From Pedobacter roseus (GTDB lineage Bacteria > Bacteroidota > Bacteroidia > Sphingobacteriales > Sphingobacteriaceae), in assembly GCF_014395225.1 (NCBI RefSeq), contig NZ_CP060723.1, forward strand, positions 1,922,001 through 1,986,000: 64,000 bases of DNA, given 5' to 3'. The position numbers and the translations under genes are program-made. Below are positions 1 to 64,000 of the stretch, piece by piece. Numbering within the stretch: the stretch's first letter is position 1; every line of letters begins with the position of its first letter. A model generated the notes under the pieces. It saw only the letters and a list, made by a program, of their open reading frames with translations. It had not been told where the DNA came from and searched no databases.

Positions 1-1499
1 TGGAGAGTGAAGAGCGTTTTCGGAATATGGCGGAAGGTAGCGATATATTTATATCGCTAACAGATGAGCATGGGGCGCTCGAATATCTCAATGCCTCCTG
101 GGCAGATATGACAGGTTGGGCACGTGATAACTTAAAGCAGCTTAGCTGGGATGAATTTGTCCATCCCGATGATAGGAAAGCGGTTACGGCAAAGTTCCTT
201 CATGGACTTGAAAACAAACAGGAGTTTACAAATGAATTCAGACTGCAGAACAAAGAAAATGAATACCGGTGGCTCAGGATAAAGGGAATACCCAGATTTG
301 ACAGTACACAGTCTTTTAACGGATTCATATTTTCTGGAATAGATGTAACTGAGGAGAAACAGCGCTTGCTGGAAATCGAGTATATCAATAAGGCACTTAT
401 ATTTTCCAATGAACAGCTTTCAGATGCAAATCTGAAATTATTGGAAAGTGAAGAAAATCTTAAAACGGCCTTTGATGCGGGCGGATTGGGAAGCTGTAGC
501 CTTGACCTAAAGACAGGAAGGGCGGAGATGTCACCCACATACCGGCACCTTTACGGACTTCCCCAGCAAGGTGATATTTCATGGGGAATGTTACTAGACT
601 CAGTAGAACCAGAGTTTTTAAATGAAGTAAACCTCGTCCTGGAAAATGCCATTAATCATGGAGCTCCAGTAGATAGCACCTATGCTATACGCAACCTTTC
701 CACAGGTGAGCGGCGGTGGATGCGCGTTGTTGGTAAAGTTTATCAGGGTGCTGATGGAGTGAACGAAAGGATATATGCCGTTGTTATGGACGTAACCTCG
801 CAGAAAGAGGATGAGATCCGGAAAAATGATTTTATCGCCATGGTAAGCCACGAACTAAAGACCCCACTTACTTCGATATCGGGTTATGTTCAGCTTCTTG
901 ACCTTAAAACGAGGCAAGGCAGCAGCTATGATGGAAAACCTGTTCTGGATAAAATACAGACCCAGCTTAAAAAAATGACCACCATGATTAATGGTTTTTT
1001 GAGTATATCGCGACTTGAATCTGGAAAAATACAACTGGCCAGGAAAAAGTTTGATATCGCAGATATTACTTCCCGGCTTGTGGAAGAATACCATACCCTG
1101 GTTTCAACGCACAGTTTTGTTTTTAATCATTGTACAGCCACCCTGGTTCACGCTGATGAAGACAAGATTGAACATGTAATTAACAACCTCTTGAGTAATG
1201 CAGTAAAATATTCTCCATCCGGCACCTCAATTGAAATCAACTGCACTTTAAAAGGAGATCTGGTTGTGCTGAGTGTAAAAGATAATGGCATGGGAATCCA
1301 TGCCCATGATGTACCAAGGCTTTTTGAACGTTATTACAGGGTGCAGAGTTTACAAACAAGTACCATTGCGGGGTTCGGCATCGGATTATACCTGTGTGCC
1401 GAGATCATTCACAGGCATAGTGGGAAAATATGGGTTGAAAGTGAACTGGATCAAGGTTCAACATTTTATTTTAGTCTTCCTATTGCCAATGGTGAGTAA
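1..1499 (+). CDS. PAS-domain sensor histidine kinase, 5' end outside window
   Basis: Signal-sensing histidine autokinase, probably cytosolic as far as visible (no membrane segment). The frame is open to base 3 and reads SEERFRNMAEGSD, a classic start of a PAS domain, so the internal ATG at 27 is not the real start and the gene begins upstream of the window. Visible order: PAS (about the first 110 residues), short coiled linker, second PAS/PAC ending in DVTSQKED, HisKA with the phospho-acceptor in MVSHELKTPLTS (His codon at 849), then HATPase_c with the N box (NNLLSNAVKYS), G1 (DNGMGI), F box (FERYYRV) and G2 (GFGIGLYL). There is no receiver domain and no response regulator downstream, so the partner is unknown. 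Its kinase core closely resembles that of the kinase at 16270-18837. Family call is certain; the ligand is not. Confidence 0.93.
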   Translation, partial: ESEERFRNMAEGSDIFISLTDEHGALEYLNASWADMTGWARDNLKQLSWDEFVHPDDRKAVTAKFLHGLENKQEFTNEFRLQNKENEYRWLRIKGIPRFDSTQSFNGFIFSGIDVTEEKQRLLEIEYINKALIFSNEQLSDANLKLLESEENLKTAFDAGGLGSCSLDLKTGRAEMSPTYRHLYGLPQQGDISWGMLLDSVEPEFLNEVNLVLENAINHGAPVDSTYAIRNLSTGERRWMRVVGKVYQGADGVNERIYAVVMDVTSQKEDEIRKNDFIAMVSHELKTPLTSISGYVQLLDLKTRQGSSYDGKPVLDKIQTQLKKMTTMINGFLSISRLESGKIQLARKKFDIADITSRLVEEYHTLVSTHSFVFNHCTATLVHADEDKIEHVINNLLSNAVKYSPSGTSIEINCTLKGDLVVLSVKDNGMGIHAHDVPRLFERYYRVQSLQTSTIAGFGIGLYLCAEIIHRHSGKIWVESELDQGSTFYFSLPIANGE

Positions 1500-1945
1500 G
1501 CGTGATAGCATACAGGGCCGGAATTGTTGGAAAACAAATTTAAATAGAAAGCAGGATAGAAAAAGCCATACCCCGCCAAATAGATGTTGAGGGGATGTAT
1601 CCCTTTCAAATGTTTTTTTAGTCTGAATGCTGATTATCATAATCAGGTATGGCTTTTATAATTTTACTTAAACTTTTTTTGCTTGCGAATATTTGTTGAC
1701 AGGCTTTATAATATAAACTATGTTTCGGTAAAACCGGTCTATATTGTATATGGATAAACCGGGAGAGATTGACCACACTTCTCTGGAAAAAAAACACAAA
1801 ACACTGTAAGTCATTATGTTAAGTGTTGTTTAGGTAGGTCAAATAAATTCTTTTGTTATTAATGCAACCTCTAATCAATTCTTATCGTCTTTCCTGCAAA
1901 CATTAAACAGATATGTCCTGGCAGTACCAAACAAATTTTAAAACG
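1500..1945. other. Intergenic region with long inverted repeat
   Basis: About 440 bases without a convincing gene. It contains a perfect 12-base inverted repeat (arms 1561-1572 and 1646-1657, reading aaaagccatacc and its complement) enclosing a smaller GGGAT/ATCCC hairpin near 1592-1606. The right arm is followed by a T/A-rich tract, so it could end transcription of the upstream kinase gene. A weak promoter-like pair (TTTG at 1692, TATGTTTC at 1719) could serve the lipoprotein gene that follows. Confidence 0.5.
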
Positions 1946-2599
1946 ATGAAAAAAACCACTTACCTTTTTATTTTTACCCTTTGCGTTTTATGTAGTTCCT
2001 GTACGATGATGGTGAAAGGGATCGCCAAATTATTGGTTAAAGATTACAATGATTACACCGGAACTCATATTTCTGATGTAAAAATCATAGATGCGGAAGG
2101 AAGAGGTCAATCATTCGGTAATTTGTACAAAGGCAAGACAGTCTATCTATACGTTTTGGGAAATAAGAAATTATCAACTCATCAAGAAAAATCATATCAA
2201 CAGCTGAAAGAACGTTTTGCTAAATATCCAGATGTAGTTTTCTCCAATCTATATGTCGGTTCAGATACCTTATCAAACACAAATAGGCTGGGTGATGATG
2301 CTTCGTCGGCCGAATTCCGTAAGATTTTGTCTATTAGCGATCCGGCACCGTTCATCATTGGAAAAGATGGTGCAATACTGGCTTACAAAGGACCGAAGCC
2401 AGATGATAAAATTATAGTAGATTATGTTCTTTATCAGGCCATGAAAGGAGAAGACGGGACTAAATCTGCAAAGCGGTTCATTAGGGCTGTGAACGGGAAT
2501 GACCAGTTTAAATCTCCTAAATTCATTGAATGGTACACCCTTCATTTTGGCAAAACTCCCGACCATAAACTTAATATGTCTTTATCTTCCACAAATTAA
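1946..2599 (+). CDS. Predicted lipoprotein, thioredoxin-like without CXXC
   Basis: Envelope lipoprotein of unknown function. I place the start at ATG 1946 because MKKTTYLFIF...LCSSC is a clean type II signal peptide; the in-frame ATG at 1913 would put 11 polar residues in front of it. The mature part (about 200 residues) has an alternating strand/helix pattern: a VYLYVLGNK strand, an amphipathic helix (QQLKERFAKYP), a VVFSNLYVGSD strand, and later DPAPFIIGKDGAILAY, which looks like the cis-Pro/beta-hairpin part of a thioredoxin-like fold (the sequence PAPFIIGKDG). There is no CXXC active site, so a redox role is not supported. It stands alone between the kinase and the TspO-like gene. Gene existence is sure, fold is a guess by eye. 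Confidence 0.7.
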   Translation: MKKTTYLFIFTLCVLCSSCTMMVKGIAKLLVKDYNDYTGTHISDVKIIDAEGRGQSFGNLYKGKTVYLYVLGNKKLSTHQEKSYQQLKERFAKYPDVVFSNLYVGSDTLSNTNRLGDDASSAEFRKILSISDPAPFIIGKDGAILAYKGPKPDDKIIVDYVLYQAMKGEDGTKSAKRFIRAVNGNDQFKSPKFIEWYTLHFGKTPDHKLNMSLSSTN

Positions 2600-2838
2600 A
2601 GATGATCCCTTTACCTTTCTGCCAGGATGATGTCTGGATAAAAATATTCATTTTGTATGTTACAGTTAGGGATATGAGTGGTGGTAAGTGAAAAGTAAGG
2701 TAGACTGAGGGTAAGCATATAGGTAGGATGGATTGTGTTGTGCATGACAAACAATCCTGTGCCAGGCGTGTTGAGCATATAATTATTATGCATTTCAACT
2801 GGATTTTCCACTTTATAGGCTAATTATATAATCTTACT

Positions 2839-3630
2839 ATGAACAACGCGAAAAAAATTCTTCCTTTTGCCAATGGATTTTCTTTAATCTTAACAATTGC
2901 CGTCAACTACCTGTCCAATGCCGGACTGTTAAATGGCAATAGTATGAAAACGGTTTCCGATAGGTATTTCAATTATTTTACGCCGGCTGGCTATGCATTT
3001 TCAATATGGGGTCTTATTTATCTTGGGTTGCTTGGTTTTGTTATTTATACAGGAATTAATGGTAAGAAAAATCCGGACAAATCCGGCGTCTTAACAAAAA
3101 TTGGCTGGTGGTTTGTACTGTCTTGTTTGGCGAATTCCCTTTGGGTAGTTGCCTGGTTATATGATTATACCGGTATTTCGGTTATGATTATGGGTGTTCT
3201 TCTTTTTTCTTTGCTAAAAATTGTTGTAAATACCCGCATGGAGCTGGATGCTCATCCGTTGAAAGAATATCTTTTCATCTACTGGCCTTTTGCGTTGTAT
3301 TCGGGATGGATTACTGTAGCTTTTATAGCAAATATTTCTGCTTATCTGACTAAAATTGGTTGGCAGGGATGGGGTATTTCTAATGCCGGATGGGCTATTA
3401 TCATGATCTGCACAGCAGGATTAGTTAATATCATGATGGTTTATACCAGAAACCTGCGCGAATTTGCAGTGGTGGGGATCTGGGCATTAATGGCTATTTC
3501 TGTTTCCAATAATACTAATCCTAGTGGTAAGAACATTGTTTACACCTGTTATGCGGTGAGTATTATTATACTTGCCTTCGTTATCCATAGTGGTTTGAAA
3601 AACCGGAAACATTCAATTCATAGTATGTAA
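2839..3630 (+). CDS. TspO/MBR-family-like tryptophan-rich membrane protein
   Basis: Integral membrane protein with several hydrophobic segments and many aromatic residues (FTPAGYAFSIWGLIYLGL, WWFVLSCLANSLWVVAWL, WPFALYSGWITVAFI), the layout of the TspO/MBR-related 'tryptophan-rich sensory protein' group. It is 263 residues, longer than classical TspO (about 160), with extra C-terminal hydrophobic segments. TspO proteins bind tetrapyrroles and sterols and in Rhodobacter the gene (crtK) lies among carotenoid genes; here it sits next to, and converges on, a photolyase/CrtB operon, which suggests a link to light or oxidative stress. It is followed after 10 bases by the DUF3253 gene, probably as an operon. 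The family call rests on motifs; ligand unknown. Confidence 0.75.
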   Translation: MNNAKKILPFANGFSLILTIAVNYLSNAGLLNGNSMKTVSDRYFNYFTPAGYAFSIWGLIYLGLLGFVIYTGINGKKNPDKSGVLTKIGWWFVLSCLANSLWVVAWLYDYTGISVMIMGVLLFSLLKIVVNTRMELDAHPLKEYLFIYWPFALYSGWITVAFIANISAYLTKIGWQGWGISNAGWAIIMICTAGLVNIMMVYTRNLREFAVVGIWALMAISVSNNTNPSGKNIVYTCYAVSIIILAFVIHSGLKNRKHSIHSM

Positions 3631-3640
3631 TTTAAACACT

Positions 3641-3886
3641 ATGCAACAATCCCCGGATATATCAGCAGCCATCTTAACTACTGCTACTCAACGTGGCTCT
3701 GAAAAAAGCACCTGTCCATCGGAGATTGCCCGCATGTTGTTTCCATCTGATTGGCGTAAGCGTATGGGCGATGTAGTTAATGCTGCAATTGACCTGCATA
3801 ACCAACATAAAGTAGTGATCACGCAAAAGGGGATACCTGTAGATGTAAATCACATTAAAGGACCTATACGCATTAAGATGATCTGA
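3641..3886 (+). CDS. DUF3253 domain protein
   Basis: Small cytosolic protein of 81 residues matching the DUF3253 pattern over its full length: a helical ISAAILTTATQRG segment, the conserved CPSEIARMLFP and DWRKRMGDV stretches, and a C-terminal winged-helix-like hairpin GIPVDVNHIKGPIRIK. The family has a small winged-helix look and no established function. The gene follows the TspO-like gene by 10 bases and converges on the photolyase operon; DUF3253 genes are often seen near photolyase genes as I recall, which fits. Only one plausible start exists. Confidence 0.85.
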   Translation: MQQSPDISAAILTTATQRGSEKSTCPSEIARMLFPSDWRKRMGDVVNAAIDLHNQHKVVITQKGIPVDVNHIKGPIRIKMI

Positions 3887-3991
3887 CCCAGACTGATTCG
3901 GTTTTTTGTCATGTTTATTTGTTTTTATGACGGCCTTTACGGTTTTTTTGATAATTTATTTCTGAGACGGCTAGTTTTTTGCCTCCTGATA

Positions 3992-5542
3992 TCATAACTC
4001 ATTCAGGTTTTCAAGATAATATTTTGCCCTATCTAATACTGAAGATTTAAGCTGAGCGTCCATGTTGTCCCAGATCCTGTAAACCATTAACAGCCTATGG
4101 TTATGCTCAAGCTTTTCTCTGTTCCTGACATGGAAGTCCCAATACATGCTATTGAAGGGGCAGGAATTTTCACCGGTTTTATCACTGCGATCATATTTGC
4201 AGCTATCGCAGTAATTACTCATTTTATGGATATAGTTGGCCGATGCCGTGTAGGGTTTTGAACCTATGAGTCCTCCATCGGCATATTGGCTCATGCCCCT
4301 GGTGTTGGTAATTTCAACCCATTGTAAGGCATCTATGTAAATGCCGAGATACCAGAAATCCAGATCATCAGGATTTATCCCTGCGAGCAGTGCGAAATTT
4401 CCGGTGATCATCAGACGTTGTATATGATGGGCATACGAAAAATCGAGTGATTGAGTTATGGAATGTTTTAAGCAGTTCATCTTCGTCTTGCCTGTCCAGT
4501 ACCACTCTGGAAGTTTTTTTTGATGATTGAAATAGTTCAGTTTTCCGAACCCGGGCATCTTCATCCAGTATACGCCCCTCATGTATTCCCGCCAGCCCAA
4601 AATTTGCCTTATAAATCCTTCGATCTGGTTTATTGCTACCGCTTTTTTGTTGTTTCGCCGGTAGTCAATTGCTGTACTGATCACCTCAACTGGTGAAATC
4701 ATTTTAGTATTCAGGCTAAAGGATAGGCGGGAATGGTAAAGGGACCATTCTCCGGTATGCATGGCATCCTGGAAAGTCCCGAATAGTTGCAGGCAGTTTT
4801 CGCAGAAATACTGCAGAAGTTTCAAAGACTGCGTCCTGTTAAGCGGCCAGGGCAGATGTGCAGGGTCGATGTTGCCTATCGTTCTGATTCCGGCGTCTCT
4901 GATCTTATTGAATTGTTTGCTAACATCGTTCTCAAATAGCAAGGGCGGATTTGGTTTATGATTTTTGGGGAGTTTTTTTCGATTTTCAGCATCAAAATTC
5001 CATTTTCCGCCCTGAGGGTCATCACTTTCATCAAGTAAAACGTGGTGTTTTAAACGCATGTGCCGGTAAAAGTTTTCCATCACCATTTCTTTTTTGTCCG
5101 AAAAAAAAAGGCCCAGTTCTGCTCTGCTGGTGAAAAAATGTTCGGTATCAAAAGCGCGGTATTTAATCTGCAGACCATTGCAAAAGCGCTCGATTTCGTG
5201 GTCCAGGCGGTACTCATCGGGTAATTGGTACTGAAATTCTTCGATTTCAAATTTTTGGATGAGCGCAGCTAAGTTGCCTGAAAAATTCTGGTGGTTCTCT
5301 GGATCATCCAGATGGAGATACAGGATTTCAAATCCTTTATCATTAAGCGTTTCAGCGAAATTCTCCATTGCAGCGAAAAAAGCACATGCTTTTTGAATAT
5401 GGTGCCATACATAATCCGTCTCTGCTTTTACTTCCATCAGTACATGAAGTATGTCGGGGGTGCTTTGAGAAAACCATGAATGTTGCAGGTTGAGCTGATC
5501 GCCCAGGATTAGCCTTAGTATCTTGTATTTTTTCTTCATCAT
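3992..5542 (-). CDS. phrB: Fe-S cluster photolyase / cryptochrome-related protein (DPRP family)
   Basis: Deoxyribodipyrimidine photolyase-related protein of the iron-sulfur type, the family of (6-4) photolyase PhrB of Agrobacterium. Repairs UV photoproducts with FAD using blue light. Length (516) is normal. N-terminal DPRP antenna domain with LGDQLN near residue 14; C-terminal FAD-binding helical domain with QIEGFIRQILGWREYMRG. Four cysteines expected to hold the 4Fe-4S cluster are present: Cys357 (MNCLKHS) and Cys445, Cys448 and Cys461 in the CDSC...NSCPFN stretch; the spacing (88, 3, 13) matches that known for PhrB. Last gene of the six-gene minus-strand operon, 54 bases after the FAD protein. 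Whether it repairs 6-4 photoproducts or CPDs cannot be told here. Confidence 0.92.
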   Translation of the reverse strand: MMKKKYKILRLILGDQLNLQHSWFSQSTPDILHVLMEVKAETDYVWHHIQKACAFFAAMENFAETLNDKGFEILYLHLDDPENHQNFSGNLAALIQKFEIEEFQYQLPDEYRLDHEIERFCNGLQIKYRAFDTEHFFTSRAELGLFFSDKKEMVMENFYRHMRLKHHVLLDESDDPQGGKWNFDAENRKKLPKNHKPNPPLLFENDVSKQFNKIRDAGIRTIGNIDPAHLPWPLNRTQSLKLLQYFCENCLQLFGTFQDAMHTGEWSLYHSRLSFSLNTKMISPVEVISTAIDYRRNNKKAVAINQIEGFIRQILGWREYMRGVYWMKMPGFGKLNYFNHQKKLPEWYWTGKTKMNCLKHSITQSLDFSYAHHIQRLMITGNFALLAGINPDDLDFWYLGIYIDALQWVEITNTRGMSQYADGGLIGSKPYTASANYIHKMSNYCDSCKYDRSDKTGENSCPFNSMYWDFHVRNREKLEHNHRLLMVYRIWDNMDAQLKSSVLDRAKYYLENLNEL

Positions 5543-5596
5543 CTTTATCAGGAGAAGTCGGTTCCTTTTGTTTGGCTGTTATTGCCGGTCAGATTT

Positions 5597-6745
5597 TTAT
5601 TGATTTTCCATAGCACTTAACCTATCTTTTTCAAGATAGGGCCTGCACAATTTCCAGTATTTAAAGAAAGAAGGATATTCTCCTGTAACTTCGGGGAACA
5701 TCCACTCATAACTGTCCTTTATGCCCGGATAATGGTTGAATGCCGGATGTTCTTTTGAAATAAACCTTTCCTCTGCCGGTATTGTGCTCTCTTTGTAAAG
5801 TAATGCTATTTCACAAAGCTCACCGCTGAAAATCTTGATTCCGGGAATATTTCTGGAAAGCCCTGTTAAAAAAGCGATTACATTTTCGCTTACAGGGTAT
5901 TTTGAGAAGTGTGAGGGTTCCAGCAGGAGTATACGGTTGGCTTTATCACTTTTTCTCCAGTTGGGATCAAGGTTGTAGCTGTTGTAAATTATCGTCGGCT
6001 TGTAAATGTCTATTTCTGGTAAAACAGTTTCTGGGAGAATGGTTTTTAACTGCAGTTTTGTTCTGCCCTTCAGCACATCGGGTATGGAGATGAGCGGGAG
6101 CTCTTCATAGGTTTTATCCAAAAAAGTGCCTTTCTGATTGCTTTGCGTATAGTTGTTGATATTCTCCTGATTACAGTAGTACTTTTTTTGGGAGAATGCT
6201 CCTGAAACCCATTGCCAGCTGGCATTGTTGCTTGCGATATCTCCATCAAGCAGGTGATAGTATAGCCATTTTGATGGCGTGCTCCAGTGGGTTTTACCGA
6301 TGTTGCATGCAATAGAGGCAACATACATCCTGATGTGGTTGTGCATGTAACCCGTTTTGTACAGGAGCCCTATTCCGTTATCGACTGCGCTTATGCCTGT
6401 CTGCGATTTCAGTATCGATAATATCATATCATGTTCCTCAACATCGGGTTGGGGCCGCTGCAAATCTTTCCAAATGAGCTCTTTTTTTTCCTGCCAGATA
6501 CGCTGGTAATATTCGCGCCAGGCGAGCTCCTGCAAAAACTTTTCGGCCCTATCTAGTCCAAATCCTTTTTTTGAAATTTCCTGCTGGATCTGCTTCAGGC
6601 TCACTACTCCTCTGGAGATATACGGAGAGAGATAACTCACTGCACCATTTATAAAATTTCTCGTTTTTGCATATTGCAAGGGGTCCAGATCTTCGATCCT
6701 TTTCAAAATCTCGCTATAATCGGTAGGGAATTTTGTTTCGCTCAT
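5597..6745 (-). CDS. FAD-binding photolyase-homology protein lacking antenna domain
   Basis: Contains the C-terminal FAD-binding domain of the photolyase/cryptochrome family at its N-terminus (residues about 1-200: NFINGAVSYLSPYISRG, LQELAWREYYQR, MHNHIRMYVAS, WLYYHLLDGDIASNNASWQWVSG), followed by about 180 residues of a different domain (from about 210) rather than being preceded by the usual alpha/beta antenna-binding domain. The N-D-x-A-S-N...W flavin-pocket signature is intact (GDIASNNASWQW). This architecture occurs as 'FAD-binding domain-containing protein' beside DUF2256 genes. It may be a cryptochrome-like photosensor rather than a repair enzyme; function is inference. Lies between DUF2256 (37 bases upstream) and the Fe-S photolyase. 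Confidence 0.88.
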   Translation of the reverse strand: MSETKFPTDYSEILKRIEDLDPLQYAKTRNFINGAVSYLSPYISRGVVSLKQIQQEISKKGFGLDRAEKFLQELAWREYYQRIWQEKKELIWKDLQRPQPDVEEHDMILSILKSQTGISAVDNGIGLLYKTGYMHNHIRMYVASIACNIGKTHWSTPSKWLYYHLLDGDIASNNASWQWVSGAFSQKKYYCNQENINNYTQSNQKGTFLDKTYEELPLISIPDVLKGRTKLQLKTILPETVLPEIDIYKPTIIYNSYNLDPNWRKSDKANRILLLEPSHFSKYPVSENVIAFLTGLSRNIPGIKIFSGELCEIALLYKESTIPAEERFISKEHPAFNHYPGIKDSYEWMFPEVTGEYPSFFKYWKLCRPYLEKDRLSAMENQ

Positions 6746-6782
6746 TTGCTATCGCTTGGTTAATTTTTCTTTTGTCAGTAAT

Positions 6783-6929
6783 TTATGATGCTGATTTGTT
6801 GTTCCTGCATTTATCGCTGCAGTATTTTACATCAGCCCACACCTTTGCCCATTTTTTTCGCCAGTTGAAGGGTCTGTTACATACCAGGCAGATTTTTGAT
6901 GGCAGGTTTTGCTTTTTTATGGCTTTCAT
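6783..6929 (-). CDS. DUF2256 small zinc-ribbon protein
   Basis: A 48-residue protein found by translating the gap between the FAD protein and crtB. It begins [14 protein letters not shown] and carries two cysteine pairs, CLVC and CSDKC, flanking the conserved [13 protein letters not shown] and VKYCSDKCR stretches, which is the DUF2256 signature (a treble-clef or ribbon-like zinc site). DUF2256 genes are typically next to photolyase/cryptochrome genes; no biochemical role is established. Position in the operon: 34 bases after crtB and 37 bases before the FAD-protein gene. Too short for routine ORF calls, but the motif match is strong. Confidence 0.9.
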
Positions 6930-6963
6930 ATCGGATGTTTAAAGGCAATGTTTGTCTTTACTT

Positions 6964-7800
6964 TTATATTCCGTTATAGCTGCTCCTCACCACTGAACCA
7001 AACATGAGTGCAAATTTTTTCGCATTCGAAATCCTGATCCGTTCGCCCATGATCTGTTCTGCAGTTTTTTTCTTGATTTTCTCAAAGAGCTCTTCGTAAT
7101 AAATGTAGGCGAGATATACGCCCTTTCGGGATGATTTTGGCAGCTGTTTTATTCCGTCGAGCGCTTCCCTGAATTCTGCTGCGATCTCCTTTTCTATGGC
7201 AAGTTTTTCATCAATTGAAAACTTAGCCAAATTTACCCCGGGAAAGTAGTTCCGGCCCAGCTGGTAAAAATCTGCATTAACGTCCCTTAAAAAATTGACT
7301 TTTTGAAAGGCCGAACCTAATTTCATGGCCGGATTCTTCAACTGTTCATAACTTTCTGTATCGCCCTCTACAAATACGTGCAGGCACATTAAGCCTACAA
7401 CCTGTGCCGAGCCCAGTATATAACGTTCATATTTTTCTTCTGTGTAAATTTCCTTTCCGAGATCCATTCGCATGCTTTCCAGAAAAAGTTCGATGAGCTC
7501 TATCTTTACTTTATATTTATTTACAACCTGCTGGAATGCATTAAGGATTGGGTTAAGGCTGATCTGGTCTTTGATGGCCTCAAATGTGTCTCTTTTAAAT
7601 CTGCAGAGCAGCAACGCTTTATCATAATTATGGAAGCTATCTACGATTTCGTCGGCAAGCCTTACAAAACCGTATATCGCATATATTGGATCGCGATGTT
7701 TTTTATTCAGGAACTGGATGCCAAGCGAAAAACTGGTGCTGTAATTTTTGGTAACGATTTTACTGCATTGTGCAGATACTTTATCAAAGATAATTTTCAT
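6964..7800 (-). CDS. crtB: Phytoene/squalene synthase family protein
   Basis: Trans-isoprenyl diphosphate synthase head-to-head type, expected to condense two GGPP to phytoene (or FPP to squalene). 278 residues, normal for CrtB. Both Asp-rich Mg-diphosphate motifs are present: D50EIVD54 in RLADEIVDSF and D173VNAD177 in NFLRDVNAD, the latter followed by GRNYFP as usual. No phytoene desaturase (crtI), cyclase or other carotenoid gene lies in the window, so the product must be processed by genes elsewhere or the protein has another terpenoid role. Lies 18 bases after the MarR gene, in the light/repair operon, so coordinated induction by light or its photoproducts is likely. Confidence 0.9.
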   Translation of the reverse strand: MKIIFDKVSAQCSKIVTKNYSTSFSLGIQFLNKKHRDPIYAIYGFVRLADEIVDSFHNYDKALLLCRFKRDTFEAIKDQISLNPILNAFQQVVNKYKVKIELIELFLESMRMDLGKEIYTEEKYERYILGSAQVVGLMCLHVFVEGDTESYEQLKNPAMKLGSAFQKVNFLRDVNADFYQLGRNYFPGVNLAKFSIDEKLAIEKEIAAEFREALDGIKQLPKSSRKGVYLAYIYYEELFEKIKKKTAEQIMGERIRISNAKKFALMFGSVVRSSYNGI

Positions 7801-7818
7801 GTGGGTATTATCGGTTGA

Positions 7819-8433
7819 TTAATTCTTTTCAAAATTCTTTGCGTAGTGGAAATCTTCAAGTTTTCCAAGCAGGGCTATCAGTTCGATCTTTTCATTTCCG
7901 GAAAGTGGGGTTGTAACATTAGCTGATGCGAGCCGGATTTTATCCATGCTCTGCTTCAGCTCATCATTTCCTTTTTCGGTAATCTGTACAATCGTGCTTC
8001 TTTTGTCAATACCGGATGATTTCTGAACGATCAGACCTTTGTCGAATAACCTTTTGATAATCAATGTCCCTGCAGGCTTATCATGGATGTTTTGTTTGAT
8101 AAGTTCCGTTTTGCTCATTTCTCCGGCCGAAGTGAGGGTAATCAGGTATATAAATTCATCGGGGGTAGAAAATGCACTACCTGCTATTGCTGCCTTTGCA
8201 TGCATTTTTGCATATCTGTAAAGGTGCACAAGGGAGGTGTTGATGACGCTATCTGCCGACCTGCCGCTAGCCTTACCCTTCCATACAGGCGATTGCTTTT
8301 TAGATGTTGCTTTGCCCGGATCACGTTCGTTTAGCCACCTGCGAAAGGCATTTAAATCTTCAGATGGATTTAACGAATCATTTTCGTAAGTTTTAACCAA
8401 TGATAAAAGTTCATTTACAAGGTTGTACATCAT
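7819..8433 (-). CDS. MarR-family transcriptional regulator
   Basis: DNA-binding repressor-type protein, 204 residues, longer than typical MarR (about 150) by a 65-residue N-terminal extension. The winged helix-turn-helix lies at about residues 105-170: GEMSKTELIKQNIHDKPAGTLIIKRLFDKGLIVQKSSGIDKRSTIVQITEKG pattern in outline, with the wing Asp-Lys-Arg-Ser conserved. Second gene of the operon, 46 bases after the SDR gene and 18 before crtB. A MarR-type regulator (CrtR) controls carotenoid genes in Corynebacterium glutamicum; by analogy this one probably controls its own operon, possibly through the tandem repeat at 9232-9251. Effector unknown. Confidence 0.88.
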   Translation of the reverse strand: MMYNLVNELLSLVKTYENDSLNPSEDLNAFRRWLNERDPGKATSKKQSPVWKGKASGRSADSVINTSLVHLYRYAKMHAKAAIAGSAFSTPDEFIYLITLTSAGEMSKTELIKQNIHDKPAGTLIIKRLFDKGLIVQKSSGIDKRSTIVQITEKGNDELKQSMDKIRLASANVTTPLSGNEKIELIALLGKLEDFHYAKNFEKN

Positions 8434-8479
8434 ATTTTGTTTTGATTAAGCCGGTCTGTAATCTGTTTTAAGTTTAATC

Positions 8480-9202
8480 TTATTGAAAAGTGGTCTTCAG
8501 ATTGCTCATCCCCCCATCAACGGGAATAACCTGACCGGTTATCCAGCTGCTATCTGCCGACAATAAAAATCCGATAGCTGCACTGATATCCTTTGCTGCC
8601 CCATACCTTCCTAAAGGATGCCTTTTCGCGGAAGCCTCCATTTTTTCCGGGCTGTTAAGGAGTTTGGAGGCCAATGGTGTATCTGTTAGCGAAGGTGCAA
8701 CCACATTAACCCTGATCTGGCTTGCAGATAACTCAGCCGCGAGGGAGATGGCCAGCCCTTCTATTGCAGCCTTTGATGCCGCGATACTGGAATGAAAACC
8801 CATTCCTGTTTGGGCTGCCACCGAACTGATCAGTACGATGGATGCCGAACCACTGTTTTTTAGTGGTTTTAGTGCCTGCTGTATTGATGAGGCTGCCCCA
8901 ACCACATTAAGCCTGAAATCATTTATAAAGTCGCTCTCGGTTATTCTGTTAAAAGGTTTAAGGTTGATGTTTCCTACGCAGTATACCAATCCATGAAGTA
9001 CTTCAGGCAAAAAGGAAGACAGTGGTTCCATGTCGTGCAGTACATCAAGCTCAGCATAAGAAACCGATTCAGGCCAGCTGGCAGAGCGATTTCTGGAAGC
9101 GGCGAAAACATGGGCACCTTCGCTGCTCAACAAATGGACCAGCTCAAGCCCTATACCTGAACTTGCACCTATTATCAGGATGTTTTTATGATGAAATTTC
9201 AT
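8480..9202 (-). CDS. Short-chain dehydrogenase/reductase family protein lacking catalytic Tyr
   Basis: Rossmann-fold NAD(P)-binding protein of the SDR family, about 240 residues. The start is taken at ATG 9202 (MKFHHKN); the upstream in-frame alternative is TTG at 9220. Cofactor motif GASSGIG is at the N-terminus, the NAG-equivalent region reads YCVGNIN, and the active-site Ser is in LISSVAAQTG. However the usual YxxxK motif reads I-A-A-S-K: the catalytic tyrosine is an isoleucine. A normal SDR oxidoreductase reaction is therefore doubtful; it may be a redox-inactive NAD(P) sensor or use another base. First gene of the light/repair operon, so it carries the operon's promoter region in front of it. 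Confidence 0.88.
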   Translation of the reverse strand: MKFHHKNILIIGASSGIGLELVHLLSSEGAHVFAASRNRSASWPESVSYAELDVLHDMEPLSSFLPEVLHGLVYCVGNINLKPFNRITESDFINDFRLNVVGAASSIQQALKPLKNSGSASIVLISSVAAQTGMGFHSSIAASKAAIEGLAISLAAELSASQIRVNVVAPSLTDTPLASKLLNSPEKMEASAKRHPLGRYGAAKDISAAIGFLLSADSSWITGQVIPVDGGMSNLKTTFQ

Positions 9203-9698
9203 GATCGTGTTTTTTTTCAATTAATATATTTATATGTAAAAATATGTAAAATATAGTTCATTTATAAACTAAATTTTAAACATGTATCCGCCGAATCTTG
9301 CTATCAGTTTCATCAGGCTGATTTAATGGTTTATAGCGGCTTGAATAAGATAAAAGCAGAGTGCAGGGTTAAATGGGTATTTGAACAATTGTGTTATGCT
9401 CGGCAATAAATGGAAGGCGGGTTTTAGCAGCTGGTTCACTATGCAGGCAGATCATCGATATACAGCATTGATCTTTCTTTTTTAAAAAAAAACATGCTTA
9501 TGCACACATTTTTTGCCTCTTATAAATCTTAAATTAAATATTGATTGCAGCGCTCTTATTTTTTAAGTGCATAGAAATATTTAAGTTTACATATCAAGCT
9601 GAACGTCGTGTTTGTGTTCAGTTTTTAAACAAAGGCTGAAACAATGATTTCTACTTCTGTTTGTCCTTAATTTAATAATTATCATACCAGAACATATC
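9203..9698. other. Divergent intergenic region between the light/repair operon and the secreted-protein gene
   Basis: About 500 bases, AT-rich, with no ORF I believe. It must hold both divergent promoters. Besides the tandem repeat (9232-9251) I see only homopolymer runs (ttttttaaaaaaaaa around 9477-9490) and TAAGTTTA near 9582, which is close to but not an exact Bacteroidota -7 element. Confidence 0.5.
9232..9251. promoter_or_regulatory. Tandem 10-bp repeat, candidate operator of the SDR-MarR-crtB-photolyase operon
   Basis: Two perfect head-to-tail copies of atatgtaaaa (9232-9241 and 9242-9251) lie 30 bases in front of the SDR start codon, on an AT-rich stretch. A 10-bp period places the copies on one face of the helix, as for a regulator dimer pair. 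The obvious candidate binder is the MarR protein of the same operon. Function is inference; AT-richness makes chance recurrence more likely than in average DNA. Confidence 0.4.
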
Positions 9699-11360
9699 AT
9701 GCAAAGTAAAAACAAATTCCGGCTACTTACTATCGGCCTTATATTTTTGGTTACACTATCATCATTCACATTGATTGGCGGGCATCACGATATTGAGCCT
9801 AAAGAAGGCCGGAAGATTGTGAACATTGTAAATTTTATCAGGCTTCTTGAGCCCAGAGATGCCCGGATTACCCAGGATGTACTTTATCAGACAGTTGTAA
9901 GCCAGGTAGAAATCATGAAAAAATATAGGCTGCCTGGTACTTTTCTGCTTCAATATGATGCCCTGATGGATCCGCGATATCAAAAACTCTTATCCACGCT
10001 TCCCAAAGGGTCATTCGAAATTGGTGCATGGTGGGAACTTCCGCAACCGCTTATTGAAAAGGCAGGTATAAAATGGCGGGGAAAATATTCATGGGACTGG
10101 CATTCTGACGTTGGTTTCTCCGTAGGATACAGCCCTGCAGAACGCGAAAAAATTATCGATGTCTATTTTGCAGATTTTAAAAAGATATTTGGGTACTATC
10201 CCAAATCTGTTGCTTCGTGGGTTATCGATGCGCATTCGCTAAATTATATGTACGATAAGTATAAGATTGTGGCATCGGCAAATTGTAAGGACCAGGTGGG
10301 CACAGATGGATTTACACTTTGGGGCGGATACTGGAACCAGGCCTATTATCCAAGCCGTGTTAATGCATATATGCCTGCACAACATGCCGAAAAGCAGCTT
10401 CCGGTTCCGGTTTTTAGATTGCTTGGAAGCGACCCGATCAGGCAGTACGCTGATGGGAGTACCGTAACAACCCTCGAACCCGTGTATAGCCATGCAGGTG
10501 GTAATCTCCAATGGATCAACTGGTTTTTTCAGACTTTTTCTAACGACCCGTCGCTTGGCTTTAATTACACGCAGGCAGGTCAGGAAAATTCGTTTACCTG
10601 GGATGCCATGAAAAAAGGACTTGAAATACAAATGCCGATCATTGCGCAGCTTAAGGAACAGGGCAAGGTAAAGGTAGAAACCATGGCCCAGTCTGGGCAG
10701 TGGTTTAAAAAAACATATAAGGTAACGCCGGCAACAACTTTTACGGTAACCAAAGATTTAGGTAATAGCGATAAGAAAACGATATGGTACAATAGCCGTT
10801 TTTACAGAATCAATCTGCTATGGGAAAACAGCAGCCTGCGCATCACTGATATTCATTTATTTAATGAGACTGTTCCGGATAAATACCTCAATGCGGTAAC
10901 TACAACCAATCAAAGCTTTTTCTACACCCTGCCTGTTGTAGATGGTTTTTTATGGGGCAAGGCAGGTAACCCGGCAGGGCTTATGTTTATGTACAATGCC
11001 GCGGGGCAGGAGCAAGCCATAAAAGGCGGTAATCCAATATTTACAAATCCGGGAAAGAGTACCGCACATATTTCGTGGCCTGTTCAAAACGGGAGCTTTG
11101 AGATTGATCTTAAAGAAAAGTCTGTCGTGGTGAAGTTTAAAGGTAAATCCCTCACTAGCTGGTTTCTCGATTTCAATGCAACAAATCGAAATGATTTACC
11201 GATTACCGGTATTCAAACAGACCACACGGACTATCTCTTCGAAAATCATCCCTATCAACTGAAGGCCATAAAAGGCAGCTTTGAAAAACCATCAAATGGT
11301 AGTGTTTTTCGTATAAAGCCGCAGGCTGATGCGCTAATGCTTAAAATGACGGATCAGTAG
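9699..11360 (+). CDS. Large secreted protein, possibly DUF3863/DUF3864-type
   Basis: Exported protein of 553 residues with an N-terminal signal peptide (MQSKNKFRLLTIGLIFLVTLSSF). The N-terminal half has a polysaccharide-deacetylase/GH-like barrel feel: IVNFIRLLEP, the YRLPGTFLLQYDALMD strand-helix, GSFEIGAWWELPQ, and WVIDAHSLNYMYDKY, followed by a region rich in Trp and Tyr. The C-terminal half (from about 350) is beta-rich and resembles a carbohydrate-active accessory domain. I associate this layout with the Bacteroidota DUF3863/DUF3864 pair, but that is from memory. It stands alone on the plus strand after the divergent region. Substrate not known; a role on glycans is inference. Confidence 0.65.
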   Translation: MQSKNKFRLLTIGLIFLVTLSSFTLIGGHHDIEPKEGRKIVNIVNFIRLLEPRDARITQDVLYQTVVSQVEIMKKYRLPGTFLLQYDALMDPRYQKLLSTLPKGSFEIGAWWELPQPLIEKAGIKWRGKYSWDWHSDVGFSVGYSPAEREKIIDVYFADFKKIFGYYPKSVASWVIDAHSLNYMYDKYKIVASANCKDQVGTDGFTLWGGYWNQAYYPSRVNAYMPAQHAEKQLPVPVFRLLGSDPIRQYADGSTVTTLEPVYSHAGGNLQWINWFFQTFSNDPSLGFNYTQAGQENSFTWDAMKKGLEIQMPIIAQLKEQGKVKVETMAQSGQWFKKTYKVTPATTFTVTKDLGNSDKKTIWYNSRFYRINLLWENSSLRITDIHLFNETVPDKYLNAVTTTNQSFFYTLPVVDGFLWGKAGNPAGLMFMYNAAGQEQAIKGGNPIFTNPGKSTAHISWPVQNGSFEIDLKEKSVVVKFKGKSLTSWFLDFNATNRNDLPITGIQTDHTDYLFENHPYQLKAIKGSFEKPSNGSVFRIKPQADALMLKMTDQ

Positions 11361-11475
11361 TATTTCCATGCGATGGATAAAACGAAATTAATTTTTCCTC
11401 ATATCAGATCCTGTTGATAAACATTTTCCTTCTAATTTGGTTTTAATCCCTGGCAGGGCAACCACTGCCAGTAAT

Positions 11476-12702
11476 ATGGAAAATCCGACACCTTCAAAGG
11501 CCAGGAGCCTGAACTGCCTAAACTGGCTTAATTTTTCTGCAGCTGACGTAGCCACAGGTCTAGGTCCTTTTTTGGCCGTGTATCTTGCGTCGAACTTAAA
11601 ATGGGATCCTTCCGAAATAGGCATAGCCATTGGGGCAATGAGCCTCGCTACCGTCATCGCACAATCGCCTGCCGGCTGGTTTTGCGATGTGAGTGATAAG
11701 AAAAGACTAGGGATTGTGATCGTTACCCTTACCATCTGTATCGCCGGGTTTTGTATGCTTTTTTTTCCGGCATTCTACGCGGTAATCGGTTGTCAGATAG
11801 CAATCGGGGTAGCAGCGGCATTCTTTGGACCTGTACTGATTTCTCTGGCCATGGGAATAGGCGGTGCAGACAGGTTTGACCATACCATTAGCCGTAACCA
11901 AACCTTTAACCATGCAGGCAATGTAGCCTCTGCAGTCATCATCGGACTGCTGGGCAAGTTTACCCACAATGAGGGGATTTTTTACGGACTTGCCATCTTT
12001 TGTGCAATGAGCATTATTTTTACCCTGGGGATAAGAGAAAATGATATTTCGCACCAGAGCAGCGAGCCGGTGGCAGGGAAGAAAAGCGGAAAGACCGGAA
12101 TGCTGGATATGCTGAAAAATAAGGGGTATTTGATTTTGCTATTTTCTGCTATACTATTCCACTTTGCCAATGCAGCGATGCTTCCGCTGGTTGGTCAGGA
12201 ATTAGGCAGGGACGAGGGGAGCAATGCTTCGCTCTACATGTCTGCCTGTATTGTGCTTGCACAGGCTGTTATGATACCGATAGCCTTTATGAGTGGCAAG
12301 TGGGCCAAAAAAGGGCGGAGAAAACTGATGATTTTAGCCTTCGTGATGTTACCCATCAGGGGAGTGCTTTATACCCTCTACAAAGGTGCTCCGTACCTGG
12401 TGAGTATACAGGTGCTCGATGGGATTGCAGGCGGGATCTTTAGCGTGGTATCCATACTAATGGTTGCCGATCTTTTCAGAGGTTCGGGTAAAGATAATTT
12501 TGCGCAGGGCATCCTGGCAACTTCAGTTGGTATCGGTGCCTCACTGAGCAATGTAGTTAGCGGGTATATCGTATCACATGCTGGTTTTAATTATGGCATG
12601 TTTATCCTCTCGGCCATTGCGTTTGCAGCCTTTATTATCTTCTACTTCATGATGCCAGAAACCATAAATGTTCCTGCCCGAAGGTTGGACATAGCAGAAT
12701 AG
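11476..12702 (+). CDS. Major facilitator superfamily transporter
   Basis: Inner-membrane secondary transporter of about 408 residues with roughly 12 hydrophobic segments. The start is taken at ATG 11476 (MENPTPSKARSLN); the upstream in-frame start is a TTG at 11437 with a poor leader. MFS signatures: GWFCDVSDKKRLGIV between segments 2 and 3 (the Asp-Arg/Lys loop) and MSGKWAKKGRRKLM in the matching loop of the second half. The LNFSAADVATGLGPFLAVYL N-terminal helix resembles drug/proton antiporters. It precedes the ArsB-like gene by 90 bases. Substrate cannot be read. Confidence 0.87.
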   Translation: MENPTPSKARSLNCLNWLNFSAADVATGLGPFLAVYLASNLKWDPSEIGIAIGAMSLATVIAQSPAGWFCDVSDKKRLGIVIVTLTICIAGFCMLFFPAFYAVIGCQIAIGVAAAFFGPVLISLAMGIGGADRFDHTISRNQTFNHAGNVASAVIIGLLGKFTHNEGIFYGLAIFCAMSIIFTLGIRENDISHQSSEPVAGKKSGKTGMLDMLKNKGYLILLFSAILFHFANAAMLPLVGQELGRDEGSNASLYMSACIVLAQAVMIPIAFMSGKWAKKGRRKLMILAFVMLPIRGVLYTLYKGAPYLVSIQVLDGIAGGIFSVVSILMVADLFRGSGKDNFAQGILATSVGIGASLSNVVSGYIVSHAGFNYGMFILSAIAFAAFIIFYFMMPETINVPARRLDIAE

Positions 12703-12791
12703 TGAAGCCCCCCGTGGCTTTCTTATCCTAAAGCTTTAAAAAAAATGACCGTTCCAAAATATTCTTATCTTTCCTTAAATATTATAATATA

Positions 12792-14036
12792 ATGACTTCA
12801 ACCCTTATCCTGCTTATTTCGCTGCTTGCCATAGCAGGGGTAATCGTCAGGCCATTTGGAATTCCCGAATATATCTCTGCCTGTGCCGGGGCGGCCATAT
12901 TGCTACTCTCAGGGCTGCTAAAATTTTCAGAGGGGATTTCCGGTTTTAGCAAAGGGATAGATGTATATTTTTTTCTGACCGGAATGATGATGCTGGCAGA
13001 AACGGCGAGGATTGAGGGGATGTTCGACTGGCTTGCGGCCCATGCAGCAAGGCTGGCAAAAGGGTCTTCCACCAGGCTTTTCTTTCTTATTTATCTGGTG
13101 GGCACGCTCGTAACGATTTTCCTATCCAATGATGCAACTGCTGTGGTACTCACCCCGGCGGTAATCGCAGCAGTGAGGGCCAGTAAAGTGAAAAATCCAT
13201 TGCCCTACCTTTTCATCTGCGCTTTTATTGCCAATGCAGCCTCATTTGTGCTACCCATTTCAAATCCTGCAAATCTGGTTATCTATGGTTCCCATCTTCC
13301 CGATCTTAGAGGATGGCTTTCAAGCTTTTTAATTCCATCCATTGTTTCCATCATCGCAACTTTTATTGTTCTTTATTTTCTTCAGCGTAAAGCATTGAGA
13401 GAGTCGCTCAGCACCGATATAAACATCCCAATATTATCTGGCGGTGGAAAAGCTGCCATCGGCGGGATATTTTTATCTGCGGTAATTTTGACCGTTTCCT
13501 CAGCCTGGGGCATTTCACTGGGGCTGCCCACTTTTATCTCTGGCATGGTAACCGTTATGATTGTATGCATTGGAACGCGGAGGATTCCTTTAACTATTGC
13601 CAAAGGGGTATCCTGGAATGTGTTGCCATTGGTGGCTGGTTTGTTCATCATCGTAGAAGCCTTCGGAAAGACAGGCCTTACACGATCTGTATCTGAGTTA
13701 CTTACTTCTTATGCACAGGGCAATGTTGCCGGCGCGGCATGGGGAAGCGGCATCATAACCGCAGTAGTATGTAACCTGATGAATAACCTGCCTGCAGGAC
13801 TAACCGCGTCCAGTATCGTACATAGCTCAGCTCCCCCTGAAATCATCAGACGCGCTATTCTTATTGGTATTGACCTTGGACCCAACCTTTCGCTAACTGG
13901 CTCTCTCGCTTCCATACTTTGGCTGGTCGCCCTTCGCCGGGAGAACCTGAGTGTTAATGGCTGGAGCTTTTTAAAGCTGGGGGCCATTGTGATGACAGTT
14001 CCATTATTGCTCGTTCTGGCTTCGCTTTTCATATAG
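12792..14036 (+). CDS. arsB: ArsB/ion-transporter superfamily permease
   Basis: Inner-membrane anion carrier of the arsenite/antimonite efflux ArsB group within the ion-transporter superfamily, 414 residues and about 11-12 hydrophobic segments. Typical features are the conserved SNDATAVVLTPAV motif, the NPANLVIYG motif in the first half and the mirrored NLMNNLPAGL and GPNLSLTGSLASILW motifs in the second half. There is no arsR, arsC, arsA or acr3 gene beside it, so arsenite as substrate is likely from family membership but not supported by context. The preceding MFS gene is on the same strand and may be co-transcribed. Confidence 0.8.
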   Translation: MTSTLILLISLLAIAGVIVRPFGIPEYISACAGAAILLLSGLLKFSEGISGFSKGIDVYFFLTGMMMLAETARIEGMFDWLAAHAARLAKGSSTRLFFLIYLVGTLVTIFLSNDATAVVLTPAVIAAVRASKVKNPLPYLFICAFIANAASFVLPISNPANLVIYGSHLPDLRGWLSSFLIPSIVSIIATFIVLYFLQRKALRESLSTDINIPILSGGGKAAIGGIFLSAVILTVSSAWGISLGLPTFISGMVTVMIVCIGTRRIPLTIAKGVSWNVLPLVAGLFIIVEAFGKTGLTRSVSELLTSYAQGNVAGAAWGSGIITAVVCNLMNNLPAGLTASSIVHSSAPPEIIRRAILIGIDLGPNLSLTGSLASILWLVALRRENLSVNGWSFLKLGAIVMTVPLLLVLASLFI

Positions 14037-14321
14037 CACGTATATGGTATGGTAAAGCGATTCCTTAGAGGAAATGATTTTTACTTCAATAATTATGATT
14101 GTTATTCATTACAACTCAAAACAGTAAGGATAAATCCGATAGTAAATTTAAATGCGTAAAAAAAATCAGATGATAAAAAATGAGGTGGGAGCTTGAGATG
14201 AAATTGTGCGTATTTTTAGCTAAAATCAATACAACTGGATTCTTTTTTTTTGTATTTTTGTGTATTAATATTCTGTTAATCAAAGCATTGTAAAAAAAAC
14301 AAGAACGTCAGCTAAACCTTG

Positions 14322-15905
14322 TTAGCTATGCTCTGGCAGGGTAAAAAGGATCGTGGCGCCTTTTCCTTTTTCGCTTTCCGCCCAGATATTGCCTTTATGT
14401 TTTGTGATGATTTCACGGCATAGAAACAGTCCGATTCCGAAGCCAGAAATTGTAGGGTTGCCCATAGTACGGTAGTAGCGGTCGAAAATTTTTTCTTCTT
14501 CTCCGGCTGTAATCCCGGGTCCCTCATCAATTACCTTAACCATTAAGCCCTCTCGGTTTTTAGTGCACAATATTTTAATGTTACTATCGCATGGCGCATA
14601 TTTGATGGCATTACCGACCAGGTTATACATCACCGCAGAGATTTTGTTCCGATCTGCAAGAACCTTACTGTTGCATGTTGATTGGAAGGAGATTTTGTGT
14701 GTGCTGTGCATGAACGAAAGTTCTTCTACAACCTCTTGAAGCAGTTCATCGAGCCGGAAAGACTCGTGGTGGAAGTTCATGTTTCCTGATTCTAACCTTA
14801 ATATGTCGAGAAAGCCAGCGATCATTTTAGACATTTTATTGATCTGGATCTGAGATTTGTTCAAGGCGAGTTCGAAATGGTTGCGATTCATAGCATCCAG
14901 CTTTGCTTTCATAACCTGAAGAAATCCATTAAGAGAGGTAAGGGGTGTTCTGAGTTCATGGCTGATGATGCCTATGAATTCGTTTTTTCTGATTTCCTCA
15001 TTTTTTCTCATGGTAATGTCCAGGCAGGAAGCGATATATCCGGCAAAGGATCCATCCGAACGGAAGCGGGGCGGACATTGGCAGAGGTACCACCGGTATT
15101 CGCCTGTGCTATCAGGCATACGGAACTCCATATTGAAAACGGTACGTTCTTTAAAGCTTGCCATGTACTTTTTTATAAATTCCTGTTTTTCATCAGGATG
15201 AATCAGATCTACCCAACCATTAGCCAATAACTCGTCCATCTTTCTGCCTGTTACCGTTTCCCAGCGTTTATTGAAATATATTCTGTTATTGTCCTCATCG
15301 CCCACAGAGATCAGCAGTTCGGTACCCTCAGCCATGGTTCGAAACCGTTCTTCGCTTTCGGAGAGTTCGATAAGCCGGCCCTCTACACGCTCTTCTAGTT
15401 CTGCATTCAGTTCATGGAGTTCTTTTCTGGCTTCTTCCAATGCTTTATTTGCCTGCTGGGATTTTTTTAGTGATTCGACTGTACTTTCTGCTTTTTCAAC
15501 AGCCTGTTCTTCGAGTACCCGATGGGTTACATCTACAGCACTGTTCATCACTGCAATTACCTTACCTTCGCTGTCCTTTACCGGAAGATACTCAAAGTCA
15601 AAATAGTAGGTGTTTATTTTTCCTTCAATCTCCAATTCAGCTGGCGATCCTTCACCAGTAAAAGTAGTGCCCTCCATCCATGCTTTGCGGAACATTTCTG
15701 GATAGGGCTGGTTTTTTAGTTCAGGGAGTACATCCAGAAGGGGTTTGCCGATAATACTGCTATCTTTTCCCCAGATTTTTAGCATTGCCTGATTGGCACT
15801 TTGTATCACTGCGTTTTCTCCACAGTGTACTGAAGTTGCCGTTTTGCTTAAGCTATACACTCCCAATAAGTCCTCACTGCTCATTAACCCATTCTGCTGG
15901 CCCAT
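14322..15905 (-). CDS. PAS sensor histidine kinase
   Basis: Soluble two-PAS histidine kinase, 527 residues. N-terminal PAS (about 10-130) starting LLGVYSLSKTATSVHCGE and containing ANQAMLKIWGKDSSIIGKPL; coiled coil about 135-185 (EEARKELHELNAELEERVEGRL); second PAS/PAC about 190-310 ending CLDITMRKNEE; HisKA with IISHELRTPLTS; HATPase_c with YNLVGNAIKYAP, DEGPGI and GFGIGLFLC. No transmembrane segment and no receiver. The first PAS is clearly related to the first PAS of the neighbouring kinase at 16270-18837 (shared WGKD, IGKPL, LPEL and PAEL...YFDFEY motifs), so the two arose by duplication. No response regulator is adjacent. Confidence 0.93.
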   Translation of the reverse strand: MGQQNGLMSSEDLLGVYSLSKTATSVHCGENAVIQSANQAMLKIWGKDSSIIGKPLLDVLPELKNQPYPEMFRKAWMEGTTFTGEGSPAELEIEGKINTYYFDFEYLPVKDSEGKVIAVMNSAVDVTHRVLEEQAVEKAESTVESLKKSQQANKALEEARKELHELNAELEERVEGRLIELSESEERFRTMAEGTELLISVGDEDNNRIYFNKRWETVTGRKMDELLANGWVDLIHPDEKQEFIKKYMASFKERTVFNMEFRMPDSTGEYRWYLCQCPPRFRSDGSFAGYIASCLDITMRKNEEIRKNEFIGIISHELRTPLTSLNGFLQVMKAKLDAMNRNHFELALNKSQIQINKMSKMIAGFLDILRLESGNMNFHHESFRLDELLQEVVEELSFMHSTHKISFQSTCNSKVLADRNKISAVMYNLVGNAIKYAPCDSNIKILCTKNREGLMVKVIDEGPGITAGEEEKIFDRYYRTMGNPTISGFGIGLFLCREIITKHKGNIWAESEKGKGATILFTLPEHS

Positions 15906-16269
15906 TAGTTGTATTTTATGTGTAAACCCTTGTCCTATAAGTCATCTTTAATGATAATCTAACAGTAATATGCTAATGATGTTTTGGGAATTTAAAATTA
16001 TCATATCTATTCATAGAAGAGAAACCATAGTTTTTAATTTTGTTATCAACTTAAAGCGTGATTGTAAAAAGTACCGTTAATGAATTTTCCTGACAGTAAA
16101 ACCCTGCATCCAGGATGGAAGGGTCATTTTGGTTTGTAAATCAGCAGGGTTATTCTATGCTAAATTTCATAATTTAAAAATAATAGCGGTTAAGTTCCAT
16201 CACAGCCTGGGCCCGAAAGTATATGGAGATCTTTAAGGGGATTTTTGTAAAGACAGGCTGTTTTAAATG
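15906..16269. other. Intergenic region between two kinase genes
   Basis: About 360 bases with no ORF I would call. It holds an 8-base inverted repeat (AACCCTGC at 16100-16107, GCAGGGTT at 16144-16151) with a small CATCC/GGATG hairpin inside. It is the leader of the 14322-15905 kinase and the 3' flank of the 16270-18837 kinase; the hairpin might act as a terminator for the latter, but there is no clear T tract. Confidence 0.4.
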
Positions 16270-18837
16270 CTATAATGGCAGGCTGAAATAAAAGGTGGAT
16301 CCTTTGCCGAGTTCGCTATCTAACCATATTTCGCCGTTATGCCTGCTGATTATCTCTGCACAGAGGTAAAGACCGATTCCAAATCCGGCGATCGTAAGAG
16401 ACTGATCAGATACGCGATAGTAGCGCTCGAAAAGTTTATCCTTATCTTCTTCTCTGATCCCATTACCCTGATCGCTAACCGAAACGATTGCTTTACTACC
16501 TTCTTTTTTGCAGGTAATATTGATTGTGGTTCCCGCAGGAGAATATTTTACGGCGTTGCTGATCAGGTTGGTTACTACATGACCGATCTTATCGCGGTCG
16601 GCATTTATCAGTACTTCTCCATTTTGTTCAAAAATGAGATGGTGGCTGTTGGCTGTTACCTTGAATTCGGCCTCCATTTCACTTACCAGTCCCGAGAGAT
16701 CAAAGTTCTGTTTTTCAATATGGATTTTTCCTGACTCGAGCCTTGACACATTGAGAAAGCTGTTGATCATAACAGTCATTTTTTTTAGCTGGTTATTGGC
16801 CTTTTCTAACGCTGCGGAGGCAAAATTGTCACCGCTTTTTTGAGCTTTGCTATACAGGAGCTGAACATAACCGGTAAGGGATGTTAAAGGCGTTTTTAGC
16901 TCGTGGCTTACCATTCCGATAAAATCGTTTTTACGCTGCTCGTCTGCTTTGAGTTCTGTAATATCTGAAAGTACCCCGACCATTTTTACCGGTTTTCCCT
17001 GATCGTCATACCTCGCCCTGCCGTGGGCACTAATCCAGTGGATCGATCCATCAGGCCACATGATTTCATATTCTCCTTTGTATATGCTGTGGTTTTCCTT
17101 GGCAATGCTTACCAGCTCCCTGATTTTATCTCGGTAATGGGGAAGCATCGCCTCGAACATATCGGAATATACGAAATCCTCGTTTGCCGTTTTCCCGAAT
17201 ATGCGTTTAAACTGCTCGTTGTATTTCATTGTACCGCTTGCCAGATCAACCTCTGTTGATCCAAGAGAGCCGGCGTCCATTGCGATGCTCAGTCTGGTGT
17301 TGGCCTCTAATATCTCTTTTCTTGCATTTACCTGTTCGGTAACCTCTGTAACTACCTGCAGGATACTGGAGACCTTGCCTTCTTCTTCTATAGGCTGATA
17401 AATGAAATTGAAGTAGCGTTCATGTGGGATGTTATCTTTGATGATAACCGCCCTGCTTTCCAGACCATGATATGGTATGCCTGAATCCAGAACACCATGT
17501 AGTATTTTAATGAAGGGCTGGTCTGCGATCTCGGGTAATACTTCATCAAATCTTTTTCCCTCTATTTCAGCGGTTCTGTTCCAGATTTCAAGCATTCTTT
17601 CGTTGGCGCTTTCCACGATAAGTTCACGCCCCCTAAAAACGTTGATTGCAACGGGTGCCTGTTGGATCAGCCTACGGAATTTCTGCTCGCTGGCTGCCAG
17701 GTGTCTAATCAGGAGCTCCATCTTTTCCTGACCGGTAACCTGTTCTGTGACATCCTGCAATACCCCACTCAAACGTACGGGCTTTTTATCGATATCAAAA
17801 TGTGTTTTGCCCTTAGCTTTAATTATCCTTGGCCTGGGGTCTTTTGGATTGATGATCTGATAGTCTATTTCATAATCTCCTCCCGAGTTAAAGTCAAGTG
17901 AATGCGCTATCGCTGCCCTTACTTTTTCCTTGTCTTTTTCTGCTATCACCTGTAGTGCTTTTTCCAGTTCAACCGAATCTCCTTCAATTCCGAACCATTT
18001 CCGGAGCATATCATTTGCTGAAAAGCTATTATTAAGAGGGTCGAAGTCAAAAGTGCCAAGACCTGCAGCATCTATGGCAAGTGCTGCCTCATCCTGGCTG
18101 ATTTTTAGTTTTTCATAAACTACTGTAAGCTGCCGGTTAAATTCCAGCATTTCCTCATTTGAGGCCATCAGCTCTTCGTTTGATGCCCTGATTTCTTCAT
18201 TAGAAGCCTCCAGTTCCTGATTAAGAAAAGAAATCGTTTCTGTCCTTTCCTTTACGCGTGCATCCAGTTCGTTATTTAGTAGCTGCAGATTTTCCTTTGT
18301 TGCATGGAGTTCATCATTGGTTGCCCTAATTTCCTCCAATGCGGCAGCAAGATCCTCGTTTTTAGCATTAAGTTCTTCATTGAGTGCCTGTTCTATTTTT
18401 AGGAAAGCTGCATGTTCATCCGCCTGCTGCATAGCGCTCTGTTTTAGAAACCGGTCGGTAACGTCGGTGGCAGTGTGTAGTGTACAGATCGTTTTGCCGT
18501 TTTCATCAAGAATGGCTTTGTATTCGAAATCAAAATAAAATACCTGGTCCTTGCCATCCACGTGAAGTTCGGCGGGAGTATCTGAACCTGATATGGTCAG
18601 CCCTTCACGCCACACTTTTGCGAACATTTCGATAAATGGCTGACCTCTTAGTTCGGGAAGGGCATCCTTTAGGGGTTTGCCTATAACCGACCGGTCTTTG
18701 CCCCATATCCTTAGCATTGCATCATTGGCAAACTGAATATGGGCATCCTCACCAATATGTAGTGCTGTAGCTGTCTTGATTTGGGAAAATATGTCGATAA
18801 TTTGCAGCGGATCCAGAAAGGGAGGAGTAGTTGGCAT
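16270..18837 (-). CDS. Multi-PAS sensor histidine kinase
   Basis: Large soluble kinase, 855 residues. Order: PAS 1 (about 10-130); long coiled coil (about 135-250, built on repeated EL..NEE and ASNEE motifs); PAS 2 (about 255-370, ending VLQDVTEQ); PAS 3 (about 380-500, ending VVTEVTEQ); PAS 4/PAC (about 510-625, ending VLSDITELK); HisKA with MVSHELKTPLTS; HATPase_c with TNLISNAVKYSP, DQGNGI, FERYYRV and GFGIGLYL. It resembles the first kinase of the window in the catalytic core and the 14322-15905 kinase in PAS 1. The four PAS domains and the signalling coiled coil suggest integration of several cues, perhaps redox or light; no cofactor-binding Cys or His can be assigned by eye. Downstream partner unknown. 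Confidence 0.93.
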   Translation of the reverse strand: MPTTPPFLDPLQIIDIFSQIKTATALHIGEDAHIQFANDAMLRIWGKDRSVIGKPLKDALPELRGQPFIEMFAKVWREGLTISGSDTPAELHVDGKDQVFYFDFEYKAILDENGKTICTLHTATDVTDRFLKQSAMQQADEHAAFLKIEQALNEELNAKNEDLAAALEEIRATNDELHATKENLQLLNNELDARVKERTETISFLNQELEASNEEIRASNEELMASNEEMLEFNRQLTVVYEKLKISQDEAALAIDAAGLGTFDFDPLNNSFSANDMLRKWFGIEGDSVELEKALQVIAEKDKEKVRAAIAHSLDFNSGGDYEIDYQIINPKDPRPRIIKAKGKTHFDIDKKPVRLSGVLQDVTEQVTGQEKMELLIRHLAASEQKFRRLIQQAPVAINVFRGRELIVESANERMLEIWNRTAEIEGKRFDEVLPEIADQPFIKILHGVLDSGIPYHGLESRAVIIKDNIPHERYFNFIYQPIEEEGKVSSILQVVTEVTEQVNARKEILEANTRLSIAMDAGSLGSTEVDLASGTMKYNEQFKRIFGKTANEDFVYSDMFEAMLPHYRDKIRELVSIAKENHSIYKGEYEIMWPDGSIHWISAHGRARYDDQGKPVKMVGVLSDITELKADEQRKNDFIGMVSHELKTPLTSLTGYVQLLYSKAQKSGDNFASAALEKANNQLKKMTVMINSFLNVSRLESGKIHIEKQNFDLSGLVSEMEAEFKVTANSHHLIFEQNGEVLINADRDKIGHVVTNLISNAVKYSPAGTTINITCKKEGSKAIVSVSDQGNGIREEDKDKLFERYYRVSDQSLTIAGFGIGLYLCAEIISRHNGEIWLDSELGKGSTFYFSLPL

Positions 18838-19111
18838 GGACTTGGGATTAAACCCGTAAAGTTAATGTTTTATTGCAATGGCTAAAGACATATTGGTCAT
18901 AAGCCTGTAAATCATCAGCTGTTTTTTTGCTAAAGCGTTTCATCATTTCATTAATAAACTTATATTGAATTACCTGGAAACTGGACAATACTGGCGGCCA
19001 TAAATAATCAGGAGCAGAAAAAATCTTCAGATTAGATTAACTTAGTTATTTAACAAATTATTCATCAAACGATTTTTAATTTTTTCTGTTTGTTTTGTAA
19101 ACGATAATATC

Positions 19112-20440
19112 TTGGAAAATTCCCGCCCAAATGATCTGGCAGTTCTGGTGCAGCATAAGCTCCGTCTGACCAAAAGCAGCTCAACCCTTCCTGAGCTTAA
19201 AGTTCTTGAGGATCTTTTTGACTGTTTGTTCTATTCTAGTATGTGTAAAGAGGAAAGTGAACTGATCAGGGTAACAGTGACTTTCATCGATCCAAAAAAC
19301 CCGGATCCTGCTCCACCAAGGCATATCGTTCCGGAAAGATGGAGCTGCGTTGCTTTTGATCATCATGTTATGATGACGACAAAGTCACTTGCAAAGCTTT
19401 CCAAGGCTGCAGATCCTGCCAGCTCTTCGCTTGCGGTATATTATGATGAGAAGGGTTGCATTTACATCTGGGGCATGATCGATCAGGCGATGCATTATCA
19501 GAATTTTCTGAACTATGAATCTGACACAGGCTCAGAGCAGCCTGGCCTTTTTCAGGTTTCTATAAGTGATATCGGGACGCTGAATGTGCTTTTTGATTAC
19601 GAGCTTCTGGCCACATTAAAACACAATGTTCTTGTTAAGCGTTACCTGGATGTGTTAACCATTGGGCCTATTTCTAAGATGTTGAGGAAGAATGCTGATT
19701 TTTTGAAAATTGCCGTGAAGAATTATATCGAGCAGAATCATCCTGGGGAAAGTTATACCGACTGGGAAAACTTTTTGGATGGGCTCTGGATTCAGACCTT
19801 TTCCAGGCTTTTGCTTAAGATACAGAACTACCAGCATGGTGGTGCTATCCTGATTGCCGATGATAGTGCAGATTTAGATGTAAAATACAGGATCCACTAT
19901 GAACGTCTGACCCTGGCAATGGTTTCACACGCCAGGGCTGCGATTGATAACTTTGTTGCAGAGAGTAAAATTGAAGGTGATTTGAGCTCAGGAAAAAGAT
20001 CGGTAAGCAAATCACTATACCTGCGGGAGACAGGCTCTTTTTATGATAAAAAGGGCACAGGCGATGAGATTAAAGGTGCGATCAGTTTTATAGCTTCGCA
20101 AACCTGTGTAGATGGAGTGGTATTGTTTAATCGCAGCATGGTCAGCAATGGATTCGGTGCAGTACTCCGGGCGAAGAAGATGCCACGTAAAATCTACGTT
20201 TCTTCTACGGCAACCGCAACGCCTAAGTCGCTGGAGCCTCATGATCCCAGGCACTATGGCACCAGGCACCGGTCTATGATCGCCTACTGCTGGAACCATC
20301 CATCTTCGCTCGGATTGGTTATCTCGCAGGATGGTGATATAAGGGCTTTCTCAAAAGTGGAGGATAAACTGATTATGTGGGAGAATATAAAAACCCAGCA
20401 ATACCTGACCGGAAGGAGCCAAAAGCAACGTAAAGCATAG
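19112..20440 (+). CDS. DAC/DisA-N-like protein with DACNV-type sensor region
   Basis: Predicted cytosolic protein of 442 residues with a C-terminal region resembling the diadenylate cyclase (DisA_N) fold: CVDGVVLF takes the place of the canonical DGA motif, GAVLRA follows, and GTRHRSMIAYCW matches the GTRHR substrate motif, ending in the typical VISQDGDIRAF strand. The N-terminal 280 residues lack a known catalytic motif and fit the 'DACNV' sensor described for DAC proteins. The start is a TTG; the next ATG in frame is at residue 44 inside conserved-looking sequence. If active it would make cyclic di-AMP or another dinucleotide. The Ala of DGA is Val here, so activity is uncertain. Stands alone and is ended by a strong terminator. 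Confidence 0.75.
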   Translation: MENSRPNDLAVLVQHKLRLTKSSSTLPELKVLEDLFDCLFYSSMCKEESELIRVTVTFIDPKNPDPAPPRHIVPERWSCVAFDHHVMMTTKSLAKLSKAADPASSSLAVYYDEKGCIYIWGMIDQAMHYQNFLNYESDTGSEQPGLFQVSISDIGTLNVLFDYELLATLKHNVLVKRYLDVLTIGPISKMLRKNADFLKIAVKNYIEQNHPGESYTDWENFLDGLWIQTFSRLLLKIQNYQHGGAILIADDSADLDVKYRIHYERLTLAMVSHARAAIDNFVAESKIEGDLSSGKRSVSKSLYLRETGSFYDKKGTGDEIKGAISFIASQTCVDGVVLFNRSMVSNGFGAVLRAKKMPRKIYVSSTATATPKSLEPHDPRHYGTRHRSMIAYCWNHPSSLGLVISQDGDIRAFSKVEDKLIMWENIKTQQYLTGRSQKQRKA

Positions 20441-20563
20441 CCGTAATTTTTAACCTTAGGCAACCTGTTACTGTTTTTTACATTTGATGTTTATTGCCAA
20501 TTACCATGAATAAACAGCCTGCTCTCCAGAAGAAATTAAGAATCTGAAATCAATGAAATCTCG

Positions 20564-20602
20564 AAAAAAAACCTCTAAATCAAATGATTAAGAGGTTTTT
20601 TT
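20564..20602. terminator. Bidirectional intrinsic terminator
   Basis: Perfect stem with A-run on the left and T-run on the right: aaaaaaacctct (20564-20576) pairs with agaggttttttt (20591-20602) around a 14-base loop. It sits between convergent genes and can end both the DAC-like gene and the PRC-barrel gene. Confidence 0.85.
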
Positions 20603-20634
20603 GAATCTTTCGCTAAAAAGAAATGGATTATATC

Positions 20635-21120
20635 TTAGCTATCTCTGCGTTCCTGCGGAAAAATATTCTTATCGAAATGGTGGTGACGGTAGAAGTTTTG
20701 CCTGTCTATTTCTACTGTTTCTTCTTCTAGTTTCAATGCGGCAGGACTGCCGATAACCATCCTGATGTGGTCTTCCATTTCTGGAGTTACCTCACCGATA
20801 ATATATCTGGGCATGGCTTCCAGCTGCTCCTGGTGAAAATCGGGGGTAATGATTTCTTTTTCGCTGGTGTCAAGCTCAACAAGGCCGATAGGGATAAGTA
20901 TTTTTTTATCTTCTACCGTTGTGGTGCCTTCATCCAGGGCAACGATTGCGTAACGTACGGTATCTGCTTCTGGGTCGAAAAGTAAGTCATGCACTTTACC
21001 AATGCGGTTTTCGCCGCTCTTTACCGGCCAGCCGGTAATATCTGCCTCACCCGCGGTGAGTGTATAATTACTAATGGATAATTCTTGAAGATTACTGTAA
21101 ATGATCTGGTGGTTGTTCAT
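20635..21120 (-). CDS. PRC-barrel domain protein
   Basis: Cytosolic 161-residue protein with a PRC-barrel beta domain at about residues 20-95: ITGWPVKSGENRIGKVHDLLFDPEADTVRYAIV in outline, followed by KKILIPIGLVELD. PRC barrels occur in RimM and in photosynthetic reaction-centre H subunit and in stress-related small proteins. The C-terminal 60 residues are polar with a His/Glu-rich end (YRHHHF). No obvious operon partner; it is convergent with the DAC-like gene across a terminator and divergent from the helicase. Precise role unknown, possibly a stress or RNA-processing factor. Confidence 0.85.
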   Translation of the reverse strand: MNNHQIIYSNLQELSISNYTLTAGEADITGWPVKSGENRIGKVHDLLFDPEADTVRYAIVALDEGTTTVEDKKILIPIGLVELDTSEKEIITPDFHQEQLEAMPRYIIGEVTPEMEDHIRMVIGSPAALKLEEETVEIDRQNFYRHHHFDKNIFPQERRDS

Positions 21121-21337
21121 AATAAAATAGATTAAAGCATAAATAATTACAACAGTTGCCGAAAGCGATTAGTTTGCAGTTTTTGGATTAAAATCCGTTA
21201 ACTGCTGGTAATAAGCATATTTAACAATCTCATTTAAGTTGTAATTTAGATGCATTTTGTATTGTTCCAGGCGAAAAGCATACCAGGTAGAATCCAGTTA
21301 GTGATGATTTTTGTTTATTTTTAGCAAAAAATATAAT

Positions 21338-22468
21338 ATGTCATTCACCGCCCTGGGTTTATCACCAGATTTATTAAAAGTATTATCAAATCAGAATTTT
21401 ACTGCGCCTACACCAATTCAACAATCGGCCATACCGGCAATATTAAGTAATAAAGACATTTTGGGCATTGCTAAAACAGGTTCTGGAAAAACAGCCAGCT
21501 ATGTTTTGCCTTTGTTAATGAACGTGCAAAAAGCGCCCAGGCTTAAAAACAGACATGTTAATGTATTGGTTTTGGTACCTACCCGCGAACTTGCAGAGCA
21601 GGTAAAAGAAGTTTTCCGGACGTTTAGCCTGGGGCTCTCTATTCCTGTTAAAACATTAGCGGTATATGGCGGTGTTTCCATTAATCCACAAATGACTGCC
21701 CTGCAAGGGGTAAATGTACTTATTGCCACTCCGGGCAGGCTACTAGAGCTGGTAGATTCAAATGCGGTATACTTATCTCTTATCGAAACTTTAGTGCTTG
21801 ATGAGGCCGACAAGATGCTTAACCTGGGGTTTAAAGAAGAAGTGGATAAAATCATCTCCCTTTTACCTGAAAAACGTCAGAACATATTATTATCAGCTAC
21901 TTTGAATGCAGATCTTCAAGCGATTCATCAGGTTTTGTTACATGATCCCCTGGTGATCAAAATTGAGGCTCAGGAAGATTCAATTGAACAGATTAATCAG
22001 GTGGCCTATATCGTTTCTGATGAAAAGAAAGGCCCGTTTTTGCGTTATCTGATCAATCATCATGAAATGCAGCAAGTACTGATATTTGCCTCTTCAGTTC
22101 ATACTGCCGATGCTATTGTAAATAAACTGCGTAAAAATAATTTCGATGCAAAAGCTATCCATAGCAAAAAAAGTCAAGGGGCCAGGAATGAAGCTTTGTA
22201 TCTTTTTAAATCAGGAAAACTCAGGATATTGGTTGCCACAGATTTAATGGGGAGAGGAATTGATATTAATCAACTTCCATTTGTCATTAATTATGAATTA
22301 CCCAGATCACCGAAAGATTATATTCATCGCATTGGTAGAACCGGACGTGCCGGAAGTGTAGGAGAGGCCATCTCTCTGGTTAGTCCGGATGAATTACACC
22401 ATTTTGAGGTAATAGAAAAAAAGATGGGTAAAAAGGTCGATATGATTGATAGTGAACGCGTCAAATAA
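21338..22468 (+). CDS. DEAD-box RNA helicase
   Basis: ATP-dependent RNA helicase, RhlE-like in size. Start at ATG 21338 (MSFTALGLSPDLL) because the upstream in-frame start at 21311 is TTG. All motifs are visible in order: Q motif (APTPIQQSAIP), Walker A AKTGSGKT, PTRELAEQ, TPGRL, DEAD in VLDEADKML, SAT, motif V (ATDLMGRGIDI) and motif VI (HRIGRTGRAG). The protein ends about 30 residues after motif VI, with no C-terminal RNA-binding tail, so it is a minimal-core helicase, likely for cold-shock or ribosome assembly. Its transcript ends at the hairpin at 22538-22580. Confidence 0.95.
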   Translation: MSFTALGLSPDLLKVLSNQNFTAPTPIQQSAIPAILSNKDILGIAKTGSGKTASYVLPLLMNVQKAPRLKNRHVNVLVLVPTRELAEQVKEVFRTFSLGLSIPVKTLAVYGGVSINPQMTALQGVNVLIATPGRLLELVDSNAVYLSLIETLVLDEADKMLNLGFKEEVDKIISLLPEKRQNILLSATLNADLQAIHQVLLHDPLVIKIEAQEDSIEQINQVAYIVSDEKKGPFLRYLINHHEMQQVLIFASSVHTADAIVNKLRKNNFDAKAIHSKKSQGARNEALYLFKSGKLRILVATDLMGRGIDINQLPFVINYELPRSPKDYIHRIGRTGRAGSVGEAISLVSPDELHHFEVIEKKMGKKVDMIDSERVK

Positions 22469-22537
22469 CTAAACAATGGATTAATATTATTCAGTAATCA
22501 CGGATAACAGTTCTATCTTTTACAATATTAAATTTTG

Positions 22538-22580
22538 AAGGCCTGCCTAGCGCTTTGTTTCATGAGCTAAGCAGGCCTTT
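22538..22580. terminator. Bidirectional intrinsic terminator
   Basis: Arms AAGGCCTGC (22538-22546) and GCAGGCCTT (22571-22579), extended inward by TAGC/GCTA after one mismatch, loop of about 12 bases. It lies between the convergent helicase and MCE genes and is followed by short T/A runs on both sides. Confidence 0.75.
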
Positions 22581-22593
22581 AAGTTAAAACAAA

Positions 22594-23574
22594 CTATTGT
22601 TGTTTTTTTAATGCCAATGAATCTTTTGCCCGCTTTTTGAAAAAACCACGCAATAGGAAATTGCTTTGTACAGCTTCCAGGTCTTCGTCTAATTTTTTAC
22701 TGCTTTTTTCCAGGTTGAGCATAATTGTTCTCACCTGTTCTGCTGTTTTCTGGTCGTTTAGTAACAATCCGGCAGCATTGTCTGAAGTTTTTAGTTTTGC
22801 AGATGCTGCATCGAGGTTAGCCGCTAAACTGGATGCCGATTCTACAGATTTTTGTAAGGTAGCAGCCGATCGTTCCAGTTTTTTAAATACCGCTGTATCC
22901 GTCAGCATTTTATCCATTAGTCCGTTTTTGGTATTCAATGTTTTTCCAAAACGGCCTAAAAGTTCGGCACTTTGTGCAGTAGCAATAGAGGTACGGTTTA
23001 GGTTGGCCACCATCGATTTGAAATTTGTAGCAAGCTCCTGATCGGATAATAAAGCACCTGCAGCACCTTTTCCATCAATCAGGTTTCTGGCCAGTATTTT
23101 AAAGTCGCCGGTTACATCCACCAGGTTTTTATTGTTTACCTGCAAAGTTTTCATAATATCGTCGGTAGAAAGTGAAGTATTCACTTTTAGCATGTCTCCA
23201 TCTTCAACAAAAGGAAATTTAGGATTACCCCCTGTTAATACCACAATTTTATTACCAATCAATCCATCGGCGCCAATGCTTGCACCGGCATCTTTATGGA
23301 TGTATTTATGTACATCTTCCTCAATGCTGAGCAATACTTTTACCTGTGAAGTGCCAAAAAAGTCGATTTTTTTGATGGTTCCGATTTTTACACCCGAAAA
23401 CCATACATTATTTCCCTTTTTTAAACCTTGTATATCGTTAAAAACCACACTGAGCGTAAAACTTTTAACAAATGTTTTCTTCTGACTTCCAAGGGTAAAT
23501 ATGCCCAGTACAAAAATCAGGATACCTATCGCGATGAAAATACCTACTGTTATTTTTTTTCTGTTTTCGTTCAT
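22594..23574 (-). CDS. mlaD: MCE-family (MlaD-like) lipid-transport protein
   Basis: Membrane-anchored periplasmic substrate-binding subunit of an MCE (Mla-type) phospholipid transporter, 326 residues. One N-terminal transmembrane helix (TVGIFIAIGILIFVLGIFTL), then a single MCE domain at about residues 40-125 (FTLSVVFNDIQGLKKGNNVWFSGVKIGTI pattern in outline), then a long helical region with Ser/Ala-rich heptads forming a coiled coil. The partner ATPase and permease genes are directly upstream in the same orientation. MCE proteins form hexameric rings in the periplasm. Third gene of the operon; no lipoprotein (MlaC-like) gene follows. Confidence 0.93.
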   Translation of the reverse strand: MNENRKKITVGIFIAIGILIFVLGIFTLGSQKKTFVKSFTLSVVFNDIQGLKKGNNVWFSGVKIGTIKKIDFFGTSQVKVLLSIEEDVHKYIHKDAGASIGADGLIGNKIVVLTGGNPKFPFVEDGDMLKVNTSLSTDDIMKTLQVNNKNLVDVTGDFKILARNLIDGKGAAGALLSDQELATNFKSMVANLNRTSIATAQSAELLGRFGKTLNTKNGLMDKMLTDTAVFKKLERSAATLQKSVESASSLAANLDAASAKLKTSDNAAGLLLNDQKTAEQVRTIMLNLEKSSKKLDEDLEAVQSNFLLRGFFKKRAKDSLALKKQQ

Positions 23575-23576
23575 GG

Positions 23577-24350
23577 TTATTGTATAAAATTGTAATCGAA
23601 AAATGGTTGTGCCTGTTTATCACCCGAGTTAAACACCTGCTCGAAAGTGCCTTTTCTGTCGAAATTGCGTTCAATCAGCATGGCTACCCTGTTGCCTACT
23701 TCTTTGGCGCAGGTAAGATCGTGGGTAATGATGATGGCACTGGTATGGTAACGTTCCTGTACGTCGTTAATGAGTTTATTGATTTCGCGTGAGGTAATCG
23801 GGTCCAGACCGGCAGTTGGCTCATCATAAAGCATAATTTCGGGTCTTAGAATTAAAGTTCTGGCAATACCAATCCGTTTCCGTTGTCCGCCCGAAAGTTC
23901 TGATGGCATCTGGTTAATGGTTTGCGAAAGGCCTACGGCATCCAGCATTTCTTCTACTGATGATTTTACTTCCTCTTTGCTCAGGTCTTTCCGGTTGCGC
24001 ACCAAAGGAAATTCCAGGTTTTCCCTTACCGTCATACTATCATACAGCGCACTGTTCTGGAATGAAAAACCAACCCTTAACCTAAGGGCAAGCAGTTCTT
24101 CGTAGGAGATTTCATCCACCACCTGGTTCAATACGCGCACCAGTCCCGAATCGGGTTTAAGCAAGCCAATAATAATTTTAATCAGTACCGATTTTCCTGT
24201 TCCCGATTTGCCCAGAACCACCAGGTTTTCGCCTTTATATAAATCAAGCGAGGCATTTTCGAGCACGGTATAGTTGCCAAAAGATTTGTTCAGCCCTTTG
24301 ATCTCGATTACTTTTTCGACGCTTTCGTCCGTAAATGGTTTTTCTTTCAT
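23577..24350 (-). CDS. mlaF: Mla-type ABC transporter ATP-binding protein
   Basis: Cytosolic ATPase of the MCE lipid transporter, about 257 residues. Start at ATG 24350 (MKEKPFTDE): the longer frame begins inside the permease gene and lacks support. Walker A GKSGTGKS, signature LSGGQRKRIGIARTL, Walker B IMLYDEPTAGLDP and the H-loop IITHD are all present. The gene follows the permease stop by 10 bases and its stop precedes the MCE start by 2 bases, so translation is probably coupled. The pairing with MlaE and MCE proteins defines the substrate class (phospholipid between membranes); direction of transport is not readable. Confidence 0.95.
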   Translation of the reverse strand: MKEKPFTDESVEKVIEIKGLNKSFGNYTVLENASLDLYKGENLVVLGKSGTGKSVLIKIIIGLLKPDSGLVRVLNQVVDEISYEELLALRLRVGFSFQNSALYDSMTVRENLEFPLVRNRKDLSKEEVKSSVEEMLDAVGLSQTINQMPSELSGGQRKRIGIARTLILRPEIMLYDEPTAGLDPITSREINKLINDVQERYHTSAIIITHDLTCAKEVGNRVAMLIERNFDRKGTFEQVFNSGDKQAQPFFDYNFIQ

Positions 24351-24360
24351 AACCGATGGC

Positions 24361-25167
24361 TTAGGTATTAAACAAACTGAATATCTGTACACACACTACT
24401 TCTTCCACAAAAATGAGGAACATGGCGATTACTACTGATGAGTTAGCCGCTTTACCCACACCTTCGGTACCTTTTGAGGAATTGTAGCCCTGATAACAGC
24501 CTACAATAGCAATGGTGAAGCCAAAAAGGATCGCTTTAACGGTAGAAGCAATAATATCCAGATAAGTAATGCTTTCGAGTGAGCTTTGAAAAAAGGTGGT
24601 GGCACTTGTTCCTTCATTTACCGAAACATTAAGCAGTGCACCCAGCATACCAACCATAGCGGTGTAAAACGTTAGGATAGGCATCGTTATCGTAGCCGCC
24701 AGTACACGCGTACTCACCAGAAATTTGAAAGGATTGGTGGCCGAAACCTCCATGGCATCAATCTGTTCACTCACTTTCATCGAGCCCAGTTCTGCCCCGA
24801 TACTCGATCCTACTTTTCCGGCAGCAATTAATCCGGTAAGTAAAGGTGCCAGCGTCCGCAATAAAGCGATTCCCACCAGTGATGGAAGCCAGGATGTGGC
24901 ACCGAATTCAGAAAGCGATGGCCTCGATTGCTTCGTAAATACCAGACCGGTAATAAAACCGGTTGTGGAAATTAATAGGGCAGAACGATAACCAATTTCA
25001 TAACATTGCCTCACCAGTTCTTTTAATTCGTAAGGTGGGAGGAAGGCTTCTTTAAAAAACCTGCCTATAAATTTAAAAACGTCGTAAAGTGTAATAAACC
25101 AGGCTGCAAAACGCCCAACTGGCTTTAGCTCGTCTTGATTGGCATTTAAATCTTTCTCTGTTGCCAT
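24361..25167 (-). CDS. mlaE: Mla-type ABC transporter permease (MlaE family)
   Basis: Inner-membrane permease with about five or six hydrophobic segments, 268 residues, a normal MlaE length. It shows the family's central stretch GLIAAGKVGSSIGAELGSMKVSEQIDAMEVS (in outline, with the conserved GRxG/AxELGxMxVxEQIDAL pattern). First gene of the three-gene MCE operon. The N-terminal 30 residues are soluble and charged. Known family role: lipid passage through the inner membrane powered by MlaF. Confidence 0.95.
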   Translation of the reverse strand: MATEKDLNANQDELKPVGRFAAWFITLYDVFKFIGRFFKEAFLPPYELKELVRQCYEIGYRSALLISTTGFITGLVFTKQSRPSLSEFGATSWLPSLVGIALLRTLAPLLTGLIAAGKVGSSIGAELGSMKVSEQIDAMEVSATNPFKFLVSTRVLAATITMPILTFYTAMVGMLGALLNVSVNEGTSATTFFQSSLESITYLDIIASTVKAILFGFTIAIVGCYQGYNSSKGTEGVGKAANSSVVIAMFLIFVEEVVCVQIFSLFNT

Positions 25168-25584
25168 TGTTTTTGGGTTCCTGTTTTCATCTATTTGATC
25201 AATGTTTTATAGGCTATTTTTTTCTTGCTTTTGAGTTAACCCGATGTACAATAGCTTAATATCCTTACCTATACATAAAAGTGTGCAAATTGTTTGTTTT
25301 TTTAACTTTAAATTTTGTTAAATCTTACAATGGCTGTATCTAAACGATGAATGCTTTTAAGCATCTAAAAACAATTATTCAGAGGAAGAAATAATGATCC
25401 TTGTAAAGGATTATCCTTTTTTGATGGTGTTTTGGGGCACACCGTGATTTTATGATAATTTAATTTTGATTAGAACTGCCACATTGAGCCTGCTGAAGCG
25501 TTTTAATATATTTAAAACAGTCCTTCGACAGGCTCATGATGACAAATCTATTTTTATGATAATCTTGTAATGAAAAAATAAATT
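25168..25584. other. Intergenic region between MCE operon and susD
   Basis: Over 400 AT-rich bases with no credible gene. It contains the promoter of the MCE operon (not resolved) and the hairpin repeat noted separately (25481-25541). Confidence 0.5.
25481..25541. repeat. Hairpin repeat of REP type (GAGCCTG...CAGGCTC)
   Basis: Left arm TTGAGCCTGCTGAAG (25484-25498) pairs with CTTCGACAGGCTCA (25523-25536 region), and the inner arms GTTTTAA and TTAAAAC extend the stem over a short AT loop. The mostly paired structure with small bulges, in an intergenic place, has the look of a dispersed palindromic element common in Bacteroidota genomes. It could also end susD transcription. Copy number in the genome is not visible here. 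Confidence 0.6.
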
Positions 25585-27093
25585 TTAATAACCCGGATTC
25601 TGAACAAGGTTTGGATTTCCAAGCTGGTTATCCGGAATCGGGAATACCAGGTATTTTGCCTCACTGGCGGGTTTTTCCTGCCAGGCTGCAAGAAATTTTC
25701 CGAAGCGGATCAAATCCTGCCTTCTAAAGCTTTCCCAATAAAGTTCTCTTCCACGTTCATCAAGCAGGTTATCCAATGTTAAGCTGGTAAATGCCGAAGC
25801 ACCTCTGGTTGTTCTGATCTGGTTAACAATCGTCAATGCCGGTGCAGGTTGAGAGGTTCTTAACAATGCTTCTGCTTTCATTAACAATACGTCGGCATAA
25901 CGGTAATAAACCCAATCGTTATCTGGTTTTTTTGATCCGGTATTGGCATAATCAATGGGATATTTAACAACCCTTATCCCGGCAACTTCCAGGTGGTTAG
26001 GATCGCGTTCGATGATGCTCACTTCAGGGGTAAAGGCTAAAGGATTGCCTTTCCTGTCTTTTAATGCAACCCCTTTCTGATCGAACTGCTGACCAATTAA
26101 AAAGCCTACCCTGATTCCGGAGATGTTGGTTTGCCCTGTATAATTTCCTCCTCTTCGGGTATCAGTAGCCTCGAATTTATTGTAGAAGTTAGATAATGTA
26201 GAAAAACCATTGTATCCATTGGGGTTTTGGTTGTAATGCAGGGTACATTTCCACATACCGTCTAAATCGCTGCCCGTTACACCAGCAGAGTTTTGCGAGG
26301 TGAAAATATTTTCTGTAGAAAGTGTATTGTTTGAAGGAGCAAAATTATCGAAATAATTAGCTGTAAGCTTGTATCCGCCAGTTGCAATTTCATCCGCAAG
26401 AGAAATTACTTTGGCCATATCTGCCTGATCGAAAGTTGGTGCCGCACGGTTTAAAATTGCTCCTTTATTGAGGTAAATCTTCATGAGCAGCGTTCGGGCT
26501 GCATTTTTATTGGCTTCAGTCGCCGGACCATTTGGCAACAGCGGAATAATGGCGGTTAACTCATTAATTAAATAAGCAATTTCATCGGCTGCATTTCTAA
26601 CCCTCGATGGTTTGGTTACACCTTCTCCCGGATCGCGATAAGGTACCTGGCCCCAGCCATCCAAAACCGAAAACTCAGAAAATGCCCTGATGAAACGTGC
26701 AGTTGCGGCCTGTGCTGGCGTAGGATTAAAACCCAATACATTTGTGCTTACGTAGCTAATACTGTTTAAATCTCTGAAAACATCCGAAATCCTGGCATCA
26801 TCTGCTGCCCATTTATGCAAATGAAGGGCACGCCAGGCGCCGTTATCATCCCAATCGCCTGCACGTGTGGGTACAATTACTTCATCAGAGGTTACTTCCT
26901 GCAGGGCAGACCAGTTCCATGGTGCCTGGTAAGGGCCCCTCATGGCGGTATAACTAGCTGTAATTAATCCGGGAACGTCATTTGATCCCAGTGCACCTGA
27001 ATTCACCTGGCCATTTAAGTTTTCATCTAGTTTGGTACAGCCCGATAGCGCAAGGGTAGCGGCTACGAAGCTGATGATATATTTATTTTTCAT
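25585..27093 (-). CDS. SusD/RagB family nutrient-binding outer-membrane lipoprotein
   Basis: Cell-surface substrate-binding lipoprotein that works with the SusC-like porin next door. Start chosen at ATG 27093: MKNKYIISFVAATLALSGC is a clean lipoprotein signal; the longer frame has a 13-residue leader inside the SusC end. About 502 residues, usual for SusD. Typical markers: N-terminal SGCTKLDEN, TPR-like helices (RFIRAFSEFSVLDGWGQVPYRDP), and the C-terminal RQDLIRFGKF...DNQLGNPNLVQNPGY ending, which is highly characteristic. The gene start overlaps the SusC stop region. Substrate unknown: no glycanase, sulfatase or regulator is adjacent. Confidence 0.96.
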   Translation of the reverse strand: MKNKYIISFVAATLALSGCTKLDENLNGQVNSGALGSNDVPGLITASYTAMRGPYQAPWNWSALQEVTSDEVIVPTRAGDWDDNGAWRALHLHKWAADDARISDVFRDLNSISYVSTNVLGFNPTPAQAATARFIRAFSEFSVLDGWGQVPYRDPGEGVTKPSRVRNAADEIAYLINELTAIIPLLPNGPATEANKNAARTLLMKIYLNKGAILNRAAPTFDQADMAKVISLADEIATGGYKLTANYFDNFAPSNNTLSTENIFTSQNSAGVTGSDLDGMWKCTLHYNQNPNGYNGFSTLSNFYNKFEATDTRRGGNYTGQTNISGIRVGFLIGQQFDQKGVALKDRKGNPLAFTPEVSIIERDPNHLEVAGIRVVKYPIDYANTGSKKPDNDWVYYRYADVLLMKAEALLRTSQPAPALTIVNQIRTTRGASAFTSLTLDNLLDERGRELYWESFRRQDLIRFGKFLAAWQEKPASEAKYLVFPIPDNQLGNPNLVQNPGY

Positions 27094-27109
27094 GTGATTA
27101 TATTTGAAA

Positions 27110-30100
27110 TTAAAGTGAAAAATTAACACCAAAATTGAAAGTTCTGACAGTAGGATAGGCCGTATAATCTATGCCTGCTGATGGTACGCCATTGATGCTT
27201 TTATTTACATTTACCTCCGGATCGAAACCTGTATAATTGGTGATGACGAACAGATTCTGACCATTAACATAGATATTGAGTGATTTTATGGCTTTACCAA
27301 TATTACCAATGTTATAATTAATGGTGGCATTGGCTAATTTTACATAATCTCCCTTTTCAATATATCTTGATGAAGCGGCAATAGGGTTTGCTAATGATTC
27401 CTGAATGCCCGAATTAACGAGTGCTGAAGAAATATTCCTCGTACCCAGATTTGAAATGGCTAAAACCGAATTTGCCGTATTGTTATAAATGCTCTGACCA
27501 AATGAGCCATTAAAATTGGCTGTTAATGAGAATTTTTTGTACCTCAGGCTAGTGCTTAAACCCATAATTGCTTTAGGATTCGGATTTCCAAGGTAATATT
27601 TGGTGAAACCATCATCTGTATAGGTAGAAAATCCACTTGCATCTAAACCATTGTATTGTCTGGTTACCATGGCAAATAATGGCAAGCCATTTTTGATCAC
27701 CTCTAAATTTACCCCGCTTAATCCCTGGCCACTTAATGATCCTGTTCTGATTAATCCGGTAAGGTTTTTAACTGTATTTTTAATAAAAGTAACATTACCG
27801 CCGAAAGACCATGATAGCTTATCATTATCTATGATATTGGCATTCAGGCTAATTTCCAGCCCTTTGTTCTGCACTTCTCCATCTAAATTATACCAGGTAA
27901 TTACACCATTGGGTGCAGCAGGTGAGAAGGCGCTCTGAGGAAACAATAAATCGGAGGTAACTTTATTAAAGTAATCAATAGATCCTGTTAGTTTATTGTT
28001 TAAGAAGCCAAAATCAACACCAATATTGGTTTGTTTATCTTCCTGCCATTTTAAATCCGGATTGGCGTTATTGATGCCCACTAAACCATCAACGCCCCTG
28101 ATTACAAAACGCTGTTGAGAAGATCCTGATGGGAAATCCTGGTTACCTGTTTTGCCATAGCCCAATCTTAATTTTAACTGGTTAAGCCATTGCGCGTCAC
28201 TTAAAAAACTTTCCTTTTTAACATCCCAGGCAGCAGCAAAAGAGGGGAAATAGCCATATTTATTATTGGCTCCAAACTTAGTTGATCCATCGGCCCTGAA
28301 AGTAGCTGTTAAGATATATTTACTATCATAATTAAAAATAGCCCTGGCAAAATAAGATTGTAACTCCGTTGTGGGGTCATTACTGGTTACAAAAGTACGG
28401 TTAACCGGTATGGTGGCTTCAAATGCATCGGTATAATCTACCGCAATATCACCAAAGCCGGTAGCTGTATTAATGGCGCCTTTACTAATAAAATTAGAAT
28501 ATTCATAACCAATAACGGCATTTAAATTTAGTTTACTGGCAATTTCTTTATTGAAATTTAAGGTATTGGTAAACTGTTGTGTTAACAGTTCGGTATTCGA
28601 ATAACTGGCAAAACCACCTTTAAACGCCCCATCAGGTTGAATACCCTGAAGATTTAAGGTACTTCTGGTAGAAGACCTCCTAATACCCGTACTATAATTC
28701 ACGCTGGCCAGCATCCTGTACTCTAACCAGGGCGTAATTTTGTAATATGGGGATACACTTCCTAAAATGGTAGAAACCTTTGCCTTATCGCTGTTTGCAG
28801 CCAGAGCCGCTAATGGATTTATGGTGGTTGAGCCATAATCGATAAATAAACTGCCATCTGGGTTATAAAATGACTGGGTAGGATTCCAGGATAAAGCCTG
28901 ACTGATTAAACTGCCTGTAAAACCTGCATCAGTAGTAATTGGAGCAATGTTTTCTAAGTATTGGTTACTAATCATGTTCACATCCAACCCCAGTTTTTTG
29001 CTCTCCAGGAATTTGAAATTGCCGTTAAAACCTGCACTATATTTTTTAAAGTCCGATGCCTTAATAATTCCCTGTTGATTTTGATAGGCGAGTGATGCTC
29101 TAAAGGTATTGCCGTTATTACCTCCGCTAATCCCTACCGAATAGTTTTGGTTGTAAGCCGTACGCAACACTTCATCTAATGCATTAACACTGGTGCCAAA
29201 ATCGCCTGCAGTAAGGTTGTACTTTTTCAGCGCTGCCCTATATTCATCACCCGTTAGTACATCCACTTTTCTGGCAATACTTCCAACACCTGCTGATGCG
29301 TTTACATCAATTTTAGTTTCGCCCGATTTTCCTCTTTTTGTGGTAATTAAAACCACACCGTAAGCTGCACGCGAACCGTAAATGGCTGTCGCAGATGCAT
29401 CTTTAAGGATTTCCATCGATTCGATGTCGGCCGGGTTGATAAAGTTTAAAGGGTTGCCATCAGGTGTGGTACCTGTACCTGCGCTGGCGGTTAAGCCTCC
29501 AACACCAGCATTGGTTGACGGCCTGGCCGATCTGCCGTCCAGGGCAACACCATCCACCACATAAAGCGGCTGTCCGGTACCTGTTATGGCCGAATTACCC
29601 CTGATGCGTACTGTAGAAGCGCCTCCCGGCTGACCGCTGTTGTTGATCATCTGTACGCCGGCCACTTTACCCTGAATCAATTGATCGGGGGCATTTAAAG
29701 GGCCCTTGTTAAAATCTTTTGCAGAAACAGTGGTTGCTGCACCGGTTAAATCGCTTTTCCTTACAGAAGCATAGCCGATAACCACCACTGCATCCAGGTT
29801 ATTTAAGGAGGCCATGGTGATATTGATTGTAGTTTGGTTATTGATACTAACGGTTTGTGTTTCCATCCCTACAAAGCTGAAAACAAGCTGGCTGCCTCCT
29901 GCTGGAACAGTAATGGCATATTTCCCTTCAACATCGGTTTGCGCCTTGGTCGTACCTGGTTTTACCTGAATGGTTACACCGGCCATTGGTATCTTTTCAT
30001 TGTCGAGTACAACGCCCTTAACTACGCTTTGTGCAAAAGCTGATGCGCTGAGCAGCAGCATGCAGCAACTTATCATCATAAGTTTTTGCAAAGAATGCAA

Positions 30101-30154
30101 TTTCTGTTTGTTGGATAAAACAGCCCAATTGCTTTTTGGTAAAATAATGTTCAT
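27110..30154 (-). CDS. SusC/RagA family TonB-dependent outer-membrane transporter
   Basis: Outer-membrane TonB-dependent importer of 1014 residues. A signal peptide (MMISCCMLLLSASAFAQ near residues 26-42) is preceded by a 25-residue leader, common in this family. Then a carboxypeptidase-like regulatory domain (VVKGVVLDNEKIPMAGVTIQVK, split here), the plug with the SusC signature (DAVVVIGYASVRKSDLTGA in part), and the plug motif GVVLITTKRGKSG, and a 22-strand barrel ending in NFGVNFSL. Upstream gene of the SusC-SusD pair. No FecR/anti-sigma or ECF sigma gene precedes it, so regulation is not evident. Substrate is unknown. Confidence 0.96.
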   Translation of the reverse strand: MNIILPKSNWAVLSNKQKLHSLQKLMMISCCMLLLSASAFAQSVVKGVVLDNEKIPMAGVTIQVKPGTTKAQTDVEGKYAITVPAGGSQLVFSFVGMETQTVSINNQTTINITMASLNNLDAVVVIGYASVRKSDLTGAATTVSAKDFNKGPLNAPDQLIQGKVAGVQMINNSGQPGGASTVRIRGNSAITGTGQPLYVVDGVALDGRSARPSTNAGVGGLTASAGTGTTPDGNPLNFINPADIESMEILKDASATAIYGSRAAYGVVLITTKRGKSGETKIDVNASAGVGSIARKVDVLTGDEYRAALKKYNLTAGDFGTSVNALDEVLRTAYNQNYSVGISGGNNGNTFRASLAYQNQQGIIKASDFKKYSAGFNGNFKFLESKKLGLDVNMISNQYLENIAPITTDAGFTGSLISQALSWNPTQSFYNPDGSLFIDYGSTTINPLAALAANSDKAKVSTILGSVSPYYKITPWLEYRMLASVNYSTGIRRSSTRSTLNLQGIQPDGAFKGGFASYSNTELLTQQFTNTLNFNKEIASKLNLNAVIGYEYSNFISKGAINTATGFGDIAVDYTDAFEATIPVNRTFVTSNDPTTELQSYFARAIFNYDSKYILTATFRADGSTKFGANNKYGYFPSFAAAWDVKKESFLSDAQWLNQLKLRLGYGKTGNQDFPSGSSQQRFVIRGVDGLVGINNANPDLKWQEDKQTNIGVDFGFLNNKLTGSIDYFNKVTSDLLFPQSAFSPAAPNGVITWYNLDGEVQNKGLEISLNANIIDNDKLSWSFGGNVTFIKNTVKNLTGLIRTGSLSGQGLSGVNLEVIKNGLPLFAMVTRQYNGLDASGFSTYTDDGFTKYYLGNPNPKAIMGLSTSLRYKKFSLTANFNGSFGQSIYNNTANSVLAISNLGTRNISSALVNSGIQESLANPIAASSRYIEKGDYVKLANATINYNIGNIGKAIKSLNIYVNGQNLFVITNYTGFDPEVNVNKSINGVPSAGIDYTAYPTVRTFNFGVNFSL

Positions 30155-30440
30155 AGTTGATTTAATTATTTGGTTAGAAAAATTAGCTGATCTTGTATAG
30201 GTGAGCGCTAAAACCTAGGGCGATTTATTTTTGCCGTAATTGTTCATGATGTTTAGTTTAGTTAATAATTGATTTTCATGAATTGATTAGCCGCTTACCG
30301 GGTTTTTTAATTGCCCGATCCTCTAACTCATCATCTGGAATTCATTTTTGTTAAATTACTAAAAATGTAATACATGTAAGTATGTATTGTATTTATTAAT
30401 TTAAATAATATTTGGTCTTAATTTGTCTTTTTAAAGCTAA

Positions 30441-30839
30441 TTAAGGATGATACAATTGTAGAAAACAATATATATGGAGTAGAGTAACTATTTTTTTTCC
30501 TTGCGAAGGCTGTTCCATAATCCTTTTCTCTGCCCATTGCCTAAGGTAATAAGTTGCGCCTGCAGGGGTGAGGGAATATTCTACTTTTGGGAGAACTTCG
30601 AGGTATACTTTTCTATTCACCAATTCATCTTGTAAAGTCTGGGTAAGCATTTTTGTTGTAATTCCGCTGAGCTGGCGTTTAAGTTCTCATAACGAAGAAT
30701 CTTCTTGTCATTTAAATACCAAAGTATCCGCCCGCGGTATTTCCCGCCGATCCGCTGAAATGCAAAATCAACTGGTAAACCCCTACAGATTCTCTCCAGA
30801 ATTAAGCTTTATTATTGTACGATTAACTTTAATCTGCAT
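30441..30839 (-). pseudogene. Decayed HxlR-type transcriptional regulator
   Basis: Reading the minus strand in shifting frames gives a recognisable HxlR winged-helix protein: LPVDFAFQRIGGKYRGRILWYL, then after a lost base near 30690 the frame continues KRQLSGITTKMLTQTL, and then DELVNRKVYLEVLPKVEYSLTP. Another frame break lies upstream near 30800, and a few codons are missing after TLQ (expected xELExD) and in the C-terminal helix. At least two frameshifts and in-frame losses show the gene is inactive. It flanks the two-component/efflux region. Family recognition is good; exact boundaries are approximate. Confidence 0.75.
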
Positions 30840-31008
30840 AGATAAGGCTGAAGAAAAATTATTGCCCGGACAGAATCGTTTGTGGAAGACCGGTTGAAAA
30901 ACCAGCTTTCAAAAAAAAAAATGTATTTCTACAAGCTTGAACATACGATGAGCGAATGTAAGTAAGAGATTTACTTTAAAAAGCCGGCTTAATTTAATAA
31001 TTTACACC

Positions 31009-31686
31009 ATGAAAATTTTGGTCATTGAAGATGAACAGGCACTTTCTGATAGTATTCTTGCCTATTTTACTGGTGAGGGCAATATCTGTGAACTCGCAAG
31101 AGATTTTGCTTCGGCTTCCGAAAAAATAGCAGTTTACCATTACGACTGCATTTTGCTTGATCTTGGCCTGCCTGGTGGTGAGGGGCTAGAGCTGTTGACC
31201 CAGCTGAAGAGTACCAATAAAAAAGATGGGGTATTGATTATTTCGGCCAGGCATTCGCTCGATGACCGTTTGGCCGGACTTGATCTTGGTGCCGATGACT
31301 ACCTGGTAAAACCTTTCCACCTTTCTGAGCTGAAAGCCAGGGTAAGTGCAATTGTAAGAAGAAAGAATTTTGATGGAAATAATGTAATTAGCTTTAATGA
31401 GATCAAGGTTGATGTTTCGGCGATGAAAATTACGGTAAACGATCAGCCTGTTGCACTCACCAAAAAAGAGTTCGACCTGTTAATTTATTTCATCTCCAAC
31501 AAAAATAAAGTAGTCACTAAAAATGCCATGGCCGAACACCTTTGGGGTGATGAAATGGACCTTTCGGATGATTTTGATTTCATTTATACTCATGTTAAAA
31601 ACCTAAAGAAAAAGCTTAGCGAGGCAGGTGCAAAAGACTATCTGCGTTCTGTTTATGGAATTGGTTATAAATTTAGCAGCCAATGA
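31009..31686 (+). CDS. OmpR/PhoB-type response regulator
   Basis: DNA-binding response regulator, 225 residues. Receiver domain with acidic pocket (IEDEQ), phospho-acceptor Asp51 (LLDLGLPGG), the switch Ser/Thr in IISARHS and Lys in LVKPFHL; C-terminal winged-helix output domain (about 125-225) with KKEFDLLIYFISNKNKVVTK and a wing ending YRSVYGIGYKF-type. Its stop overlaps the start of the kinase gene (ATGA), so the two are one operon. OmpR-type regulators bind direct repeats with an 11-bp period; such repeats occur in the sites at 32942-32970 and 33912-33940, which I take as its targets. Confidence 0.95.
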   Translation: MKILVIEDEQALSDSILAYFTGEGNICELARDFASASEKIAVYHYDCILLDLGLPGGEGLELLTQLKSTNKKDGVLIISARHSLDDRLAGLDLGADDYLVKPFHLSELKARVSAIVRRKNFDGNNVISFNEIKVDVSAMKITVNDQPVALTKKEFDLLIYFISNKNKVVTKNAMAEHLWGDEMDLSDDFDFIYTHVKNLKKKLSEAGAKDYLRSVYGIGYKFSSQ

Positions 31687-32936
31687 AACTCTCCAGCCGT
31701 TATAACAGGGCAAACATCATCACCTCCATCATTGTGCTAATCATTACCGGGATCATCTATTATCTGGTGATCCACCTTATATTAACCAATAAGCTTGATA
31801 GAGACCTTGCGGTTGAAGAAAATGAGATCAGGCAATATACCCAAACCTATAAGAAACTGCCGCTGCCGGCCACCTATCTTGATCAACAGGTTTCTTACGG
31901 CGAGCCTAGAGGCGATAGTGCTGACATCCGCGAATTTAGTTATACCACGTATCTAAACCCCAAAGAGAAAGAATTGGAGCCGGGAAGAAGCCTGGTAACC
32001 ACGGTGAACCTTAACGGAAAAACGGTAATTGTTACCATCACAAAATCGCGTGTAGAATCAGAAGATCTGGTCAGGATTATTTTATTGATTACCTTGGGCA
32101 TCACTGTTTTACTTTTAGTTTCATTGCTATTGATTAACAGGTTTGTGTTGAGCAGGTTATGGAAGCCATTTTACCAGGTGCTAAACCGGATGAAAGCTTT
32201 TGAGGTGACGCGAATGGATAACATCAAAGAGGAGCCTACGAAGATAGATGAGTTTAACGAGCTCAATAGATCAGTAAACGCAATGGCCGAAAAGGTGAAA
32301 CAGGATTATAAAGAACTTAAAAGTTTTACCGATAATGCTTCGCATGAAATGATGACGCCGCTGGCCATAATCAATTCTAAACTCGACTCGCTTTTGCAGA
32401 CCGAATCTTTTACCGAACAGCAGGGCGCATTACTGGAAGATATTTACCAGGCCACGGGCAGACTTTCGAGATTGCATCAGTCGCTTTTATTGTTGGCCAA
32501 AATCGAAAACAACCTTATTTCGGATGTGCAGGAGGTAGATCTGAAAGAATTAATCGAAGCAAAAATTCGTCAGTTTTCCGAACTTTTTGAATGCGATGGT
32601 TTAAAGGTGGAGGTAAAGCTGTCAGAACGAAAATTAACCATGAGCCGCTACCTGGCCGATATTCTTTTGAATAACCTGATCAGCAATGCCGTAAGGCACA
32701 ATATGAGCGGTGGAAAGATATTGATCGAATTAAACGCAGAGAAACTAATGGTATCCAATACCGGTAAAAAACTCAATATCCAAAACCGCATGTTCGACCG
32801 TTTTTCGAAATCGGCAACATCAGAAGGAATGGGGCTTGGATTGGCCATCAGCAAGCAGATCTGTAATCTTTACGGTTTCAGTATTGAATACGGTCAAGTT
32901 GAAAATCTGCATATTTTTACAATTTATTTAGCTTAA
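31683..32936 (+). CDS. Membrane sensor histidine kinase
   Basis: Partner kinase of the response regulator, 417 residues. Two transmembrane helices (about 10-35 and 130-158) enclose a roughly 95-residue periplasmic sensor region; then a HAMP-like linker and a HisKA domain with His221 in NASHEMMTPLAI, followed by HATPase_c with NNLISNAVRHN, a shortened G1 region (VSNTGKKL), the F box (MFDRFSKS) and G2 (GMGLGLAIS). G1 lacks the usual DxGxG acidic start (N instead), which is common in this subfamily of Bacteroidota kinases. The input is unknown; gene order suggests cell-envelope stress or an exported drug. Confidence 0.93.
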   Translation: MKLSSRYNRANIITSIIVLIITGIIYYLVIHLILTNKLDRDLAVEENEIRQYTQTYKKLPLPATYLDQQVSYGEPRGDSADIREFSYTTYLNPKEKELEPGRSLVTTVNLNGKTVIVTITKSRVESEDLVRIILLITLGITVLLLVSLLLINRFVLSRLWKPFYQVLNRMKAFEVTRMDNIKEEPTKIDEFNELNRSVNAMAEKVKQDYKELKSFTDNASHEMMTPLAIINSKLDSLLQTESFTEQQGALLEDIYQATGRLSRLHQSLLLLAKIENNLISDVQEVDLKELIEAKIRQFSELFECDGLKVEVKLSERKLTMSRYLADILLNNLISNAVRHNMSGGKILIELNAEKLMVSNTGKKLNIQNRMFDRFSKSATSEGMGLGLAISKQICNLYGFSIEYGQVENLHIFTIYLA

Positions 32937-32941
32937 GGCAG

Positions 32942-32970
32942 ATAACTACAGGATTGCTTCATAATTGCAT
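32942..32970 (+). promoter_or_regulatory. Candidate response-regulator operator, copy 1
   Basis: A 29-base segment directly after the kinase gene and 31 bases before the PAP2 start. It is 26/29 identical to 33912-33940 in front of the tolC-like gene. Inside it GATTGCTTCAT and AATTGCATCAT form an 11-bp direct repeat, the spacing used by OmpR-family regulators. A TAGTTTTG element, fitting the Bacteroidota -7 consensus, begins three bases further on at 32973. Confidence 0.6.
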
Positions 32971-32972
32971 CA

Positions 32973-32980
32973 TAGTTTTG
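32973..32980 (+). promoter_or_regulatory. Candidate Bacteroidota -7 promoter element before the PAP2 gene
   Basis: TAGTTTTG fits the TAnnTTTG -7 consensus exactly and is 22 bases in front of the PAP2 start codon at 33002. Its -33 region falls inside the candidate operator, as expected for an activated promoter. Confidence 0.5.
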
Positions 32981-33001
32981 ATTAAAATTAAACTTAAGGC
33001 T

Positions 33002-33793
33002 ATGCGTAGATTAATTCTTTCCACCATATTTTTTATCACTGCCCTATCTTTTTGTTCTGCGCAGGTTATTGATTCTGCTTTAGCTGCTCCTGCAGATTCT
33101 ACTGCAAGATGGTATGCGGGAAATATCATCCCAAAGGCTAAATTCAGGCCACTTACCTTTATTGCACCAGCGGTATTGATGGGTTATGGTTTCGCTGCGG
33201 TTTATGATCATGGTGCGCTCAAACAGCTCGATGTGAGTACTAAGGATGAATTACAGGAAGACCATCCGCTTTTTGCCGCACACGTTGATGATTATTTGCA
33301 GTTTGCCCCGGCTGCTGCGGTTTATGCACTCAATATTTCAGGTGTTAAAGGAAAACATAATCTCTTTGATGCTTCTATGCTTTACGTAACTTCTGCAGCC
33401 ATTATGGGTGTTTCTACCCATTTTGTAAAACAGGGCATAGGCAGGGAGAGACCCGATGATTCGGGTACCAATTCTTTTCCATCAGGCCATACCGCATCGG
33501 CCTTTATGGCGGCAGAATTTCTTCATCAGGAATATAAAGATGTAAATCCCTGGATTGGTTATGCAGGGTATTTTGTGGCCACTGCTACAGGTACACTCAG
33601 GATGTACAATAACAAACACTGGTTTAGCGATGTGGTAGCAGGTGCCGGTTTCGGTATAGCCTCTACTAAAATCGCCTATCTCCTTTATCCTTATATGAAA
33701 AGCCTTTTTACCACAAAAAAAGAAGGTAAATTTACCTTAATGCCTTTTCACCAGCCGGGAAGCACCGGGCTGATGCTTTCAGGTAGATTTTAG
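33002..33793 (+). CDS. PAP2-family membrane/periplasmic phosphatase
   Basis: Phosphatidic-acid-phosphatase type 2 protein, about 264 residues, with an N-terminal signal (MRRLILSTIFFITALSFCSAQ). Start at ATG 33002; the upstream alternative is TTG and would precede the signal. The three phosphatase motifs are visible: KQGIGRERP, SFPSGHTAS and a third motif ending KHWFSDVVAG. Candidate substrates are lipid A or undecaprenyl phosphates, as for other exported PAP2 enzymes. Placed directly after the two-component system and preceded by the candidate operator, so it is likely under that system and may remodel envelope lipids. Confidence 0.9.
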   Translation: MRRLILSTIFFITALSFCSAQVIDSALAAPADSTARWYAGNIIPKAKFRPLTFIAPAVLMGYGFAAVYDHGALKQLDVSTKDELQEDHPLFAAHVDDYLQFAPAAAVYALNISGVKGKHNLFDASMLYVTSAAIMGVSTHFVKQGIGRERPDDSGTNSFPSGHTASAFMAAEFLHQEYKDVNPWIGYAGYFVATATGTLRMYNNKHWFSDVVAGAGFGIASTKIAYLLYPYMKSLFTTKKEGKFTLMPFHQPGSTGLMLSGRF

Positions 33794-33911
33794 TCGCTTT
33801 AAAACGATAACAAGAGCTGTTGAACTTTGTTTTATTGCATTCGTGTTTTATATAATAGCCTGTGCATTTTATATTACCGCACCTATTTCCTTAAAGTACA
33901 AGCCCAAAAAA

Positions 33912-33940
33912 ATAACTACAGAATTACTTCATAATTGAAT
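33912..33940 (+). promoter_or_regulatory. Candidate response-regulator operator, copy 2
   Basis: Second copy of the 29-base site (see 32942-32970), 60 bases before the tolC-like start codon at 34000. Three differences only, all in the middle or the end. The 11-bp direct repeat is weaker here but recognisable. Presence of the site at two promoters downstream of the response-regulator operon supports a local regulon. Confidence 0.6.
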
Positions 33941-33999
33941 ATTAATTTAGCCTGTGTAACAATTGAAATTCAAATCCTGAAAGGAGTAAGACAATACAA

Positions 34000-35247
34000 A
34001 TGAACATGATCTATAAACTGCTCGCTACCATTTTACTGATTGTTTCGGGAACCAGGATTTGGGCACAGGCGCCGGTAAAAAACCTGGATTATTATCTGGG
34101 GCAGGCTAAATCATCAAGCCCGGTACTTAAAGATTTTGAAAACCAGCGCAAATCTGCTGGAATTGACAGCCTGATTGTTCGGGCAAGCGCAAAACCACAG
34201 GTAACCGGCACAGGCAATGGTCTTTACGCACCAGTGGTACGCGGCTATGGTTATGATGAAGTGCTTACCAATGGGCAGGCATTGGATGCCATGTTAAATG
34301 TAAATTACGACCTCCTGAACAAAAAAAAGATCAATAACCAGCTGGAAGGCATTAAAATTCAGAGCGATTCGGTAAAATATGCAAGTCAGCTGTCGTTATT
34401 CGACCTTAACCGATCAATTATTGATCAATACATCACCGCTTTTGCCAGTCAGCAGCAGGTTGATTTTAACCGTGAAGTGGTTACGCTATTGGATAAAGAA
34501 GAAAAACTGCTTAAAACCCTCACACGGAGCAATATCTATAAACAATCAGAATACCTGACCTTTCTGGTTACCCTCCAGCAGCAACAGCTCAGTTTAAAAC
34601 AGGCAGAACTACAGTTTAAAAACGATTACGCCATACTCAATTATCTTGCTGGCATAGCCGATACCACTCAGTCTAAACTTGCTGAACCTCAACTGCAGAA
34701 CGTGGTATTTGCTGGTGAAAAAAGTTTCTTTACCAGGCGTTTCGAACTGGATAGCTTAAAAAATACGAACCTTAAAAACGGCATCGACCTTAACTATAAA
34801 CCAAAACTTGGTATTTATGCCAATGGCGGTTATAATTCGTCGCTGGTGCTTCAGCCTTATAAAAATTTTGGTGCCAGTGTAGGTTTTACCTTTTCGGTGC
34901 CGATATACGATGGCCACCAACGGAAAATGCAGTACGATAAACTGAGCCTTTCGTCGAATACAATTGCGGGTTACCGTAATTTTTTTATCCGTCAACAAAA
35001 CCAGCAGCTTAACCTCATCCGCCAGCAGATGGTGCAGACCGATGCCCTTTTTGGGAAAATCAATGAACAGATTCGTTTTAGCAAGGGACTCATCGATGTA
35101 GACAGCAAATTGCTACATACCGGAGATTTAAGAGTGTCGGACTTTATTATTGCCATTAATAATTACCTTTCTGCTCAAAACCTGCTGAGGCAGACCAATA
35201 TTAACCGACTGAAACTGATCAATCAATTTAACTACTGGAACAGATAA
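34000..35247 (+). CDS. TolC-family outer-membrane efflux channel
   Basis: Outer-membrane channel of the RND efflux complex, 415 residues with a signal peptide (MNMIYKLLATILLIVSGTRIWAQ). It has the long alpha-helical TolC pattern: LDYYLGQAKSSSPVLKDFENQRKSAG in the first half and a related repeat RQQNQQLNLIRQQM in the second, with a SGGYN-type beta segment and a GxSVGFTFSVPIYDGHQRK-like strand in between. First gene of the operon tolC-like, adaptor, RND pump, propeller; the next start is 2 bases after its stop. Controlled probably by the site at 33912. Confidence 0.9.
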   Translation: MNMIYKLLATILLIVSGTRIWAQAPVKNLDYYLGQAKSSSPVLKDFENQRKSAGIDSLIVRASAKPQVTGTGNGLYAPVVRGYGYDEVLTNGQALDAMLNVNYDLLNKKKINNQLEGIKIQSDSVKYASQLSLFDLNRSIIDQYITAFASQQQVDFNREVVTLLDKEEKLLKTLTRSNIYKQSEYLTFLVTLQQQQLSLKQAELQFKNDYAILNYLAGIADTTQSKLAEPQLQNVVFAGEKSFFTRRFELDSLKNTNLKNGIDLNYKPKLGIYANGGYNSSLVLQPYKNFGASVGFTFSVPIYDGHQRKMQYDKLSLSSNTIAGYRNFFIRQQNQQLNLIRQQMVQTDALFGKINEQIRFSKGLIDVDSKLLHTGDLRVSDFIIAINNYLSAQNLLRQTNINRLKLINQFNYWNR

Positions 35248-35249
35248 CC

Positions 35250-36176
35250 ATGCAAAAATATTTAAAATCCATTTTAGGTGCTTTGGTAGCAATGTCCTGT
35301 CTATCGGCTTGCCACAGCAGTGAACCTACAGAGGAGACTGATAACCCCTCACCGGTTACCCCTGTGCAAATAACCACTCCGAAAGACAGTTCACTTTCCG
35401 AATATGTAGAGCTATCGGCAGTTTCAGCCTATCTGGAAAAAAGCTTTGTAAAGGCTAATATTAATGGTTACGTACAGCGCGCCAGTGCAAAAACTGGGCA
35501 GCAGGTAGGCAGCGGAACTTTACTTTTTACCCTCATTACCAAAGAAGCCCGTTCCATAGGCAATACGGTAAACAAACTCGATCCCGGTTTTAAATTTTCG
35601 GGTGTTTCCAATATCCGTTCTGGCCAGGCAGGTACTATTGTACAAGTGAACCATCAGAATGGTGATTATGTTCAGGATGGCGAGGCACTGGCCACCGTCA
35701 GTAACCGCAACAGCCTGGTTTTTCTGCTCGATCTTCCTTACGAACTCAATCAGATCATTACTCAGAACAAGAGCCTTGATGTGCTTTTGCCTGACGGGAC
35801 CAAACTGCCCGGATCGGTTTCAGGTACCATGCCCTCTGTTGATTCGCTTGCACAAACCCAACGTTACATCATCAAAGTGCCTACTGGCAAAGATATTCCC
35901 CAGGGACTTATTGCCAGGGTGAGGTTAACCAAGCTTAGCCATGCGCAGGCGCAGGTGTTGCCTAAATCGGCCGTTTTATCAAATGAAACGGAAGATGAGT
36001 TTTGGGTAATGAAAATGATCAACGATTCAACCGCTATCAAAGTAAAGGTGAAAAAGGGGATAGAAAGCGGTTCATTGATTGAAGTACTCGAACCCAGGTT
36101 TTCAATAACCGACCGCATCATCAAGACCGGAAATTATGGTATTGCTGATACTGCTAAGGTGAAAATACAGCAATAG
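35250..36176 (+). CDS. RND efflux periplasmic adaptor lipoprotein
   Basis: Membrane-fusion protein of 308 residues with a lipoprotein signal ending LSAC. Typical adaptor pattern: an early lipoyl half (VKANINGYVQRASAKTGQQVGSGTLLF), a short linker rather than the long coiled coil of AcrA, the second lipoyl half (IRSGQAGTIVQVNHQNGDYVQDGEALATV) and a beta-barrel region ending LPKSAVL. Start is 2 bases after the channel stop and the stop is 2 bases before the RND start, so translation coupling is likely. The short hairpin places it with the CusB/heavy-metal or small Bacteroidota adaptor type. Confidence 0.9.
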   Translation: MQKYLKSILGALVAMSCLSACHSSEPTEETDNPSPVTPVQITTPKDSSLSEYVELSAVSAYLEKSFVKANINGYVQRASAKTGQQVGSGTLLFTLITKEARSIGNTVNKLDPGFKFSGVSNIRSGQAGTIVQVNHQNGDYVQDGEALATVSNRNSLVFLLDLPYELNQIITQNKSLDVLLPDGTKLPGSVSGTMPSVDSLAQTQRYIIKVPTGKDIPQGLIARVRLTKLSHAQAQVLPKSAVLSNETEDEFWVMKMINDSTAIKVKVKKGIESGSLIEVLEPRFSITDRIIKTGNYGIADTAKVKIQQ

Positions 36177-36178
36177 CC

Positions 36179-39100
36179 ATGAATAAATTCTTTATTTCAC
36201 ATAAAAATCCCATTCTGGCGGTGCTGATCATCATCATCATTGGTGGTGTTTATTCCTTTACGCAGCTTAAAACTGGCCTTTTTCCAGAGATTACTTTTCC
36301 AAAGATCAAAATCATAGCCGATGCTGAACTTCAGCCGGTAGATAAAATGGTGGTTACTGTTACCCGCCCTTTAGAGAATGCGGTAAAACAGGTGCCTGAT
36401 CTGCAATTGGTGAGAAGTACCACCAGCCGGGGTAGCTGCGAGCTTTCTGCCTACATGAACCCTGGAGCAGATATCGACCTAAGTCAGCAGCGGATCGAAT
36501 CGCAGATTGCCAAAATCTCTGCCTCGCTACCTGCCGGAGTAAATATCTCGGTAGAAAAAATGAATCCCTCTATTCTTCCGGTTAGTGGATACAGTTTAGA
36601 AAGTCATAATTATTCTCCTGCCGAACTTAAAAAAATAGCCACTTATACTGTAAAACCTTTTTTATCACAGGTTGATGGCGTTTCGGAAATTCGCGTAATT
36701 GGCGGAAAAACAAAAGAATACTGGCTTGAACTGGATGTACAGAAGATGCAGTCGCTGGGGATCTCTCCCGATCAGATTTCGGCCGCCCTTTCACAAACCA
36801 ATTTTATAAAATCAAATGGTTACTTGTCTGATAACAATTTTCTTTACCTCTCGGTAACGGATGCCACGGTAAAAACCAGGAATGACCTGGAAGAATTGGT
36901 GCTCACCAGAAAAGGAAACCGGACGGTACGGATAGTGGATGTGGCAAAAGTGAATATTCAGCAGAGTGTAGAATATACCCGCATTAATGCCAACGGAAAA
37001 GATGGGATACTGATTGCCGTGATTAAACAGCCAAATGCAAACCTGGTTGATCTTTCTGCTGAAATGGATGCAAAGGTTAAAGCGTTAAAACATATTCTTC
37101 CGGCAGGAGTGAGCATTAAACCCTATTATGTACAGGCCGATTTCGTTAACGAATCGGTTAAAAGTGTACGCGATAGTTTATTGATCGGACTTGCACTCGC
37201 CATCATTGTTGCCATTATCTTTTTACGATCGTTAAAAGCCAGTGCAACGATTCTGATTACGATTCCGGTAACACTCTGTTTAACCGTCATCGTGCTTTAT
37301 TTCATTGGATATTCGCTGAACATCATGACACTGGGGGCCATTGCAGCGGCCATCGGACTGATTATAGACGATGCGATTGTAGTAGTTGAACAGATCCACC
37401 GTACACATGAAGAGCATCCCGACAAGCCAACGGCTCCTTTAATCAGCAAGGCCATCAGTTACCTTTTTCCGGCCATGTTGGGTTCGTCCATCAGTACCAT
37501 TGTCATTTTTGTTCCATTTGTGCTGATGACAGGCGTGGCAGGATCTTATTTTCAGGTGATGACCAATACGATGATTATTACACTGGTCTGCTCGTTTTTT
37601 GTTACCTGGATCGGCCTGCCAGTGGTTTACCTGCTGCTTACCAAAGATTATCACAGTAATGCCTCTGGAAAACAAGTTATTGTTCATGAAGTGAAGTCGC
37701 AGACCTGGGTGCGTTTTTTCACTAAACGGCCATATATTTCTTATTTGTTTATCCTTGTGCTTATCGCCTCCATTGTGCTGGTCTTTCCGAGGCTGCAAAC
37801 GGGCTTCCTTCCCGAAATGGACGAGGGCAGTATTGTATTAGATTACGCATCTCCTCCGGGAACCTCGCTTGAAGAAACCGACAGGATATTAAAAGAGGTG
37901 GAAAAAGAAATTGTTAAAATTCCGGATGTACAGGCCTATTCGAGGAGAACAGGTACGCAGATGGGATTTTTTATCACCGAACCCAACACCGGAGATTACC
38001 TGATTCAGCTGAAACCTAATCATAAAAAAAGTACCGAAGAGGTGATTTCTGAAATCAGGAGCCACATTGAACATACCCAGCCCGCATTGGTTGTCGATTT
38101 TGGCCAGGTAATCGGCGATATGCTGGGCGACCTGATGAGCTCAACACAGCCCATTGAGGTGAAAATTTTTGGAAATGACCAACAGAAATTGCAGGTATTG
38201 TCTAAACAGGTTGCCGGCCTAGTTTCCAAGGTAAGCGGAACAGCCGATGTATTTGATGGCATTATCCTGTCTGGTCCAACGGTAAATATTCATCCTCGTT
38301 TTGCCATGCTCGCTCAATATGGCATTACACCGCTTTCCTTTCAGTCGCAGGTTCAAACCGCCATGCAAGGCAACGTAATTGGCGATCTTTATGATAAACA
38401 ACAGCTTTCGCCCATCAGGATGGTTTATCCCGGAAGCCGCAACTTTGGCGTATCAGATATTGCTGCCCTTAAAATATTTCTCCCTAACGGAATGGCGGTT
38501 CCGATTCAGAATCTGGCCAAAGTAGATCTCCAGGCGGGTAATGCTGAAGTAGAACGCGAAAACCTGCAGACCATTGGCGCCATTACCGCGAGGTTAGAAA
38601 ACCGGGATCTTGGAAGTGTAATGAAAGATATCCGATCGGAGGTTAACCGAAAAGTTAATCTGCCATCAGGTTACCATATCGAATATGGTGGAGCTTACAA
38701 AGAACAACAACAGTCTTTTTCCGAACTGCTTACCATTTTAATTGCCTCAAGTTTACTGGTGTTCAGTGTAATTCTTTTCCTTTTCAGAGATTTTAAGGTC
38801 GCTTTTTTAATCCTGTTAATTTCGGTATTGGGTATTTCGGGAAGTTACCTGGCTTTGCTGTTAACTGGTACGCCTTTAAACGTGGGCAGTTATACCGGCC
38901 TGATCATGATTGTGGGAATTATTGGAGAGAACGCAGTATTTACCTTTTTGCAGTTTAAAGAATCCCTGCAGGAAAAAAGCATGGACGATGCGATTACTTT
39001 TGCGATTTCGACCAGGTTAAGGCCAAAACTGATGACGGCACTGGGCGCAATTATTGCCTTAATGCCTTTGGCCCTTGGCATAGGAGCGGGTGCACAGTTG

Positions 39101-39232
39101 CATCAACCATTGGCCATTGCGGTTATCGGTGGATTTATTGTGGCATTACCGTTGTTGCTGATTGCCTTGCCAAGTTTAATCAGGAGGTTTTATACCGAAA
39201 GAGATGAAAAGGATAAATCAGTTCATGTTTGA
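36179..39232 (+). CDS. RND-superfamily efflux pump inner-membrane subunit
   Basis: Proton-driven trimeric efflux transporter, 1017 residues, the usual AcrB/CusA length. Twelve membrane segments in two symmetric halves with large periplasmic loops; the TM4 Asp pair is in GLIIDDAIVVVEQIHR, and TM10 has GIIGENAVFTFLQF. It begins with the standard leader (MNKFFISHKNPILAVLI) and ends with a short charged tail. No CusA-type Met motif is obvious so drugs, lipids or dyes are as likely as metals. Third gene of the operon; control by the neighbouring two-component system is likely. Confidence 0.95.
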   Translation: MNKFFISHKNPILAVLIIIIIGGVYSFTQLKTGLFPEITFPKIKIIADAELQPVDKMVVTVTRPLENAVKQVPDLQLVRSTTSRGSCELSAYMNPGADIDLSQQRIESQIAKISASLPAGVNISVEKMNPSILPVSGYSLESHNYSPAELKKIATYTVKPFLSQVDGVSEIRVIGGKTKEYWLELDVQKMQSLGISPDQISAALSQTNFIKSNGYLSDNNFLYLSVTDATVKTRNDLEELVLTRKGNRTVRIVDVAKVNIQQSVEYTRINANGKDGILIAVIKQPNANLVDLSAEMDAKVKALKHILPAGVSIKPYYVQADFVNESVKSVRDSLLIGLALAIIVAIIFLRSLKASATILITIPVTLCLTVIVLYFIGYSLNIMTLGAIAAAIGLIIDDAIVVVEQIHRTHEEHPDKPTAPLISKAISYLFPAMLGSSISTIVIFVPFVLMTGVAGSYFQVMTNTMIITLVCSFFVTWIGLPVVYLLLTKDYHSNASGKQVIVHEVKSQTWVRFFTKRPYISYLFILVLIASIVLVFPRLQTGFLPEMDEGSIVLDYASPPGTSLEETDRILKEVEKEIVKIPDVQAYSRRTGTQMGFFITEPNTGDYLIQLKPNHKKSTEEVISEIRSHIEHTQPALVVDFGQVIGDMLGDLMSSTQPIEVKIFGNDQQKLQVLSKQVAGLVSKVSGTADVFDGIILSGPTVNIHPRFAMLAQYGITPLSFQSQVQTAMQGNVIGDLYDKQQLSPIRMVYPGSRNFGVSDIAALKIFLPNGMAVPIQNLAKVDLQAGNAEVERENLQTIGAITARLENRDLGSVMKDIRSEVNRKVNLPSGYHIEYGGAYKEQQQSFSELLTILIASSLLVFSVILFLFRDFKVAFLILLISVLGISGSYLALLLTGTPLNVGSYTGLIMIVGIIGENAVFTFLQFKESLQEKSMDDAITFAISTRLRPKLMTALGAIIALMPLALGIGAGAQLHQPLAIAVIGGFIVALPLLLIALPSLIRRFYTERDEKDKSVHV

Positions 39233-39278
39233 TAACCTATCCTTAATTATATCATAACCAGCTCAACATAAAAACAAA

Positions 39279-40286
39279 ATGAAAAAGAAATTTTTAAGTA
39301 CAGCCTTGCTATTGGGCATTATTATATCCGCTTCTGCACAGCAAAAGCCAGGTATGCATCTGTTGGCCACGCATAAAATCAAGAGCGATGGCGGTTGGGA
39401 TTACCTCACCATAGATCATGCGAACAATAACCTGTATGTATCTCATGGCAACCAGGTAAATATACTAAACAAAACAAATGGTGATTCGGTAGGGGTGATT
39501 CCCAATACACCTGGGGTTCATGGAATTGTGATAGCCACTCCGTTTGGCAAGGGCTACACCACCAATGGCAGAGCAGGCACCTGTACGGTATTCGACCTGA
39601 AAAATTTTAAGATAACAGCGACTGTAAAAGTAGGCCAAAATCCTGATGCTGCTTTTTATGATGATTTTTCTAAAAAAGTAATTGTTTTTAACGGCAAGAG
39701 TAGTGACGCCAGCATAATCGATCCAACAACTGATAAAGTACTGTCAATAATTCCGCTGGGAGGAAAACCCGAAGCAGGTGTTTCTGACGGAAAGGGCAGG
39801 ATTTACGTCAATATTGAAGATACGGGTGAAATTGTATGTTTTGATATGAACGCTTATAAAGTGCTGTCAAGGTATAAACTGAAAGGTGGCGAAGAGCCCT
39901 CAGGCCTTGCGATTGACCTTAATACGTCAAGGCTTTTTACGGTATGTGCAAATAAGGTGATGATTATTCTTGATGCAAAAACAGGAAAGCAGGTTGCCGC
40001 TTTACCGATAGGGGATGGAGCAGATGGTGTAGTTTTCGATCCTGTAATTAAAACGGCTTATAGCTCAAATGGCGATGGGACGATCACAGTGGTTAAAGAA
40101 GTTTCGGCCGATAAGTTCGTGATTCAGGAAACCCTCAGATCAGAACCTGGTGCCAGAACAATCGCGCTTGATCTGCATACCCATCATATTTTTCTTCCAA
40201 CAGCAACATTTGAAAAAAGTATAGTTGCTGCCCAACGCCCAAAAAGAGTATTGGGTACATTTAGAATCCTTGAATTTGGAAGATAG
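39279..40286 (+). CDS. YncE/YVTN-type beta-propeller exported protein
   Basis: Secreted protein of 335 residues, signal peptide MKKKFLSTALLLGIIISASAQ. The mature part has repeated propeller blades of about 40-45 residues: LLATHKIKSDGGWDYLTIDHANNNLYVSHG, NVNILNKTNGDSVGVI, FDLKNFKITATVKVG, DPTTDKVLSIIPLGGKPEAG, and IILDAKTGKQVAALPIGDG (each shown only in part). This is the YncE/YVTN layout. It follows the RND gene by 46 bases on the same strand, and such propellers commonly accompany efflux clusters in Bacteroidota. No enzymatic motif; binding or surface role inferred. Confidence 0.82.
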   Translation: MKKKFLSTALLLGIIISASAQQKPGMHLLATHKIKSDGGWDYLTIDHANNNLYVSHGNQVNILNKTNGDSVGVIPNTPGVHGIVIATPFGKGYTTNGRAGTCTVFDLKNFKITATVKVGQNPDAAFYDDFSKKVIVFNGKSSDASIIDPTTDKVLSIIPLGGKPEAGVSDGKGRIYVNIEDTGEIVCFDMNAYKVLSRYKLKGGEEPSGLAIDLNTSRLFTVCANKVMIILDAKTGKQVAALPIGDGADGVVFDPVIKTAYSSNGDGTITVVKEVSADKFVIQETLRSEPGARTIALDLHTHHIFLPTATFEKSIVAAQRPKRVLGTFRILEFGR

Positions 40287-40457
40287 ACTAAAATTTTAGC
40301 AGGAAGCACCTGAGATTTAAACCATAACTTGTTTTTTACCTAAAATTGGCCTTGTAATTATAGAAGAAATGTAGATTTAAGTTGATATTTCTCAACAAAT
40401 GTAGTTCTGTCTTTTTAATCCTTTTCATTCAGGCTTAGTCATACAACTTTGATACTA

Positions 40458-40598
40458 ATGAAAACCCAGACAAGAATTTTAATAGCTCAGGATAAAAAAG
40501 AAGATGAGGACAACGGAGATGGATTTCCGGGTAAGATGGTACTTTTTATCATCCTGTTGAGTATAATACTGATTGCTTTAATTTTATTCAGGCGTTAA
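40458..40598 (+). CDS. Small single-pass membrane protein
   Basis: Possible 46-residue protein found outside the ORF calls. The N-terminal half is charged and acidic (QDKKEDEDNGDG), followed by one hydrophobic helix (MVLFIILLSIILIALILF) and a short RR end, giving an N-in/positive-inside layout. It lies between the efflux operon and the beta-lactamase. It could be a regulatory small membrane protein; there is no homologue I recognise and codon use is not decisive. Confidence 0.5.
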   Translation: MKTQTRILIAQDKKEDEDNGDGFPGKMVLFIILLSIILIALILFRR

Positions 40599-40726
40599 TA
40601 TTCAACCTCATTATTTTCTTGTATTCATCCTGAAGGAATAATCGCGCATAAGAATATAATTTAAATTATATTCTTATGCTTCGATTTGTAAGTTCGAAAG
40701 ATTGCACAAAGGATGGAGACTGGCAA

Positions 40727-41587
40727 CTATTTCTTGCCAATCTTTTTATCAAATTCGAGCTGAAGGCTGTTTAATACCTTGTCGTATCCTGCACGATCTA
40801 TAAAAGCGGTAGGATTATATTTATCGCCAGGTTTATGTTTCTCGTGCAGACAAAACTGGCTTGCATGAGACGACAACCAGATATCAAATGATAATTTTTT
40901 GAGCGAACTTAAAGTATAGGCGTAATCTTTTTCAATTTGCGGATAAGCTGGTATTTCAGAAAACTTTTTTTCGGTAACAATACTGGGCATATTCGCAATC
41001 AGCACCGAATAGTCTCTTGTTTCATCTTTAGTTTTAAGCATAAAACTGCATGATCCTTTAGTATGGCCGGGGTGGTGGAGCATTACAATACTGGTATTTC
41101 CGAGCTGGATCTGATCTCCATCCTTTAATAAAAGGTCTGGTATAATAGGAGCGTAGGTTGTTTTTCCGTTACCCAGTGCGTAATCCGTACGGCCGCCATC
41201 CTTCATCACACTGGCATCTTTTTCATCAACCATCATTTTTGCACCAGTAAGTTTCTTGATCTCCGCCATAGCACCCAAATGGTCGTAATGTGCCTGTGTG
41301 GTCAGCAGGATTTTGATGTCTTTAAAGTTAAAGCCCAAAAGTTCCACGTTTTTTTTGATCTGCGCAGCCGAGGAACGCAGTCCGGTATTGATCAGTATAT
41401 TTCCTTTCGGAGTGGTAATAAGGTAGCAGGCCAGATCGTAAGTGCCAACATAATAAACATTCCCAACAATGCGGAATGGGGCATAAGCAGCCGACCACTC
41501 TTTTGGCGTATCGGTAGGTTCTTGTACATTTTGTGAAAATACAAAGAGCGGAAAAAGCAAGAGGCAAAAAATAAATTTAATTTTCAT
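40727..41587 (-). CDS. Subclass B3 metallo-beta-lactamase (GOB-like, Gln at first zinc position)
   Basis: Zinc hydrolase with a signal peptide (MKIKFIFCLLLFPLFVFSQ), 286 residues. The B3 zinc ligands are visible: Q98-A-H100-Y-D102-H103 (Gln in place of the usual His at the first position, as in GOB enzymes), H175 in HHPGHTKGS, H241 in SSHASQF. These features and the following KKLT-GAKM segment fit the carbapenem-hydrolysing B3 group reported from soil Pedobacter (PEDO enzymes) and Elizabethkingia (GOB). Placed alone, with no regulator. Enzyme activity on carbapenems is likely but inferred. A promoter-like TAGTTTTG lies on the same strand at 41619-41626. Confidence 0.9.
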   Translation of the reverse strand: MKIKFIFCLLLFPLFVFSQNVQEPTDTPKEWSAAYAPFRIVGNVYYVGTYDLACYLITTPKGNILINTGLRSSAAQIKKNVELLGFNFKDIKILLTTQAHYDHLGAMAEIKKLTGAKMMVDEKDASVMKDGGRTDYALGNGKTTYAPIIPDLLLKDGDQIQLGNTSIVMLHHPGHTKGSCSFMLKTKDETRDYSVLIANMPSIVTEKKFSEIPAYPQIEKDYAYTLSSLKKLSFDIWLSSHASQFCLHEKHKPGDKYNPTAFIDRAGYDKVLNSLQLEFDKKIGKK

Positions 41588-41618
41588 AGCACAGGGATAG
41601 TGATGTAGATTGATCCTC

Positions 41619-41626
41619 CAAAACTA
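41619..41626 (-). promoter_or_regulatory. Candidate -7 promoter element of the beta-lactamase gene
   Basis: On the minus strand the eight bases read TAGTTTTG, fitting TAnnTTTG, 32 bases in front of the start codon at 41587. A TTTA at about 41648 could be the -33 element with a 21-base spacer. Confidence 0.4.
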
Positions 41627-41679
41627 ATTAAAATTATGTTTTTCCGTAAAGTATGGCTAAAGATATTTTAAGGAAACCT

Positions 41680-41716
41680 GCGTATTTTACCTTTTAGCAA
41701 CAGGGTGAAAATACGC
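41680..41716 (+). other. Stem-loop in the leader of the contractile cluster
   Basis: GCGTATTTT (41680-41688) pairs with AAAATACGC (41708-41716), extended by ACC/GGT with one mismatch, loop about 13 bases. It sits about 245 bases before the sheath start and is followed by TTTAAA. It could be a regulatory leader hairpin of the cluster or a terminator of an upstream small transcript. Confidence 0.4.
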
Positions 41717-41922
41717 TTTAAATCATTAGCTTCTTTCTGTTTCTTTTGCTGATATTTGATATAACGAGAAATTATGGTGTGGGCAGGCACTATTTTAATA
41801 TCAACCAAACAATAACATTTTAAAAAACAAAGTAATAGCTGTAATACTGGCCTGATTACTCAATGCAAACTGATCCTGTTATTTTAAACCTATTTTCAGA
41901 CCCTATAACTGCCAAATTATTT

Positions 41923-43503
41923 ATGATTCAATCAAACATTAAGTCTCCCGGTGTTTACATCAATGAGCAAAATGCTTTTCCCAATTCGGTGGTGCCCGTG
42001 GCTACTGCTGTGCCGGCATTTATAGGTTATACCCCCCAGGCCGAATATAATGGTAAATCTTATATTAATCTGGCGCAAAAAATCACCTCTTTTGCTGATT
42101 TTCAGGCTATATATTGCTATTCCAATCAGGCTCCGCCAGCAAGTCACGCGGTACAGTACAGTCCGGAATATTATTTGGTTGAGCAAAAAAGCAAACCGGA
42201 AAATAATGAATACATGGTCATAAATGATTTGTACTATGCTATTTTGCCCGATCCCAAGACCATTTATTACCTGTACAACAGTATCAAGCTGTTTTATCAG
42301 AATGGTGGCAGCAATGCTTACATCGTATCAGTAGGTACTTACGGACCACCATCTGCACAGCCAATGGGTATAGGCAAACAGATTGTTAACCCGAATGTAT
42401 CACTGGCTGCTTTAACAGGAGGGCTTCAGCTTTTACTCAATGAGCAAGAGCCTACCATGTATATTTGTCCCGAAGCTACATTATTATCGGTAGCAGATAA
42501 TGGAACGCTCATGCAGGATATGCTTGCACAATGCGAAGCTATGCAAACCGCAATTTGTATATTTGATATCATTGGCGGCCGTAACCCCGATCCTTTAAAT
42601 TATACAGCTGATATTGAAGCTTTCAGAAACAATACAGGCCAGCAGGGCCTGAACTATGGCACGGCTTATTATCCGTTTATCGGTACTTCCATCATGGGGA
42701 TTAACGATATCAATTATACCAATCTTTTTGGTGGCGATGTGAAGCAGTTAGCACCTTTACTCAATCCGCCATCAAATCCTAACCCAATTGCTGCTACCAT
42801 TCTTCATAACATCGAAAGTCCTCCGGGAGCACCACTAACGGCAAGTCAATATCACAATGCCCTGATCAATGCCAGCGAGCTATATACAGCCATCATTAAA
42901 AACGTATTGGCACTGGCCAACATTCTGCCAGCAAGCGCAGGTATGGCAGGGGTAATGACTACCATTGATAATCTGGAAGGCGTATGGGAGGCTCCGGCAA
43001 ATACTTCTATCGTTGGTGCAGTATCATTACCCATCAACCTATCAGAAAGTCAGCAGGGTAGCCTTAATGTCGATTCTGTTTCAGGTAAATCGATCAACGC
43101 CATCCGCTTTTTTAATGGCCTTGGTATTTTGGTTTGGGGTGCCAGAACACTCGATGGCAATAGCCAGGATTGGCGGTACATTTCGGTAAGAAGGACCATG
43201 ATCATGATTGAACAATCGTGTAAACTGGCAGCACAAGCCTATGTTTTCCAACCCAACACAAAAAATACCTGGGAGGCAGTGAAGGCGATGATCGGTAGTT
43301 TTCTAACCAGCCTCTGGAAAGAAGGTGGTTTAATGGGCGCTACCGCTGCAGATGCTTTTTCAGTAGACTGCGGTTTGGGCACAACCATGACCGCTGACGA
43401 TATTTTAAACGGATTTATGAAGATAGCCGTTAGAGTAGCCCTTGTACATCCTGCAGAGTTCATTGTAATAACTTTCCAACAGGAAATGACAGTTTCTGGT
43501 TAA
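41923..43503 (+). CDS. Contractile phage-tail-like sheath protein
   Basis: Sheath subunit of a contractile injection system (CIS), 526 residues. The start is taken at ATG 41923 (MIQSNIKSPGVYINEQNAFP) because sheath proteins of this family begin with a short (K/S)PGVY(I/V)xE leader; an in-frame ATG at 41863 would add 20 residues. Markers: SPGVYINEQNAFPNSVVPV, ATAVPAFIGYTP, and the C-terminal NAIRFFNGLGILVWGARTLDGNSQDWRYISVRR in outline. Homologous to gp18/Pvc2-type sheath proteins, not the TssB/TssC pair. First gene of a nine-gene cluster. Only one sheath gene is present, whereas typical eCIS loci carry two or more. Confidence 0.93.
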   Translation: MIQSNIKSPGVYINEQNAFPNSVVPVATAVPAFIGYTPQAEYNGKSYINLAQKITSFADFQAIYCYSNQAPPASHAVQYSPEYYLVEQKSKPENNEYMVINDLYYAILPDPKTIYYLYNSIKLFYQNGGSNAYIVSVGTYGPPSAQPMGIGKQIVNPNVSLAALTGGLQLLLNEQEPTMYICPEATLLSVADNGTLMQDMLAQCEAMQTAICIFDIIGGRNPDPLNYTADIEAFRNNTGQQGLNYGTAYYPFIGTSIMGINDINYTNLFGGDVKQLAPLLNPPSNPNPIAATILHNIESPPGAPLTASQYHNALINASELYTAIIKNVLALANILPASAGMAGVMTTIDNLEGVWEAPANTSIVGAVSLPINLSESQQGSLNVDSVSGKSINAIRFFNGLGILVWGARTLDGNSQDWRYISVRRTMIMIEQSCKLAAQAYVFQPNTKNTWEAVKAMIGSFLTSLWKEGGLMGATAADAFSVDCGLGTTMTADDILNGFMKIAVRVALVHPAEFIVITFQQEMTVSG

Positions 43504-43531
43504 CAGATTTATCAATAATAAAAACAATATT

Positions 43532-43996
43532 ATGGCTGATGATGGAAGCGCACAAGGCGCAACGTGGCCCATGCCCAAATTTAGATTTGAAGTGGACCTT
43601 GGAACAGAATTAAAAGGCGTCGCATTTCAGGAAGTATCCGGATTGGATGTCGAAAACCAGGTAATCAAGTACCGCAAAAGCAACAGTCCGCTTTTTTCTA
43701 CAGAGAAAATGCCCGGTTTGGTAAAATATGGTAACGTAACCATGAAACGCGGGATTTTTGTGAATGATAATACCTTCTGGGATTGGCATGCAGAGATTAA
43801 AATGAACCTGATTAAAAGAAGAACAGTGCTGATTAAACTTCTTGATGAGGCGGGCAACATTACCATGCAATGGCAATTGGATAACGCCTGGCCAACCAAA
43901 ATCAGCAGTACCGATTTAAAATCAGAAGGAAATGAAGTAGCCATCGATACATTGGAAATTGCTCATGAACAATTGACCATTACAAATGGCAGATAA
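43532..43996 (+). CDS. Contractile tail tube protein
   Basis: Tube subunit (gp19/Pvc1-type, Hcp-like fold) of the CIS, 154 residues. It matches the family: WPMPKFRFEVDLGTELKGVAFQEVSGLDVE, IKYRKSNSPLF, KMPGLVKYGNVTMKRGIF and a C-terminal WQLDNAWPTKISSTDLKSEGNEVAIDTLEIAHEQL (each shown in part). Stop is 55 bases before the VgrG start. It would stack as a hexameric tube inside the sheath. Only one tube gene is found; usual eCIS loci carry two. Confidence 0.93.
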   Translation: MADDGSAQGATWPMPKFRFEVDLGTELKGVAFQEVSGLDVENQVIKYRKSNSPLFSTEKMPGLVKYGNVTMKRGIFVNDNTFWDWHAEIKMNLIKRRTVLIKLLDEAGNITMQWQLDNAWPTKISSTDLKSEGNEVAIDTLEIAHEQLTITNGR

Positions 43997-44051
43997 CAGC
44001 TACCCGTTAGAACAGCGAAAATAACACTTCTAACCTTTTTGATTAATCATT

Positions 44052-45905
44052 ATGCCTGTAGAAATAAGAGAACTCGATATTAAAACAAAAATAGACCAAA
44101 ATATAATGGCCTCATCAACAGATATCCCAAGCGGTGGTTTAGCCACTTATACCATTAAAGTTGCAGGTAGTAACATACTTGATGAAATAAGAGTGCTTTC
44201 AGTGCGGGTAGAAAAACGGGTAAACCATGTTTCAACGGCAAAAATTGTAATTGTTGATGGTGAAGCAAATTCCGGAACATTCCAGGCCAGCTCTTCATCC
44301 ACATTCGTACCTGGCAACCTGATCAGTATTGAGGCAGGTTACGATGGAACCAACACCGTAATCTTTAAAGGCATTATTACGGGCCAGTCAATCCGTATTG
44401 ATAGTAGAGTAGGTTCAACCCTTGAAGTAGAATGCTGGGATGAGGCCGTAAGAATGACGGTAGGCAGAAAGAGTTTGACCTTTGCCGGGAAAAAAGACAG
44501 TGAAGTAATTGCTGCTATTATTGGTAGTTATCCTTCGCTTACAGCCGATGTAAGCGGAACTGCAACAGTTTGGCCAGAACAGGTACAATATTATGTAAGT
44601 GATTGGGATTTTATACTTTCGTTGGCAGAAAAGAACGGGCTTTTGGTAACCACCCTTAACGGAACTGTTGCAGTAAAAGAACCGGGTGCCAATTCTAGCC
44701 CGGTATTGAGCATAAGTTATGGCAATAATTTGCTGGAATTTAGGGCAAATATGAACGCGCTTAGTCAACTGGAAAGTGTGAGAGCCAGTACCTGGGATTA
44801 TAAACAACAAGCCATAGCCAGCGCAGATGCACTACATACTTATGCCGGACCAGGCAATATCTCTTCAAAAACATTAGCAGAAGTTGTGGGGCTGCCGGAA
44901 TACAATTTGCAGACCACAGCACCAATGGAAACTGCTGAACTGAGCAACTGGGCCAAGGCACAGATGTTAAAGAGTGAGTATGCAAAAATAACCGGCGAGG
45001 CAAAGTTTCAGGGGAACAGTTTGGCTGATCCTGGTAAGTTTATCAATTTAAATGGTATTGGGGATAGGTTTAACGGCGATTACTTCATTTCTGGTCTTGT
45101 TCATAACCTTTCTGAAGGGAACTGGCTAACTGAAGTTTCATTAGGGCTTTCTCCTCAGTGGTTTATTGAACAGCCTGATATAGTAGCGCCTACAGCCTCG
45201 GGCATGTTGCCAGGCGTACGTGGTTTATTTAACGGTACTGTTAAAAAAATGTATGATGATCCTGATTCGCAATACCGGATTTTGGTCGATGTGCCTCTAT
45301 TTGATCAAAGTGGACAGGGTATATGGGCAAGATTGGCCAATTTTTACTCCAGCAGTGGCGCAGGTGCCTTTTTTCTTCCCGAAGTAGGAGATGAAGTGGT
45401 GCTTGGCTTTTTAAATGAAGATCCGCGCAGTCCGGTGATATTGGGGAGCATGTATAGCAGTCCAAAGCTAAGACCTTACGAAGGCTTTAACCCGAACGAA
45501 AAAAACGCCATAAAGGCAATTGTTTCCAAATCAAAAATCAACATCGAATTCGACGATGAAAATAAGGTGCTCACTTTGGCCACGCCTGATAAGAATACCA
45601 TAATTTTTAGCGATAAGGATAAAAAAATCACCATTCAGGACGAACACAACAACAGCATTGTAATGTCTGCGGATGGGATTACGATCAAAAGTGCTACCGA
45701 TGTCAATATCCAGGCAAATCAGAAAGTAAACATTACAGGTAATCAGGGAATAGACATAAAGGCGCCTACAGGAGATGTTGACTTAAGTGGTATGAACATC
45801 AGCCATGTAGCCGACAATGAGTTTTCGGCAAAAGGATCAATGACCGCAGAAATAAAAAGTGGGGCGCAACTGAGCCTGAAGAGCGCCATGATTATGATTA
45901 ATTAA
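44052..45905 (+). CDS. VgrG-type spike protein
   Basis: Spike of the CIS, 617 residues. The first 350 residues are the gp27-like hub; the following VPLFDQSGQGIWARLANFYSSSGAGAFFLPEVGDEVVLGF stretch (in part) is the gp5/OB-fold, and NEDPRSPVILGSMY is the conserved ending of it. The C-terminal 120 residues have short VNIQANQKVNITGNQGIDIKAPTGD-type repeats of a triple beta-helix needle. Two bases after the stop begins the segment leading to the PAAR gene. No toxin extension is attached, so an effector must be separate. Confidence 0.93.
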   Translation: MPVEIRELDIKTKIDQNIMASSTDIPSGGLATYTIKVAGSNILDEIRVLSVRVEKRVNHVSTAKIVIVDGEANSGTFQASSSSTFVPGNLISIEAGYDGTNTVIFKGIITGQSIRIDSRVGSTLEVECWDEAVRMTVGRKSLTFAGKKDSEVIAAIIGSYPSLTADVSGTATVWPEQVQYYVSDWDFILSLAEKNGLLVTTLNGTVAVKEPGANSSPVLSISYGNNLLEFRANMNALSQLESVRASTWDYKQQAIASADALHTYAGPGNISSKTLAEVVGLPEYNLQTTAPMETAELSNWAKAQMLKSEYAKITGEAKFQGNSLADPGKFINLNGIGDRFNGDYFISGLVHNLSEGNWLTEVSLGLSPQWFIEQPDIVAPTASGMLPGVRGLFNGTVKKMYDDPDSQYRILVDVPLFDQSGQGIWARLANFYSSSGAGAFFLPEVGDEVVLGFLNEDPRSPVILGSMYSSPKLRPYEGFNPNEKNAIKAIVSKSKINIEFDDENKVLTLATPDKNTIIFSDKDKKITIQDEHNNSIVMSADGITIKSATDVNIQANQKVNITGNQGIDIKAPTGDVDLSGMNISHVADNEFSAKGSMTAEIKSGAQLSLKSAMIMIN

Positions 45906-45924
45906 TTATTAAACAGAAGAAAAT

Positions 45925-46224
45925 ATGCCACCAGCAGCAAGATTAACTGATTTTCACGAATGTCCAATGCAAACACCCGGAGTTCCACCTATACCTCATG
46001 TTGGCGGACCAATTGCTGGGCCTGGCGAGCCTACCGTACTGATAGCTGGCTTGCCGGCTGCTAGAGTGGGCGACATGCTCGTTTGTGTTGGTCCTCCCGA
46101 TAGCATTGTAAAAGGTTCGGCAACCGTTAAAATCGGTGGAATGCCGGCCGCCCGATTGGGTGATGCAACCGCGCACGGAGGCACAATTACGCTCGGCGCA
46201 TTTAATGTCATGATTGGAGGTTAG
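45925..46224 (+). CDS. PAAR-domain spike-tip protein
   Basis: 99-residue PAAR protein that caps the VgrG needle. The motif set is intact: PPAARLTD at the start, AGLPAARVGDMLVC in the middle and GGMPAARLGDATAHGG near the end, with conserved His and Cys probably binding zinc. It is a minimal PAAR with no fused effector domain. It starts 20 bases after VgrG and overlaps the next gene. Confidence 0.95.
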   Translation: MPPAARLTDFHECPMQTPGVPPIPHVGGPIAGPGEPTVLIAGLPAARVGDMLVCVGPPDSIVKGSATVKIGGMPAARLGDATAHGGTITLGAFNVMIGG

Positions 46225-46825
46225 GTCATTAACAATCAAAATAGAAATTATTGACTCCGTAATAAATACCAATGTGACCTTTAGACCCATTATGACAGCA
46301 GAAAAAAATGACATTTTAAAAGCGGAAATTAGCGTAAGAAATGCCGGTCTGGTTTTAATTAACGCTTATATTTCCATTCTTTTTGAGCGCCTTGGACTTA
46401 CTCACAACCATAAGTTCAGTAGCGCTGAAAGCCAGCTTGAAGCAGTGCACTATCTGCAATATATTGTAACCGGACAAGAACAAACCGAAGAGTCATTTTT
46501 ACCACTCAATAAATTATTATGCGGAATACCGCTGGCTGAGACGGTAATGGAGGGTATTAATATTTCAGCACAAAATCGCCAATTGATAGAAGGATTAATA
46601 AAGGCTGCGATCGGTTATTGGCCAGCCATTGGCAGTTCTTCTATAGATGGTTTTAGAGGGAATTGGCTGGTAAGGGATGGCCTGCTTACTGAGAAACATG
46701 ATAGGTGGGAATTAACCGTAGAAAAACACCCTTATGATCTTTTGATCCACAGATCTCCTTTTTCATTTTCAATTATCAAACACCCATGGATGGATAAGCT
46801 CCTCCATGTAAACTGGCCATATTAG
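46214..46825 (+). CDS. Contractile injection system tape-measure-type domain protein (short)
   Basis: Related to the CIS tape measure family (CIS_TMP domain). The conserved core is clear: NAGLVLINAYISILFERLGL, the AVHYLQYIVTGQEQTEES segment, LNKLLCGIPL, and IKHPWMDKLLHVNWPY at the end (shown in part). The protein is only about 200 residues, while tape measure proteins of complete CIS are much longer, so it may be just the terminal domain working as an adaptor. The start is a TTG at 46214 overlapping the PAAR gene by 11 bases, with GGAGG at that place; the first ATG is at 46292 and would still keep the conserved core. Role in length control is therefore doubtful. Confidence 0.75.
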   Translation: MEVRSLTIKIEIIDSVINTNVTFRPIMTAEKNDILKAEISVRNAGLVLINAYISILFERLGLTHNHKFSSAESQLEAVHYLQYIVTGQEQTEESFLPLNKLLCGIPLAETVMEGINISAQNRQLIEGLIKAAIGYWPAIGSSSIDGFRGNWLVRDGLLTEKHDRWELTVEKHPYDLLIHRSPFSFSIIKHPWMDKLLHVNWPY

Positions 46826-46929
46826 TATTGAAAGCATAAAAACGGTAAATGCTAGCGAAATATCTTAGTACTTATGTTTTTGAAGATGTGTAGTACCTTA
46901 AATTAATTTAACGAATTAAGATAAAAATT

Positions 46930-48723
46930 ATGAACGCTTACAACGAAAATCTTCGATCAGCTACCGTAAACACTTTACAGGGTTTAGATCTTGAAGAAAA
47001 GCGACTTAAATCGCAGGTAAATGCGGCCATGTTTAACCTTTACTACGCCGAGGGAGCTACCATTACGGCAGAACAGAATCTTGTAGCAGCAACGAACATT
47101 TATAAAACAAAAGTTATAACGCAGCGTGAGGCAGAAAAGGATAGTAATGTTTTGGTAAACCTTGTAGGCGCTGCCACACAGGCCAACCAATACGTTAACG
47201 AATCAACAAGCAGTGTAGCTGTTTCTGCAACCAACGTAAAGGTGGCAACCAATGCAATTGTTCGTTTAGCTGGTGATGTGGATAGCATTTATAACATTTT
47301 ACATGCCGAAGATTTTGTTAGCAATATTTACACATTGGCAAAAGAAGCGAGAGAACTGCTGAATGAAACCGCTTGCGATGCTGAAGTAAGCGCACAACTG
47401 GCCATGGAAGCTTCTATCTTAACAGCCGAAGTATCCGCGTCAGCCGTGCTCGATATGGCCAAAACGACCAGTGATTTAATGAATTCCATTTTAGAAATTA
47501 CAACAGCAGATTTTAATGCGGCTAACCAGGCACTGATAACGCATAATAATGCAATGGTCGCGGTACAATCGACAGAAAAACTGAATGAAGGCGCGCTGCA
47601 AATGGTCAGTACCTCCTACAGTGCAACTAAATCGGCTTATGCACTTGCCGATGCTAAACTCAATCTTAACCTGAATGTAAAAACCAGCGAAACTGATCCA
47701 TTGAGTTTCTCGGTGAATTTTGACCTGATTCAAAGTCCATTTCCCGGTGAAAAACCAAACGATCATCCCATGTACCCTGTAGAAAAATACTACATCATGG
47801 TGGTTAAAGAACAGAACAAACAAACCTTTTCGATCACTAATGCAGAAAATATCCTGTTATCGGGCAAAAGTAACTTCATTGCTGTAATGCCGCCTAAAGC
47901 TTCAACAGCACAGCAAGAGATAAAAGTGTACAATTATGCTGCGGATAAAAATGCAGCTTTGGTAACCGATTCAGATCAGGAGCCAATTGAACCTGGTAAA
48001 AATTATGTGGTGTTTGTAATGGGTGTTTTTACCGACGATTACAAAAGAAAAATCAATTTTTACGATGATTATTTATCGGCGCCATCGCAGGTATTTATCC
48101 TAATAGCCAAACTGCAACAAGTGGCTGGAAAATCAATTAAGCTTACACATTATAAAGAAAAAGACCTTTCTGATGAAGAACGCAGTTTAGCAGAAAATAT
48201 TAAAAAAGAATACTTAAAAAGTATTAATGGTTTAATTGATGATCCTTTTTTATTTGAATTCGAGCATGTTATGAGTTTTGAAAGTAATGAGCCTGCAGCT
48301 GTTGAAGTTGAATACCGTTGTCTGTTTTTGCCTGTCAGTGCGAATGCTTCAGATCGTTTGCCTAATATCGAACCGCCTCATTTTCTCATCGAAAATGAAA
48401 TTGGCAGTTTAGAAGCAATACCGTCATTGTCCAGGTTAGATAAGGCCAAACCTGGTTTTTTGTTTAATGTGCCTATAGCCGAACAGGTTTCTACAGGCAA
48501 TTATACTGTTGCCCATAAGAAAAAAGATGCTGCGGCTAATGGGGCAACACAATGGATTGCTTTTATTAATCCGGATAGCACAGATAACTTTGGAAATAAG
48601 CTTATTAAAGGGGAACAGTATCTTCCGGTAGTGCTTTCTTATTCAACAGTTGCAAAAGAAAATGATATGTGTTTTTTGAATGCCCTGTCAGAAATGTCCG
48701 AAACAGATTATTTTCATTATTAA
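46930..48723 (+). CDS. Unknown protein with helical N-half and beta-rich C-half
   Basis: Unrecognised 597-residue protein in the contractile cluster, after a 105-base gap. Residues about 1-245 are Ala/Thr/Ser/Asn-rich and helical with heptad-like spacing (EEKRLKSQVNAAMFNLYYAEGA; TACDAEVSAQLAMEASI), while about 250-597 alternate in a beta manner (LNLNLNVKTSE, SVNFDLIQSP, YYIMVVKEQ, YVVFVMGVF). No signal peptide or transmembrane segment. The two-part layout suits a structural rod with a globular domain or a tail-loaded effector with a helical cargo region. The neighbour at 48748 has a similar helical segment, so the two may be related. Function unknown. Confidence 0.6.
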   Translation: MNAYNENLRSATVNTLQGLDLEEKRLKSQVNAAMFNLYYAEGATITAEQNLVAATNIYKTKVITQREAEKDSNVLVNLVGAATQANQYVNESTSSVAVSATNVKVATNAIVRLAGDVDSIYNILHAEDFVSNIYTLAKEARELLNETACDAEVSAQLAMEASILTAEVSASAVLDMAKTTSDLMNSILEITTADFNAANQALITHNNAMVAVQSTEKLNEGALQMVSTSYSATKSAYALADAKLNLNLNVKTSETDPLSFSVNFDLIQSPFPGEKPNDHPMYPVEKYYIMVVKEQNKQTFSITNAENILLSGKSNFIAVMPPKASTAQQEIKVYNYAADKNAALVTDSDQEPIEPGKNYVVFVMGVFTDDYKRKINFYDDYLSAPSQVFILIAKLQQVAGKSIKLTHYKEKDLSDEERSLAENIKKEYLKSINGLIDDPFLFEFEHVMSFESNEPAAVEVEYRCLFLPVSANASDRLPNIEPPHFLIENEIGSLEAIPSLSRLDKAKPGFLFNVPIAEQVSTGNYTVAHKKKDAAANGATQWIAFINPDSTDNFGNKLIKGEQYLPVVLSYSTVAKENDMCFLNALSEMSETDYFHY

Positions 48724-48747
48724 CGGATCGCTAAATCATATCACATT

Positions 48748-49584
48748 ATGAAAACTCAAAAATCAACAAAAGATATATCCGTACCTGTTGCCCACCGCGT
48801 TAAAAAATATGGTGTTACTGAACATAAAAAGAATGAACTTGATGCATTAGCCATCCAGGTAATGGATGCGCAGGGTGAAGTAGAGAAATATCAGTCTGTT
48901 GTTAGCGCGTTAACCACGAAATCAAATAATTTACAGAGTTTTTTAGCTATTGCAAGCAGTAATAAAACGCAGGCTTATAACAACAAAATACTGATTGATC
49001 AACTGGTGCAGCGTGGTGCCGAGCTGGAAAGCAACTCCAATATTGCTTTTAACGAAATGCTTAAAGCCAGTTCACAAACTAAAAAACTTGCCGCAGAGAT
49101 AAACATGGTGATGGGGAAACTGATTTACTGTGCTGAAATGGTTAATAAACTCGCCAACCTGATTGTAAGGCAAAAAGCGCTGAACCCATTAATTTCCGAT
49201 GACCTGGTTAATATGATCAATATAGCTGGTACGGATGCCAGTAATGCTGTGGCTTTAACGCTGGTGGCCCTGCAAAGTACTTTTGCCGCACAAGCTTCAG
49301 AAATGGAAGCAGAAAAGGCAATTGGCTTGGAGTACATGCAAGCTATCGCCTTAAAAAAACTGCTTACCGGATCGGGTGATGATAGCCATTCAGCTTCCCT
49401 TCAGCAACTTTTTTACCAGGCCTCCGCAACTGCAAAAGTGAATTATACTTTGGCAGATAAAGCTAATTCCGCTACGCTTACACAATTGAATATGGCAAAT
49501 GCAAACCTCAATACCGCACAGCTTAAACTTAAATCGCTTCAATCGGGTTTGGCGGCAGCCAATGCAGCGGCTTTAGCTTCTTAA
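48748..49584 (+). CDS. Unknown Ala-rich helical protein
   Basis: Unrecognised 278-residue protein made almost entirely of predicted helix: Ala, Leu, Asn and Lys rich, ending in NAAALAS. No signal peptide or membrane segment. A layout of long helices without beta content, with a central hydrophobic-looking core (LIYCAEMVNKLANLIVRQ), matches the N-terminal half of the 597-residue neighbour in length and composition (both about 220-280 residues, with NMV/NLI and ASNAVAL-type repeats). They may be paralogous rods or cargo-loading partners. Sits 24 bases after the previous gene in the cluster. Confidence 0.6.
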   Translation: MKTQKSTKDISVPVAHRVKKYGVTEHKKNELDALAIQVMDAQGEVEKYQSVVSALTTKSNNLQSFLAIASSNKTQAYNNKILIDQLVQRGAELESNSNIAFNEMLKASSQTKKLAAEINMVMGKLIYCAEMVNKLANLIVRQKALNPLISDDLVNMINIAGTDASNAVALTLVALQSTFAAQASEMEAEKAIGLEYMQAIALKKLLTGSGDDSHSASLQQLFYQASATAKVNYTLADKANSATLTQLNMANANLNTAQLKLKSLQSGLAAANAAALAS

Positions 49585-49645
49585 TTAAATGATCATCCGC
49601 TATTTTTTTGAACAGTGGATTAAATAAATATATTGTCAATCTGAT

Positions 49646-50566
49646 ATGGGAAATGTATACAGAAATTTTTACCGGAACTTTTACATGCGCACAAATGGCT
49701 TTATACCTGTGTCGCCATTAGGAAAAACGGTTTATCCAGGTGATTTTTTCCAGATCCGGAACGGTCAGATGATCGCACTCGGAAATATTTTCCGCAATGG
49801 GTTGATAGAACCGCAAGAGGTAGCGCTAGCGAATCACAATAAACTAAATCCAGAGGGTTGGAGCTTTAGTGATGGCGTATCTAAACCTTATGCAGGCAGG
49901 GGAAATGGAAATGACCCGCTGAAAGGAGAATTTGAGTTTAGTAAACAGATCCTTGCCTTTGCCGAAAGAGGGAATTTTATTTTCAAGGCCAGCGACCCTG
50001 AATCAATCAGGATACTCAATTGGAGCGACATTCAGCAGACATTGATCATCAGGCTTACTCAAACCCATTATTCTTTCAGGGAAGTTTATGTGGTTACCGA
50101 AAGTGCTGCTGCAGCCGATTGGACCTTGGCCGTTTCGGGCGGAAATATGGCAGAACTGGAAATTGTAACAGATCAGGAAAATTTTGGGCTGGTTGATATT
50201 TTCGGTCATCATTCCTCAAAAACCATCCAATCAAAAGACATTGAATTTTATCATCGGGAAGAAAAACGGAAATCCTCTTTTTATAAAGCGAAAAAGCTGG
50301 TGGTGCGGGAAGAAAAAACCGAAACTTTAGCAGCTAACTTCATTGCGCAATGGGAGGGGCATAATGAATGGGCACAGGGTTTTTACGAACAGGATTTTCA
50401 TTTCGATTATCAATATGTCAATAACATGGGAACCCATTCGCAGGATAACTTACTCGATCTTCTTCCTCCAAACGAACTTAATCCCAGCACAGCACTGCTT
50501 TATTTTAAATGGGCAGATACCAGTTTGGATGATGTAGAAAAATTATTGATTAATTATGGAGAATAA
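49646..50566 (+). CDS. Unknown protein with gasdermin-N-like features
   Basis: 306-residue protein of the contractile cluster with no signal peptide. Residues 1-200 recall the gasdermin pore-forming domain by eye: a short amphipathic start (NVYRNFYRNF), FIPVSPL near residue 19 (compare FIPVTSL in human gasdermin D), LGNIFRNGLIEPQ where gasdermins have a DILEP-like turn, an acidic/Gly linker, then REVYVVTES near residue 145-155 (compare NVYVVTEV), then KTIQSKDIEFYH and KKLVV as the end strands. The C-terminal 85 residues are acidic with Trp/Tyr. No palmitoylation Cys near the N-terminus and no protease gene beside it, unlike known bacterial gasdermins. The similarity is from memory and unproven. 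Its stop overlaps the ATPase start by 11 bases. Confidence 0.45.
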   Translation: MGNVYRNFYRNFYMRTNGFIPVSPLGKTVYPGDFFQIRNGQMIALGNIFRNGLIEPQEVALANHNKLNPEGWSFSDGVSKPYAGRGNGNDPLKGEFEFSKQILAFAERGNFIFKASDPESIRILNWSDIQQTLIIRLTQTHYSFREVYVVTESAAAADWTLAVSGGNMAELEIVTDQENFGLVDIFGHHSSKTIQSKDIEFYHREEKRKSSFYKAKKLVVREEKTETLAANFIAQWEGHNEWAQGFYEQDFHFDYQYVNNMGTHSQDNLLDLLPPNELNPSTALLYFKWADTSLDDVEKLLINYGE

Positions 50567-51899
50567 TACCGCATTAACAGCCTTAAGGCAGGAACTGGAT
50601 TGGTTAGAAGCCGCAATCAGGCAATGTATGGTCACCTATTTTGTGCAGGAAGGGCATGAAAAAGACTGGACTGAAATTTCAATACCAGATCTTTCCCTCA
50701 GCGGCAGTCCTTATGCGGATTTTATTAAAAAATGGAACCTGGATGTTTATGCAAGGTTGGCCATTGCACTTGCTATGGCACCACACCTCCGTCCTGAAAT
50801 ACTGGATGTTTTTTTAAGCAAAAACCAAGTGTACGATCGTGGTTTTACTGAGTTTGGGGGTGTGTCCGGTAAAGATCATAACGGCTTTTTACCAACAGGC
50901 GAAACCTTATGTTTTCTGCTTACCGTAAACCGTCCCGAAATGCGTTACCAGGTAATGTACCTGCTCGGAAAGGAGCATGTTCTCTATAAAGAAGATGTGC
51001 TTAATCTTGCCGAAACAGAAAGTCATCTGCCCTTATTAAGCGGTCAATTGAGTTTAAACAAAAGTTGGTTTAATTATTTCCTCACCGGGAAAAAACTGAT
51101 AGCCGAAAACAGTGCTTCTTTCCCTGCCCAAAAAATCAGTACGGCGATGGATTGGGATGATGTAGTGCTCGATCATTTGGTGCTAACGCAGATTAATGAA
51201 ATTACTACCTGGTTAGCGCATGGCCATACCCTGATGGAAGATTGGGGATTGGCCAGGAAACTGAAACCGGGCTACAGGGCATTATTTTATGGACCTCCAG
51301 GAACAGGAAAAACCTTAATCACTACTTTGATCGGTAAATCAAGTGGCCATGAAGTCTATAGAATCGATCTTTCTATGGTTGTTTCCAAATATATCGGCGA
51401 AACGGAAAAGAACCTGTCTGAAATTTTTGATATGGCCCAGCATCAAAACTGGATTTTGTTTTTTGATGAAGCCGATGCATTGTTCGGAAAACGTAGCAAT
51501 GTCGATTCTGCCAATGATCGGTATGCCAATCAGCACACTGCTTATCTTTTACAGCGGATCGAAGATTTTCCAGGGCTGGTTATCCTGACAAGCAACCTCA
51601 AAGCCAATATAGATGAGGCTTTTTTAAGAAAGTTTCAATCCATTATTCATTTTACTATGCCTGCTGTACAAGAACGCTATCAGCTTTGGCAACAAGCCTT
51701 TTCAGGGGTTTGTAAACTGGATGAAAATATTAATCTTAAAGCCATTGCAGAGGAATACGAACTCACTGGTGGATCAATCATTAACGTATTGCGTTATTGC
51801 GCTTTATTGGTGATTAGCCGAAACGATACCATAGTAACCGAACAAGAATTAATTGCAGGCATAAAACGGGAACTTCAGAAAGAAAATAAACCTAAGTAA
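50556..51899 (+). CDS. CIS-associated AAA+ ATPase
   Basis: AAA+ ATPase of the kind found at the end of CIS loci (Pvc15-like), 447 residues, shorter than the usual 600-700. The AAA core at about residues 215-400 has Walker A GPPGTGKT, Walker B ILFFDEADALFGKRS, a sensor-1 region LTSNLKANIDEAF and arginine finger LRKFQ. The first 200 residues are helical with a conserved ALAMAPHLRPEILDVF type motif. Start is nested in the preceding stop. The family is thought to help assemble or load the particle; the exact action is unknown. Confidence 0.92.
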   Translation: MENNTALTALRQELDWLEAAIRQCMVTYFVQEGHEKDWTEISIPDLSLSGSPYADFIKKWNLDVYARLAIALAMAPHLRPEILDVFLSKNQVYDRGFTEFGGVSGKDHNGFLPTGETLCFLLTVNRPEMRYQVMYLLGKEHVLYKEDVLNLAETESHLPLLSGQLSLNKSWFNYFLTGKKLIAENSASFPAQKISTAMDWDDVVLDHLVLTQINEITTWLAHGHTLMEDWGLARKLKPGYRALFYGPPGTGKTLITTLIGKSSGHEVYRIDLSMVVSKYIGETEKNLSEIFDMAQHQNWILFFDEADALFGKRSNVDSANDRYANQHTAYLLQRIEDFPGLVILTSNLKANIDEAFLRKFQSIIHFTMPAVQERYQLWQQAFSGVCKLDENINLKAIAEEYELTGGSIINVLRYCALLVISRNDTIVTEQELIAGIKRELQKENKPK

Positions 51900-51930
51900 A
51901 TTACAAAGTAAAGCTATTTCCAGTAAGGCC

Positions 51931-52794
51931 TTACTTCTTTTTAATTTCCTTAAAAAATTTAACCACTACTTCATCAGCTTCTTTTGGGTACACATGTCCG
52001 CCGGGATGAACATATAAAACAACAGGGTTCCCACTTTTAGAAGGATAGTGGGTGGCATATTCCCCATAAGGTTTTCCATCAGTATCGCAACTATTTACTT
52101 TTAAGATCATATTACACATCATTTTTTGCCATTCAGGTTTTACCAGCGGATCCTGTTCACCCATAATATGCATGGCAGGTTTTGGTTTAAGCTTTCCTGC
52201 GGCTTTTCTGCTTACAGCAGATGAAGGTGCAAAAGCCGCAAATACATCAGCATGTGTAGCCCAGAGCAGGTAAGTAAATCCACCTCCGTTAGAATGTCCG
52301 GTGGCATAAACGCGTTGATCATCTACTTTATAATTAGTTTGGAGGGTTTTCAGCATCTGATCAAAGAAATTCAGGTCCCGGTCGTTCATGTCTCCGGCTT
52401 CCTTTTGCCACCCGGGCAATTTTCCCTGCGGATCAGTAAGCTGTCCGGGCGTATTTAATCCCTGTGGGTACACGATGATGGCTTCAGGCCAGAGTTTTTC
52501 AAACTGGTGGCTTCGGTAGGCATTTTCCATTGTTCCGCCATGACCATGAAAAACAAAAATAAGCGGACTCATTTTTGTTTTTGCAGTAGAGGGAATATAA
52601 ACCAGGGCTTCGCGCTTTGTATCGCCAACGGTCAACAGCATCTTTTTAACTTCTGATGTTGGCTGTTCACCCCTCACCAATAAAACCGGTATATAGATAA
52701 ATATAAAGACCAGGATTATGAAATTAAGTACCTTATAGTTTGTTTTGTTGATCATACCCATATTGACCAGAATTGCCTCGCATGGTTTAATCAT
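51931..52794 (-). CDS. Alpha/beta hydrolase, PHB depolymerase/LpqC-like esterase
   Basis: Envelope esterase of about 287 residues with one N-terminal membrane segment or uncleaved signal (VLNFIILVFIFIYIPVLLV). Ser hydrolase triad visible: nucleophile in GHSNGG, Asp in GEQDPLV and His in HPGGHVYP; the oxyanion start FVFHGHGG is typical of the CE1/PHB depolymerase-like family. The start could also be at 52755 (MINKTNY). It converges on the contractile cluster and probably forms an operon with the lipoprotein upstream (20-base gap). Substrate: acyl or feruloyl esters or polyesters; not decidable. Confidence 0.85.
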   Translation of the reverse strand: MIKPCEAILVNMGMINKTNYKVLNFIILVFIFIYIPVLLVRGEQPTSEVKKMLLTVGDTKREALVYIPSTAKTKMSPLIFVFHGHGGTMENAYRSHQFEKLWPEAIIVYPQGLNTPGQLTDPQGKLPGWQKEAGDMNDRDLNFFDQMLKTLQTNYKVDDQRVYATGHSNGGGFTYLLWATHADVFAAFAPSSAVSRKAAGKLKPKPAMHIMGEQDPLVKPEWQKMMCNMILKVNSCDTDGKPYGEYATHYPSKSGNPVVLYVHPGGHVYPKEADEVVVKFFKEIKKK

Positions 52795-52814
52795 TATTGA
52801 TCTTGAATTGGATT

Positions 52815-53429
52815 TTATGGCGTAAACTGAATCTGTTGTACCAGGTAAGCTTTACCAAATTTCTGCGGATCGTGCGTTACTGTTGCTTTAATTGCTTTCC
52901 ATTTTGGAAGTTGTCCTTTTTGCCAGTTGGCCCGCACTTCTAAAACATTTTGATAAATTTCTTCGAGCTGACTCTGAACAGTGCTGTTTGCATAAGTTAA
53001 CTGAAGCTTATCAGGAACAAAATAATAATCATTTCCGGTTTTGCTCAGCCTGATCACCGGGCCACCTGGGATATAAGAGGTGATGAGTTGAATATCAAAA
53101 GATTCAGTTCCTTTATATTGTTCTTTACTCACAATTTTAGTGAAAATAAAAGAGTAGGAGGAAGCGTCTTGTGGCGGATTATCATCATTATGGAACCTTG
53201 CTTTAACACGGTAGGTGTAACCTATTTCTCTTTGGTCAAAGCCAACAAGCGATGCACCCGCAAGTTCTTTTTCCGGTAATTTTATTAATAGATCTTGATC
53301 CGAGCCGTAACGGTGGTCAACAAGAAGTTCTACTTCCTGTCCGTCTTTAAGTTTCAGCGGACCATATACTTCTTCTTTTTTACAAGAAAAGAGGCTGATA
53401 GCAAAAAAAAGTACGATGATTTTTTTCAT
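52815..53429 (-). CDS. Predicted lipoprotein of unknown function
   Basis: Envelope lipoprotein, about 204 residues. Start at ATG 53429 gives a clean lipobox (MKKIIVLFFAISLFSC); the longer frame starts with TTG. The mature protein is beta-rich (VELLVDHRYGSDQDLLIKLPE, GYTYRVKARF, SYSFIFTKIV). No domain recognised. It lies 20 bases before the esterase gene on the same strand. A TACTTTCG near 53461 might be the promoter. Confidence 0.75.
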   Translation of the reverse strand: MKKIIVLFFAISLFSCKKEEVYGPLKLKDGQEVELLVDHRYGSDQDLLIKLPEKELAGASLVGFDQREIGYTYRVKARFHNDDNPPQDASSYSFIFTKIVSKEQYKGTESFDIQLITSYIPGGPVIRLSKTGNDYYFVPDKLQLTYANSTVQSQLEEIYQNVLEVRANWQKGQLPKWKAIKATVTHDPQKFGKAYLVQQIQFTP

Positions 53430-53587
53430 GTTTAAGCGTTTGTATTTGTTGGTAAAACGAAAGTAGACCAACTAATGCTACAGTTAAAAATGTTTATTGT
53501 AAAATAGATCGGTTTTGATTGGTAAACAGCTCAATATATGTGGGTTAAGAAAAAATAAATTGCGCTATATTAATCCTGTAAAATAGG

Positions 53588-53620
53588 AAAGGTTACCATC
53601 GTGGATGATAACCTTTTTTT
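53588..53620. terminator. Intrinsic hairpin terminator
   Basis: AAAGGTTA-C-CATC (53588-53600) pairs with GATG-A-TAACCTTT (53604-53616) around a three-base loop, with a run of T after it on the plus strand. It lies between the lipoprotein gene and the Crp gene, both on the minus strand. It may end the Crp transcript 120 bases after its stop, or act in both directions. Confidence 0.6.
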
Positions 53621-53741
53621 GATCTGTCAACTAACCAAAGCAGCAGATCATGTTCTAAATAAGTAGGTGTACAGTATAAACCAGCTAAAAGCTACTTTGT
53701 TTTTAAATTTTTATTTTTTTTAGTCATCGATAAAAATGGCC

Positions 53742-54356
53742 TTATTTACGGGTTGATGGTTTTATTTCTTTGCTTCTTATCCTGCTTAAAGTTTCGCTGC
53801 GCATGCCAAGGTAACTCGCCAAATGTCGCAATGGTATCCTGTCAACTGCTACAGATTTAGTACTGGCAAATTTTTGGTAACGACTTGCAGCATTCGTAAT
53901 TCTGGCTAAAATAGACCGCTCCGAAGCAGCATAGTATTGAATGGCCAGCATTTTCCTTCCGATTACATTGGCTTCAGGATAAAGCGAATACACGGAATCA
54001 ATCAGGGCGAAGGGAATCGAGATCAGTTCGGAGTCTTCAAGCGCCTGCAGGTACTCAACAGAATGGTTGGAGGTTTGGTCAGGATGGTGGATAGCACCTA
54101 TGGTTTCATTCTCAAAACTGAACCTCGTGGTAATATCTTTACCGTTATCTTTAATAAATCCCCTTACCAGGCCACTGGTTATAAAATAAAGTGATGCATT
54201 GTGGTCAATAGGTGAGAGGATAAATTTGTTCTTTTTTACCTGTAATCGTCTGCAATGCAGCACATGGTCAGCAATAAATCCTTTTGATAGTGGATGATAC
54301 TGCTCAAAGTATTTGATGAGTGGTAATATGTTATGATATGCGGAAAATTGTGGCAT
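53742..54356 (-). CDS. Crp/Fnr-family transcriptional regulator
   Basis: Regulator of 204 residues with an N-terminal cyclic-nucleotide-binding-like beta-barrel (about 20-115: LSKGFIADHVLHCRRLQVKKNKFILSPID, HNASLYFITSGLVRGFI, in part) and a C-terminal helix-turn-helix (DRIPLRHLASYLGMRSETLSRIRSKE). The cyclic-nucleotide loop lacks the RAA/TVR pattern of cAMP-binding Crp, so it probably senses something else; Fe-S cysteines of Fnr are absent. Alone, on the minus strand. Targets unknown. Confidence 0.9.
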   Translation of the reverse strand: MPQFSAYHNILPLIKYFEQYHPLSKGFIADHVLHCRRLQVKKNKFILSPIDHNASLYFITSGLVRGFIKDNGKDITTRFSFENETIGAIHHPDQTSNHSVEYLQALEDSELISIPFALIDSVYSLYPEANVIGRKMLAIQYYAASERSILARITNAASRYQKFASTKSVAVDRIPLRHLASYLGMRSETLSRIRSKEIKPSTRK

Positions 54357-54474
54357 TCGTATCGGAAATATAAGTTTGTTTGATGTCGCATATACGAAGT
54401 ATTCCTAAAAGGGGTTTTCTGTTTTGTAAAAAAAGTTAAACATTCTTATTTTTTTCAAATTTTGGCTTGTCGAC

Positions 54475-54506
54475 AAAAAAAAAGCCCCATGCTTTTGCAC
54501 AGGGCT
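54475..54506 (-). terminator. Intrinsic terminator of the 54546-55100 gene
   Basis: AGCCC (54483-54487) and GGGCT (54502-54506) with inner TGC/GCA pairs around a TTTT loop; on the minus strand it is followed by nine T (the plus-strand A run 54475-54483). It lies about 40 bases past the stop of the 54546 gene. Confidence 0.85.
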
Positions 54507-54545
54507 ATCAAAATATTTATTTTTTTTTATTTAAAATGCGGAGAA

Positions 54546-55100
54546 TTAAATTGCGCCGTCTTCTTTAACCATTTTGTTAATGGCTTTTTGTACTTTAATT
54601 ACGTCTGTTTCAACTGTTTTCCTAACCGCTGCATCAAATGAAGCCGCAAACTCTGCACTCACAAAAATCTCCTCTTTTTCATTCAATACATTAAGAACAA
54701 AAGCGTTGCTTCCAAACTTAAATCCGCTTTTTATTCTGATCACGTCTTTTTCGAAGATTTTCAAAAATTCATAACTGTTGCTGATCTGATCAAAACAATC
54801 TCTAACCGCCTGAAAAACCAGGTGCGTTTCTATATCCAAACCATTTATAATTACCATAACCGAGGTAAGATCATTAAGCTCCGGAAGAAGATCTTCACTG
54901 TAAATAATATCTTTTGGATCCAGGATCACAACCGTTTCCTTATCCGCACTTTCACCTGCCTGTTGTGTTAATTGTATAGTGGCGTTACCGTCTTTTAGGG
55001 TAACGGTGCTTGCAGATGTTTTTTCAATTTTAATATCGCTAATGGTATCTTTTATGATGCCTACAACAAGTTCGAGCGCTTTTGATTGGGTACTGTTCAT
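54546..55100 (-). CDS. Unknown cytosolic protein
   Basis: Unrecognised protein of about 184 residues without signal or membrane segment. The start is set at ATG 55100 (MNSTQSKALELV): a perfect -7 element TACCTTTG lies just in front of it, overlapping the longer TTG-initiated frame, which therefore cannot be used. Sequence is mixed alpha/beta with acidic and Val/Ile-rich strands (TVVILDPKDIIYSEDLL, LTSVMVIINGLD). No homologue recognised. It has its own promoter and terminator, so it is a monocistronic gene. Confidence 0.75.
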   Translation of the reverse strand: MNSTQSKALELVVGIIKDTISDIKIEKTSASTVTLKDGNATIQLTQQAGESADKETVVILDPKDIIYSEDLLPELNDLTSVMVIINGLDIETHLVFQAVRDCFDQISNSYEFLKIFEKDVIRIKSGFKFGSNAFVLNVLNEKEEIFVSAEFAASFDAAVRKTVETDVIKVQKAINKMVKEDGAI

Positions 55101-55115
55101 TATGGTATTTTTTTG

Positions 55116-55123
55116 CAAAGGTA
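55116..55123 (-). promoter_or_regulatory. Bacteroidota -7 promoter element
   Basis: On the minus strand TACCTTTG, followed by CAAAAAAA, matches the consensus TAnnTTTG and lies 15 bases in front of the ATG at 55100. It decides the start codon choice. Confidence 0.6.
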
Positions 55124-55225
55124 ACGCTTGCCTGCGGTGCCGGGTAATTATCGTTTAAATAAATACAATGTTTGCCGCTAAGTGTTTTATTTTTAACGGG
55201 TTAATTTTTTTTATTACTAACTGTT

Positions 55226-55960
55226 TTAATTATTTGTTAAATGACGAAGGTAAAGCTGTGGATTATCCAAAAAGGATTTCGTGAGGGTAAAGTGCTCCGT
55301 ATCCTCGTAACCGATTTCTGAGATACCATATTCATCAAACTGATAAATGCTGGCTCCGGGATAGCAGATGAGCATAGGGGAGTGCGTGGCGATAATAAAT
55401 TGGGCCCGGCCGCTTTGTTCCAGCTGATTAATTACTGATATAAAAGCTAAAATTCTTGCAGGCGATAAGGCTGCTTCAGGCTCATCCAGGATGTAAATAC
55501 CCGATTCAAACTGGTTATTAAAGAGCGATAGAAAAGATTCTCCATGCGATTGCTCGTGTAGCGAACGACCACCGTATGCATCTAAAATGCGGTTATCTTC
55601 TAATGCCAGTTCATCAATATAGCTTGCAAAATTGAAAAAGTTTTCGGCCCTCATAAAGAAACCATCATTTATCCTCCTTGGTGTCCATGATAATTGTATG
55701 AGCTGGGTTAATGGCGATTCGTAACCCTCGAAACGATGACCAACATTGAGATTATGGTTGCGGTTACCACCTTTGAGGCTGAAACCACATCTTTCGGCTA
55801 TCCCTTCCAGTAAGGTAGATTTACCTGAACCATTTTCGCCTACAAAAAACGTTACGTTGCTTTTTAAGTTCAGTTGCAATCCTTCGCGCAGGCTGGGAAT
55901 CTGAGAGGTATAACCTCCGTCAGCTATCCGGTGTAACAATATCTGTGATAAAAAAGGCAT
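55226..55960 (-). CDS. AAA family ATPase (predicted ABC-ATPase-like)
   Basis: Single-domain SMC/ABC-like ATPase of 244 residues: Walker A VGENGSGKSTLL at about residue 40, a conserved ESPLTQLIQLSWTPRR region, SHGESFLSLFN as the ABC-like signature and Walker B GIYILDEPEAALSP followed by the H-loop-like THSP in IIATHSPML. It is the common 'AAA family ATPase' of housekeeping/phage-unrelated type. It lies 32 bases downstream of the lipoprotein gene. No nuclease or toxin partner is present, so a defence role has no support. Confidence 0.88.
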   Translation of the reverse strand: MPFLSQILLHRIADGGYTSQIPSLREGLQLNLKSNVTFFVGENGSGKSTLLEGIAERCGFSLKGGNRNHNLNVGHRFEGYESPLTQLIQLSWTPRRINDGFFMRAENFFNFASYIDELALEDNRILDAYGGRSLHEQSHGESFLSLFNNQFESGIYILDEPEAALSPARILAFISVINQLEQSGRAQFIIATHSPMLICYPGASIYQFDEYGISEIGYEDTEHFTLTKSFLDNPQLYLRHLTNN

Positions 55961-55992
55961 TTATGATGTGTAATTTTCTTTAACGAATATAA

Positions 55993-56595
55993 TCAATCGG
56001 AAAATGATGAGCGCACTCTGGTCCTGAAATTTCCGTTACTGATGTGTAAAATAGTGTCACCCTGATTATTGATTTCAATAGATTTAAATTCAATTCTTCC
56101 AAATAAACTGTCGCCGATTTTATAATTTGCCTTATTTAGCACCAGTTTCTGGTTGATTACTTTTTGTTTTGGCTTAACTTCTCCTTCAATAATTACATCT
56201 GTAAATTCGTATGCTTCGGCATTAAAGCGTTTGTTTTTATACTTGATATTTAATCCGCTTCCGGTAAAACCATCGCTAATACCAATATCAATAAATAAAG
56301 TATCTGATCCAGAATAATATGCCCTGCAATTATTCAATTTAGACGCTGGTGAATCCTGTTTTTCGTTTAAGTTACGACTTAAGTAACTCACATCACTGGT
56401 CCGTTTGGATCCGTTATGTTTTTCGAAAAATGAATATATTTCTTCTTCTTTATTCATTTCATTATAGATCAGGTTTTTAGGTAATCCCGGGTCGAGGTGT
56501 GCGTTATCCCATTGTTTCGTGTTATCTGTAGAGTTGCAGCCCAAAGCCAAAAAAGCAATAAACATGGAAATTAAGGTTGGAGAAACTTTTTTCAT
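55993..56595 (-). CDS. Predicted lipoprotein of unknown function
   Basis: Envelope lipoprotein of 200 residues; signal MKKVSPTLISMFIAFLALGC. The mature protein has a YYSGSDTLFIDIGISDGFTGSGLNIKYKNKRFNAEAYEF beta segment (shown in part), a later strand region (KVINQKLVLNKANYKIGDSLFGRIEFKSIEIN) and no known motif. Probably one transcript with the ATPase gene. Function unknown. Confidence 0.75.
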   Translation of the reverse strand: MKKVSPTLISMFIAFLALGCNSTDNTKQWDNAHLDPGLPKNLIYNEMNKEEEIYSFFEKHNGSKRTSDVSYLSRNLNEKQDSPASKLNNCRAYYSGSDTLFIDIGISDGFTGSGLNIKYKNKRFNAEAYEFTDVIIEGEVKPKQKVINQKLVLNKANYKIGDSLFGRIEFKSIEINNQGDTILHISNGNFRTRVRSSFSD

Positions 56596-56659
56596 GGAGC
56601 GGTATCAGGTTTCATGATACGATGGTTTTATAGGTTAGATTCCATAAAAGTTCTCCTCA

Positions 56660-56686
56660 TTTGCACTGGTTTTCAAACCATCGCAA
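56660..56686. repeat. Palindromic repeat, degenerate copy
   Basis: Hairpin with core TGGTTTTCAAACCA and outer arms TTTGC/GCAAA separated by mismatched bases. It shares the core with 56812-56833, so both are copies of one dispersed palindromic element. Confidence 0.6.
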
Positions 56687-56811
56687 AGAAAAACTACGAT
56701 TTTATAGGTTGTATAGCATGAATTATTTAATCTGTTGAAAAGCAAATTTTTGAAAACTTACTGATAATTCTCTTTATCTCTAATAATCCTATCGATAAAA
56801 TTAACTTCATA

Positions 56812-56833
56812 GCGCTGGTTTTCAAACCAGCGC
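56812..56833. repeat. Palindromic repeat, perfect copy
   Basis: Perfect palindrome: GCGCTGGTTT, a TC spacer, then AAACCAGCGC. Same core as the degenerate copy at 56660-56686, 130 bases away. REP-like elements of this kind are widespread in some Bacteroidota and are often mobilised by tyrosine REP transposases; no transposase is in the window. Confidence 0.65.
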
Positions 56834-57272
56834 GTACCCCAAATCAAACTCATAGAAAATTAAATCTGTAGTTTAACAGTCATAAATTCCGTTTTATCAT
56901 TATTGTTAAAATATTCAGATCTTCCAAAAATAAGAGCCATTTTTGTGTATTTTATTGTTTAACCATTTAAAAAAGGTTATAAATTCTCTAAACGGGCAAA
57001 AAAGCATCCGTAATATTCAGTTTGTGGTTATAAATTAGCTCTTTATGCACTAAACCACGATTTTCAGAATGGAAAAATGAATTTCAACTTCATTTAAACT
57101 TCATAAATCTGTATTTATTTCGCTATCGAATTAAATCGTTGAGTAACCATCATTTATTGAATTCAATTCGTCTCCGCACCGCGGTTGCAGATTGCTTTTC
57201 TAAAAAAAAGACTCCTCAACGAAACTAGTTAGAGAAAAAAATAAATCAGATTAAACCATTTAAGGAAAAAAA

Positions 57273-58355
57273 ATGAAAAGAGTTCTCATGTGCTTAGGCT
57301 TGTGTACTTTACTTTACGTAACGGGTTGTACCTCGAAAAAAGAAGAAAAAGAAGAAGTAGCTACTTATGCGGTAACCACGCCGCTGAGAATGGATACTTC
57401 GTTTACCAAGGAATATGTTTCGCAGATTAAATCTGTTCGGAATATCGAAGTTAGGGCCCAGGAAAAGGGCTATCTCCAAAATATTTATGTAGATGAAGGT
57501 CAGCATGTAAAAGCAGGTCAGTTGTTGTTTAAAATTATGCCGAAAGCAGCCCAGTCTGAATTGTTAAAGGCACAGGCTGAAACCAAATCTGCACAAATTG
57601 AACTGGAAAACACCAAATTACTGTCTGATAAAAACATTGTTTCCAAAAACGAACTGGCGATGGCCAAAGCAAAACTGCAATCTGCAAATGCTGAAACCTC
57701 ACTGGCAAAATTCCATTTATCCAATACCGAAATCAGGGCACCGTTTGATGGTACCATCGATCGTATTCCTTTAAAACTGGGTAGTTTGGTTGATGAAGGT
57801 GCTTTGTTAACCAGCCTTTCAGATAACAGCCAGGTTTTTGCTTACTTCAACGTATCGGAACCTGAATATTTAAACTATCAGAGTGCTGCAAAAGCAAAAG
57901 GACAGCAAGAAGTTAGTTTATTACTGGCCAATAACGAACTGCTAAAATCGAAAGGTAAAGTGGAGGTAATTGAAAGTGAATTTGATAACGAGACCGGAAA
58001 CATTGCTTTCAGGGCAAGGTTTAACAATTCTGATAACCTGCTTAGAAACGGCGAAACTGGTAAAATCCAGATGGTTGTTCCCTTGAAAAATGCAATTGTT
58101 ATCCCACAGAAAGCAACTTACGATATTCAGGATAAAACTTATGTTTTCGTAATCGATAAAAACAATAAAGTGCACTCCAGGGCCATTACCATTGCAGGCG
58201 AGCTGCCGGATTTATACATTATCGGCGACGGAATCACCGTAGAAGATAAGATCTTACTTGAAGGTGTACAGAAAGTTAAAGACGATGATAAAATCGCCTT
58301 TAAATTCCAGCAGCCTCAGGATGTGATGAAACAATTGAGATTGAAAACAGAATAA
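57273..58355 (+). CDS. RND efflux periplasmic adaptor lipoprotein
   Basis: Membrane-fusion protein of the second tripartite efflux operon, 360 residues with a lipoprotein signal (MKRVLMCLGLCTLLYVTGC). Typical adaptor pattern: lipoyl half IEVRAQEKGYLQNIYVDEGQHVKAGQLLFKI, coiled-coil hairpin (AAQSELLKAQAETKSAQIELENTKLL), second lipoyl half IRAPFDGTIDRI and barrel domain ending IPQKATYDI (in part). Start follows a purine-rich tract. First gene of the operon adaptor, RND pump, outer-membrane channel. Confidence 0.95.
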   Translation: MKRVLMCLGLCTLLYVTGCTSKKEEKEEVATYAVTTPLRMDTSFTKEYVSQIKSVRNIEVRAQEKGYLQNIYVDEGQHVKAGQLLFKIMPKAAQSELLKAQAETKSAQIELENTKLLSDKNIVSKNELAMAKAKLQSANAETSLAKFHLSNTEIRAPFDGTIDRIPLKLGSLVDEGALLTSLSDNSQVFAYFNVSEPEYLNYQSAAKAKGQQEVSLLLANNELLKSKGKVEVIESEFDNETGNIAFRARFNNSDNLLRNGETGKIQMVVPLKNAIVIPQKATYDIQDKTYVFVIDKNNKVHSRAITIAGELPDLYIIGDGITVEDKILLEGVQKVKDDDKIAFKFQQPQDVMKQLRLKTE

Positions 58356-58379
58356 TCTAAACCCCTCCATACTTATTTT

Positions 58380-61300
58380 ATGTTTAGTAAATTCATACAA
58401 AGGCCCGTCCTTTCTATCGTAATATCGCTTATTATTGTGTTTCTTGGGGTATTAGCCATCAGCTACCTGCCAGTAACACAATTCCCATCCATTTCTCCGC
58501 CTAAAGTGAATATTACGGCAGAGTATCCTGGGGCAAACAACGAGTTATTAATTAAATCGGTGGTTATTCCGCTCGAGCGTGCACTTAACGGTGTACCAGG
58601 GATGAAATATATTGCTTCTGATGCCGGTAACGATGGTGAAGCATCAATTCAGGTAGTATTTAACCTGGGTACCGATCCCAATCAGGCTTCGCTTAACGTA
58701 CAGAACCGTGTAGCGGCCGTTACCAATAAACTTCCGCCTTTAGTGGTTCGCGAAGGGGTGAAAATCACACGCGAGGAATCTAACATGTTGATGTACATCA
58801 ACTTGTATAGTAAAGATCCTAAAATGAACCAGAACTTCCTGTACAACTATGCCGATATCAACTTGCTTTCGGAGTTGAAAAGGGTTGATGGGGTAGGTTT
58901 TGCCGATATTTTGGGTGACAGGGATTACGCCATGCGTATCTGGCTTAAACCAGACCGTATGCAGGCATATAAAATCTCTGTTGATGAGGTAATGAAATCG
59001 CTTGATGAGCAAAGTTTAGAAGCCTCTCCGGGTAAAACAGGAGAGAGTTCTGGTAAACGTTCGCAGGCTTTCGAATATGTATTAAAATATTCAGGTCGTT
59101 TTAATACCAAAGAGGGATATGAAAATATAGTGGTTAGGGCAACTCCCAATGGAGAATTGCTTCGCTTAAAAGATATCGCTGATGTCGATTTTAGTGCTTC
59201 TGCCTACAATTTGTACTCTACCTTAAACGGAAAAGCATCTGCTGCGATTGTTTTGAAACAATCTTACGGCAGTAACGCCAGTCAGGTAATTAAAGATGTT
59301 AAAGCCAAAATGGCTGAGATTAAATCGGCATCATTTCCAAAAGGTTTAGATTACGAAATCAGTTACGACGTTTCTAAATTCCTGGATGCATCAATCGAAA
59401 AGGTAATCCACACTTTGGTAGAAGCTTTTATTCTGGTAGGTTTAGTGGTATTCTTATTCCTTGGCGACTGGCGTTCAACCCTTATTCCAGCGATTGCTGT
59501 ACCCGTATCCTTAATCGGAACCTTTGTGTTTATGCAGTTCTTCGGTATCACACTCAACTTAATTACCTTATTTGCTTTGGTATTGGCCATCGGGGTGGTG
59601 GTAGATGATGCAATTGTGGTAATTGAAGCGGTGCACGCCAAGATGGAGCACGACAGGCACCTTTCGGTATTAAAGGCCACGCAACAGGCCATGAAAGAAA
59701 TTGGTGGGGCAATTATTGCGATTACCTTCTTAATGGCTTCGGTATTTATTCCGGTCGCATTTATGTCGGGTCCGGTGGGTATTTTCTACCGTCAGTTCTC
59801 CATTACCATGGCAACGGCCATTATCCTTTCGGGTATTGTGGCTTTAACGCTTACGCCGGCATTGTGTGCCATTATGTTGAAGAACAATCACGGTTCTACC
59901 AAAAAGAAAACCATTATTGACCGTTTCTTAGATGGTTTTAATAATGGTTTTAACAAACTTTCGGGTAAATATGAACTGGTATTGAGCAAGGTAGTGAGCC
60001 GCAGGATTTTAACCTTTGGCGTATTGGTTGCCTTTTGTTTGGGTGTTTGGGCATTAAGTGGAAGTGTACCATCAGGATTTATTCCTAATGAGGATCAGGG
60101 AATGGTTTATGCCATTATCCAAACGCCTCCGGGATCTACTTTAGAGCGTACCGACCAGATTGCAGAGAAACTGCAAAAAATGTGTGAAGACATTGATGGT
60201 GTGAAGTCAGTTTCATCATTGGCAGGATATGAAATCTTAACCGAAGGTACAGGATCGAACTCAGGTACCTGTTTAATTAACCTGAAAGATTGGAGTGAGC
60301 GTAAACACTCAGCAGCAGAGATTATTGAAGAACTTGAAGAAAAATCAAAATCTATTCCTGGTGCAACCATCGAGTTTTTCCAGCCACCAGCAGTACCAGG
60401 TTATGGTGCAGCAGGCGGTTTCGAACTTCGTTTATTAGATAAAGCAGGTAGTGGCGATTACAAAAAAATGGAAACGGTTGCCAACGAGTTTGTACGTGAG
60501 CTGAACAAACGTAAAGAGCTTTCATCAGTATTTACTTTCTACAGCGCGAGTTTCCCGCAATACATGTTAGATGTTGACAATGATATTGCGCAACAAAAAG
60601 GAGTAAGTATCGATAATGCAATGAATACCCTGTCAACATTTGTGGGCAGTAATTACGAAACCAGCTTTATTAAATACGATCGCCAATATAAAGTAATCGT
60701 TCAGGCTTTACCTCAGTACAGGGCTTTACCAGAGGATATCTTAAAACTGTCGGTTAAAAACGACCGCGATGAGATGGTACCTTTCTCGGCTTTCATCAAA
60801 ATGCGTAAAGTTTATGGTTTATCGGAGATTACCCGTCACAATATGTACAATGCCTCGGAGATCAGCGGACAATCGGCTCCCGGTTACAGCTCGGGTGAGG
60901 CCATTAAAGCCATTACTGAAGTAGCTCAGAAAACCTTGCCCAGGGGATTTGGTATCGATTGGGCAGGTATCTCTAAAGATGAGGTATCAAGGGGTAATGA
61001 AGCCATTTACATCTTCCTGATCTGTTTAGGGTTCGTATACCTGGTTTTGGCAGCGCAATATGAGAGTTTCATTTTACCGCTTTCGGTAATCCTTTCTTTA
61101 CCAGCCGGTATTTTTGGTGCATTCCTCTTCCTTAAATTATTAGGATTGGAAAACAACATTTATGCGCAGGTAGCCATGGTGATGCTCATCGGTTTACTTG
61201 GTAAAAACGCCGTGCTGATTGTGGAGTTTGCTACGCAGCGCCATGCACAGGGGGCAACGGTGCTTAAGGCGGCCATGGAAGGTGCAAGCGTGCGTTTCCG

Positions 61301-61550
61301 TCCGATTTTAATGACCTCTTTTGCCTTTATTGCAGGTTTGATTCCATTAATGATTGCCAGTGGACCAGGTAAAATCGGTAACCGTACCATCGGATCTGCG
61401 GCTGCAGGAGGTATGCTTTTCGGTACCATTTTCGGGGTAATTGTAATCCCGGGCTTATATTTCATATTCGGAACAATTGCAGCAAAACACAAGCTGATCA
61501 AAATTGAAGAAGAACATCCATTAACTGAAGAAATTGAAAACAATGTTTAA
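58380..61550 (+). CDS. RND efflux pump, HAE1 family
   Basis: Inner-membrane multidrug RND pump, 1056 residues. Leader MFSKFIQRPVLSIVISLIIVFLG; TM4 Asp pair in AIGVVVDDAIVVIEAVHA; TM10-11 region with LLGKNAVLIVEFA and a conserved RFRPILMTSFAFIAG. These are the hydrophobic and amphiphilic efflux 1 (HAE1/AcrB-type) signatures. It starts 24 bases after the adaptor stop, and its stop overlaps the channel start by eight bases. Substrates probably amphiphilic drugs and bile-like compounds. Confidence 0.97.
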   Translation: MFSKFIQRPVLSIVISLIIVFLGVLAISYLPVTQFPSISPPKVNITAEYPGANNELLIKSVVIPLERALNGVPGMKYIASDAGNDGEASIQVVFNLGTDPNQASLNVQNRVAAVTNKLPPLVVREGVKITREESNMLMYINLYSKDPKMNQNFLYNYADINLLSELKRVDGVGFADILGDRDYAMRIWLKPDRMQAYKISVDEVMKSLDEQSLEASPGKTGESSGKRSQAFEYVLKYSGRFNTKEGYENIVVRATPNGELLRLKDIADVDFSASAYNLYSTLNGKASAAIVLKQSYGSNASQVIKDVKAKMAEIKSASFPKGLDYEISYDVSKFLDASIEKVIHTLVEAFILVGLVVFLFLGDWRSTLIPAIAVPVSLIGTFVFMQFFGITLNLITLFALVLAIGVVVDDAIVVIEAVHAKMEHDRHLSVLKATQQAMKEIGGAIIAITFLMASVFIPVAFMSGPVGIFYRQFSITMATAIILSGIVALTLTPALCAIMLKNNHGSTKKKTIIDRFLDGFNNGFNKLSGKYELVLSKVVSRRILTFGVLVAFCLGVWALSGSVPSGFIPNEDQGMVYAIIQTPPGSTLERTDQIAEKLQKMCEDIDGVKSVSSLAGYEILTEGTGSNSGTCLINLKDWSERKHSAAEIIEELEEKSKSIPGATIEFFQPPAVPGYGAAGGFELRLLDKAGSGDYKKMETVANEFVRELNKRKELSSVFTFYSASFPQYMLDVDNDIAQQKGVSIDNAMNTLSTFVGSNYETSFIKYDRQYKVIVQALPQYRALPEDILKLSVKNDRDEMVPFSAFIKMRKVYGLSEITRHNMYNASEISGQSAPGYSSGEAIKAITEVAQKTLPRGFGIDWAGISKDEVSRGNEAIYIFLICLGFVYLVLAAQYESFILPLSVILSLPAGIFGAFLFLKLLGLENNIYAQVAMVMLIGLLGKNAVLIVEFATQRHAQGATVLKAAMEGASVRFRPILMTSFAFIAGLIPLMIASGPGKIGNRTIGSAAAGGMLFGTIFGVIVIPGLYFIFGTIAAKHKLIKIEEEHPLTEEIENNV

Positions 61551-62976
61551 GCAAAATATTTATAAAGGCATTGGATTGGTGTTGATATGCGCTGCATATA
61601 CCGCCTGTAAATTGCCAGAAGTGGCCCAACGCTCCGAAAATAAAAATGTACCTGCAGCCTTTAATGGCTCGCAGGATACAGTAAACACGGCCAGCATTAA
61701 ATGGCGTAACTTTTTTACCGATCCAAACCTGGTCAACCTGATTGATACCGCACTTAAAAATAACCAGGAGCTGAATATCACGCTTCAGGATATCGAAATT
61801 GCCAAAAATGAAATCAAGGCGAGAAAAGGAGAACTTTTACCGAGTGTAACCTATGGTGTAGGTGCTGGATTTGATAAAGTTGGCCGTTATACCAGTTCGG
61901 GTGCAGGTGATGCTTCAACAGAAATTACACCTGGTAAAGAAGTACCTGAAGTATTGCCTGACTACCATTTTGGCTTACAAGCCAATTGGGAAGCAGATAT
62001 CTGGCACAAATTACGCAACTCTAAAAAAGCAGCCATTAGCCACTATCTATCAACGGTTGAGGGTAAGAATTTTGTCATTACCAATTTAATTGCCGAAGTA
62101 GCCAATTCATACTATGAGTTGTTAGCGGCCGACAATCAGTTAGAAACGGTAAAAAAGAATATCGAACTACAGAGCAATGCTTTAGAGCTGATGAAAATCC
62201 AAAAACAGGCTTCAAGGGTTAACGAGCTTGCTGTGCGTAAATTTGAGGCAGAAGTATTAAGCTCAAAAAGTCTAGAATTTGATATTCAGCAGAACATTAC
62301 CGAAACAGAGAATAAAATTAATTTCCTGTTAGGCCGTTATCCTCAGCCGATCATCAGGGATAAATCTAATTTTACCGATCTGGTTCCGCCAACCGTGCAA
62401 ACAGGTTTACCTTCGCAGTTATTGGCTAACCGCCCGGATATTAAACAGGCCGAATTCGAACTTGCAGCAGCTAAATTGGATGTTAAAGTAGCCAAAGCGC
62501 AGTTTTATCCATCTTTAGGCATTTCTGCAACCATCGGTTACCAGGCTTTTAATCCTTCTTATTTATTAAGAACGCCAGAATCTTTGATCTATTCGTTAGC
62601 AGGAGATTTAGCCGGACCACTGATCAACAGAAATGCTATAAAAGCAGAATATTTAACAGCGAATGCCAAACAGTTGCAGGCAGTTTTTGATTATGAAAAA
62701 ACCATTTTAAATGGCTATATTGAAGTCGCCAATCAAATGTCAAAAATCAGCAATTTGCAAAAAAGTTACGACCTGAAATCGAAACAAGTTGCTGCACTTA
62801 CACAGTCGATCGATATTTCGAACGATTTGTTTAAATCGGCAAGGGCAGATTATTTTGAGGTGTTGATGACCCAACGTGATGCATTACAATCGAAATTAGA
62901 GTTGATCGAAACCAAAAAACAACAGTTAAACGCTGTGGTAGATATTTATCACGCCCTGGGAGGCGGATGGAACTAG
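61543..62976 (+). CDS. OprM/NodT-type outer-membrane efflux lipoprotein
   Basis: Outer-membrane channel of the tripartite pump, about 477 residues, lipoprotein signal ending YTAC. Start at ATG 61543 (MFKQNIYKG); the preceding in-frame TTG at 61534 would add three residues. It has two related helical halves (LIDTALKNNQELNITLQDIEIAKNEIKARKGELLPSV at the start and LANRPDIKQAEFELAAAKLDVKVAKAQFYPSL in the second) and the NodT-like ending. Third and last gene of the operon, closed by the terminator at 63043-63071. Confidence 0.95.
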   Translation: MFKQNIYKGIGLVLICAAYTACKLPEVAQRSENKNVPAAFNGSQDTVNTASIKWRNFFTDPNLVNLIDTALKNNQELNITLQDIEIAKNEIKARKGELLPSVTYGVGAGFDKVGRYTSSGAGDASTEITPGKEVPEVLPDYHFGLQANWEADIWHKLRNSKKAAISHYLSTVEGKNFVITNLIAEVANSYYELLAADNQLETVKKNIELQSNALELMKIQKQASRVNELAVRKFEAEVLSSKSLEFDIQQNITETENKINFLLGRYPQPIIRDKSNFTDLVPPTVQTGLPSQLLANRPDIKQAEFELAAAKLDVKVAKAQFYPSLGISATIGYQAFNPSYLLRTPESLIYSLAGDLAGPLINRNAIKAEYLTANAKQLQAVFDYEKTILNGYIEVANQMSKISNLQKSYDLKSKQVAALTQSIDISNDLFKSARADYFEVLMTQRDALQSKLELIETKKQQLNAVVDIYHALGGGWN

Positions 62977-63315
62977 GTTAATACCAGTAATCATTAAATA
63001 AATACAATATTCTTTGAAGTCTTATTATCCTTATATTCAATCAGGCTGTTCCATTTGGAGCAGCCTTTTTTATTCCCCTCTTTTAGAGTGTCTGCTCCGG
63101 TTTTTTTCAGAGGGTGTCCGCCAGGACGGGGTGTCTTCTCGCAATTTCACCAACACCTATTCCTAAAATACGTTGAGTATTTCGCGATTCCGTTTCGAAC
63201 TGGAATAGCCTTTTTTCCCTTTGTTCATTTATTTATCATAAAATTCATTTTGCAAACAATGCCATTTGTCTGCGGTTATCTGTATCATAGAATTTATCAT
63301 TATATCTGAAATAAA
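62977..63315. other. Intergenic region behind the efflux operon
   Basis: Contains the terminator at 63043-63071, then about 240 bases with no supported gene. There are short hairpins such as GTCC-GCCA-GGAC (about 63116-63127) and ATTCC...GGAAT (about 63187-63206), which may be worn repeats, and a TTTG-rich stretch that may carry the promoter of the aldo/keto reductase gene. Confidence 0.5.
63043..63071 (+). terminator. Intrinsic terminator of the efflux operon
   Basis: AGGCTGtTCC, four-base loop ATTT, GGAgCAGCCT, then seven T. One mismatch in a strong stem, 65 bases past the channel stop. Confidence 0.85.
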
Positions 63316-64000
63316 ATGGGAAAAACAACATTTAAATTTGGCGAATTAGAAGTTAACCGTTTAGGTTATGGAGCGATGCAATTAACAGGTAAAGGTGTTT
63401 TTGGCGAAGTGGAAGACCGCGAAAATGCAATAACGGTTTTACGCGAAGCAGTTGCAAATGGCGTTAATTTTATTGATACAGCTGAAGCTTACGGACCAAA
63501 ATTTAACGAATCGCTTATTGCCGATGCATTATCACCTTTTCAAAAAGATGTTTTTATAGCTACTAAAGGCGGTTTTGACCGACCAGGTCCAAACAATTGG
63601 GTGCCTAACGGTGCGCCAGAAAAAATCAGAGAAGATATTGAAGGAAGTTTACAACGCTTAAAAGTAAATTCAATCGATTTATGGCAGTTGCACCGTATTG
63701 ATCCTAATGTGGATATTGCTAAAACCCTTGCGCCAGTGGTAGAGGCCGTAAAAGAAGGTAAAATAAAAAATGTAGGATTATCAGAAGTTACCATCGATCA
63801 GATTAAGCAGGTACAGGATATTTTGCCTATAGTTTCTGTACAAAATTTATATAACCTTAGCAACAGGGAGTGGGAGAGTGTTTTAGATTTTACTGCAGAA
63901 CAAGGTCTGGCTTTTATCCCTTGGTTTCCCTTGGCTTCCGGTCCGCATAAGTTAGAGGATAAAATTAAAGCCATTGCCGAAGAACACAAGGCTACAACCG
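63316..64000 (+). CDS. Aldo/keto reductase, 3' end outside window
   Basis: NADPH-dependent oxidoreductase of the AKR family (oxidises/reduces carbonyls), partial: 228 codons run to the window end with no stop. Starts MGKTTFKFGELEVNRLGYGAM, the usual N-terminal hairpin. Catalytic tetrad positions are visible: Asp in FIDTAEAYG with its Tyr, Lys in FIATKGGF and His in LWQLHRID. The VSEVTIDQI and SVQNLYN strands fit the C-terminal half of the barrel. Substrate not known; the closest type seems the YajO/PdxI-like aldo/keto reductases. Confidence 0.93.
   Translation, partial: MGKTTFKFGELEVNRLGYGAMQLTGKGVFGEVEDRENAITVLREAVANGVNFIDTAEAYGPKFNESLIADALSPFQKDVFIATKGGFDRPGPNNWVPNGAPEKIREDIEGSLQRLKVNSIDLWQLHRIDPNVDIAKTLAPVVEAVKEGKIKNVGLSEVTIDQIKQVQDILPIVSVQNLYNLSNREWESVLDFTAEQGLAFIPWFPLASGPHKLEDKIKAIAEEHKATT

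What the first reader, a model, noticed from the sequence alone, without database searches (positions are those of the whole stretch)
41923..51899. Reduced contractile injection cluster without baseplate or terminator genes
Nine plus-strand genes: sheath, tube, VgrG, PAAR, short tape-measure domain protein, two helical unknowns, a gasdermin-like candidate and an AAA+ ATPase. Established: eCIS, PVC and MAC loci normally also carry gp25-like, wedge (gp6/gp7-like), LysM/gp53, a DUF4255-type terminator and several sheath/tube paralogues. None of these is present between 41.6 and 51.9 kb, and both flanks hold ordinary unrelated genes (beta-lactamase, esterase). This points to a minimal system of a new kind or to one that borrows baseplate parts from another locus.
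Basis: partly seen in the sequence, partly recalled or inferred. Interest (0 to 1): 0.85.

Follow-up and report, generated by a model that had tools for sequence, protein, structure and literature searches.

The report
Baseplate-free derivative of a bacterial syringe
A genome of the genus Pedobacter keeps the sheath, tube and spike genes of a toxin-injecting nanosyringe but lacks the baseplate genes that a complete copy carries at the same chromosomal spot in a close relative, and because baseplate-less sets with still-constrained genes recur in many related bacteria, these leftovers likely do something other than inject.

Summary
In detail: nine intact plus-strand genes with no gp25, wedge or cap gene beside them. 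It is not a primordial minimal system. P. jeongneungensis has a complete AlgoCIS-type extracellular contractile injection system (eCIS) at the same site with the same flanks; against it the window lacks six stretches (Pvc16-type cap and a 274-aa gene; second tube; DUF5908/CIS_tube, leaving an in-frame DUF5908-VgrG fusion; gp25, gp6, gp7 and most of the tape measure; part of the 597-aa gene; an eCIS_core gene). gp6 and Pvc16 are absent from the whole closed genome and its only gp25 is in a type VI locus. Baseplate-less loci recur: 19 of 29 family genomes with this sheath type, 10-11 state changes on a sheath tree (6-7 well supported), some reduced to a lone sheath. Reduced pairs still show purifying selection (sheath dN/dS mostly 0.05-0.15), weaker than in most complete pairs. 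So this is a recurrent, likely maintained baseplate-free derivative; slow decay is the main rival, since two window genes look near-neutral. The 306-aa protein has a predicted gasdermin fold and stands in 16 of 16 complete loci of the clade that could be checked; my searches found no paper on that.

The parts
41923..43503 (+). contractile sheath, 526 aa; the longer ORF from 41863 is not homologous upstream
   Evidence: PF17482 E=6.7e-13; 82-83% identical to the nearest complete-locus sheaths; 202 of 206 full-locus invariant sites kept
43532..43996 (+). inner tube protein 1, 154 aa
   Evidence: PF06841 E=1.3e-42; 95% identical to G145 tube1
44052..45905 (+). VgrG spike, 617 aa, with the start of a DUF5908 protein fused in frame
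   Evidence: junction at 44087-44097
45925..46224 (+). PAAR spike tip, 99 aa
   Evidence: PF05488 E=5.2e-24; 88% identical to G145
46292..46825 (+). C-terminal domain of the tape-measure protein (about 178 aa; frame open from 46214, GTG at 46274)
   Evidence: PF19268 positions 286-463; aligns to residues 758-937 of the 937-aa G145 protein; fold model with mean pLDDT 90
46930..48723 (+). 597-aa protein of unknown function, counterpart of a 690-aa protein
48748..49584 (+). 278-aa protein of unknown function
   Evidence: window-branch dN/dS not distinguishable from neutral
49646..50566 (+). 306-aa protein with predicted gasdermin fold; overlaps the start of the ATPase ORF
50556..51899 (+). AAA+ ATPase, 447 aa, Walker A and B motifs present
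   Evidence: PF00004 E=3.2e-27; motifs
41844..41913 (.). junction 1: about 2.5 kb of the complete locus missing, including the Pvc16-type cap, a 274-aa gene and most of a 315-aa ORF
   Evidence: window/G145 alignment; ORFs; Pfam of lost genes
44011..44023 (.). junction 2: second tube gene missing
   Evidence: PF06841 in the lost gene
44087..44097 (.). junction 3: rest of DUF5908 and the CIS_tube gene missing, in-frame fusion
   Evidence: PF19266 in the lost gene
46224..46280 (.). junction 4: about 8.75 kb missing (gp25, gp6, gp7, N-terminal about 755 residues of the tape measure)
   Evidence: lost proteins match gp25, Alg11-like and Alg12/Pvc12-like chains
48385..48444 (.). junction 5: the 597-aa gene is 93 codons shorter here than in G145
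51891..51930 (.). junction 6: about 0.97 kb missing, holding an eCIS_core gene

Best explanation
The locus differs by six missing stretches from a complete AlgoCIS-type eCIS that sits between the same flanking genes in P. jeongneungensis, and what is left (sheath, tube, VgrG-PAAR spike, tape-measure C-terminus, predicted gasdermin-fold protein, AAA+ ATPase) is likely a maintained, non-injecting module rather than a working syringe. Shown: synteny, the missing stretches, open frames, no gp6 or Pvc16 anywhere in the genome, baseplate-less loci in many relatives, and purifying selection between reduced relatives. Inferred: the stretches were deleted on this lineage. Inferred from reported PVC deletion phenotypes: without baseplate, second tube and sheath initiator no normal particle should form. 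Predicted: the sheath can still polymerise, because most sites conserved in complete loci are kept even in lone-sheath lineages; tube and sheath would at most assemble on the VgrG-PAAR-tape-measure hub inside the cell, without ruler, cap or receptor-triggered firing. Untested: the gasdermin-fold protein would be a membrane pore former that kills or lyses a cell, handled by the AAA+ ATPase encoded next to it.
For: Same-site complete locus with collinear flanks. No gp6 match in 18 of 25 reduced or lone-gene genomes, no Pvc16 in 14 of 21, both lists including this genome; its only gp25 is in a type VI locus with TssC and TssD. 19 of 29 family genomes with this sheath type are baseplate-less at the locus, the other 10 have wedge genes. 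Sheath tree of 57 rows (29 full, 26 reduced, 2 cut): 10-11 full/reduced changes, 6-7 forced by starred branches; tape-measure tree of 37 rows: 11 changes, 3 forced, one origin in 0% of 200 bootstrap trees. dN/dS between reduced relatives with measurable dS: sheath 0.052-0.148, tube 0.10-0.21, VgrG 0.16-0.21, PAAR 0.05-0.11, short tape measure 0.15-0.25. 29 reduced sheaths keep 91-100% of 206 sites invariant in complete loci. Window branch: sheath 0.15, tube 0.093, VgrG 0.125, PAAR 0.075, tape-measure domain 0.078, ATPase 0.12; no stop where a partly neutral branch predicts about 21. In 5 of 10 family genomes that keep both, sheath and short tape-measure gene are on different contigs or 1.9 Mb apart.
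Against: Constraint in the window is relaxed (sheath 0.15 vs 0.036, tube 0.093 vs 0.014), and the 278-aa and gasdermin-fold genes cannot be told from neutral (p=0.17 and 0.32). With the other placement of the window, which fits sheath, tube and PAAR better under one ratio, the sheath branch estimate was 2.7 and tube reached 7.4, the bound. Decay does occur in relatives: broken sheath in G279 (its pair with G432 gives 0.22), broken short tape-measure gene in L136 and tube remnant in L141, scraps in G284. Reduced sheaths lose more invariant sites (0-9%) than complete ones left out one at a time (0-3.3%), most at residues 281-320 and the last 7. No shared new partner gene was found. No expression or microscopy data.
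Confidence: 0.55

Rival explanations
1. A decaying eCIS relic: baseplate loss ended its function, and the remaining genes are drifting and have not yet acquired stops.
For: Raised dN/dS on the window branch, near neutral for the 278-aa and 306-aa genes; broken pieces in several relatives; G284 looks like a fresh, separate reduction.
Against: No stop in nine ORFs against about 21 expected if the excess came from neutral drift (model estimate); PAAR and the tape-measure domain show no relaxation; several reduced lineages stay constrained over dS up to about 1.4.
Confidence: 0.33
2. Incomplete but working injector that uses baseplate parts of the resident type VI system in trans.
For: The genome has a type VI locus with gp25, TssC, TssD, VgrG.
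Against: G215 and G194 keep sheath, tube, VgrG and PAAR without any gp25 match in the genome; lone sheaths have no tube beside them. Cross-assembly of the two types is not known to me (recalled).
Confidence: 0.04
3. A complete system whose baseplate genes are elsewhere and too divergent to detect.
For: Some relatives keep parts unlinked: short tape measure in G215, G194, G209, G273, G279; VgrG about 36 kb from the sheath in G048; tube on another contig than the sheath in G279.
Against: Complete sister loci have easily recognised wedge genes, and gp6, gp25 and Pvc16 were sought genome-wide, with complete-locus genomes in the same searches all found. gp7 was not searched genome-wide.
Confidence: 0.06
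4. Assembly or sequencing artefact that dropped the middle of the locus.
For: Only one genome with this exact structure was examined at DNA level.
Against: Closed single contig, 99.99% complete; six separate junctions with every remaining frame open; a 96-97% identical short tape-measure protein in another record, a cluster of 7 members on a 2136-base contig.
Confidence: 0.02

Closest known systems
AlgoCIS, Algoriphagus machipongonensis (PMC8894135, passages read)
   Same: Wedge proteins of the complete sister locus match AlgoCIS chains of 7aeb (E=1.7e-34 and 3.2e-37); the window sheath matches the AlgoCIS sheath (7adz/7aeb) at E=1e-76; cap of 189 aa like Alg16A (197 aa)
   Different: The window lacks cap, the 274-aa gene (cap adaptor by position only, not shown), wedge, gp25, second tube and most of the tape measure
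PVC and Afp eCIS
   Same: Homologous sheath and the same families of tube, VgrG, PAAR, tape measure and AAA+ ATPase
   Different: Single deletions of PVC baseplate, tube or initiator genes stop particle formation (stated in PMC12210884, passage read); the window lacks several such genes
eCIS of PDB 9r9h/9rce (holds a chain called SalCis12)
   Same: Best solved sheath match, E=2.5e-114
   Different: 9rce also contains baseplate chains
Bacterial gasdermins (8sl0, 7n51, 7n52)
   Same: Predicted fold of the 306-aa protein
   Different: No gasdermin match by sequence profile; no cysteine in the window protein, so no N-terminal lipidation of the kind I recall for bacterial gasdermins; no protease family among the nine genes
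Orphan hcp/vgrG/PAAR islands of type VI systems (PMC13098142, search listing and start of abstract seen)
   Same: Spike genes kept away from a full system
   Different: Described there as hcp, vgrG and/or PAAR; here a contractile sheath is kept

Membership tests
AlgoCIS-type eCIS | sheath, tube, VgrG, PAAR, AAA+ ATPase of the clade | tested here: met
AlgoCIS-type eCIS | baseplate wedge (gp25, gp6/Alg11, gp7/Alg12) | tested here: not met
   none in the locus; gp6 absent genome-wide; only a type VI gp25; gp7 not searched genome-wide
AlgoCIS-type eCIS | Pvc16-type cap | tested here: not met
   no Pvc16_N match in the genome
AlgoCIS-type eCIS | full-length tape measure | tested here: not met
   C-terminal domain only, frame of 203 codons, the one match in the genome
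AlgoCIS-type eCIS | assembled particle | not testable with these tools
   needs electron microscopy
Type VI secretion system | TssB/TssC sheath, TssJLM membrane complex, TssK | tested here: not met
   the sheath is of the phage/eCIS type and no Tss family other than VgrG/PAAR is among the nine; the type VI locus is elsewhere on the chromosome
Contractile phage or R-tailocin | capsid, terminase, portal or lysis genes nearby | tested here: not met
   none among the nine genes; the two nearest flanking genes are hydrolases and the flanks are shared with G145
Gasdermin (306-aa protein) | gasdermin fold | tested here: met
   on a predicted model only, pLDDT 70, TM-scores 0.34-0.43 to the best hit:
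Gasdermin (306-aa protein) | sequence-family match | tested here: not met
   no gasdermin match in Pfam or PADLOC for 36 members (best unrelated Pfam E=0.0016), none in the PDB with a profile
Gasdermin (306-aa protein) | membrane pore formation | not testable with these tools
   needs liposome or cell assays

The most novel reading that the evidence does not exclude
Bacteroidota repeatedly domesticate eCIS sheaths: after baseplate loss the sheath, often with the tape-measure C-terminal domain and sometimes tube, spike and a gasdermin-fold pore former, is kept as a baseplate-free polymer system with a function other than injection, a class that eCIS surveys filter out by design.
Probability: 0.35. 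Interest if true: 0.85.

Novelty: new variant of a known kind. Interest (0 to 1): 0.64.

Why it matters
If reduced loci are kept by selection, contractile sheaths have a job that needs no baseplate and no injection, which no model of these machines that I know of covers. [quoted passage not shown] The lone-sheath and sheath-tube lineages make 'what does a sheath do without a baseplate' directly testable. The gasdermin-fold protein in complete loci also offers a candidate for producer lysis or for a payload in this eCIS clade.

Tried and rejected
Ideas rejected. (1) Internal start producing the short tape-measure protein also in complete loci: of 11 long forms listed, four close kin (G145, G061, G303, G375) share an ATG there, but there is none at that place in G337, G336 or G353 and it lies at varying distances in others (not all long forms were caught by the pattern). 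(2) Conserved non-CIS partner genes: 45 reduced or lone-gene loci compared (two of them the same locus), no neighbour family in more than 5; most sharing is between close kin at one site, a few families recur in unrelated loci and I did not identify them. (3) Codon model with the window outside G337: sheath 2.7, tube at the bound. I judged the topology wrong because synonymous distances, synteny with G145 and the tape-measure tree (99/91) put the window next to G145 and kin, and reran it; sheath, tube and PAAR still prefer the first topology under one ratio. (4) Sequence matches to solved structures for the 597-aa protein, the 306-aa protein, the tape measure and the 274-aa gene: none meaningful. 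(5) The tape-measure domain model has no Foldseek match at E<=0.001 in the PDB. (6) Literature: searches showed me no paper on baseplate-less eCIS loci, solitary sheaths or an eCIS gasdermin. The library holds open-licence papers only; searches matched 463 and 183 papers of which 20 each were listed. Two listed papers hold both 'gasdermin' and 'contractile injection system' (PMC13222765, PMC12948488); I saw only listing and abstract start. A term search inside PMC13314943 found nothing.

Limits. gp7 was not searched genome-wide. No family-wide search for lone wedge or cap genes was made, so the retention of sheath and tape measure is partly ascertainment, since loci were found through them. 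'Reduced' means no gp25, gp6 or gp7 in the stretch held, about 10 kb each side or less: L141 ends 1.1 kb after the sheath, and the 40-kb Pedobacter stretches start about 5 kb before it. In G432 and G279 another, different CIS lies within about 12 kb of the sheath. Sheaths L151, L152 and L154 are distant (42-56% identity), so profiles could miss their neighbours. dN/dS could not be measured for saturated pairs: six sheath pairs and the tape-measure pairs G273/G386 and G159/G279.
Full report
Observation. Searches confirm nine intact + strand genes at 41923-51899: sheath, tube, VgrG, PAAR, a tape-measure fragment, two unknowns (597 and 278 aa), a 306-aa unknown and an AAA+ ATPase, between a metallo-beta-lactamase-fold gene and an esterase gene. 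No wedge, gp25, CIS_tube or Pvc16 gene is among them. The VgrG carries the start of a DUF5908 protein.

Origin. A search with the 597-aa protein found relatives in 11 of 301 family genomes, this one included. Several lie in complete eCIS loci. Against it the window lacks six stretches: Pvc16-type cap (PF14065) plus a 274-aa gene; the second tube; most of DUF5908 plus CIS_tube (PF19266), leaving an in-frame fusion; 8.75 kb from the end of PAAR into the tape measure (gp25, gp6, gp7, about 755 residues of the tape measure); 93 codons within the 597-aa gene; and an eCIS_core gene. gp6 and gp7 of G145 match AlgoCIS, Pvc11/Pvc12 and Afp11/Afp12 chains, so the complete form is AlgoCIS-like. That the stretches were lost rather than gained is inferred from the conserved order of complete loci across genera.

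No replacement found in the genome. G000 is a closed 6.33-Mb contig with one PF04984 sheath hit, at this locus. gp6 gave no match, while G145 and G297 were found in the same search, and Pvc16_N none. The single gp25 lies in a type VI locus with TssC, TssD, VgrG and a TssF-like gene. In the same searches gp6 was absent from 18 of 25 reduced or lone-gene genomes; the other 7 (G245, G209, G422, G408, G101, G436, G520) have distant copies (24-42% identity by piece) beside other CIS genes of a second, different locus. Pvc16_N was absent from 14 of 21. Five of 21 (G215, G194, G316, G386, G755) have no gp25 match.

Recurrence. Genus: 66 of 145 genomes match the sheath; 20 match at 69% identity or more, of which 7 are complete, 12 reduced and 1 cut by a contig end. 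Family: 136 of 399 match; 29 at 66% or more, of which 10 are complete and 19 reduced; in two of the 19, G432 and G279, a different CIS lies within about 12 kb. Named genome contigs: 44 loci, including lone sheaths in Flavobacterium, Echinicola, Mucilaginibacter and Tenacibaculum, where profiles built from complete loci found no other CIS gene in the stretch held, about 10 kb a side or less. Short tape-measure frames of this clade occur in 14 of 399 family genomes plus a fragment in G197, against 10 with a long form; three more short frames at 33-41% identity (G183, G236, G399) were not counted. In the large database 362 proteins of similar length match, the best 120 listed, many on short contigs where genes may be cut. 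In the 57-row sheath tree (29 full, 26 reduced, 2 cut) the state changes 11 times with the cut loci counted apart from reduced and 10 times with them unknown; starred branches force 6-7. In the 37-row tape-measure tree it changes 11 times, only 3 forced, but 0% of 200 bootstrap trees have one origin. The window is nested among complete loci in both. At the 26 reduced loci other genes persist as follows: tube1 12 (one a remnant), tape-measure domain 8 (two of them broken or partial), VgrG and PAAR 7, the 306-aa gene 4, the 274-aa gene 3, the 597- and 278-aa genes 3, tube2 2, cap 1, ATPase 1, wedge 0 by definition. Genome-wide, tube1 of this clade persists in 13 of 25 reduced or lone-gene genomes, VgrG in 8, gp6 of this clade in 0. 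Of 14 genomes with a short tape measure 10 also have the clade's sheath, against 9 of 375 others without a long form (Fisher p=4e-12; it assumes that searches drew the same 399 genomes, and related species are not independent); in 5 of the 10 the two are on different contigs or 1.9 Mb apart.

Selection. Reduced-reduced pairs: sheath dN/dS 0.078 (G194/G215), 0.148 (G209/G245), 0.107 (G194/G245), 0.126, 0.098, 0.081 and 0.107 (pairs among G331, G335, G197, G167), 0.052 and 0.107 (lone sheaths L148/L150, L148/L149), 0.106 and 0.123 (L132/L135, L132/L141). An exception towards decay is G432/G279 at 0.22, where G279 has a stop. Eight complete pairs range from 0.015 to 0.095. Six further sheath pairs were saturated. 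Twenty-nine reduced sheaths keep 91-100% of 206 sites that are invariant in 32 full or cut-but-likely-full rows; losses concentrate at residues 281-320 and the last 7, each with few such sites, while residues 1-40 and 441-520 keep 94-99% group by group. Complete rows left out one at a time lose 0-3.3%. For the window branch (window next to G145 and kin): sheath 0.152 (background 0.036), tube 0.093 (0.014), VgrG 0.125 (0.056), PAAR 0.075 (0.090), tape-measure domain 0.078 (0.121), ATPase 0.120 (0.077), 597-aa 0.171 (0.123), 306-aa 0.302 (0.054), 278-aa 0.473 (0.102). The last two are not distinguishable from 1. If the excess came from neutral drift for part of the branch, about 21 stops would be expected and none is seen (a model estimate with kappa set to 2). 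The branch also includes time before the losses, and under the other topology the sheath estimate was 2.7.

Reading. PVC baseplate, tube and initiator deletions abolish particles (PMC12210884, passage), so this locus should not make a normal syringe. The best reading is a baseplate-free derivative still under selection; decay is the main rival. Published surveys required at least ten core genes (PMC8213781, passage) or baseplate genes (PMC12210884, passage), so such loci would be filtered out. I found no paper describing them in the searches listed.

Noticed in passing
window 49646-50566; complete loci G145, G297, G336, G747 and others: A protein of about 306 aa with predicted gasdermin fold is a conserved member of complete AlgoCIS-type eCIS loci in Pedobacter, Mucilaginibacter and other Bacteroidota, directly before the AAA+ ATPase.
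   Followed up: partly
L091 (G159), L103 (G386), L106 (G755), L107 (G520): Lone tape-measure C-terminal domain genes (178-218 codon frames) with no other CIS gene found within about 10 kb.
   Followed up: partly
L148 and L150 at 10001-11581, L144, L124: Lone full-length eCIS sheath genes; L148/L150 dN/dS 0.052.
   Followed up: partly
L132, L135 (Dokdonia): Rearranged baseplate-less locus keeping the 274-aa gene, counterparts of the 597- and 278-aa genes, the gasdermin-fold gene, the sheath and one or two tubes; L132 also has a cap-like gene and a short tape measure, and both share further genes of 354 and 481 aa.
   Followed up: no
L024 at 10147-13175 (G034); L029 at 10115-12160 (G215): Relatives of the 597-aa gene away from other CIS genes, in G034 paired with the 278-aa gene near a contig end.
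   Followed up: no
L075 at 4836-9188 (G284): A separate, apparently fresh reduction: intact sheath, VgrG and PAAR with scraps of the 274-aa, CIS_tube and eCIS_core genes between and beside them.
   Followed up: partly
L032, L033 (G000 C1 about 5.59-5.61 Mb): A type VI locus (TssC, TssD, VgrG, gp25, TssF-like) in the same genome.
   Followed up: partly
L165 (G432), L170 (G279): A clade sheath (broken in G279) within about 12 kb of a second, different CIS; the two sheaths are 97% identical over the part compared.
   Followed up: no
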